DNA from: a virus
Length of the DNA: 34,107 nucleotides
Reading direction: 5' to 3' (one strand)
IMG/VR virus record: IMGVR_UViG_3300030329_003858
Coordinates: 1-34,107 of that record
The position numbers and the translations under genes were made by a program. Position 1 is the first letter of the stretch. Every line of letters begins with the position of its first letter. Below the pieces are notes generated by a model, which was not told the origin of the DNA, did not search any database, and was given only the letters and a program-made list of their open reading frames with translations. This document shows, piece after piece, positions 1 to 34,107 of this stretch.

Positions 1-190
1 AAAAGATTGGACTCAAGAAGAATATGATGAAATTGTTAAAGACTATAATCATAGTGCAGAAGTAATCTCAGACAGAGACCCTGGTGATGAGCATAAAGAA
101 CAAAACGGAGAAAGAAGAAAAAATAATAGAAGAGGTGCTGAGATGGTACATTTATTTGGAAGAAGAAAATATGGAGATAGGAGAAAATAA
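1..190 (+). CDS. C-terminal fragment of an unidentified phage protein (5' end outside window)
   Basis: An open frame enters at the left edge (first full codon at 2) and ends at TAA 188-190, giving 62 residues. The visible part is very hydrophilic, rich in Asp/Glu first and then in Arg/Lys, and ends ...GRRKYGDRRK. The next gene begins 4 bases after the stop on the same strand, so it fits as the last part of the upstream gene of the replication operon. I recognise no motif. Length, start and function cannot be judged. It is called coding because the frame stays open to the window edge and joins neatly to the next start. Confidence 0.5.
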   Translation, partial: KDWTQEEYDEIVKDYNHSAEVISDRDPGDEHKEQNGERRKNNRRGAEMVHLFGRRKYGDRRK

Positions 191-194
191 ATAA

Positions 195-581
195 ATGAAT
201 AAATGCCCTGCGTGTGGATATAATTTGTATAAAAAGCAAAATATATCCTTATCAATCAATAATCTGTTAAAACAAAGAGGAAAGAAAACTGTTAGATATT
301 TAAATAGAATAGCTTCATCTATTGTTAGAGGAATACCATCTGAAAACAGAGAAAGATATTATATGTTTTTATATGGAATAAAAAATATAGAAGACAATGT
401 TATAGATTGGGCTATTGAACAGTATCATCAAAACCAATATGTTAATACAGGTAAAGGTTTTCCTTATCTTAGGAAAATAATACAAAATAGAAATGAAAAT
501 GTGGAGGTACTAGCTAAGAATGAGAAGCTTATGTTAGGTTCATCCCCACCAATAATAGAACAAGGAGAAGAAAATGAATGA
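195..581 (+). CDS. Small Cys-motif protein, possible replication accessory protein
   Basis: Predicted 128 aa. The N-terminus carries one CPACG knuckle (residues 4-8), half of a zinc-ribbon signature with no second CxxC, so metal binding as a monomer is uncertain. Residues about 20-105 look helical and basic and include GKGFPYLRKII, a stretch that recalls the helical domains of phage replication-initiation or helicase-loader proteins; that resemblance is an impression, not an assignment. The C-terminus is acidic and overlaps the next gene by 8 bases, so translation is probably coupled. The start ATG has GGAG about 10 bases upstream. It lies upstream of a DnaB-type helicase, which would suit a loader or single-strand binding role, but no known loader family is clearly recognised. 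Confidence 0.6.
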   Translation: MNKCPACGYNLYKKQNISLSINNLLKQRGKKTVRYLNRIASSIVRGIPSENRERYYMFLYGIKNIEDNVIDWAIEQYHQNQYVNTGKGFPYLRKIIQNRNENVEVLAKNEKLMLGSSPPIIEQGEENE

Positions 582-1371
582 TTTAAAATCAATGTCGTTC
601 CCAGTTAAAGAAGTACCAGCATACTATGAAACTATGACTAATGGAGGTAAAAGTTGCAGAGAAGTATCTACTAATCATAAGTTTATAATAAGAGAAGATA
701 CAGGTAATGTATTATCATGTATGTCTAAAGACTATAAACTTGTAACAAATAAAGAGATAATAAATTATGCAGAACCAATAGTTAACAAGAGAGGAGGTAA
801 ATTTAAAGAAGCTGAAATATTTGGAAATGGAGCAAGAAGTATTATGAAATGGCATTTTCCAAAAGAGAAAGTAAAAGTTTCCAAAGATGACATTCTTCAC
901 CCAGAAATAATGATAAAGAATAGTTATGATGGAACTATTGGAGTTAATGTTGTTGCTGGTGCATTTAGATTAATATGTAGTAATGGAATGGTAATAGGGA
1001 TAACAACAAATAGTTATAAAAATAAACATAGTATTCATAATATAGAACTAAATGACTTAGAAAATATTATTGAAGATACTATTGAAAATACTAAGTATCT
1101 ATTTGATGAAGAATTTCCTAAGCTAATTGAATCAAAAATACAAGAAAAAGATATAGTAAATCTTGTAAAGATGTTTCCTATATATGCTAATGAAATAGTT
1201 ATACAAAGATTAATAGCAGATAATCCTAAAACATATTGGGATTTGTTTAATGTAGGAACAAATGTGTTAAGTCATCATATGAAAAGAGATTCAGAAACAA
1301 CCCACTCTATTGAGAGAAGATTGTATCCTTCGATTAAGAAGTGGTCAAACAATATAACTGCAAATGCTTAG
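574..1371 (+). CDS. DUF932-family phage protein
   Basis: Predicted 265 aa, matching the usual size of DUF932 (phage/plasmid-like) proteins. The family hallmarks are visible: a central block with NSYDGTIG followed by AFRLICSNGMVIG (about residues 110-150), and a C-terminal region with WDLFNVGTNVLSHH and a late SIERRLYPSIKKW stretch. The biochemical role of the family is not established. In phages and plasmids it commonly sits with DNA replication or recombination genes, as it does here between a putative replication accessory gene and a DNA methyltransferase. The start has a good AAGGAG SD 7-8 bases upstream, and the 3' end overlaps the methyltransferase start by 8 bases. Nothing looks truncated. 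Confidence 0.8.
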   Translation: MNDLKSMSFPVKEVPAYYETMTNGGKSCREVSTNHKFIIREDTGNVLSCMSKDYKLVTNKEIINYAEPIVNKRGGKFKEAEIFGNGARSIMKWHFPKEKVKVSKDDILHPEIMIKNSYDGTIGVNVVAGAFRLICSNGMVIGITTNSYKNKHSIHNIELNDLENIIEDTIENTKYLFDEEFPKLIESKIQEKDIVNLVKMFPIYANEIVIQRLIADNPKTYWDLFNVGTNVLSHHMKRDSETTHSIERRLYPSIKKWSNNITANA

Positions 1372-2227
1372 CAAGACATTCATTGATTGTCCTGTGGTTA
1401 TGCCTTATTATGGTGGGAAGCATCAGATGAGTAAAATACTTATTCCTTTGATACCTTCTCACCAAAGGTATTTTGAGATGTTTGCAGGTGGACTTTCAAT
1501 GTTCTTTAGAAAAAAGAAATCAAAATGGAATGTCGTAAATGATATTGACAATAATATAGTAAATCTATATATGTGTGTGATAAATAATTACGATGAATTA
1601 ATAAAAAACCTTTTCTGGTTGCCTAAATCCCGTAAATTATTCCTTGATTTTAGAGAAGAAATTAAGGAAAAGAAAGAATTTGAGATTCCAGACCCATATG
1701 TTGCTGCAAAATATCTTTATTGTATAAGAAACAGCTTTAACAAACTTATACATACTCCATTTGCAAAAAGTAAAGATATGCATAAAAACTATGAAATGGA
1801 ATTAAAATACTCAAGAGAATATTTAGGGGGAACTACTATAGAAAATCTTGATTTTGAAGAATTAGTAGATAAATACCCACCTAGAAAAGATGACTTCTGG
1901 TATCTTGACCCTCCTTACTTTATTGCAACAGATAAGATAGGTAAAGGTGATTATTATATGAATTGTTTTAAAAGTGAAGACCATTTAAGGTTTAAAGAAA
2001 CAGTTGATAGAATAAATAAAGGTGGAGCAAATTTTATGATTAGCTATGATTATAGAGAAGAAGTAAGAGAGCTTTATGGTGACTATAATATAGAAGTTAT
2101 TAACTGGAAGTACACAGGTTGTACTGGAGAAGCAAGGCAAGAGCCAAGAAAAGAGTATATAGTAATGAACTATAAACCTTCATCACAAATTAATATGTTT
2201 AACAAGGAGCAAGAATATGACAGATAG
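1364..2227 (+). CDS. D12-class DNA adenine-N6 methyltransferase (Dam-like)
   Basis: Predicted 287 aa, the normal size for D12/Dam-type enzymes, which transfer a methyl group from S-adenosylmethionine to adenine N6. Visible motifs are PYYGGK (residues 14-19), FAGGLS as the AdoMet-binding motif I near residues 40-45, NDIDNNIVNLY just after it, and the catalytic DPPY at residues 182-185. The order (FxGG motif before DPPY) is that of the alpha/D12 group. No restriction partner is nearby, so protection of phage DNA from host nucleases or regulation by methylation is more likely than a restriction-modification system. No SD precedes the ATG at 1364, which lies inside the upstream gene; an internal ATG just before PYYGG is an alternative start. 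The target site cannot be read from sequence. Confidence 0.88.
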   Translation: MLSKTFIDCPVVMPYYGGKHQMSKILIPLIPSHQRYFEMFAGGLSMFFRKKKSKWNVVNDIDNNIVNLYMCVINNYDELIKNLFWLPKSRKLFLDFREEIKEKKEFEIPDPYVAAKYLYCIRNSFNKLIHTPFAKSKDMHKNYEMELKYSREYLGGTTIENLDFEELVDKYPPRKDDFWYLDPPYFIATDKIGKGDYYMNCFKSEDHLRFKETVDRINKGGANFMISYDYREEVRELYGDYNIEVINWKYTGCTGEARQEPRKEYIVMNYKPSSQINMFNKEQEYDR

Positions 2228-3542
2228 TAATGGAGAAATTAAAGCATTACCATCATCTAAAGAAGCAGAAGAAGCTTTACTTGGATGTATGATTCAAGGA
2301 GGTCAAAAGGAACAAGAGATTGGAATGGCTTGGATTAGAGATGACAATGCTTTTTATGTAGAAGATAATAAGCAGATATTTAAATGCTTAAAGCAACTAT
2401 ATAAAGACAATATTGACGTAGATTTTATTACGTTAAGCAGTAAAGTGCAAGATGCAACAGGTGAAAGTATGGCTTATTATATAACTGGATTAAGTGATTC
2501 TACGCCATCAATTTCTAATGTGAGTCATTATGCTAGGATAGTTTGGGAAAAGTACATACAAAGAGAAACTGCTAAGTCAGCACAAAAACTTGTAACTGCA
2601 AGTTATGATGATTATGATAAAGTAGGTGGAATCTTAGAAGTACATAATAGGTTAATAAAGGAATTAGAAGAAATACATCCTTCTAAAAAGAAAGATATTT
2701 CAGACCTTGTTGAAGAAATGAAAGATGTTGTTCAAGAAGATTCTAATCTAATTCCATTTAACTTAGCACATCTCGATAACTTTGCAGGTGGAATGACTAG
2801 AAAAGAAATAACAGTATTAGGAGGAAGACCTGGTCATGGTAAAACAACTCTTGTAATTAATATGGTTAGAGGATTAATTGAACAAGGATACCATGTAATG
2901 TTATTTAATCGTGAAATGAGTAATACTGAAATGTTAAAGAAGATATTGGTTATGGAAAGTGAATCGTTAGAATATGGAAATATAAGGCGAAATGACCTAT
3001 CTGAATTAGACAGAGAAGAGTTTGATAATATATCAGATAAATTAAAAATAAAATATGAAAATTTTATTATGTATGATAACATTAGAACTCTTGACGAATC
3101 TATTAGAGAAATATCTAAACATAAACCTGATGTTGTTATAGACGATTACATACAACTAATACAAGTTAATGGAGTACAAGAAGGTAGAAGGTTCGAGATT
3201 GAAAAAATAATGCAAGAATATAAATGGATATGTAAAGCAGAAAATTGTTCTGCAATTCTAGTATCTCAATTAAATAGAGAAATAGAAAAGAGATTAGACC
3301 CAAGACCTAGAATGAGTGATTATTCTGAGTCAGGTGTAATTGAACAAACTGCTGAATCTGCTATGTTTATATTTTATGGATATAATTTCGATAATGAAAA
3401 ATACCCATTGTATAAAAGTGAAGTTATTGTTTCTAAAAGTAGATATGGTAAAATTGGAACTCATATAGTAGGATTTAATGGCAATAAATGTAAATTCTAC
3501 ATGAACCCTAAGATGGCTGAAAGTGACCAATCAAGAAAATAA
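2217..3542 (+). CDS. dnaB-like: DnaB-family replicative DNA helicase
   Basis: Predicted 441 aa, the normal size for hexameric DnaB helicases, which unwind DNA at the fork using ATP. The N-terminal domain shows the family signature EAEEALLGCMI (about residues 16-26). The RecA-like motor domain has Walker A GGRPGHGKTT with catalytic Lys209, a VMLFNREMS segment, and Walker B DVVIDDYIQL with Asp309/Asp310, then the SQLNREIEKR and SDYSESGVIEQ motifs typical of DnaB. A strong AAGGAG lies 7 bases before the ATG, which overlaps the end of the methyltransferase by 11 bases. I see no primase domain, so this is a DnaB-like rather than a T7 gp4-like enzyme. Primase is not in the window. Confidence 0.95.
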   Translation: MTDSNGEIKALPSSKEAEEALLGCMIQGGQKEQEIGMAWIRDDNAFYVEDNKQIFKCLKQLYKDNIDVDFITLSSKVQDATGESMAYYITGLSDSTPSISNVSHYARIVWEKYIQRETAKSAQKLVTASYDDYDKVGGILEVHNRLIKELEEIHPSKKKDISDLVEEMKDVVQEDSNLIPFNLAHLDNFAGGMTRKEITVLGGRPGHGKTTLVINMVRGLIEQGYHVMLFNREMSNTEMLKKILVMESESLEYGNIRRNDLSELDREEFDNISDKLKIKYENFIMYDNIRTLDESIREISKHKPDVVIDDYIQLIQVNGVQEGRRFEIEKIMQEYKWICKAENCSAILVSQLNREIEKRLDPRPRMSDYSESGVIEQTAESAMFIFYGYNFDNEKYPLYKSEVIVSKSRYGKIGTHIVGFNGNKCKFYMNPKMAESDQSRK

Positions 3543-3843
3543 AAGTTGTTGGAATTGTGGTTACAGGAAAAGTAAGCAGATGTCTGAAATAGGTGTCTGC
3601 TTATATTTTCTACACATTGAAAAACCAGCAAAAAAAATACCATCTAATATTGCAGACAAAGGTTGTAAGTATTATTTTGAATCTTCAGAGTCAGAGCATG
3701 GTAAAAATATTCTTTCAGAAGTGATAGAAACATTTAATGGAGAATACATAAAAGAAAAACAAAGAAGATATTATAATAGACCTGCATATAAAAAAACATA
3801 CAAAGACAATAGACATAAATATGGAAAAAGAAAGGATTGGTAA
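3523..3843 (+). CDS. Small four-cysteine (possible zinc-binding) protein
   Basis: Predicted 106 aa from a GTG start overlapping the helicase gene by 20 bases. Four cysteines are spaced as CWNC near residue 9, CLYF near residue 26 and CKYYFE near residue 48, a pattern consistent with one zinc site. The C-terminal third is very basic (Lys, Arg and Tyr rich), consistent with nucleic-acid contact. I do not recognise a named family, although similar short CxxC...C...C proteins are frequent in phage replication operons. The SD is weak (AAGATGG). The stop TAA overlaps the probable ATG of the resolvase as TAATG. Function unknown. Confidence 0.7.
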   Translation: MTNQENKSCWNCGYRKSKQMSEIGVCLYFLHIEKPAKKIPSNIADKGCKYYFESSESEHGKNILSEVIETFNGEYIKEKQRRYYNRPAYKKTYKDNRHKYGKRKDW

Positions 3844-4349
3844 TGATTATAATAGGGATTGACCCCGGAGCTAATGGGGGAATGTGTTCATGGAGCAGTG
3901 GTATAGTTTCAATAGACAAATGTCCTAGCAGTGCTAAAAAAATGTCGATGTTAGTATCGAATATTAGTAAGAACAGTAGAAGAGATTTTGGAGGTAAATG
4001 TATTGCATATGTTGAAAAGGTTTGGGCAAGACCAAGTAATGCAACAAGAGCGGCATTTTCATTCGGAATGAACTATGGCAAATGGATAGGAGTTTTAGAA
4101 TCCAATAATATAGATATTAATTATGTTTTACCTAATACATGGATGAAGTATTGGGCTGAAAAATATGAAATTAAAATATCTAAAAAGAAAAAAGAGAGGA
4201 AAGACAAGTTAAAAGAACTTGCTTCAAAAGAGAGTAATATGAAAACAACATTATGGAGCTCGGATGCTATACTTATAGCGTCATACGGGTTTCAAATTGA
4301 AAAGGAGAAGAAAATTGAAAATAAACGCAGAAATGGAAAATCAACTTAA
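3843..4349 (+). CDS. RuvC-like Holliday junction resolvase
   Basis: Predicted 168 aa. The N-terminus IIIGIDPGANGG carries the first catalytic Asp (Asp7) of the RuvC/RNase H fold. A second acidic position is Glu58 in AYVEKV at the end of a beta strand, and a late SSDAILIA segment supplies Asp141. This D...E...D layout and the length suit RuvC-type resolvases that cut four-way junctions during recombination and before packaging. I chose ATG 3843 rather than the TTG at 3837 because the SD AAAGGA (3831-3836) is 6 bases from the ATG but would touch the TTG. The ATG shares bases with the upstream stop (TAATG). Phage versions of this kind can be poxvirus-resolvase-like; the exact subfamily is not settled. 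Confidence 0.85.
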   Translation: MIIIGIDPGANGGMCSWSSGIVSIDKCPSSAKKMSMLVSNISKNSRRDFGGKCIAYVEKVWARPSNATRAAFSFGMNYGKWIGVLESNNIDINYVLPNTWMKYWAEKYEIKISKKKKERKDKLKELASKESNMKTTLWSSDAILIASYGFQIEKEKKIENKRRNGKST

Positions 4350-4527
4350 TGAAGTTATGGACTTATATGTAAGTACACTTCAATTAACAGCAACAACATT
4401 TAATTTAATTAGAAGTTCAAATGTTAAAGGCCAAGATAGATTGAAATATGTAATAAACTCAACAAATGAATTAAAAGATTTCATTAATAAAACAGAGCCA
4501 ATGCTTAATTCTTTATTAATTGATTAA
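4315..4527 (+). CDS. Small helical hypothetical protein (last gene of the + strand operon)
   Basis: Predicted 70 aa from TTG 4315. This start is chosen because AAAGGAG lies at 4301-4307 with a 7-base spacer; an earlier in-frame TTG at 4297 has no such site. The reading frame overlaps the resolvase gene by 35 bases. The protein is mostly polar and predicted helical (ENQLNEVMDLYVSTLQLTAT, then KYVINSTNELKDFIN), with no Cys, no membrane segment and no motif I recognise. It is the last + strand gene before the convergent hairpin at 4543-4571. Function unknown. Confidence 0.65.
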   Translation: MKINAEMENQLNEVMDLYVSTLQLTATTFNLIRSSNVKGQDRLKYVINSTNELKDFINKTEPMLNSLLID

Positions 4528-4542
4528 TTACAAAAAGCAAGG

Positions 4543-4571
4543 AAGGTGGTATTCTTTAAAGATGCCGCCTT
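4543..4571 (+). terminator. Hairpin at the convergent junction, best paired in the + strand transcript
   Basis: AAGGTGGTAT (4543-4552) pairs with ATGCCGCCTT (4562-4571) over 10 bp around a 9-base loop. Two of the pairs are U-G and form only in the + strand RNA; in the - strand RNA they become C-A mismatches. The hairpin therefore looks selected to work at the end of the replication operon. It lacks a clear U-run on the + side (CTAAGCG follows). On the - side the weaker stem is followed by TTGCTTTTTG, so some action on the late transcript is possible too. It touches the TAG stop of the 932-aa gene at 4572. Confidence 0.6.
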
Positions 4572-7370
4572 CTAAGCGTATTTAGGTTCTCTTCCTTCTA
4601 ATTGTCTTAATGAGTCTTCAATAGACTTAGGTACAGTTTTCTTTCTAATATCAAAATATTCTTTTTGAATTTTTTTTGATTTTGCAGTTGGATATAATGC
4701 AAATTCTTGTTGAGCTGCCCATCCTACCCTTCCTTGTATTAATTGAGGGATATGTCTTTCTACAAATCTACCAGCAAATGTATTAAGTATTCTTATTTTT
4801 CTTGAAATGTCAGTTGAACTATTTGAAGGGTCATATTTTTCAATTCCAGTTAATAATGTAAGATATTCTTCTCCTTGTGCATTTTGAAGTTCAAGAAGCA
4901 TACCAATATCTATAATAGTAGATAAGGCAGGAAAACCTAAAGAACCAAGAACAGGCCCTTTACCATAAAAAGCTTTTTCAATATCTTCTTTATCTCCAGT
5001 TAAAACTGCAGACCATCTTTTAATTCTTTCAACTAAATCATGTTCAATTAAATTATCAAAGTCAACGCCAAAAGCCATCGAACCAAATAATGGAGCACCA
5101 AAATACAATAATCCCATTCTAATTGATTTAGCTAAACCTTGAGCTCCTCCTGGTGTATCAGATAGTAAGTGAGGATTAAACTCACCAGAAGAAATATCAT
5201 GCTTAGTTTCTCTTAAAATTTTTATATTTCTTTCTGCAAATTCCATAGAATAATGTTGAAACTGAAAAACAAATTTTCCAACCTTACTTCTCATAAGAGG
5301 AGACTTTGCATAATCAGCATAATCAAAGTGATTCATTACTACACCATTTATAGCATAATTTTCAGAATGTCTTTTTATAATATTTTCAATTTCAAGTGTA
5401 GTTTTACCATCATTTTTTAATTTAGCAACAAACTTAGGACTACTTAGCCATTGATGCATTTGAGCGTATGCTATTTTAAATGTATGTTTACGATTAGCAT
5501 TTTCAGCTTTTCTGTGTAACCATGATAATTTAGAAGCGAAAGTCCCCATTCCTTCTGCAACTTTTTCAAATCCACCTTTTGTTATAGCTTCATATTTGCC
5601 AGTTCTTTCATTATATTCAATTCTTTTTGATTTAGAAGCTTTTGTTGCTAGTTGACTTTCAACAAACTCTTGAGACCCTTCTTCAAATAATAACCCTACT
5701 TTATTTAAAACACTATCAATATAATTTTCAGCGTTACCTTCCTTAAAAGGAATTTCTCTTAAATATCTTTTAGATTTCATTATTTGAACAGGACCCCATT
5801 CAACATAATCAAGTAATCTTTGAAATGCATTTCTAGCAGCACCTCTAGGATTTAAACCAAGTTTAGATGCAAACTCAAAACTTAAAAATGTCCTCATAAC
5901 AGAATTACTAACTGAATCAATGTCATTATCACCATTAGCAGCTCTGTGCATATCTATAAGATAGTCAGCTATATTTTGAGCGTAACCCTTTGTAGAGCTA
6001 TTTTTTTTATAAATTTTTTCTACACTTCCAAGAGCATTTATTAGATGTGAATCCATATAAGCGGTATAATTAAACCTATTAACATCAAAAACATAATTAT
6101 CTATAGCATTAAAAAAGTTTCTACTATAATCATACACAAATCCTTTATCTCTCTCCTTCATGTTTTGCTGTCTTAATTTAGTATGCTCACTTATATGAAG
6201 TTTCATACTATTAATAATAGTTTTTATATCTTTACCTTTAACATCGTATGGATTAACAGACCTCTGCATATCATCAAATGGTCTCATAAGTCCAGTTAAA
6301 AATTCAGCATTTAAATCTCTTGTATAGTGAGGAAAGAATCCCTGCTCATACTTAGGCATATACATACCTTTAAGTTTTTTTCTTAAATCTTTAACATCTT
6401 TAGCTGATTTTTTTTGACCATTAACTTCTAATCTTTTGATAACAGATTCAATTCTTGCATCTACTCCATTTCTTAATGTTTTATACATACCATCCATTAA
6501 TTGAGTGTATCCTAATATAGCATTATACATATGGTCAGATTCTATTATACTTCTTCCATCAGTCATTTTAAGGTATTTACTTATTTCTGAATCAGTTAAT
6601 TTTAAAACCTTATCTCCATTTCTATATTCTTCTACTTTTTTAGCAAGTTTTTTATTAATAACATTACCATTTCTATCGTAAGCCTTTTTATTTAAATCAT
6701 TAAATTTATCTTGTATGGCTAAAGGTATTTGTTTTTCAATTATATTTAAAGCATCATCAAACACTGCAAGAGAACTATTCTTTAAGAACTCATTAGTTTC
6801 TTTTTTTATATCATTATATTTTTTCTCAGCCCCTTCAACACCATTCTTAACATCAGCAGTGGCTTTTAATAATTTATCATCAAGATTTCTTAATTTTCTT
6901 CTAGCTAATTTTATACCTATTTTACTAGAAGCTCCTCTCATTAAGGCTTCTTTTTCTAACTCTCTAGTAATCTTACTAACTAATCTCTTATCTCTTACTT
7001 GATTAGCTCTAAAATAAAAACTTGATTGCTGTGAATCATTTAAAAATTTTCCAATAGAAGGGTCTTTTTTACCATAGTGAGAAGACTGCCAAAAAATTTG
7101 AGCAAACTTAGAATCCAGTTCACCTGACTTAACATTACTTTTATATTCTTCTAGTCTTGATAAAAATGAACTTACCTGACCTTTAGTTAAATTATCAGCA
7201 TATTTTAAATTATCTAAAGGCATTAAAAAGTCAGCTTCAACAAGCCTAAATACAGCTTCGTAAGGGTCTGTAAATATTTCTTTACTGCTGTCTTTTTCAG
7301 CCCAAAGACTTATACCTTTTATTAGATTATTATAGTTACTATTTAGAAGCTTACAGTCTATGTTAGACAT
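4572..7370 (-). CDS. Large internal virion/ejection protein candidate (932 aa)
   Basis: Predicted 932 aa, last gene of the late operon, directly after the giant polymerase-like gene and overlapping its end by 13 bases. SD GAGGAG (7382-7387) lies 11 bases upstream of the ATG. The first two thirds are long, charged and helix-rich. The last third has glycine-rich hydrophobic stretches (about residues 743-766, with MGLLYFGAPLFGSMAFG, and about 803-825, with GSLGFPALSTIIDIGMLLEL) and aromatic/amphipathic helices (KFVFQFQHYSMEF). Large proteins of this build next to internal virion genes are typical of DNA-ejection proteins that pass through the tail and contact the membrane. I recognise no enzyme motif. 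The ejection role is inferred from composition and position. Confidence 0.6.
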   Translation of the reverse strand: MSNIDCKLLNSNYNNLIKGISLWAEKDSSKEIFTDPYEAVFRLVEADFLMPLDNLKYADNLTKGQVSSFLSRLEEYKSNVKSGELDSKFAQIFWQSSHYGKKDPSIGKFLNDSQQSSFYFRANQVRDKRLVSKITRELEKEALMRGASSKIGIKLARRKLRNLDDKLLKATADVKNGVEGAEKKYNDIKKETNEFLKNSSLAVFDDALNIIEKQIPLAIQDKFNDLNKKAYDRNGNVINKKLAKKVEEYRNGDKVLKLTDSEISKYLKMTDGRSIIESDHMYNAILGYTQLMDGMYKTLRNGVDARIESVIKRLEVNGQKKSAKDVKDLRKKLKGMYMPKYEQGFFPHYTRDLNAEFLTGLMRPFDDMQRSVNPYDVKGKDIKTIINSMKLHISEHTKLRQQNMKERDKGFVYDYSRNFFNAIDNYVFDVNRFNYTAYMDSHLINALGSVEKIYKKNSSTKGYAQNIADYLIDMHRAANGDNDIDSVSNSVMRTFLSFEFASKLGLNPRGAARNAFQRLLDYVEWGPVQIMKSKRYLREIPFKEGNAENYIDSVLNKVGLLFEEGSQEFVESQLATKASKSKRIEYNERTGKYEAITKGGFEKVAEGMGTFASKLSWLHRKAENANRKHTFKIAYAQMHQWLSSPKFVAKLKNDGKTTLEIENIIKRHSENYAINGVVMNHFDYADYAKSPLMRSKVGKFVFQFQHYSMEFAERNIKILRETKHDISSGEFNPHLLSDTPGGAQGLAKSIRMGLLYFGAPLFGSMAFGVDFDNLIEHDLVERIKRWSAVLTGDKEDIEKAFYGKGPVLGSLGFPALSTIIDIGMLLELQNAQGEEYLTLLTGIEKYDPSNSSTDISRKIRILNTFAGRFVERHIPQLIQGRVGWAAQQEFALYPTAKSKKIQKEYFDIRKKTVPKSIEDSLRQLEGREPKYA

Positions 7371-10300
7371 TGATTTTTTATCTCCTCAAATTTCTGTTTT
7401 GCATCTGAACTTTTTTTAATTATATTATTTTTAATATTTTCACTATTTTTAGATATATCCGAAATATGCTTTAATCTTTCAAAAGACTTTGTATTTCTTT
7501 TTTCTATTGTTGTACCCCTAAAATAGTTTTCACCTCCTATTAAAGCAAATACAGGATTATTAAGAATATTTTGAACTGTTTTAGTTTTGCCTTTTTCGTA
7601 TATAACTCCACTATTAAATACATTCTTCGCTATTTCCATAACTTCATTGTCCATCTGAGACCTCATTGAAAGATATTCAACAGGGTCAATTATCTCCATA
7701 TTAATTAATCTTTCTTGTATCTCATTCATTTGGGTAAGATATGACTCAAACTCTAATTCCTTACCTGCGACTTTCATTATATCTCTATAAAAAGATATTG
7801 TGCTATCATTAAGTAATTTATTATTTGCCCCTATTCTATCGCTATCTGCATAAAATCTAAGTCCTTCATACCTTGAGAACATTTTAGTAAAACTTTTATC
7901 AAATTTAGGCATTTTCATATATTTAAAAACCCAGTTTGCTTCATCATCTGTATAACTATTCTCATCATACATTTTTCTCATATCTACTTTATTATTGTAA
8001 TATCTTTGCCATTGAGATTCCAATAACCCGGTAGTTTTTAATATTTGCTCAGCATATATTCTATTGTTATCAGAAGCTTGAATAGTACCATTCGCTATCC
8101 CAGTTAAAAACTTAATCCCCCTTTGATATCTTTTTGTATTTTTAAAAGGAATAGGTTGAGGTCTGTTTTCAAATACTCCAATAGAATATTTATCTTTACC
8201 GGGATTCATAAATGCATATAAAAATCTCATACCATATTTATTAATACCATCAAGTAATAATTGATTTTCAATATCATAAATAGTAGATAAATCTGAGTCA
8301 AAGTTTTTCAATAATTTTCTATTTTCTTCGCTAATATTAAAAGTATAGTCTTTACTATATTCAAAAATTTGTTTTAAAGTAGTTCTATTACCATAAAAAC
8401 TTTTTCTTATATTTTTCAATGTATTTAATTCCGCTATTCCACTTTTACTTAATCCAAAGGAATCGTCATCACCTACCCCAGGTAAATGATATCTTATATT
8501 ATTTAAAACATTATAATATATAGTAGATTTTTTTATATCTTCATCAGTTATGGCGACTATGCTCATTTTTTTTAAATCTTTAGATTTTTTCGTCTTCCAA
8601 TATTTCTTTGGAATCATAGAACTGATTCTTTTTTCTTGTTCTTTAATAAAATTATTAATCTTATCTATGCTTTTCTTTTTTACACCAAAACTAATTTTTT
8701 CATTATTGTTTATTTGAGAAATTTTATATTTTAAATTTTTTATTAAATTTACCGTTTTAGTTAAACCATAATTAGCTGTAGCAACATTTTGAGCTAATAG
8801 AGCAGTAGCTGCTTCTACATCTTGAATGGATGGGCCAGATTCAACTTCAAAATACCAATCATCAATCATAGAAGCCATGTTTCCAGTTATATCCACCCTT
8901 CTATTTCTTTTAAAAACATCTGATATATTAAGATTCATTAAAATTCTGTCAACTGGAGCTCCTCTTTGAGCTGTTGTAAACTCTACTCCATTCTTATTAA
9001 CATCTTCATTAACAAAATTCATAGTAGGCTTATAATATTTTTTAGTTTCACCTGCATCATCTTTATACTCACCAGATACTACTCCAAATAATTTTTTAAA
9101 AATTTTCCCTCCAGGAGTATTTTCATCTCTCCACCTATATTTTGTCCCAGGTTGAAATTTATTTCTTAACCTATAATACAAACTATTATTAATATTTTTA
9201 TTGAAATTCTTAAAGTTTTCAGTTGCATCATTTATATCCTCAAATGAAGATTTCTTTTTCATCCCACTATTTTCGTACATATGTGAGCCAGTGATATTTA
9301 AAAGGCTTCCATATTCATTTAACATTTCTTTTATTGCTGCAATCTCTAAATCATTTAAATTCTTTTCTGTCCATACTTTATTTATCTCATCATATTCTAA
9401 TTTACGAAAAATTCTTATTCTTTTATTGCGAGAATTTCCTCTCGCTCTCATATCATTAATAAGATTAATATCATTTTGATTCCTAGCTACATTAGGAGTA
9501 AAAGATTCCTCTTTCCTAGGAAATAAGAAATCATTTGCCCATGAAAATATATCTTTTGATATGTTCTCATTTATCTTTCCTTTAGCATCAATAAGATATT
9601 GAGTTTCTAAAGCAGCTCTTGTAAAGAAATCATTATTATCAAAGTCAACATATATTTTAAAATTCTTATTTTCACCGCTACCTCCAAATAATAATCTTGC
9701 GTTATCAAATGATGCATCAGGGTTATCCTTTTCAAATGCTTTTAAAGTATCGTCATTTTTATCAACTCTGACACCAAGTTTTTCTATATATCCTAATTTT
9801 CTTGGAATAGTTTGAACTATACCAATAGAAGATTTAAACAATTCATTATCTGCTGATATTGTATTAATAGTTTTTATAATCTCAGTTACACTCATATTTT
9901 TAAAATCTATAGGTCTTTCACTAATATATTGTGTTGGGTCAACTCCTTGTACAAAAAATTGAGACGCTCTTTCTATATGGTCATAAAAACTATCTTTTTG
10001 AGAAAACCAATAATCAGCTTTATCTACGTCATAATCTCCTTCATAAATATTAGCAACATCAAAGCTGTTAATTTGCATGGAATTTCCAAATTCATCATCT
10101 AAGAACCCTTTAAGGCCTAAAACACTCATATCATTTGGCCTTGTTCTTGGCTGTCTTCTTACAGCAATAGCAATTCTAAGCCCTTGAGGGAGATTTCCTT
10201 CTTCTTTTAATAGTTCTATTATATCATGTAAATGTCCAAGCCTGAGTATTCCATCTCCAGATTGTCTTTGGATATTTTTCCATACATTTTCAGGGAAAAT

Positions 10301-13300
10301 ATCTTCACCCCTCATAAAACCCCTTTTTTCTTTAGTCATTTGTTCTTTAGTCATTTTGACACCAGACATAACAAATCTTACATTTAATTTTTTATTTTTT
10401 TTGTTATTTTCTCCATCTAATATTTCTACAGGGGCATTATAATCTCTGCTAGAGAGCATTACCTCTCCTCTCATTAACATATCACCTTTTTTATCCACAA
10501 CAGTAGGATTTAATCTATCACCGGTCTGTATTAATATTGACTGACCTCCATATCTTTGGTTTTCGTCATCTCCCCTTCTATTACTTTTATTAACAACAGA
10601 CCTCATATTATTAATAAGACTCCCAATGTACATATTGTAAAGCTTATTTTTAACAAGTCCATCACTGTATGTCATCGGGTCCATATCTCTACTTAAATTT
10701 GAATAAAAAACCATATTATTTATATGAGACATTCCTTCTGACTGGGCTATTGTTGACATCATATTATCGTCTACCCCAGACTCAAGCAATACCCATTTTC
10801 TTAAAGCAATAGGGTCGCTCATCATTGTTTTAATAGCCTCTATCCCTTTATTAACGTGTTCTGCGTAAAAATCTCTATATGCATCTGATGATTCTCGATT
10901 GTTTTTGTAATTATGGTCAGAAGCAGCTTCTTTAGCTGTGTTAATATAATAATCTTTATCAGCTTTCAATCCTACTGAATCTAAACTTATTTTTCTAATA
11001 TGGTCTTTAGTTACTTTAGTTTTGCTAATAGAATCAAATGTTGAATCTTTAGTTCTAAATAAAGACACCTCTGTGCCTTCTATAAATTTAGGATTATAAG
11101 CTTTTGCTCCGCTCTCAGTTAATAATATATCAACACCTTCTCTATTAAAAAACTCATCAAGTTTGTTATTATAAACAAATAATGTTTTACCTAAAACTAA
11201 TGGGCTATCTTCACCCTGAGATGATATTACAGGCTTAATAGGTGTAAAACTATTAGGGTCGTGACCAATAATAGCTTTCTGAGCTCTTAACATATCCCTA
11301 GAAACAAAAGCTATGCTATCAAAAGATGTTGCTTTTTCATGTGCATTTCCTATGGTATCATTTAGATTAATATTGTCAATTCCAGCTTCTTTTATTAATT
11401 CCTCAGTCTCTTTTCTTAAATTTGCATTTAATCCATCATCCCATATAACTAGGTTATATCCGTCTTGTTTTATATACTTATCTAATGAACTTGATATTTC
11501 TTCGCTAAAACTACCTATACCAGCTTTATTTGCAAGATTATTTAAAGTATTATATCTTGACTGTACATTCTTCATAAATTCTTTGTCAGCTCTTAAAAAC
11601 TTCTTTGAATTAAAAATCTTAATTCTTCCCATTGTTTTTGCAGTATTTTTACCATTTATCCAATCAACAAAAAATTTATTACCATCTGAGCCAGTAAGCA
11701 TTTTTTCCATTGATAATACAGTTAAAGCATAATTATAATTATCAACAGGGGTTTCAGCTGTAAACCCATCGCTAATTTCATTTATATTTTCAATTATTTT
11801 TTCACTTACACCTTCATATAATTTGACTCTATTGTTAAATTCTTTAAATGCGTCAGATATATTTGAAAGCTCATTATATGATATTGATATAGGTTCAAGA
11901 TTTGGAGATACTCTCATAATAACGGTTCCCATTTCTCCATCTACACCTGTATTTAAAATGTCCCCCTCAGAATATATTTTATTACCCATAATTTTTTCAA
12001 ACATATCCCTAGAAGATTGAATCTTTTCTCTTATATCTACACTTAAGTTATCGGTATCTCCAAAAATATTTATATTAACTCTATTTATTCTTCTACCATC
12101 ATCAGAAAGCTCATAAATAACGGCTCTTGTGTCTACAAGACTATAATTTAATTTTAAATCTTGTCTATAAAAATCACTCAACTTTGACCTTTGCATTACT
12201 TCACGAGAATTTTTAACTTTACCATCAACCCATTTAACAACATTAATTCCAAATTGAGATTTATATTGAGCAACTAAACCTACAACATCTCTAATTATCT
12301 CTTCTCCCGCTTGACTTTTAGATATATCATCTAATTCTTTATAAGAAAGAAACGTATTTCCTCTTCTTATAAAAATTCTATCAAAGATATTATCTAATAC
12401 ATCCTTTTTTAATTTTAAGTTACCATCAGGGGTATATAATAAGGTATTCAGGTTCTCATTTAAAGACTCTGTATTACTAATATCTATTTTATATCCATCA
12501 ATTCTATATTTAGTGTAAAATTCTGTTAATGTTATATTTTTATTATATTCAGATTCATCTACATCCTCCCACATAAAATCACGAGCTTTTTGCTCCCATT
12601 CATTGTATTTCCTACGGGCGTATTGAGCTGTATATCCATGAGCGTCCATTTTTTGTGAAATATCTTTAGTGATATCTGACCAAGGTTGTTCTTCATCTTT
12701 TTCTTTTATTTTATTAACAAGCTTATCAACAGCAATATCAAAGTCATTTGTTTTTTTATAAGTTAATACTTTTGCATCTGCTAACCATTTTAATAGCATA
12801 GTATTATTACCTCTAGCTGCATTAGAGAAAAGTTCCATTTGATATACAAAGCTAGATAAATTATACTTAGATGATTGTATACTATTAAATAAGTCCATTA
12901 AAGCTGAAGAAGCTTGTGTTTTCTCAAAATCATACCTAGGGAAGAAAGAGTTTATTCCTTGATAAAATCCACTATCATTAGTTTTTATTGTATCATCAAG
13001 AATTGCTATTAGACCCGCACTATCCTTTTCGGCTTTATCAATAAAATTATTATATCTTTGAGCAATAATATAACTCTCACTATTAGGGTTAATAAATGAT
13101 AAATCAATTTTTCTTACTCTAAACCCTCCTGCCATTCCTTTCTCTTTTGTTCCAAATCTAGTTAGATAAAGACCTTCAACCTCATGGTGAGAAAGATTAA
13201 ACAGTGTATCTACCGTGTCTATTGTTAGATTAGTTCCTTTTATTTTATCTCTTATAGCATAATCAATTAATTGTGAAGACATATAGTCATTCATACTATC

Positions 13301-16102
13301 TAAATCAATACCTCTGTTTTTAAAGAATGTTTTCAGATTATCAACATCTTCCATCTTAATATGTATTTTTTCTCTTTTTGAGGTCTCATAAGTTTTATAG
13401 TCATCAGCTCCAACAATAGATTGTAATGTTAAAATTCTACCTAAAAATCTTTTAGCATCTGACACCTTATCTTCTGCGATTGAATCAGTTTTCCCGTCTG
13501 AATCTTGAATTTTTATATTAGAGATGCTATCAACTATCATATATTCGCCTATTCCTTCCTTACCTGCATACAGTAGTCCGCTTGCTCTTAAATGTCTTTT
13601 TAATTCATCTCTAGTTTCTCTATCAATATCTGACTTAAAAATAGAAATAGTATTTTCTGCAACTCTAATTGTATGATTTGTTGCTAAAATTTCAACGTAA
13701 TCATCCATATTCCTTCCAAATCTAAATGCATCAGTTCCAATAGATTTTGAACGAAATTGATTATTAATATTCATTTCTGATTCTTTTACTTTATTGTAAA
13801 TCTTAGAAAGTAATTCTTCATTATCTAATTTAAATGAAGTTTCAAATTTTTTAGGTATCTTATTTGTTATAGTTTGACCAAGAAGCCTTGAAGTCATAAA
13901 TATAGCATTTAAAGATTCACTAAGATTTGATATCTCATCAAGAGCCTTATCACCACTAAGAACATTATTATTTTCGTCTACCAACCATTTCAACTCACCT
14001 CTCTCTGCTTTGTTTTTAAAGTCAGTTAAGCTTATATGTTGAGGTACATATACCTCTCTTGCTCCATCAGTATTGGTTATGATATCTACTCCAGTTACTT
14101 TATCAACGTCTTCATTGAAAATGAAATCAACTATACTAGGAAATTCTTCTTCAAATTTTTCTGTTGTCTTTAAAATTGACTCACCAGTAACTCTTCTTCT
14201 CTCATTTGGATTAATAAGTCTAGGTTCAATTTCAAGTGCTTTTTTTGCAATCCTATCTGCAGTTTCAACAGATATATCTTCCATAGGTTTAAGAAATATA
14301 TCTACCCCTTTAGCGTTTTTATATAAAAGTGAAAAAACTGGATTTTCTTTTAAAACTACACTTTGAGCTCCTTCAGCTAATCCAGACTCAGAAGTTTCAA
14401 AATTATCAGTTATAATACCTTCTTCCCTCATCATATCTTCTACAGGCTTATATTTAGTGTCATTAAATATACTATTAACATTTAACCCTGTACCTTCAAA
14501 TGTAGGTATTCTTGAGAACTGCTCAGGAGAAACACCTAATAAAGTTAAATTTTGTCTCAATTCATTCATTTTAGAGGAATTTAAATCCACTTTAGCTGGA
14601 TTATTTCTTCTTTGCATCCAAGCTCCTATTAGGAAATGAGGCATTATATCAGATGCCACACTTATGTCAGCATCGCTGTTATACATATGCCAAAAGGTTT
14701 GAGTATTAAACAACAATCCCCCCATTACCATTCTTTTCCATACTTGAGCCAAGCTTTGAGCTTCTTCTTTAGTAGCCCACTTAATAAATTCCCTTCCAAA
14801 TAATTTTCTTTGAGATTGAAGATGCTCAGTCAAATACTTTACACCTTTTTTCCCAAACTCTTTTTCTAAATCTTTTTCTAAAAATCTACTCGTCAAGTCA
14901 AATTGTTTCCCTCTTATCTTTACATTTGCAGTTCCTCTTACAATCTCATTAGTAGACTGGTCAACTGTCCTGGTCATATTTTTTAATTGATTGCCCCAAA
15001 ACTTTGCAGTAGAAAGCATATGCTCTGTTGTTTTATTTTTATAAGGGTCTTTCCCAAAAGCTGCTCTTGCACCTGCTATAAAATCTTTTTTCCATACAGT
15101 TGACTTCCCTTTAGGTCTTAACCACCCAAGAGAAGCGAAAGCCGCTCCATTTGCTACCCCCCATATGGGTTGAGTCCAATCAAAATCATATCCACCATCA
15201 CCAACAGTATTCTCACCTAAATATCTTGTTGTTTCCATAACTGTATCTATCATTGAAAATATAAATACATCATTTGCAACATGACCTAACCACCTAGACA
15301 TTCTTTTATCTGCTCCTGCTCTAGCAGTCATCACTCCAACAAAATCTTGAATAGGTCTTCTATATAAATTGCTTTCAGAAAATAATCTATTTAATCCATT
15401 AATTTGCCTTTCAGATAAATTTGAACCTCTTATATATTCATCTAAATAATTTTTAACTTTAAATTTAAATTCTTTGCCCCATAGATTAGGATTTATTTGA
15501 GACTCACCAACAATCCTATTATAACCTTTTAAGACATTTTTTCTTACATCTCTAGATAGACCTAGTTCTAGTGCTTTTTTATTAGCAATTCTATTAATTG
15601 AATCAGCAGTCTCAAGACCTGTCTTTTTAAGTAACTGCTTGCCAAAAGTTGCCATGGCTAATTTCTGAGCACCTCTTCCTACTATTCTCATTGGAGCTCC
15701 ACCTACAAATCCTGCGAATCCTCCAAGAGCTCCAGTCCACTTAGCAGCTGGGTCATCAAAGTCAAGATAATCTTCTACGTCAACACCTCCAGCTTTTAAT
15801 AAATAATTAGGAATATTTAAAGCTAAAGTATCAACTCCCTGCCATAATCCAGCTCCAACAGCATTAAGAAAGCCTGCATTAGGAGTAGGTTCGTCTTGAT
15901 ACCATGCAGGAAATGTACCAGTTTCCATAGCTGACCATAAATCAGAGGGATTTCTAACTGGAACTTGAGAAGGTCTTTGTTGTTGAGGCCCAACTTTATT
16001 ATCGGATATATCTTCTAATATATTTAAAGCGGTATTTATACTTCTATTTCCAAGCTGCTGCTTAAACCTAGAAGTTAGAGCATCATCATCATATATTGAC
16101 AT
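7358..16102 (-). CDS. Giant virion protein with double-psi beta-barrel RNA polymerase core (putative virion RNA polymerase)
   Basis: Predicted 2914 aa in one intact frame of 8.7 kb. Residues 1-550 are structural/ejection-like, with Gly/Ala-rich hydrophobic stretches near 84-104 and 131-141. Residues about 1592-1668 resemble the beta-type barrel of single-chain polymerases: FDSIAFVSRDM, then IKPV with Lys1623, Lys1639, and VDILLTESGAKA. Residues 1982-2036 resemble the beta-prime barrel: RRQPRTRP, a conserved-length GN-S-M-Q-I strand, then YEGDYDVDKAD with Asp2023, Asp2025 and Asp2027 at the positions of the metal-binding DFDGD aspartates in YNADFDGDQ. The C-terminal 600 residues are helical and unassigned. 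Known relatives of this architecture are QDE-1 and the large virion RNA polymerases of crAss-like phages. Packaging and early transcription are inferred from its position between ejection genes. The start is 5 bases after the previous stop, with a weak AAGGT site upstream. Confidence 0.75.
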   Translation of the reverse strand: MSIYDDDALTSRFKQQLGNRSINTALNILEDISDNKVGPQQQRPSQVPVRNPSDLWSAMETGTFPAWYQDEPTPNAGFLNAVGAGLWQGVDTLALNIPNYLLKAGGVDVEDYLDFDDPAAKWTGALGGFAGFVGGAPMRIVGRGAQKLAMATFGKQLLKKTGLETADSINRIANKKALELGLSRDVRKNVLKGYNRIVGESQINPNLWGKEFKFKVKNYLDEYIRGSNLSERQINGLNRLFSESNLYRRPIQDFVGVMTARAGADKRMSRWLGHVANDVFIFSMIDTVMETTRYLGENTVGDGGYDFDWTQPIWGVANGAAFASLGWLRPKGKSTVWKKDFIAGARAAFGKDPYKNKTTEHMLSTAKFWGNQLKNMTRTVDQSTNEIVRGTANVKIRGKQFDLTSRFLEKDLEKEFGKKGVKYLTEHLQSQRKLFGREFIKWATKEEAQSLAQVWKRMVMGGLLFNTQTFWHMYNSDADISVASDIMPHFLIGAWMQRRNNPAKVDLNSSKMNELRQNLTLLGVSPEQFSRIPTFEGTGLNVNSIFNDTKYKPVEDMMREEGIITDNFETSESGLAEGAQSVVLKENPVFSLLYKNAKGVDIFLKPMEDISVETADRIAKKALEIEPRLINPNERRRVTGESILKTTEKFEEEFPSIVDFIFNEDVDKVTGVDIITNTDGAREVYVPQHISLTDFKNKAERGELKWLVDENNNVLSGDKALDEISNLSESLNAIFMTSRLLGQTITNKIPKKFETSFKLDNEELLSKIYNKVKESEMNINNQFRSKSIGTDAFRFGRNMDDYVEILATNHTIRVAENTISIFKSDIDRETRDELKRHLRASGLLYAGKEGIGEYMIVDSISNIKIQDSDGKTDSIAEDKVSDAKRFLGRILTLQSIVGADDYKTYETSKREKIHIKMEDVDNLKTFFKNRGIDLDSMNDYMSSQLIDYAIRDKIKGTNLTIDTVDTLFNLSHHEVEGLYLTRFGTKEKGMAGGFRVRKIDLSFINPNSESYIIAQRYNNFIDKAEKDSAGLIAILDDTIKTNDSGFYQGINSFFPRYDFEKTQASSALMDLFNSIQSSKYNLSSFVYQMELFSNAARGNNTMLLKWLADAKVLTYKKTNDFDIAVDKLVNKIKEKDEEQPWSDITKDISQKMDAHGYTAQYARRKYNEWEQKARDFMWEDVDESEYNKNITLTEFYTKYRIDGYKIDISNTESLNENLNTLLYTPDGNLKLKKDVLDNIFDRIFIRRGNTFLSYKELDDISKSQAGEEIIRDVVGLVAQYKSQFGINVVKWVDGKVKNSREVMQRSKLSDFYRQDLKLNYSLVDTRAVIYELSDDGRRINRVNINIFGDTDNLSVDIREKIQSSRDMFEKIMGNKIYSEGDILNTGVDGEMGTVIMRVSPNLEPISISYNELSNISDAFKEFNNRVKLYEGVSEKIIENINEISDGFTAETPVDNYNYALTVLSMEKMLTGSDGNKFFVDWINGKNTAKTMGRIKIFNSKKFLRADKEFMKNVQSRYNTLNNLANKAGIGSFSEEISSSLDKYIKQDGYNLVIWDDGLNANLRKETEELIKEAGIDNINLNDTIGNAHEKATSFDSIAFVSRDMLRAQKAIIGHDPNSFTPIKPVISSQGEDSPLVLGKTLFVYNNKLDEFFNREGVDILLTESGAKAYNPKFIEGTEVSLFRTKDSTFDSISKTKVTKDHIRKISLDSVGLKADKDYYINTAKEAASDHNYKNNRESSDAYRDFYAEHVNKGIEAIKTMMSDPIALRKWVLLESGVDDNMMSTIAQSEGMSHINNMVFYSNLSRDMDPMTYSDGLVKNKLYNMYIGSLINNMRSVVNKSNRRGDDENQRYGGQSILIQTGDRLNPTVVDKKGDMLMRGEVMLSSRDYNAPVEILDGENNKKNKKLNVRFVMSGVKMTKEQMTKEKRGFMRGEDIFPENVWKNIQRQSGDGILRLGHLHDIIELLKEEGNLPQGLRIAIAVRRQPRTRPNDMSVLGLKGFLDDEFGNSMQINSFDVANIYEGDYDVDKADYWFSQKDSFYDHIERASQFFVQGVDPTQYISERPIDFKNMSVTEIIKTINTISADNELFKSSIGIVQTIPRKLGYIEKLGVRVDKNDDTLKAFEKDNPDASFDNARLLFGGSGENKNFKIYVDFDNNDFFTRAALETQYLIDAKGKINENISKDIFSWANDFLFPRKEESFTPNVARNQNDINLINDMRARGNSRNKRIRIFRKLEYDEINKVWTEKNLNDLEIAAIKEMLNEYGSLLNITGSHMYENSGMKKKSSFEDINDATENFKNFNKNINNSLYYRLRNKFQPGTKYRWRDENTPGGKIFKKLFGVVSGEYKDDAGETKKYYKPTMNFVNEDVNKNGVEFTTAQRGAPVDRILMNLNISDVFKRNRRVDITGNMASMIDDWYFEVESGPSIQDVEAATALLAQNVATANYGLTKTVNLIKNLKYKISQINNNEKISFGVKKKSIDKINNFIKEQEKRISSMIPKKYWKTKKSKDLKKMSIVAITDEDIKKSTIYYNVLNNIRYHLPGVGDDDSFGLSKSGIAELNTLKNIRKSFYGNRTTLKQIFEYSKDYTFNISEENRKLLKNFDSDLSTIYDIENQLLLDGINKYGMRFLYAFMNPGKDKYSIGVFENRPQPIPFKNTKRYQRGIKFLTGIANGTIQASDNNRIYAEQILKTTGLLESQWQRYYNNKVDMRKMYDENSYTDDEANWVFKYMKMPKFDKSFTKMFSRYEGLRFYADSDRIGANNKLLNDSTISFYRDIMKVAGKELEFESYLTQMNEIQERLINMEIIDPVEYLSMRSQMDNEVMEIAKNVFNSGVIYEKGKTKTVQNILNNPVFALIGGENYFRGTTIEKRNTKSFERLKHISDISKNSENIKNNIIKKSSDAKQKFEEIKNQCLT

Positions 16103-16107
16103 CTCTA

Positions 16108-17763
16108 TTAAATTTTACCTTCAGATTTTAATTGTTTATACTCTTGAATTAAACTATGTATCTCCCATCCAGCTAGTCCAATATCAACTAACCCCATAAC
16201 AAGATTTATACCGATAGCCGCAACAGGAGCTCCTGGCCCTGTAATAGCTGAAGCTGTGGTTCCTGCAGCGTGACGAGCAACTGCTTTTGATATAAATTTT
16301 GAGCCCCTCTTTTTTATTCTAGTAGCTAGCCATGCTGTAAAACCTGTAGTACCAACTGCCTTACCGTAAAAACCTCCAGTTTCTCCTCCAATCAATTCTC
16401 CAATTTCTTCAGCTAAAAATAATGGACTATATTTTAAACCTTTCCCTATAATACCTTTGCCAGGTACTTTTTGAAAAGCTTTTTTAATACTATCACTAAT
16501 TTTTATATCCTTTATATACATAGAAACCTCTCTAAACACAGCTGAAGACTTAGTAGCTCTTCTTCCAGCTTCTCTAGCTTTTTTAATAGCTGGTTCCAAT
16601 ATTTTTCTATTTTGTCTAATTACATCTGGGTCTTTAGAGTCAAAATCTATATTTTTAAAATCTTCCCTACTTATACCATATTTTTTAAAGAAATCTTTTT
16701 TGAGCTTTTTATCTACGGCTTCTCTACCTTTTTGGAATTTTTTAGCATCTTCATCTGTAGATGGTAATTTATTTAAAGGCAAATATTTTTGTCCAGGAAC
16801 CTGTAAACTTGTCGGCTTTAAGTCTTTTCTTAACCCCTTCAAAAAATCATTATAACCTTTAGTGTATCTCTTGTATTCTTTTAAAGCTTTCCCAGATAAA
16901 TACTGTCCCCCTGCTGCTGAACTAATTACTCCAATATAAGTTCCTAATCCTGGCTCCCATGTTTCTTCTCCAATCGTATCATCTGAACTAATATTACTCA
17001 TATCTGAGATAATCCTATCATAAGGAACAATATTAGTATCAGTAGTTTTCTCAATCTCTTTATCTGCTCCTTTATATATATCGAAATCAGATTGTATATC
17101 ATAGTCTCCTTTTGCGAACTCATTAATCTCTTTATATATATTTGACTCTGCATCTTGCAATCTAATAGCTTGATTAGTAACATCAAAAATATTAGAGTCA
17201 ACTCCTATACCATAAACAGACTTAATTTCTCCCTTTTTACCCCTTACAACTTTTGGAGTAAACCCTTGATAAAATTTTGCAGAAGGACTTCCCTTAGCCT
17301 GAACACCAAGAGATACTATGTCTCCAACAGCATCATTTAAGTCTCTTGCTAAAGATAAAACTGCATCAGGACTATTTGCATTATAATAACTCCACAAGGC
17401 AGTTGCAATTTTCTGAGCATCTTTAATAGGGAAATCTTTCCCCATTCCACCTTTTTCTTTTTTCTTGAGAATTGCTTGTGTCATCTCAGTAATAGCAACT
17501 GAAGATTCTTCACCTTTAGCTGAAGGTTTATAAAATTTTGAAAGGTTGCTTTTAGTTAAAAAATCTTCAGCAATTTTAGGTTTTATTTGCTCTAAACTTT
17601 TTGAAATCAATTCAATATTCGACTTAGCTACATTCATTTTTTGCATTTTTATAGTTTGAGCTATTTGCAAAGAATCCATAGCGCTCTGAACTCTAAATCT
17701 TTCTTTCTCTGTATTACTCTGTAGTATTTTATCTAATGCCGTTAATGGTGATTGTAAACTCAT
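16108..17763 (-). CDS. Internal virion / membrane-penetration protein candidate (551 aa)
   Basis: Predicted 551 aa. The N-terminal 400 residues are polar, Lys-rich and predicted helical. The last 100 residues switch to Gly/Ala-rich hydrophobic segments: GGFYGKAVGTTGFTAWLA, then GTTASAITGPGAPVAAIGIN followed by LVMGLVDIGLAGW. A long soluble arm with a pore-like hydrophobic tail fits a phage ejection protein that inserts in the host envelope. It lies between a 184-aa Gly-start protein and the giant polymerase-like gene, separated from the latter by 5 bases, so the set is probably made together and packaged together. No lysozyme or peptidase motif is visible. The ATG has only a weak SD (GGGTAA). 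The function is inferred from composition and context. Confidence 0.6.
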   Translation of the reverse strand: MSLQSPLTALDKILQSNTEKERFRVQSAMDSLQIAQTIKMQKMNVAKSNIELISKSLEQIKPKIAEDFLTKSNLSKFYKPSAKGEESSVAITEMTQAILKKKEKGGMGKDFPIKDAQKIATALWSYYNANSPDAVLSLARDLNDAVGDIVSLGVQAKGSPSAKFYQGFTPKVVRGKKGEIKSVYGIGVDSNIFDVTNQAIRLQDAESNIYKEINEFAKGDYDIQSDFDIYKGADKEIEKTTDTNIVPYDRIISDMSNISSDDTIGEETWEPGLGTYIGVISSAAGGQYLSGKALKEYKRYTKGYNDFLKGLRKDLKPTSLQVPGQKYLPLNKLPSTDEDAKKFQKGREAVDKKLKKDFFKKYGISREDFKNIDFDSKDPDVIRQNRKILEPAIKKAREAGRRATKSSAVFREVSMYIKDIKISDSIKKAFQKVPGKGIIGKGLKYSPLFLAEEIGELIGGETGGFYGKAVGTTGFTAWLATRIKKRGSKFISKAVARHAAGTTASAITGPGAPVAAIGINLVMGLVDIGLAGWEIHSLIQEYKQLKSEGKI

Positions 17764-17769
17764 ATATTA

Positions 17770-18324
17770 TTACCCAAATATGTTTTTGCCTGGGTACCAG
17801 GCGTCTCTTTGTTGTTTAGCTAACTCTTTCATCCTTATCAATTCTTTTTGTTGTGAACTAATTTTTGATGTTTCTGTAGCAAAATAATCGGAAATATTCT
17901 TCATTCCTTCACCATATAAATCTAATAGATTTGATTGAGATACAGATGCTCCTACATTAAGTCTCTTCATTGTATCTTCTTTCATTCCTTCCAATTCTTT
18001 ATGAGTCGCAAACCCTGTTTTAACATCATACTTTTTAGTTATTTCAGAAGCAGTATCACTAACTTTTATTCCTAAATCTTTAGTAGCTACATCAAGTTTT
18101 TTCCCAACAATTTCTTCTCTTGATTTAACTTCAGCTGCTAGGTTTTTCTTTGCTTTAGTCAAATCTCTTAACCCTTCATTAATATTACTAATTTGACTTT
18201 CTGCTAACTGAGAGCTAGACCTGCCAGACTGGAAACTATCCCAAAGAGACAATCCCATGCTAAAGGCAGCAAAAGGGCCGCCTAAATACCCTACTCCTTT
18301 AGAAAGCATACTACCTATATTCAT
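17770..18324 (-). CDS. Small internal virion protein candidate (184 aa)
   Basis: Predicted 184 aa. The first 30 residues are glycine-rich and hydrophobic (GYLGGPFAAFSMGLSLWDSF). The rest is a long polar helix-rich or coiled-coil section (about residues 38-170, rich in Lys, Glu, Ser and Gln) ending WYPGKNIFG. This layout is common in small ejection proteins of short-tailed phages, which sit in the capsid next to the portal. The ATG overlaps the upstream stop as ATGA (18321-18324), so translation is coupled to the 228-aa gene. No recognised family; the role is inferred from neighbours. Confidence 0.6.
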   Translation of the reverse strand: MNIGSMLSKGVGYLGGPFAAFSMGLSLWDSFQSGRSSSQLAESQISNINEGLRDLTKAKKNLAAEVKSREEIVGKKLDVATKDLGIKVSDTASEITKKYDVKTGFATHKELEGMKEDTMKRLNVGASVSQSNLLDLYGEGMKNISDYFATETSKISSQQKELIRMKELAKQQRDAWYPGKNIFG

Positions 18325-19007
18325 TCTAGTGTGTATGGCTCCATATTATCTTCATAGAAATATGGGCTCTGTGTATTAATAGAAGGACTCTGTTTATCGG
18401 TAACTTCACCACTTTGATTATCAATGCCTATTGATATATTACTTGTTATATTATCAAAATCTGATATATCATTAAAATTAAATCCCATTCTATCATACAA
18501 GCTGGATGCTCCTGAAAAATCCATAAGGTTTGTTGTTGCTATGATATTTGATTTTTTATAAAATTTATCAGAATCTTTTCCAAAACTATATTCAGGTTCT
18601 CTTCCAAAGATATTATCCCAATAACTTCTTTCCTTTTCAATAGGTCTCGACTTATTTAACCATAATTGTTTTTCATCTACACCTAATTCATCCCAATTAG
18701 GAGATATTCCAGTTTGCTCACTAGAGTATTCTTCATATTCTTTCTTAGCTATTGACTCATTTATAAAAGATAAATTTTCTTCAAATTCTTTTTTAGCTTC
18801 ATATCCTCCATAAATTTTACTTCCTAAAGAGGCAGCTGCAGAAAGAGTATCTATAATATTTGATGCTTTGTCTGATTTTATTTTAAATAAATCTTCTGTA
18901 TATTTCATTCTAGAGCTTACATCAGAAGCATCATAAAGGCTTGAAATATATGATGATGAGGCATCTGCAGATTTTTTATGCAAAGTATATAAACTATCTT
19001 TTGCCAT
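18321..19007 (-). CDS. Virion-associated protein, first gene of the ejection cassette (228 aa)
   Basis: Predicted 228 aa from ATG 19007. A TTG directly in front (19010) is also in frame, and the SD AAAGGAG at 19018-19024 is 10 bases from the ATG and 7 from the TTG, so the start is ambiguous by one residue. The N-terminus is Ser/Tyr-rich with a short Ala/Gly stretch (TLSAAASLGSKIYGG, about residues 57-71). The rest is acidic and polar with many Phe, Tyr and Trp. I recognise no domain. It is the first gene after the only sizeable gap (87 bases) in this part of the late operon, a gap that contains a promoter-like sequence, and it leads the run of putative ejection genes. Uses TGA as stop. Confidence 0.6.
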   Translation of the reverse strand: MAKDSLYTLHKKSADASSSYISSLYDASDVSSRMKYTEDLFKIKSDKASNIIDTLSAAASLGSKIYGGYEAKKEFEENLSFINESIAKKEYEEYSSEQTGISPNWDELGVDEKQLWLNKSRPIEKERSYWDNIFGREPEYSFGKDSDKFYKKSNIIATTNLMDFSGASSLYDRMGFNFNDISDFDNITSNISIGIDNQSGEVTDKQSPSINTQSPYFYEDNMEPYTLE

Positions 19008-19052
19008 CAATAAATGACTCCTTTGTTAAATAAAGATATAAAGATTCGCATA

Positions 19053-19081
19053 AATATAATATATTTTATCAATACTATCAA
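19053..19081 (-). promoter_or_regulatory. Sigma-70-like promoter candidate for the ejection/polymerase cassette
   Basis: Reading the - strand, TTGATA (19081-19076) is followed after exactly 17 bases by TATATT (19058-19053). The predicted transcript would begin near 19046 and carry the AAAGGAG SD of the 228-aa gene about 20 bases later. It lies in the 87-base gap 19011-19097. The region is so AT-rich that a chance match is quite possible; the placement in the gap and the exact 17-base spacer are what support it. Confidence 0.35.
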
Positions 19082-19097
19082 ACACCTTTAAATTGAA

Positions 19098-20099
19098 TTA
19101 TGTGCTTGTATCAAATTTCCAGACTATAGTTGCTACTGTATCGTATGGAGTACTTGTTGGGTCAAAGCTAATAGTAATAATATCACCTTTATCAAATGAT
19201 GCTGTTCCAGTAAAAGTAAATGTATATCCAGTATCATCTGTTGTCATATCTACTGTAATCTCCTCTGTTGCAGTAGAACTAGGAACTTCAGTTCCTTCAT
19301 CAGATTTATGAAATCCTACTACTGAGCTACCACAAGCAGCTTCAGACCTAACTACTACTTTATCAAGTAACCCATCATAAGGTGCAACAAATGCGATATA
19401 TTCATTACTACTTGAAGTTGAATCTCTTTCACTAATATACCCTGTTAGTGGAAGATAATCTTTATTGGCATTTGAAGCGTTCCACCCTACATTCATAATG
19501 TGCCTTATATATCTAGTGTAATCTACATAAGCCTTAATTGATTGTTGACTTGCAATATGAGTTGCTGAATTTGAAGCCATATCATCTTCATCTTTTAATA
19601 GTCCACCTGTTAACCTCCCGTCTGTTCTGAATGAAGCCAAGGCTACCCAACTACCAGTTGAGTATGATTGGAATTCTAAGTTTGCACCATTTACTGCTAC
19701 TATTCTCCATTTATCTGCATTGTCATCTCCATCATCTGCCCAAATATTAATAGACCCTGACTCTCCCTCTCCTCCAGATACTGTTAATTGAGCATCGGGG
19801 CTAGATGTATTAATTCCTATTTTATTATTCGTTGAATCCAAAGTTAATGGATTTAATGCCTCCGAACTTGTAATTGGAATACCTTTAAATTTTTTATTAG
19901 TAGAGTCCCATATAATAATTGAATTATTTTGAGATTTTTCTTTTCTATTTTGACTTGTTAAAACATTGTCATCTGAATCTTTCCATTCAATATCAGATAA
20001 AGCTTTGACATTGGGAGTAACTTTTATTACTCCTCTATTAATTTGAGTAACGGAACTATTCGGAAAAACAATTTTTTTTATATTTTTTAAGAGACTCAT
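19098..20099 (-). CDS. Tail fibre / receptor-binding-type protein (333 aa)
   Basis: Predicted 333 aa. The middle shows two signatures common in phage tail fibres: NKIGINTSSPDAQLTVSGG (residues 92-110), the GIGTxxPxxxL repeat, and DEDDMASNSATHIASQQSIK (170-189) followed by AYVD, the DxDMxSxSAxxxxTQxSxKAYVD element found before the distal part of many fibres. The C-terminal 130 residues are Thr/Ser/Asp-rich beta structure (FVAPYDGLLDKVVVRSE, then TFTGTASFDKGDIITISF), likely a trimerising or receptor-contacting head. No intramolecular chaperone or peptidase motif is visible. It sits one base upstream of the 80-aa gene's stop, in the tail gene group. The host receptor cannot be inferred. Confidence 0.75.
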   Translation of the reverse strand: MSLLKNIKKIVFPNSSVTQINRGVIKVTPNVKALSDIEWKDSDDNVLTSQNRKEKSQNNSIIIWDSTNKKFKGIPITSSEALNPLTLDSTNNKIGINTSSPDAQLTVSGGEGESGSINIWADDGDDNADKWRIVAVNGANLEFQSYSTGSWVALASFRTDGRLTGGLLKDEDDMASNSATHIASQQSIKAYVDYTRYIRHIMNVGWNASNANKDYLPLTGYISERDSTSSSNEYIAFVAPYDGLLDKVVVRSEAACGSSVVGFHKSDEGTEVPSSTATEEITVDMTTDDTGYTFTFTGTASFDKGDIITISFDPTSTPYDTVATIVWKFDTST

Positions 20100-20342
20100 T
20101 TATGATATCTCAATATCTAATTCACTAATTTGGCCTTTCTCTAAAACAGAGTGATACATTTGTCCGTTAATTTTAATAAATTGATAAACTTGTCCTCTAT
20201 CTTTAGATAAGGCATACTGAGGTATTCCTTCGTCTAATTCATTAATAGATGGGACAGAACTTCTATAATTCCCTCTACCTGCCTTAGTAGACTGAGAAAC
20301 TCTTGATATTCTATCAGTATTAGTTACTTCTATATCTGGCAT
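20100..20342 (-). CDS. Small tail-associated protein (80 aa)
   Basis: Predicted 80 aa. The central part (GIPQYALSKDRGQVYQFIKI, then NGQMYHSVL) has the short pattern of a residue-rich linker followed by a beta-hairpin with NGxxY, which I associate with small fibre-adaptor or attachment domains in tail gene clusters. No firm family assignment. Its ATG overlaps the upstream stop as TAATG and its stop abuts the fibre gene start, so it is translationally linked to both the 1189-aa tail protein and the fibre. A role in attaching the fibre to the tail is a reasonable inference but untested. Confidence 0.55.
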   Translation of the reverse strand: MPDIEVTNTDRISRVSQSTKAGRGNYRSSVPSINELDEGIPQYALSKDRGQVYQFIKINGQMYHSVLEKGQISELDIEIS

Positions 20343-23300
20343 TATTTTATTGTTTTAAGTCTATATACTATTGATATATCATTTATAGCAAAATCTGAAT
20401 TTGATGTCCCTGAAAATTTTAATCCAAAACTATAAACATTATTTATACTAGAAGAAGGCTTTAATTCAGCTGTAAACCATTGGTCTGTACCTTTTTGGTA
20501 GTCAGATAAAGGAGTAATACTTGAATTTGTATTATCAGAAGAGCCATCTTCGATTACTTTATAAAAGTTACTAAAAGTATCTACGTCACCATTTACATAA
20601 TACTGAACATTCATAGCGGTAGCATCACCTTTATAAGAAAGATAAACTTTGTATATTTTTTTTCTTTGACCTGGATTGCCAAGGTCATAATCTTTGGTGG
20701 TAAAGTTTAGATTATCTGTAGCAAAAGAATCATCATTCCATTTATAAGCCCTGAGAGTATCATTATCATATCTAAAAACATTTAATTCAAATTCATCATC
20801 TATGAAGCTATTTGTTATAGAGTAAGGGTATTGAGCATCTCCAGAAACTTTTTTAATTCCCTTTGTCCATGATTTAGTAACCATATCATATAAAAATATA
20901 TTATTTGATATTTCAGCATTATCAAAAACTATAATTTGCTTTTTATTAGGATAATATCCTATTGCAGGGTTAATACCAGATGCATTAGTTACAGTAAGAA
21001 ATGTAGTCCATTTGTCTTCAGATATAGTCCTCTTCCCATCTCTTTCTAATAAATTAACAATACTTTTCCCATTGTAAAGATAACATCCATTTTTATTAAC
21101 CCAAATAACTCCAAACTCTATCCTCATAGAAGCGTATTCATTATTAATTCCTAAATTATCATTAACACTTTCTAAAAACTCTACTTCTTGAGAGACATTT
21201 ATAATATACAACTTTCTTTTTTTAAATTGAAGAAGCCTATCAGCATAAGACTCAAGTTTTATAATTTCGTCTCCATCATTAACAGCCGCCTCAAGTATTC
21301 TTGATGGAGTAAAAATATCAAATTTATTTATAGGTGACTTTAAAATTCCATCTGCCTTAGAAACCATTTCCCCGCTAGACTCATAGTATCTAACATTTCC
21401 AATATATGCAGTCCTATTCGCAACAGTAGCTGTTTTATATCTTGCAAATAACCTATCTTCATCTTGATTTATCCCAGTTAAAGATTCATAACTTAAATAA
21501 GGCAAACTATAAAGTTTGTGACCATTAGCAATTAAAAACCTGTATCCATTATTACTATCATCATAAAAGCAATTAATCCAGTTAGATGAGCCAGATGGTC
21601 TTATTTGACCTTTAACTAAGTTAAGTTCAGTAAACTGGTACCATTCGTTTTCAGTATCTCTTTTTAAATATATATTTATTCCAGTAATTCTTTGATTCCA
21701 ACCACCTAGATATTTTAAATTTAAAGAAATCCAAGGAGCGTATCCCCTTGCCTCATTATCATCATTGTCTGATGAGACAAAGGTAAAAGATTCATTACTT
21801 AATGAAGTTAATTCAGAAACTAAAGATTCTTGCTTTCCATCATAAATAAACGATGCTCCAAATTTCCATCTGTCATCTGTATTCCATGATGGAGATTCTA
21901 TGGAAGACCTTCCAGCTTGAATATGAAAGTTGTTTCCAGTAGAAGATAAAAAGTCAGCATCAGGTAATAATCCATATCCTTTAATTGTAATATTTTTTAC
22001 TTTAACTGTAGGGTGAGTAGATATATTATTAAACAAATCAAACTCTTTCATTCCAGCTGAAATAGAAAGTTTTAAATTATTGTCATTTATTGGCAAAAAC
22101 ATTGTCTTAGTTATTGTTGCACTTGTATATGCATAATATGTGCCACTCGTGCATCCAATAAGCATAGCAGCATTAGAGCTATTTGGATATTGATAAGGGT
22201 CAACAGTATTAGAATGAGATAAAAATCCACTTGTATCAAAATTTCGTGTTCCAGAACCCTCTGTACCTATTCTAACAAAAGGATAAGAAACATAAACCTG
22301 CCCTGATATTATTTGAGACGACCATCCACCTGTTGGTTCAATTATTTCAAATTCTACCGTTATTTCCGTAACTACTGATATATTGCCAAGAGCAGATAAA
22401 TCATATGTAGTATGATAACTCTTATCATCATCAGTAGTTGTTGAAGCAATATGATAGTTATCAGCTAGGTCAGTTTCTATTGTGCTTGAAAGTGAAAATG
22501 TATTAACAACTTCATCTTGGCTACTTATAACTTGATTGCTTTCAGATATAGTGGAATTTGAAGGGCTTTGAATTTCAGAACTAAGTAATCCTTCAAAATC
22601 AACTGGAGTAGGAACAGATGAAGATTCAAATAATTGTCTTTGTATCCTTCCATACCAAATAGGATTACTATTGTTTTCAAATTGAGAGTCTGATATTCTT
22701 AAATTACCATCAGATAGTAAAAAATTTGGTTCAACATTGTATTGTTGAGTATAGTTAGGGTTAAATTGACCTAAAGAACCTATAACATCCCAAGAAGATG
22801 TAGACCGTGATAATCTATGAATATTTCCATCATTAGAAACAAAAATTGTAAGCTCATCATCACCACTCCATTCAAGTGTACTGTCGTCTTGACCTGATGA
22901 TAAAGTAATCCATGAATCAAAAACCATCACTGGGCTAGAGGTTTTTTGAACTATAACCTCTGTTGCTCCACTTTCATATATAAAGGTATAATTAGCTGTT
23001 CCCAGTGCAGTTTGTAGCTGAGATTTAATACTTGAAGCTATTTCTGTCGCAGTTGTTGATGCAGTAGCAGAAACTGAAGCAGTCTTTGAATCTACTTGAG
23101 CTGTATAAATAGCAGTCCTAACTTGATTAATTTTAATTTTTATTTGAGAATTAGCAGTATTTTGACCACCTGAAAATGGCGTGCTAAAAAATGGTTCATT
23201 AGCTATTTCACTGTTATTGAAATTGTTATTACCTCCAGTTGTTTGCCCGTCATTATAAAAATAAAATTGCCAACCATTAAATGAAGCAGGAGTAGTTGTA

Positions 23301-23911
23301 ACCGCTGCAGTAGTTGATATTTTAATAGCCCTAGTAAGCTGATTGCCAGTTTGAATTTCTTCAACTAAAAACGATGATAACGAGCTTGTGCCTGCAAAAG
23401 CATCAATTAAATTATTAAAACTTTGAGTAGTCTCTTCTTCAGTATAAGGGTCAGCTCCTTCAGCTGTAATAGGCACTCCGCCTGAATTAGGAGTGTAGGT
23501 ATTTTGATTGTTAGCATTTTCATCTAATAGGTGTATATCCTGGTCATCATCTGATGACAAAAGACTATCTCCATGTACTCCTACAGTACAAGAAGATTGA
23601 ATTAATGGAGCTCCACCATCTATTAATTCTATATCTATATAAGTAGATGAAGGGCCTGAACCTGTAATATGCCTACTAGAGTCAATTCCATATGCAAAAG
23701 CACCTCGACCTTTTGTTACCCCTGAAGAAAGAGCTAAGTCAGGTATATTAGTATCATTATGTGAAAATCCTCCTATTGGCCTTAACTTACCAATATCAGA
23801 AATATTTATATCATCTGATACTGATACCTGATTATCTTCAATATCTCTTGCATCTGAACTGCTATTAAGACCTCCTTCAAATCTATCAATTTTTAATATT
23901 TGTTTAGGCAT
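20342..23911 (-). CDS. Large tail protein, stabilisation/tube type of short-tailed phages (1189 aa)
   Basis: Predicted 1189 aa. The N-terminus (DRFEGGLNSSSDARDIEDNQ) matches the GGLN...R-x-L/I-x-x-N/D-x entry seen in stabilisation/tail-tubular proteins of podoviruses. The last 500 residues contain repeated beta-sheet blades with Trp and Tyr (ADRLLQFKKRKLYII, FGVIWVNKNGCYLYNGKSIV, PAIGYYPNKKQIIVFDN, NNIFLYDMVTKSWTKGI), consistent with a beta-propeller. The middle is Ser/Thr-rich beta structure, apparently inserted, which would make the protein longer than usual. No enzyme motif. It starts within the end of the 78-aa gene (8-base overlap). The presence of this type of protein, with no tape measure or sheath, is the main support for a short tail. 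Confidence 0.72.
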   Translation of the reverse strand: MPKQILKIDRFEGGLNSSSDARDIEDNQVSVSDDINISDIGKLRPIGGFSHNDTNIPDLALSSGVTKGRGAFAYGIDSSRHITGSGPSSTYIDIELIDGGAPLIQSSCTVGVHGDSLLSSDDDQDIHLLDENANNQNTYTPNSGGVPITAEGADPYTEEETTQSFNNLIDAFAGTSSLSSFLVEEIQTGNQLTRAIKISTTAAVTTTPASFNGWQFYFYNDGQTTGGNNNFNNSEIANEPFFSTPFSGGQNTANSQIKIKINQVRTAIYTAQVDSKTASVSATASTTATEIASSIKSQLQTALGTANYTFIYESGATEVIVQKTSSPVMVFDSWITLSSGQDDSTLEWSGDDELTIFVSNDGNIHRLSRSTSSWDVIGSLGQFNPNYTQQYNVEPNFLLSDGNLRISDSQFENNSNPIWYGRIQRQLFESSSVPTPVDFEGLLSSEIQSPSNSTISESNQVISSQDEVVNTFSLSSTIETDLADNYHIASTTTDDDKSYHTTYDLSALGNISVVTEITVEFEIIEPTGGWSSQIISGQVYVSYPFVRIGTEGSGTRNFDTSGFLSHSNTVDPYQYPNSSNAAMLIGCTSGTYYAYTSATITKTMFLPINDNNLKLSISAGMKEFDLFNNISTHPTVKVKNITIKGYGLLPDADFLSSTGNNFHIQAGRSSIESPSWNTDDRWKFGASFIYDGKQESLVSELTSLSNESFTFVSSDNDDNEARGYAPWISLNLKYLGGWNQRITGINIYLKRDTENEWYQFTELNLVKGQIRPSGSSNWINCFYDDSNNGYRFLIANGHKLYSLPYLSYESLTGINQDEDRLFARYKTATVANRTAYIGNVRYYESSGEMVSKADGILKSPINKFDIFTPSRILEAAVNDGDEIIKLESYADRLLQFKKRKLYIINVSQEVEFLESVNDNLGINNEYASMRIEFGVIWVNKNGCYLYNGKSIVNLLERDGKRTISEDKWTTFLTVTNASGINPAIGYYPNKKQIIVFDNAEISNNIFLYDMVTKSWTKGIKKVSGDAQYPYSITNSFIDDEFELNVFRYDNDTLRAYKWNDDSFATDNLNFTTKDYDLGNPGQRKKIYKVYLSYKGDATAMNVQYYVNGDVDTFSNFYKVIEDGSSDNTNSSITPLSDYQKGTDQWFTAELKPSSSINNVYSFGLKFSGTSNSDFAINDISIVYRLKTIK

Positions 23912-24140
23912 TATCTCTTTGATATTCTATATCTTCAATAATGTGATTTTGAGCGTGTTCAGGTAACTCACATAAAGAACAATCATGTTCGGTGAAGTCA
24001 TATTCAGAGTTTTCATCATGGTCAAATATATCAACTCTCATCCCACCTTCCACCTCTCTTATTCGACCTCCATTTGTAGCGCTTTTTTTTTCTTGAATAA
24101 ACTCTCTATATTCCTCTAATAACCTTGGTTCACCTGGCAT
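23904..24140 (-). CDS. Small acidic hypothetical protein (78 aa)
   Basis: Predicted 78 aa, strongly acidic. It contains DCSLCELPEH near residue 53, one CxxC, and several Asp/Glu/His (DHDENSEYDFTEHDC), so metal binding is possible. No membrane segment. It lies 2 bases after the 112-aa gene and overlaps the 1189-aa tail gene by 8 bases, so it is part of the same translation-coupled run. I recognise no family and give no function. Confidence 0.55.
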   Translation of the reverse strand: MPGEPRLLEEYREFIQEKKSATNGGRIREVEGGMRVDIFDHDENSEYDFTEHDCSLCELPEHAQNHIIEDIEYQRDNA

Positions 24141-24142
24141 AA

Positions 24143-24481
24143 CTACTTCTTTTTCTTTTTAGTTATTTTACGGCTTTTAACATTTTCATATGAAGGAGAG
24201 CTCTCTTTTTTCTGTTTATTTATCGCTCTACGCCTTCCAACTGCTCCTCCTACTAATGCCCCAGCTAAAGTAGTTAGTATCTTTCCTTTAGTACTTTTAA
24301 CTCCCTTAGAAGCCATATTCGCCACTACTGCCCCTGCAGGAGCTCCTGTTAAAATACCAAATTTAGATGCAGCGTTTTTAGCTTCTTTCCAATTTGCCAT
24401 TTCGATTTTTTCATCTCTTGTTGGGACTCTACATTCACCTAAGTCAATATCCCAAATAGTTCCTTTTTTGCATTTAGCCAT
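24143..24481 (-). CDS. Small basic membrane-type protein with N-terminal Cys...Cys module (112 aa)
   Basis: Predicted 112 aa. The N-terminus CKKGTIWDIDLGEC has two cysteines 13 apart with a Trp between them and an acidic residue before the second, resembling the modules in the 83- and 87-aa neighbours. The middle (about residues 42-82) holds two Gly/Ala-rich hydrophobic stretches (GILTGAPAGAVVANMA; LTTLAGALVGGAVG), like a small membrane or glycine-zipper protein. The C-terminus is a Lys/Arg tail ending in KKKKK. A good AAGGAA SD is present. A holin-like or minor virion role is possible, but nothing decides between them. Confidence 0.55.
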   Translation of the reverse strand: MAKCKKGTIWDIDLGECRVPTRDEKIEMANWKEAKNAASKFGILTGAPAGAVVANMASKGVKSTKGKILTTLAGALVGGAVGRRRAINKQKKESSPSYENVKSRKITKKKKK

Positions 24482-24483
24482 AA

Positions 24484-24651
24484 TTATTTCCTTTTCTTTT
24501 TATGATGATGACGCTCCCAAACTGGGTGCGGTATTCCTTTGTCTGGTCATATATGAAATGCTTTTCTATCTTTTAACTTATGATAATTACCTGCAATAGC
24601 ATTTTTATCACGTTCATCATGCCCAAACAAGTCTATATTATTTTTAGACAT
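24484..24651 (-). CDS. Small ORF interrupted by one in-frame TGA (34 aa, or 55 codons if read through)
   Basis: ATG 24651 overlaps the stop of the 70-aa gene as TAATG. The frame runs 34 codons (MSKNNIDLFGHDERDKNAIA and on to KAFHI) to TGA at 24549-24547. It then stays open for 20 more codons, PDKGIPHPVWERHHHKKKRK, to TAA 24486-24484, exactly where the SD of the 112-aa gene begins. The second part looks like real protein: its basic tail matches its neighbours and it fills a space that would otherwise be the only unexplained gap in the run. The TGA is followed by C, a leaky context. It may be read through, be a nonsense mutation, or be a sequencing error. Other genes here end in TGA (LamG, 84-aa, 228-aa), so TGA is not a general sense codon. 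Function unknown. Confidence 0.5.
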
Positions 24652-24863
24652 TATAACCCCATTCTATTTTCAACTTTAGATAATCTAGTATGAATATTGT
24701 CTAGATACTCTTCATAGTCAATAGGTTTATGAGAATGCTCCTCTAATTCAGATATTCTTTCATCCAAATCTTTAATAGATTCAAGAATTTCAGATAAAGC
24801 TTGATGAATTAATTCAAAAGGGTCTTCATCTTTTTTATTAACTGCTTTTTTAGTCTTTGCCAT
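24651..24863 (-). CDS. Small coiled-coil protein (70 aa)
   Basis: Predicted 70 aa. A Lys-rich start (MAKTKKAVNKKDED) leads into a heptad-like helix of about 50 residues (ALSEILESIKDLDERISELE, then DNIHTRLSKVENRMG), a probable coiled-coil dimer or trimer. No membrane segment and no cysteines. SD AGGAG lies 6-7 bases upstream. It sits among the small Lys-rich proteins of the late operon. Its function is unknown; a minor virion or scaffold-like role would fit. Confidence 0.6.
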   Translation of the reverse strand: MAKTKKAVNKKDEDPFELIHQALSEILESIKDLDERISELEEHSHKPIDYEEYLDNIHTRLSKVENRMGL

Positions 24864-24872
24864 TAAAATCTC

Positions 24873-25124
24873 CTATTCTAATTCGTAAGGCATCATTCCT
24901 TCTGCTTCTACAACAGGCATATCTCTCTTTCTTTCTTTCATAAAAGCTTCATCCACTAAAGGAGTATAGCTAGGTATATTTTCCATGCAATCTCCTTTAC
25001 TATCAAAACCCATTCCTTTCCAATCAGAACACATTTTTGGCTTATCAGTTTTTATTCTTGAAGAACCAGTTTTAGCTTTTGGTCTACCAACTTTAGACCC
25101 ATAAGTTCCTTTTCCTTTTGCCAT
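24873..25124 (-). CDS. Small basic protein with Cys-Trp-Cys module (83 aa)
   Basis: Predicted 83 aa. A basic Gly/Lys-rich N-terminus (MAKGKGTYGSKVGRPKAKTG) precedes PKMCSDWKGMGFDSKGDC (about residues 29-46), the same module as in the upstream 87-aa protein: PK-C, W-K, G-F/Y, S, D-C. An acidic C-terminal stretch rich in Met and Glu follows. SD AAAGGAG with a 7-base spacer gives a confident start. The family is not recognised. The shared module suggests gene duplication and a small disulphide- or metal-stabilised fold, probably exposed on the virion or acting in assembly. Confidence 0.6.
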   Translation of the reverse strand: MAKGKGTYGSKVGRPKAKTGSSRIKTDKPKMCSDWKGMGFDSKGDCMENIPSYTPLVDEAFMKERKRDMPVVEAEGMMPYELE

Positions 25125-25151
25125 GTTATTTCTCCTTTTGTTTTTTCATAA

Positions 25152-25415
25152 TTAGTAAGCCATTCTTGATTTCATTGGAGACTTTGATTTCATTTTCTTG
25201 GACTTAGGTTTATCCATATCCACCATTGTTTCTTTTTCGTCTCCATAAGAAACACAATCACTCATACTTGAATATCCTAATTTTTTCCATTCTGTTGCAC
25301 ATTTTTTTGGACTTGGCATATTATAACTCCTTTTATTTCCTGTTTTTAAATTACTACTATCGTTTTTATTGTTTCTATTTGGTATCTTACCAGAAACACT
25401 ATCTAAATTTATCAT
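25152..25415 (-). CDS. Small basic protein with Cys-Trp-Cys module; possible two starts (87 or 55 aa)
   Basis: The long form starts at ATG 25415 (TAATG overlap with the upstream gene, no SD) and has 87 aa. An internal in-frame ATG at 25319 has the strong SD AAAAGGAG (25327-25334) at 7 bases and would give a 55-aa form beginning MPSPKKCATEWKKLGYSSMS. The module PKKC...WKKLGY...SDC repeats that of the 83-aa gene. The C-terminus is Lys/Ser/Met-rich (DKPKSKKMKSKSPMKSRMAY). The 32-residue leader is Asn/Lys/Ser-rich and could be untranslated or an optional extension. Function unknown. Confidence 0.55.
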   Translation of the reverse strand: MINLDSVSGKIPNRNNKNDSSNLKTGNKRSYNMPSPKKCATEWKKLGYSSMSDCVSYGDEKETMVDMDKPKSKKMKSKSPMKSRMAY

Positions 25416-25942
25416 TATGTATCTGTTTTAATTACAGCAGCTACTAAACATTGAACTTTTCCTCCTCCACTACCACCAAAACCAGCTGCCCCTGCTATAC
25501 AATGAATATCATCTTCTGTGGCATTTATTTTACCAAACCATACTTCACCAGCTGCTATTTCTATTGATGAACTTATCCCAGTATTTACAGCTGCATCTCC
25601 ATCATGGTCAAAATTTATATAAACACTATCAGTAGTTGAAGTACTCCCATCATGTGTTACTCCTAAATTTTTAACAAAAAGAAATTTAACTTCATCTGAT
25701 GCCGCAACAGTATCCAATGTTCCTCCAGCATCAATACTCCCTCCACCTGCAGCTGAGTTACCTAAAGGGCCTCCTCCTACTATAATTAAATCTTGACTAG
25801 TTGCTAATACATTAACTAACCCATACCACCATTTATTATTACCTGTTCCTGGATTATATGCATATGTTTGATTTTCTAATATTTTTTGTATCTCATCTGG
25901 CAGAAATACTGCCTTAACTGTCATTGTTGCATCATTAGCCAT
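25415..25942 (-). CDS. Beta-rich virion surface protein candidate (175 aa)
   Basis: Predicted 175 aa, rich in Gly, Ala, Thr and Asp. After a mixed N-terminal part there is a Gly/Ala-rich loop (GGGPLGNSAAGGGSIDAGGT) and a beta-sandwich-like half (VKFLFVKNLGV, SVYINFDHDG, SIEIAAGEVWFGKI). The latter follows the same strand order as the 153-aa gene before it (NL...F..., then AG-x-x-W/F). This kind of small beta protein is common among decoration or fibre components in marine-type phage genomes. Start and upstream stop overlap as TAATG. No enzymatic motif; the virion role is inferred. Confidence 0.6.
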   Translation of the reverse strand: MANDATMTVKAVFLPDEIQKILENQTYAYNPGTGNNKWWYGLVNVLATSQDLIIVGGGPLGNSAAGGGSIDAGGTLDTVAASDEVKFLFVKNLGVTHDGSTSTTDSVYINFDHDGDAAVNTGISSSIEIAAGEVWFGKINATEDDIHCIAGAAGFGGSGGGKVQCLVAAVIKTDT

Positions 25943-26403
25943 TATACACTCGCAATAAACATTTCTAAGTTACACGAAGCAGTATCTGCATCCGCTTGAA
26001 TATTAGTTAAACTTCCAAAATTTGAACTAGAAGCCGCGTCAGCATCTTGAGTAGCATTCATAATAGCAGTCATTCCGTTATTATTATCACCATTCCATAT
26101 AAAAGATTGACCTGCGTCAAGCTTAATGGCAACTTCATCATTATCTTGGTTTCTAAATGTTAACGTAATAAAGTTTGAAGTATCTAGATTAGTAAATCTT
26201 ATATATCTAACATCAGCTGCGATGTAATGACCAGCAGAAGCGACAGCAGTACTAAATGTAGCTATAACACACTCTGTAGTTGTAATAGTTAAAATTCTTT
26301 TAGTAGATTCGACTATACCACTAATAGTTTTTGTATTAGAAGCTCCTTGGTCATAACCATTTATAGTTAAGGCTTCTGTTAATGTTACTTTTAAATCAGC
26401 CAT
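25942..26403 (-). CDS. Beta-rich virion protein candidate (153 aa)
   Basis: Predicted 153 aa, Thr/Ala/Asn/Asp-rich and beta-rich. The core VRYIRFTNLDTSNFITLTFR, followed by a DAGQSFIWNG strand, is the recognisable pattern of a small phage structural domain that recurs in decoration and tail-associated proteins. The C-terminus is Ala/Ser/Asp-rich with a single Cys. SD AAGGA precedes the ATG. It lies between the membrane mini-protein cluster and its 175-aa neighbour, with which it may share ancestry. No enzyme motif seen. Confidence 0.6.
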   Translation of the reverse strand: MADLKVTLTEALTINGYDQGASNTKTISGIVESTKRILTITTTECVIATFSTAVASAGHYIAADVRYIRFTNLDTSNFITLTFRNQDNDEVAIKLDAGQSFIWNGDNNNGMTAIMNATQDADAASSSNFGSLTNIQADADTASCNLEMFIASV

Positions 26404-26412
26404 ATTTAATCC

Positions 26413-26652
26413 TTAAAAAATTTTCCATTTTAAATTTATAACACTTTTAAGTACATCAAGTACTTCTTTCATAATCTTTTTCTTTTCAGCGGCAGTTACT
26501 TTTTTATCAGCATATGCCTCCTCAAGAACTTTTGCTACATCACCTATTTCTTTCATCATAGTTTTATACTTAGCAGCCATCATTGTGGCTACACCTGCTA
26601 TGATTAAAGCCAATAAGTAAAATAGGTTTGACCAACTAAAAAAATCTAACAT
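26413..26652 (-). CDS. Small membrane protein, holin-like (79 aa)
   Basis: Predicted 79 aa. One transmembrane segment lies near residues 9-27 (LFYLLALIIAGVATMMAA). A charged amphipathic helix follows (ADKKVTAAEKKKIMKEVLDV). SD AAAAGGAG with a short spacer gives a confident start. Single-membrane-span proteins of this size with a cytoplasmic helical tail occur as holins or as minor phage membrane proteins. Several other tiny membrane ORFs lie just upstream, so which one, if any, forms the lysis pore cannot be told. No endolysin is present in the window. Confidence 0.6.
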   Translation of the reverse strand: MLDFFSWSNLFYLLALIIAGVATMMAAKYKTMMKEIGDVAKVLEEAYADKKVTAAEKKKIMKEVLDVLKSVINLKWKIF

Positions 26653-26670
26653 ATATTCTCCTTTTAATAT

Positions 26671-26844
26671 TTATTTCCCTACTTTTTTCATGGCCATTTT
26701 ATGAGACTCTGTAAAAGTTTTCCCCTTAGCCATTAAAGAAACCATTTCTTTTAAATGCTTTGCAGTATGATGCTTTGAATGTTTCTTCATAGCATTTGTC
26801 TGCCTAGTATTTAAAGAAGCTATATTAACTCCCTTAATTTTCAT
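26671..26844 (-). CDS. Small His/Lys-rich basic protein (57 aa)
   Basis: A 57-codon ORF with SD AAGGAG 8 bases before ATG 26844, ending in TAA 26673-26671, with the next gene's SD close behind. It is very basic with a His cluster (MKKHSKHHTAKHLKEM) and a C-terminal half of the form LMAKGKTFTESHKMAMKKVG. Small proteins with this H...H...M...G-x-(S/T)-F-x-x-(A/S)-H pattern seem to recur in phage late regions, but I know no function for them. DNA binding inside the capsid is possible given the charge. It fills most of the interval between the holin-like gene and the 45-aa ORF. Confidence 0.6.
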   Translation of the reverse strand: MKIKGVNIASLNTRQTNAMKKHSKHHTAKHLKEMVSLMAKGKTFTESHKMAMKKVGK

Positions 26845-26845
26845 A

Positions 26846-26983
26846 TTACTTGCTCCTTATCTTTTTAATTAAATAAATAATTTGTAATACTCCCACAGTA
26901 AGGCCAATATAAAATGGTACCCACTCTGTAAAACATACTGTCATTGTGCCATAAGAATATAATGTCGTTCTTAAACTATCCAC
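26846..26983 (-). CDS. Membrane mini-protein (45 aa)
   Basis: GTG 26983 starts inside the end of the synthetase-like gene and has the strong SD AAGGAGG (26993-26999) at 9 bases. The 45-residue product has one hydrophobic segment (VPFYIGLTVGVLQIIYLI) and a basic C-terminus (KKIRSK). It ends at TAA 26848-26846, one base before the ATG of the 57-aa gene. An internal ATG (codon 14) is possible but has no SD. The coupled layout and SD argue that it is real. A lysis-related or other membrane role is likely; no family is recognised. Confidence 0.55.
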   Translation of the reverse strand: MDSLRTTLYSYGTMTVCFTEWVPFYIGLTVGVLQIIYLIKKIRSK

Positions 26984-27791
26984 TTACTCCAGCCTCCTTC
27001 ATTGCTCTTGCCATTCTATTCATTCCAATTCCTCCACCAAATCTTGGAAAGAAATCGTGACTTAAATATTGCTCTAATTCATTTAATACTCTACCTTTAG
27101 TAAAATGTTCAAATAATAAGCTTGAGTATTCTCCACCAGATATTTCCATAAACCCTTTATACATAGCATCTGAATCACAACTTCTTTCGGCAGAACCAAT
27201 AGTCTCTTGACCATACATTATTACATCTACTTTAGAATAAAGACCTTTACCGCAGTACTTCATATTCCAGAATGGTTGACTTCTTTGAGGAAAGTATTGT
27301 AAGCTTACTAATCCAGGACCCTTACACATAGCTATTTCATGCTCATCTTCAATACTTAGAGTATCATATCTTTTACAAGCCTCTTCATAGTGCAACTCTA
27401 AAGGCTTTTTAAATCCAAGATAGTCTAATAGTTCATTTTCAAGTTCAATCATATCATCCATATCTCCATGTGATTCAAACTCAAACATTGGGAATATCTT
27501 CTGATGACGACCAGGTATTGGATTAGGTTCATTTCTATAACTTGTGCTTACACAAAATACACCTTGTAAATCTGGCTTAGTTAATAGTTCATACTCTAAC
27601 CACATTTGACCTGTTTGTGGTAAAGGATAGTTAATTCCATCAAATACAAACTGAGATATTGTTTTAGGGTCTTCACAAGCTGCAAGTATACTTAATCTAC
27701 TCTGAGTAGGAACTTCTGTAAAGCCTTTTTCCTCTTTAAAGAACTTCCTCATTTTAGTTACTGCACTATCAAATTCAAGTGTTTCGTACAT
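26976..27791 (-). CDS. Orphan class II aminoacyl-tRNA-synthetase-like catalytic protein (AspRS/AsnRS or asparagine-synthetase type)
   Basis: Predicted 271 aa, the size of a bare class II catalytic domain. It shows motif 2 as FCVSTSYRNEPN with Arg86 and Glu88, followed by HQKIFPMFEFE; a PQTGQMWLEYELL substrate-side segment; and motif 3 as GGGIGMNRMARAM with Arg259. This suits the AspRS/AsnRS branch, including the synthetase-derived asparagine synthetases that activate aspartate without tRNA. There is no anticodon-binding domain before or after, so it is unlikely to be a full tRNA synthetase. Amino-acid activation for asparagine supply or for modification of a protein or nucleotide is plausible. 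Its start overlaps the 26-aa ORF stop as TAATG, and it lies among virion and membrane genes. The substrate is unknown. Confidence 0.75.
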   Translation of the reverse strand: MYETLEFDSAVTKMRKFFKEEKGFTEVPTQSRLSILAACEDPKTISQFVFDGINYPLPQTGQMWLEYELLTKPDLQGVFCVSTSYRNEPNPIPGRHQKIFPMFEFESHGDMDDMIELENELLDYLGFKKPLELHYEEACKRYDTLSIEDEHEIAMCKGPGLVSLQYFPQRSQPFWNMKYCGKGLYSKVDVIMYGQETIGSAERSCDSDAMYKGFMEISGGEYSSLLFEHFTKGRVLNELEQYLSHDFFPRFGGGIGMNRMARAMKEAGVSG

Positions 27792-27871
27792 TAAACATCC
27801 TTTACATTTTTACTTATACAGAAAATTCCATACAACAATAACGCAAACAATATATAGTCAAGCCAAATCAA
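27791..27871 (-). CDS. Membrane mini-protein (26 aa)
   Basis: TTG 27871 has a strong SD, GGAGG (27878-27882), 6 bases away, and overlaps the TGA stop of the 84-aa gene. The 26-residue product is almost entirely one membrane span (WLDYILFALLLYGIFCI) with a polar C-terminus (SKNVKDV). Its TAA overlaps the ATG of the synthetase-like gene as TAATG. Both ends are coupled to neighbours and the SD is excellent, so it looks like a genuine gene despite its size. The function is not known; small holin-regulating or spanin-like roles are possible. Confidence 0.5.
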   Translation of the reverse strand: MIWLDYILFALLLYGIFCISKNVKDV

Positions 27872-28122
27872 TGTGTTCCTCCATTCATTCTTCCTTTAAC
27901 AAAATTTAAGTCATCAGTAATGTCATTCATTTCTTGTATTAAAGATTCATGCCTTCTATCCCTAATATCATCAGACTTATTCCATCTATCAATTAATTTA
28001 ATAGTAATATCTTCTATTTCTTGTAATTTACTCATTAGAGTTTTTTGTAAAAACATTATTTGACCAGCAAATAAAACTACCATTACACCTATTGTACCAT
28101 ACTCTGCAAATACTTCAATCAT
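27868..28122 (-). CDS. Small membrane protein with coiled-coil tail, holin/lysis-accessory type (84 aa)
   Basis: Predicted 84 aa. One N-terminal membrane span (IGVMVVLFAGQIMFL, about residues 11-25) is followed by a long charged helix (SKLQEIEDITIKLIDRWNK, then SLIQEMNDITDDLNFVKG). This layout is seen in small phage holins and in XhlA-like or spanin-like membrane proteins. The ATG is preceded by AAAGGGGG, most of which lies in a 7-bp hairpin (28123-28147). The TGA stop overlaps the TTG start of the 26-aa ORF. A role in lysis or in membrane passage is an inference from topology. Confidence 0.6.
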   Translation of the reverse strand: MIEVFAEYGTIGVMVVLFAGQIMFLQKTLMSKLQEIEDITIKLIDRWNKSDDIRDRRHESLIQEMNDITDDLNFVKGRMNGGTH

Positions 28123-28147
28123 TTTAACCCCCTTTTTTTAGGTTAAA
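28123..28147 (-). promoter_or_regulatory. Hairpin covering the ribosome binding site of the 84-aa membrane protein
   Basis: TTTAACC (28123-28129) and GGTTAAA (28141-28147) form a perfect 7-bp inverted repeat with an 11-base loop. In the - strand RNA the SD run AAAGGGGG spans the loop and the 3' arm and the AUG follows at once, so folding would hide the SD. The stem is weak (two G-C pairs). The wider 68-base gap (28123-28190) also holds two TTGCAA sites 16 bases apart (28160-28165, 28176-28181). Confidence 0.35.
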
Positions 28148-28190
28148 GTTAAAAAGAATTTGCAATTCAAGTCTGTTGCAAGTATCACAA

Positions 28191-28424
28191 TTATTCACTT
28201 ATCCACTCCGACTTTGCCAGTTCAATTAATATTTGACTATGTGTATAAGTTGTCATTCCATCAAAACAAGACGGGGTGTCACCTTCCCATTTTAAAATAG
28301 CTTTTGTATCATCTAATGTTTTTCTTAGAGTATTCATACTTGTTTCAAGTGCATTGCTAATCATTTCGTCAGTTATATCGCTAACATTAACAATAACCCA
28401 TTTTCTATTTATATATCTACTCAT
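28191..28424 (-). CDS. Small hypothetical late protein (77 aa)
   Basis: Predicted 77 aa. It begins MSRYINRKWVIVNVSDI and continues as a helical, mixed-charge protein with one Cys and a C-terminal THSQILIELAKSEW. No membrane span. The ATG overlaps the LamG gene stop as ATGA (28421-28424), which links it to that surface protein. Short phage proteins of this form often follow LamG or fibre genes, but I recognise no family and cannot give a function. Confidence 0.55.
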   Translation of the reverse strand: MSRYINRKWVIVNVSDITDEMISNALETSMNTLRKTLDDTKAILKWEGDTPSCFDGMTTYTHSQILIELAKSEWISE

Positions 28425-29224
28425 GATACTACATTCGCATTATAATCTGAAGCAGTTAGATTGACCATTGTAGCATCATTACTATTTGCCGACATATCAT
28501 ATATTGTAGTGCCTGAACCCCCTTCAGTACCATCTCCCATCCTGTACCACACTTGCAAATCAGAGGCATTGTCGTAGCTATTTTTGTCTTTAGAAATATC
28601 AAAAGGTACTCCAGAGTTATATAAGTCTCTAACGGCATCGGCATCTAATGCTTCATTCCAAAGACCAAATTCATCTATTTCTCCGTCAAATATATTATTA
28701 TTATTTGTTTCATTTCTACCAATATCAAGATTATTAGAACCATAAGTACTCTCATCAGAGGTCGTATCTGGAATAGCTTGGCTAAAATCTAATGTTTTGT
28801 TTGTACCATTGACATATATCTTTGCTCTATTCGCATTGCCACTCGTTGTTCCATCATAAACAAAAGCCAAATGATACCAAGTATCTGCGCTAAGTTGGTC
28901 TGCTTCTTGTAACTTACCGTGACCATTTTGAGTTGTACCGCTTCCATTCGCAACTCCAAAATAAACTTTCCCTGTATTATTAATAAAGCTATATGTTCTG
29001 TGATAATCATTTTGATGTTTTCCCCACAGGCCATTTTGTCCACTTGAGGTAAGATTATCTTGATAAATCCACATTGAAATTGTGAACTTTTGAACATTTC
29101 TAAGATAAGTATTTAATGTTCCGCAATTAAGCGAGGTATCTGTACCATCAAACTCTATTGAGTAATTATTTTCAAATCCACCAACATATGAAGATGTTGA
29201 GAGACTATTTCCTAAACCTAACAT
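28421..29224 (-). CDS. LamG/concanavalin-like lectin-domain virion protein (267 aa)
   Basis: Predicted 267 aa. Residues about 20-205 form a LamG-type (concanavalin-like) jelly-roll: YSIEFDGTDTSLNCG, then FTISMWIYQDN, WYHLAFVYDGTT, KIYVNGTNKTLDF and FDGEIDEFGLWNEALDAD, all hallmark strands of the LamG_3-like fold. Such domains usually bind carbohydrate, so a surface role in host or biofilm attachment is likely. A C-terminal segment (LQVWYRMGDGTEGG... SNDATMVNLTA) repeats part of the pattern and completes the sandwich. It lies between the 111-aa surface protein and the membrane cluster, 1 base from the former. No catalytic motif seen. Confidence 0.8.
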   Translation of the reverse strand: MLGLGNSLSTSSYVGGFENNYSIEFDGTDTSLNCGTLNTYLRNVQKFTISMWIYQDNLTSSGQNGLWGKHQNDYHRTYSFINNTGKVYFGVANGSGTTQNGHGKLQEADQLSADTWYHLAFVYDGTTSGNANRAKIYVNGTNKTLDFSQAIPDTTSDESTYGSNNLDIGRNETNNNNIFDGEIDEFGLWNEALDADAVRDLYNSGVPFDISKDKNSYDNASDLQVWYRMGDGTEGGSGTTIYDMSANSNDATMVNLTASDYNANVVS

Positions 29225-29225
29225 A

Positions 29226-29561
29226 TTAACCTATATAAGCTATGATTGAGCCAGAGGCTAATATGACTTGAGTCCAACTACCGTAAATAGTTACCCCTTT
29301 AGGAAAACTATATGAATCAACTGCATCACCATCAGTGTCAATGGCTGTAGCCCCATTCTGAGAATTTGGAAACTTAGTATCATCTGAAGCAACTAAGCCA
29401 TTAGTGCTGTTAAAAACAGTATCTTCTAAAAATGTTATAGCTACAAACTTACCATATAATGGGACTATTGTATCTTGGTTGCTTGCATTTAAAAAAATAG
29501 AACCTGCTTGTCCTAATCCTACGTTCCCACTCTCTACTACACTATATTTTTGTAATGACAT
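29226..29561 (-). CDS. Small virion surface/decoration-type protein (111 aa)
   Basis: Predicted 111 aa, beta-rich, with no charge clusters. The C-terminal pattern FPKGVTIYGSWTQVILASGS followed by IIAYIG is one I know from small structural proteins in many phages (G-x-T-I-Y-G-x-W-T...SG-x-x-I-A-Y-x-G), where it acts as a decoration or fibre-base domain. SD GGAG precedes the ATG across an A-run. The preceding 67-base gap (29562-29628) holds only a 12-codon ORF and no convincing signal. Confidence 0.65.
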   Translation of the reverse strand: MSLQKYSVVESGNVGLGQAGSIFLNASNQDTIVPLYGKFVAITFLEDTVFNSTNGLVASDDTKFPNSQNGATAIDTDGDAVDSYSFPKGVTIYGSWTQVILASGSIIAYIG

Positions 29562-29628
29562 TTTTTTTCTCCTTTGTTACGATGCCTTACCGAGCATGTC
29601 AATTCTCATGGGCATCTTGGTTAATTAA

Positions 29629-30339
29629 TTATCTTACTGCGTAAACACCAGACGGAAAAGACATTGATATTTTTCTTTTATTACTTTCATTGTCTCCTAG
29701 TTTACCATAAAATTCTTTCATATAATATTCTTTTAAATCTACCTGTCCTGCTGAATCTGAAAGCATAGCCTTAACATAATCAACAACTGCTAATGATAAT
29801 AATTTATTTAAATTAATATGTGATGATTCGTCTGGGGTTGCATCTTCTGCTGGTATCTGAGTAATTACAACCCTTTCACCTGCATCTTCAGCCACAATAG
29901 TACTCTCAGATGTAGTAATTTGACCATTTGCAATCGCCCCAGCCCCAGGATTCCATGAACCGACTGCAGATATTGTGTAATCTCCATCATTACTCCCAGA
30001 CCCCTGGACTCTTATCTTATCATTCACTGCAAAAGACGAAAATGCATTTTCAGTTGTTGACCTTATATATGTACTTGCAGAAAAAGATATTATTAATGAA
30101 CTATGAGTTACAGTTGTTGTTTCTAATGGTTCAGATACAAATGGCTCATCAAGAGATGTATATTCAAGCCTTAATCCATCTGCAATATCTTCATTTGGAT
30201 ACATTAATTCTTTTTGATGGCTTCTTATAACACCTGATTGAGTTATTCTTTCAGACCTTGACCCTGATAATAATTGATATAAATGTATATTTCTTCCTTT
30301 TAAGTAATAAAACCATTCTCTTTCTACATTACTACTCAT
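29629..30339 (-). CDS. Head-tail connector/neck-type protein with inserted beta domain (236 aa)
   Basis: Predicted 236 aa. The N-terminal part (REWFYYLKGRNIHLYQLLSG) and the C-terminal part (HINLNKLLSLAVVDYVKAML... KEYYMKEFYGKLGDNE) look like one helical structural domain typical of proteins encoded between the capsid and tail genes. Residues about 85-145 are a beta-rich insertion, FSSFAVNDKIRVQGSGSNDG followed by DYTISAV, a repeat-type domain also found in other phage structural proteins. It overlaps the 98-aa gene by 8 bases. The connector role is inferred from position and the helical frame; no direct motif proves it. Confidence 0.55.
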   Translation of the reverse strand: MSSNVEREWFYYLKGRNIHLYQLLSGSRSERITQSGVIRSHQKELMYPNEDIADGLRLEYTSLDEPFVSEPLETTTVTHSSLIISFSASTYIRSTTENAFSSFAVNDKIRVQGSGSNDGDYTISAVGSWNPGAGAIANGQITTSESTIVAEDAGERVVITQIPAEDATPDESSHINLNKLLSLAVVDYVKAMLSDSAGQVDLKEYYMKEFYGKLGDNESNKRKISMSFPSGVYAVR

Positions 30340-30628
30340 TAGGTTTTGTATCCTCTACCATATAATATGGTTCTTTGTTAAGTCTTCTAATCTTTTTATA
30401 TTTACCATCGCTTGTATCTTTTACACTTACTGATTCAAGATTAATCATATCACCAGGTAATAAATATTTATTATCATCACTATCATCAGCTTTAATAATA
30501 TCCATTTTAGTGATTTTTGTACTTTCAATGCTATTTGACCTAATATGATGAATAGCATCTTTTATGTATGCTATAGCAAGAGTAGTTTCCTTCATTCCTA
30601 CTCTTTCCATTAATTCTAATACTGTCAT
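30332..30628 (-). CDS. Small connector/adaptor-type structural protein (98 aa)
   Basis: Predicted 98 aa. It starts MTVLELMERVGMKETTLAIA then YIKDAIHHI, an N-terminal helical pair I associate with short head-completion proteins found just after capsid genes in marine-type podoviruses. It is followed by a beta-rich half with YLLPGDMINLESVSV and KIRRL. It lies 3 bases after the 279-aa gene and overlaps the 236-aa gene, forming a tight trio. It is likely part of the neck or portal-proximal assembly, but I cannot match it to a named family. Confidence 0.55.
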   Translation of the reverse strand: MTVLELMERVGMKETTLAIAYIKDAIHHIRSNSIESTKITKMDIIKADDSDDNKYLLPGDMINLESVSVKDTSDGKYKKIRRLNKEPYYMVEDTKPNE

Positions 30629-30631
30629 ATC

Positions 30632-31471
30632 CTACCTTTGTTGAGTTGCTTGAGCAGCTATTGTTTGTCCAATAACTTTAGAGTTGTTCTGAATATACGA
30701 AGATATTTCCATATTTGCCCACTCATAATACTTAATAGTCATCTGTAAATAATGAGCAGTTTTTGCATTTACTTTTTCCAATTCAGTTCCATATGCCTGC
30801 GTATATGCAGATATTTTATTTATTTGAGCAGAAGCTAATTCTGTGTCTTCTTCGTCTTCTATGAAATGTCCTAATGTAGACCACCATTGGTCAACTTCTA
30901 TTATATTTCCATCAAAATCATCAATAGTATTATCTGCATCTAATTGAGTAATTGAAGTTAATTCTTCACCATCAGTATCACTTGCAACTGTCGGAGCAGT
31001 AAATATTGCTAATTTAGCAAATTCTTTTGAAGCTGCATAATATATAACTGCATTTCTTAAGTCAGAATCATCATCTATTTTAGAATAATCTATATAAAAT
31101 ACATATCCTGCATTACTTCCATCTGTTACTGGTGCAAAATGAACAGCTCCTTGTTTATGATACCAAACTGGATGCTTAACTGTTGCATACTTTAGACTTG
31201 ACGAATCTAGCGCCCATATAGATTCAGACAATGGTATCTCCTTGCAACTATATCCATTTCTTTGAACATCTATTATTGAGTCATTTACTGAAAATGTAAT
31301 AGCGCTTCCATCAGTAGAAGCAGATGAAGCCTTTTGAGCAAAAGTTAATAATTCTTTTGGTACTTTAGATACGACAAATTTTTGACCAGAGACAATAAAA
31401 TCATCAGAAGCCCCATGAGCAGTAACTCCAGTTATTGATACTATTTCAGTTGATATATTTGTTGTTGCCAT
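30632..31471 (-). CDS. Virion structural protein, candidate neck protein (279 aa)
   Basis: Predicted 279 aa. The N-terminal 150 residues are mixed with beta strands (GQKFVVSKVPKELLTFAQKA, VKHPVWYHKQGAVHFAPV, GYVFYIDYSKID). Residues about 150-279 are a long helical region (ASKEFAKLAIF, then AQINKISAYTQAYGTELEKV, AHYLQMTIKYYEWANMEI) rich in Tyr, Gln and Lys, such as is found in connector or tail-adaptor proteins. SD AAGGA precedes the ATG and lies just downstream of the strong hairpin 31490-31520. No enzymatic motif. A neck function fits the order capsid, decoration, this gene, connectors, but remains an inference. Confidence 0.55.
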   Translation of the reverse strand: MATTNISTEIVSITGVTAHGASDDFIVSGQKFVVSKVPKELLTFAQKASSASTDGSAITFSVNDSIIDVQRNGYSCKEIPLSESIWALDSSSLKYATVKHPVWYHKQGAVHFAPVTDGSNAGYVFYIDYSKIDDDSDLRNAVIYYAASKEFAKLAIFTAPTVASDTDGEELTSITQLDADNTIDDFDGNIIEVDQWWSTLGHFIEDEEDTELASAQINKISAYTQAYGTELEKVNAKTAHYLQMTIKYYEWANMEISSYIQNNSKVIGQTIAAQATQQR

Positions 31472-31489
31472 AATTTTTCCTTATTTAGT

Positions 31490-31520
31490 AGTGTAGGGAG
31501 GTATCGAGCCTCCCCACACT
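31490..31520 (-). terminator. Strong hairpin between the capsid/decoration genes and the neck genes
   Basis: A 12-bp stem (31490-31501 with 31509-31520) around the loop TATCGAG, core GGGAGG/CCTCCC. In the - strand RNA all 12 positions pair, one as G-U; in the + strand RNA that position is an A-C mismatch. It therefore belongs to the late transcript. No U-run follows (ACTACTAAATAAGGA), so it may be a weak terminator, a barrier to 3' exonucleases, or a processing site that keeps capsid mRNA in excess. Confidence 0.6.
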
Positions 31521-31558
31521 TATTCCTTATATTGTGCTATTACCTCACAAATTTCAGA

Positions 31559-31993
31559 TTATGATTCACTTACCCAAATCCCGCAGCCGTCTACAATCCA
31601 CCATCCATCACTACCGTCGCCAACAATAGTTACTCTATCGCCAACATTAGCTGTGGCTTTAGTGTTTATCCAATCTTTATCATCAGCTCCACCAGAGATA
31701 GCTACTAAACCATCTGCAGTTGTAGCATTAGAATTAGCTCCTACTGATGAATTAAGATTGCCTTGTATTTTATCAGAGGCGTTAGGACTAATAGTGATTA
31801 TATTATTACCAGCAGCTCCACTATTTACAAATGTATATTTTACACCTGCTTTAGTTGGAGGGAGTGTAATTACTAATGCATCAGTTCCTACAAGAAAAAC
31901 CTTTCCACTATCATTATAGCTTAGTGTTTGAGTTTCTGTGATAGTTTCAACATAGGTTCCCCCAAAACTAGCACTTGCTCCTAATTTAGCCAT
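31559..31993 (-). CDS. Capsid decoration-type protein A (144 aa)
   Basis: Predicted 144 aa, beta-rich. The repeated strand pattern LVITLPPTKAGVKYTFVNSG, NIITISPNASDKIQGN, then DRVTIVGDGSDGWWIVDGCG closely follows that of the 158-aa gene next to it. The ATLP...G-x-x-Y/F...I-T-I...D-x-I-x-G and terminal W-W-I/V-x-G features are those of small decoration or fibre-base domains found after major capsid genes. SD AAGGAG lies upstream. It is probably exposed on the capsid surface; this is inferred from fold pattern and position. Confidence 0.65.
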   Translation of the reverse strand: MAKLGASASFGGTYVETITETQTLSYNDSGKVFLVGTDALVITLPPTKAGVKYTFVNSGAAGNNIITISPNASDKIQGNLNSSVGANSNATTADGLVAISGGADDKDWINTKATANVGDRVTIVGDGSDGWWIVDGCGIWVSES

Positions 31994-32004
31994 TAATTAA
32001 CTCC

Positions 32005-32481
32005 TTAACCACTAAATGGAGTTGCGCCAGTAGCATCAGTACCAAATACATTACCCCATACTATCCAACCGACTTTCCACATAGCTCTAATATTAACCTC
32101 AGAACCTAATAGACCACCAGTTGTAGTTGCATTCATAGTAATAATGTTATTTGAAGTACCATTAGCTGCAAAACCATCGTCAGCGTCAACAGAATGAACT
32201 GCAAGAGTTCCTTGATAATAGTCTCCAGCTTGGTCTGTTGATGTTATGGTAATACTACCTCCTGCATCATTTGCCATGATAAACTTGTATTCAAGACCAT
32301 CTAAGGCTGCTGTAATAGAAGGAAGAACTATTGCACAAGCATCAGAATCAGCTATGTGAATAATACCACCTTCTGTCCCATCTAAGGTAACTCCAGCTGT
32401 TATTTTTGTATAACCACGACTAAGTGCTACGCTACTTAGAGCATCGCCATCTTTATTTTGTCCATACATTGGAATACTCAT
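32005..32481 (-). CDS. Capsid decoration-type protein B, paralogue of A (158 aa)
   Basis: Predicted 158 aa. The strands CAIVLPSITAALDGLEYKFI, AGGSITITSTDQAGDYYQG and VNIRAMWKVGWIVWGNVFG align in order with those of the 144-aa neighbour (LP...G...Y-x-F, G-x-I-T-I, W-x-V/I-x-G). The N-terminus is short (MSIPMYGQNKDGDALSS). It lies 13 bases after the major capsid gene with AGGAGG as SD. A capsid-surface role in high copy is likely given adjacency to the major capsid gene; not proven. Confidence 0.65.
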   Translation of the reverse strand: MSIPMYGQNKDGDALSSVALSRGYTKITAGVTLDGTEGGIIHIADSDACAIVLPSITAALDGLEYKFIMANDAGGSITITSTDQAGDYYQGTLAVHSVDADDGFAANGTSNNIITMNATTTGGLLGSEVNIRAMWKVGWIVWGNVFGTDATGATPFSG

Positions 32482-32494
32482 AACTTAACCTCCT

Positions 32495-34012
32495 TTATGA
32501 CCAGTAAGCGTGAGCTTCAGGCATTTGCCATTCCATTCCCGCTTCTGTTTGGATTAAGTCAACCCTTCGGTCAACGCCACTATTTTCTAAGGTCTGTACT
32601 CCAACATAAACTGCAGTATCACGATTTAATCCATTACCAACCAATGGTCGATATTTGCAATATTTCATGTTAACAGCTAGTATTTTAATTGGATGACTAT
32701 CTAAGTGAATATTACGAGAAACATTCATGTCTCCATAAGGAGTTGAAATTGTAGTAACATCTACACCTAGAACCTTCTTTTTACCTGTAATTGTCATATC
32801 AGCTCTATAATTAGGTGATATTTCAAGGTTATTTGCAAAGTAACCACTTAGCTTATGCAACCAATTATATGTAGCGGTATCTACAAAGAACAATGTTGCA
32901 TTTGCGTTATTGTATCGTGGGTCTAAGAAACTACTCATATCATCCAAGAAATCATCTTGAGTTTTAGTAGCATGTGTTAATGAAAACACATTACCATAAC
33001 TTGAAATGAAATCAACTGCTCCTTGAGTATACCATTCGTCACCTGAATCATATTGAGAACCAAACAATAATGATTGCTCAATATCGTATTTATGTTCAAT
33101 CAACTTTTCTTTCCAAACACGAGCAAACTCATTTGGTTCATACTTTAGCACGGTAGCACGAGTTGTGTTATCCATCGCCATAGCAGTTTTCCAAATCTGA
33201 GTTCTTCCGAATCCAGTTGAGAAAGGTTGGTCTTTCCATGTTTCAGGGTATCCACTACCTTGAGCATGCGCAGTACCTATTACATAACATCTTTTAGCCT
33301 CAAGAGTCGATGATATACTTTCACCAGCGATTGATACATTATTTAATGACAATGAAGCAGTTGAGTAAGAACAAAAATCAAGATTAGAACCAACTCCTGC
33401 AGGCTCCTTAACAACTCTTACTTTGATATTTAAATATCCTTCAGTTCCAACCGTACTTCCTATTTGCACTACCTTTACAAGACAATAGTCTGTTTGTGTT
33501 TCTGGGGCTCCATCAGCTCCAAGATTTAACTTAACTATTTGGTCAGGTAAGAAAAATTTAGGCATAGTATAGTTGTCTCCAACTTTTACTTCATCGTTAG
33601 TTGTCTGTCCAAACTTATTACCTCTATTACCTCTATAATCATAATCAGTACCCATAAGTAACCATAATTCATCTGTTGCATTTAATAGTCCTGCAGATGC
33701 AGTTGCTTCAGTATCAACAGCACTATGTTCACCAGAAGATGCTGCGTGATGAGCTACGATATATGCGTATCTTTTATGAAAAGATGGTCGTCTTTCTGTG
33801 AATTTAAACTCTGGGTCGTCTGTTGGATGTTTTGCTACTTTAGAAACAAATCTAAAAAATGGGTCTTGAGCAATATTCAATTCGGAAACTCTGTCTCCAA
33901 AATTATATTTTCTACGAAGAACACCAGTATCTAGAGAAGTCCCAAGTCGAGAACCAGCAGCTCCGGCTCCAACATCAACAGTCGACTCGAGTGCGAATAA
34001 ATCAGTTGCCAT
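32495..34012 (-). CDS. Major capsid protein, HK97-like fold (505 aa)
   Basis: Predicted 505 aa. The N-terminal part (LRRKYNFGDRVSELNIAQDP, then FFRFVSKVAKH) and long central region are typical of large HK97-fold capsid proteins of marine-type and SU10-like phages. The C-terminal half has VWKEKLIEHKYDIEQSLLFG, a segment with NANATLFFVDTATYNWLHKL, and NIHLDSHPIKILAVNMKYCK, consistent with the P-domain and A-domain strands. SD AAAAGGAG is strong. Position (first complete late gene, followed by decoration proteins) and size support the call. I see no maturation protease or scaffold in the window; the gene partly visible at the right edge may be one. Confidence 0.75.
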   Translation of the reverse strand: MATDLFALESTVDVGAGAAGSRLGTSLDTGVLRRKYNFGDRVSELNIAQDPFFRFVSKVAKHPTDDPEFKFTERRPSFHKRYAYIVAHHAASSGEHSAVDTEATASAGLLNATDELWLLMGTDYDYRGNRGNKFGQTTNDEVKVGDNYTMPKFFLPDQIVKLNLGADGAPETQTDYCLVKVVQIGSTVGTEGYLNIKVRVVKEPAGVGSNLDFCSYSTASLSLNNVSIAGESISSTLEAKRCYVIGTAHAQGSGYPETWKDQPFSTGFGRTQIWKTAMAMDNTTRATVLKYEPNEFARVWKEKLIEHKYDIEQSLLFGSQYDSGDEWYTQGAVDFISSYGNVFSLTHATKTQDDFLDDMSSFLDPRYNNANATLFFVDTATYNWLHKLSGYFANNLEISPNYRADMTITGKKKVLGVDVTTISTPYGDMNVSRNIHLDSHPIKILAVNMKYCKYRPLVGNGLNRDTAVYVGVQTLENSGVDRRVDLIQTEAGMEWQMPEAHAYWS

Positions 34013-34047
34013 GATTTAATCTCCTTTTTATTTTAGTTAATTGGCAT

Positions 34048-34107
34048 CTAGCCAAATAAATTGTCTAATTGTTTGTCAGACCCTAAAATTGAATTGAAAA
34101 TTGCATC
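34048..34107 (-). CDS. C-terminal fragment of the gene upstream of the capsid gene
   Basis: Nineteen residues are visible (DAIFNSILGSDKQLDNLFG) before TAG at 34050-34048, in a frame open to the right edge. It precedes the major capsid gene by 35 bases. Scaffold proteins and capsid proteases often sit here in phages, and a helical amphipathic tail would suit a scaffold, but the fragment is too short to decide. A short TTGGC/GCCAA inverted repeat (34041-34055) overlaps the stop. Confidence 0.45.
   Translation of the reverse strand, partial: DAIFNSILGSDKQLDNLFG

Follow-up and report, generated by a model that had tools for sequence, protein, structure and literature searches.

Computational evidence strongly supports the presence of a two-barrel RNA polymerase within a giant viral protein of 2914 residues. 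The gene lies in a 34,107-nt stretch of DNA, the whole of which is called the window here, that forms part of a 39,293-base IMG/VR virus record. On the basis of structure prediction and sequence conservation, the barrel fold and the catalytic residues are shown by computation, and RNA polymerase activity of the giant protein is likely. Taking the model together with analogies to characterized phages, we consider it highly probable that residues ∼1400-2480 form a two-barrel RNA polymerase that is packed in the virion, ejected and used to transcribe early genes.

The fold was predicted with AlphaFold2 for residues 1400-2480, using a 50-sequence alignment as input, and the model is confident (pLDDT 83.1, pTM 0.82). 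Foldseek, run with this model against the PDB, gave eight matches with E<=1e-3, and every one is a two-barrel single-chain RNA polymerase. The virion RNA polymerase of phi14:2 ranked first (6vr4, E 2.4e-8, prob 1.00), and the remainder were six QDE-1 chains (2.2e-5) and maize RDR2; the largest subunits of Pol I/II and viral RNA polymerases followed behind these eight. Ranks 1-7 are occupied by the enzymes with which the original prediction had compared the protein, namely a crAss-like virion polymerase and QDE-1, and the match to solved two-barrel polymerases agrees with the paired barrels that it had proposed. VIA-align 2 placed P74-26 gp62 at the top (8f5m; Z 11.3, 411 aligned residues, 4.2 A) and also recovered 6vr4 (Z 11.0, 658 aligned residues, 5.1 A), RDR2 and QDE-1 (Z 9.3-10.2) and the Pol I/II largest subunits. 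Among the BFVD matches of the polymerase region were proteins of crAss-like phages and full-length relatives with identities of 22% and 17%. TM-scores of the whole model against solved single-chain enzymes are low, at 0.18-0.25, and what matches is therefore the core and its arrangement.

The residues singled out from the sequence alone (R1983, P1985, R1988, D2023/D2025/D2027, K1623 and K1639) are all where the original prediction had put them, within a span (window 9960-11340) that corresponds to residues 1588-2048. Its quoted upstream stretches are equally in place, with FDSIAFVSRDM starting at 1594 and ILLTESGAKA ending at 1668. An alignment-based scan of viral contigs gave 93 confirmed matches, 80 of which were kept, and the family occurs in at least 93 IMG/VR contigs. 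As a query in the viral-contig scan, residues 1975-2095 retrieved 21 loci; the whole 2914-aa protein as query gave zero confirmed matches in viral contigs. The pattern [RKS]-x-P-x(28-42)-E-[GA]-D-[YF]-D-x-D is present in 78/78 distinct family sequences, as is the KP...GKT motif. Loss of the three aspartates in homologues had been named as the outcome that would tell against a polymerase; instead, D2023, D2025 and D2027 are kept in 49/49 near-full-length proteins, together with E2021, P1985, K1623, K1639 and K1667. The proposed R1983-x-P-x-x-R1988 signature held at R1983 (48/49) and P1985 (49/49) and gave way at R1988, which is not invariant (45/49); R1986 (45/49) and K2028 (44/49) also vary among these 49 aligned proteins. 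K1667 falls inside the quoted ILLTESGAKA, was not singled out originally, and is invariant as well.

Conservation along the giant protein peaks on both barrels. Averaged over columns in blocks of 50 residues (n=49), it is highest at 1601-1650 (0.64) and 2001-2050 (0.62), followed by 2151-2200 (0.55) and 1951-2000 (0.53), with nearly all other blocks at 0.2-0.49. Across 18 sequences with identity down to 17%, the Asp triad, E2021, the lysines K1623, K1639 and K1667, and PRTRPNDM are all invariant. The bare D-[hydrophobic]-D-x-D motif is common, with 21 matches in the 106,314 residues of seven genomes. The combined pattern R-x-P-x(25-45)-D-[FYW]-D-x-D, sought in six frames, occurs once in each of these genomes and always in the giant protein, which argues that the motif is not a product of chance.

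A link to the crAss-like polymerases is possible at the sequence level, where phi14:2 gp077 (2180 aa) carries IGYRIPNQGQSSNDPLQIVGILPEAMGDTIVAYTEIPTKTGSDFDIDKMY and the giant protein IAVRRQPRTRPNDMSVLGLKGFLDDEFGNSMQINSFDVANIYEGDYDVDKADY. When the family profile was compared by hhalign with nine crAss-type sequences, the best local alignment had the Asp motifs precisely in register, with a score of 40.9 (E 0.0022, probability 12.8%), and significance was weak away from that motif; the maximum over 40 column shuffles was 28.6, and the reversed profile scored 23.1. A second, weaker alignment (E 0.033) set K1667 opposite gp077 K1065. K1012, K1027 and K1065 are invariant in the crAss alignment, at spacings of 15 and 38 versus 16 and 28 for the lysines of the giant family. 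Because QDE-1 conserves the lysines K743 and K767 in its first barrel (PMC1750930), the partner of K1639 at the active site may, by analogy, be K1667 and not K1623. P23-45 gp64 and gp96, compared with the family profile as single sequences, gave no in-register alignment in hhalign.

Table 1. Features of the giant gene and its surroundings, in window coordinates.
Feature	Position	Strand	Remarks
Convergent replication/early block	195..4527	+	DUF932, D12 DNA methyltransferase, DnaB helicase, Holliday junction resolvase
932-aa protein, last gene of the structural operon	4572..7370	-	Adjoins the giant gene in seven genomes
Giant ORF with internal two-barrel RNA polymerase	7358..16102	-	2914 aa; full length kept across the family
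Residues 2481-2914	7361..8662	-	Segment of the giant ORF
Polymerase region, residues 1400-2480	8663..11905	-	AlphaFold2 model
Candidate bridge helix, residues 2072-2109	9776..9889	-	38 residues; predicted helix after DPBB-A
Probable DPBB-A (catalytic barrel), residues ∼1850-2032	10007..10555	-	Approximate limits from predicted strands
DYDVD, putative catalytic triad Asp2023/Asp2025/Asp2027	10022..10036	-	Invariant
RQPRTR, residues 1983-1988	10139..10156	-	Counterpart of beta-prime R-x-P-T-L-H-R and crAss R-[IV]-P-[TN]
Probable DPBB-B (lysine-bearing barrel), residues ∼1598-1713	10964..11311	-	Approximate limits from predicted strands; conservation peak
Lys1667 (TESGAKA)	11102..11104	-	Invariant; paired by hhalign with phi14:2 K1065
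Lys1639 (LGKTLFVY)	11186..11188	-	Invariant
Lys1623 (IKPVISS)	11234..11236	-	Invariant
Residues 50-1240	12383..15955	-	Mainly helical; possible packaging or ejection role
551-aa candidate ejection or membrane protein	16108..17763	-	Hydrophobic segment near residue 514, near the C-terminus
184-aa candidate small ejection protein	17770..18324	-	Suggested by position
229-aa candidate ejection protein	18321..19010	-	Suggested by position

Outside the polymerase region, residues 50-1240 were modelled as a mainly helical structure (pLDDT 77.5, pTM 0.65). Significant matches to this part came only from proteins that match the polymerase region too, which makes them further full-length members of the family or close kin; outside the family there was no structural match. 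PDB matches of this model did not exceed Z 6.7, were mostly to ABC-transporter helices and were taken as noise. Family matches of the full protein to HDV antigen, excisionase and others were sub-threshold, and the only hits of the family profile among PDB sequences, weak ones to caspase-7 (E 0.07-0.9), fall on residues ∼1480-1575, outside the barrels, and were treated as chance. A simple hydropathy scan of the giant protein detected no transmembrane-type hydrophobic segment. The flanking regions may serve in ejection.

Virion polymerases allow phage genes to be transcribed before reliance on the host enzyme, and the setting of the giant gene suggests such a role. ORFs were called and compared in seven genomes, the source and six relatives of 44.8-54.5 kb. 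In 7/7, the giant gene is penultimate in the structural operon and faces the replication block, and a gene for a protein of 898-950 aa ends the operon. In the mechanism we propose, one barrel would supply the invariant K1623, K1639 and K1667 and the other the Mg-binding triad D2023/D2025/D2027. The giant protein would most likely be made late and enter the virion together with internal proteins encoded nearby. It would leave the particle either alongside the DNA or before it, and would then transcribe early phage genes until the host polymerase takes over. Packaging is probable given the gene position, the ORF architecture and the analogy with known systems; the virion cargo of crAss001 includes three proteins associated with its polymerase (PMC10172136). 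From the place in the operon and the analogy with crAss-like phages and N4 we infer ejection, and the convergent replication/early block would be the likely template of early-gene transcription. The early regions yielded no vRNAP promoter motif. Repeated k-mers considered as an early promoter in five genomes turned out to be ribosome-binding-site-like repeats, and sigma-70-like sites were no commoner than in shuffles.

A two-barrel polymerase could instead act only inside the infected cell, on middle or late genes, its place in the structural operon being incidental. Such non-virion phage enzymes exist, P23-45 gp64 among them, as reported in a survey of polymerases (PMC10770324), and VIA ranks the P74-26 homologue, gp62, first. 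The known gp64, however, is compact (616 aa) and encoded among early genes, whereas here the polymerase is embedded in a 2914-aa protein of the structural operon in 7/7 genomes, like the crAss-like virion polymerases; the large virion polymerase of N4 is also encoded in the structural operon, according to the literature. We therefore regard purely intracellular action as unlikely. Still less likely, to the point of being a marginal prospect, is that the barrels are real and serve another function, as a two-barrel DNA polymerase or primase or as an inactive scaffold. The survey does describe a two-barrel DNA polymerase, archaeal PolD (PMC10770324). Moreover, the early proteins examined in three genomes included no recognisable DNA polymerase. 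Against such a function, phages of ∼50 kb often rely on the host replication polymerase, 8/8 Foldseek matches at E<=1e-3 are RNA polymerases, and the nearest is a virion RNA polymerase with the same gene position; an inactive scaffold would be hard to square with an Asp triad that is completely conserved. Finally, a coincidental DxDxD and RxP in a structural protein, for which the commonness of bare D-x-D-x-D and the absence of sequence matches in Pfam, PHROGs and PDB might speak, is effectively refuted by motifs invariant in 78 sequences, by the conservation peaks and by the two-barrel polymerases that the confident model retrieved.

The phages that encode the giant protein are not Crassvirales. 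By the families of their portal (phrog_156 and P22_portal), capsid (phrog_1328, E 5e-10, and SU10_MCP) and terminase (phrog_38), they are placed elsewhere; the corresponding families in phi14:2 are phrog_6547, phrog_11589 and phrog_6681. Compared with phi14:2 by hhalign, portal and capsid showed no similarity and the terminase only a 41-column match (E 0.0014), and the 932-aa neighbour family reached at best E 0.022 (gp78) against the large proteins of phi14:2, a match that was set aside. Flavobacterium phage Fpv2, which is non-Crassvirales according to its record, encodes a polymerase with DYDID that a search from gp077 detects, and enzymes of this type therefore extend beyond Crassvirales. 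No second RNA polymerase motif was found across the seven genomes, whose records may be incomplete, and no early ORF >600 aa in the three genomes with early regions examined. A search for T7-like RNA polymerase (PF00940) gave no match, and control genomes gave none either. On balance we lean towards a non-Crassvirales lineage with ∼50-kb genomes and a giant-polymerase family peculiar to it, of the virion two-barrel type, in which an N-terminal half of unmatched structure would serve packaging and ejection and the polymerase would be the only one encoded.

The giant protein has no relative in Pfam, PHROGs, PDB sequences or 50,697 phage records, the last searched by tblastn. A scan of bacterial and archaeal genomes likewise gave no confirmed relative, and thus no prophage copy and no clue to the host. 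Single-chain two-barrel virion polymerases are already known from crAss-like phages and P23-45. Judged by sequence comparison, the giant proteins are a separate polymerase family in a different phage lineage, with no sequence relatives in the searched libraries. This family may already be listed in the survey of 23 polymerase families (PMC10770324). A family without detectable relatives, in at least 93 uncultured viral contigs and in phages with about half the genome size of crAss phages, suggests that the two-barrel virion polymerase strategy is wider than annotation shows. The work assigns a function, likely rather than certain, to a giant ORF family unrecognised by Pfam and PHROGs, and the lineage offers a compact system for testing entry and first transcription.

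Several known systems share parts of this arrangement. The virion polymerase of N4 has a T7-like fold, to which the two-barrel fold matched by modelled residues 1400-2480 is unrelated. Nonetheless, gp50 of N4 (Schitoviridae) is likewise a giant single-chain polymerase, of ∼3,500 residues, and is ejected with two other proteins (PMC12633501). QDE-1 and RDR2 resemble the giant protein in their single-chain two-barrel core, three catalytic Asp and DPBB1 lysines, but are non-viral, eukaryotic enzymes of RNA interference with no giant flanks and ∼10-12% identity. The two-barrel core is also shared with P23-45 gp64 and P74-26 gp62, and in P23-45 gp96, as proposed for the protein studied here, a two-barrel virion polymerase is fused to a giant protein. 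However, gp96 is the tail tape measure of a long-tailed phage and its polymerase is N-terminal, whereas here it lies from the centre towards the C-terminus; P23-45 also possesses a second polymerase, of which none was seen in this lineage. The closest counterpart is gp077 of phi14:2 (KC821624), first in Foldseek, which has the same single-chain two-barrel fold, an R-x-P...DFDIDK motif and similarly spaced conserved lysines. It differs in lacking BLAST-level similarity (11-12% identity by structural alignment), in its length (2180 versus 2914 aa) and in its genome of ∼100 kb versus ∼50 kb. The layout is nevertheless the same, with gp077 penultimate and gp076 last in a structural operon that meets the replication genes of the plus-strand block, and in the phi14:2 record gp077 is annotated as structural on MS/MS evidence.

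Two members of the giant-protein family (L084 and L088) carry an extra segment between the two polymerase barrels, upstream of the R-x-P motif. Both insertions share the pattern ...VDMYE.P..K...DVWVV...L...Q..SIKKGKGKG.NFA.KIT...DHYI..H..GD.KHI.I.G.EP.GL..., and from sequence the segment looks like an inserted domain.

Coordinates of the features discussed
Feature	Location	Strand	Basis
Family members with inter-barrel insertion	L084:5366-14305; L088:5261-14269		
Class II aminoacyl-tRNA-synthetase-like catalytic domain, 271 aa	window 26976-27791	-	Pfam tRNA-synt_2 and phrog_29758 matches
Concanavalin-A-like (Laminin_G_3) protein, 267 aa	window 28421-29224	-	Laminin_G_3 match, structural region
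Adjoining early ORFs, ThiF/E1-like and JAB/MPN-like	G003 37423-39025 (L127)		resemblance by eye

The synthetase-like protein matched tRNA-synt_2 (E 3e-11) and phrog_29758 (E 2e-83). Its gene sits among structural genes; no tRNA genes were found within the window. The Laminin_G_3 protein may serve in receptor binding or decorate the capsid. Immediately upstream of the capsid gene, the translation of L002:49-888 (minus strand; near window 34050-34120) contains four unknown residues, at a run of N in the record.

In one relative (G003), neighbouring early ORFs are, judged by eye, candidates for a ThiF/E1-like (GCGAIGSSAAMQLARMGAENFALYDGD) and a JAB/MPN-like (WWHSHAKMDAFWSGTD) protein.

Flavobacterium phage Fpv2 (L113), which its record does not assign to Crassvirales, encodes a structural protein of >3,000 aa with a clear crAss-type polymerase motif, RTPTSSHKS...GLDYDIDKE.
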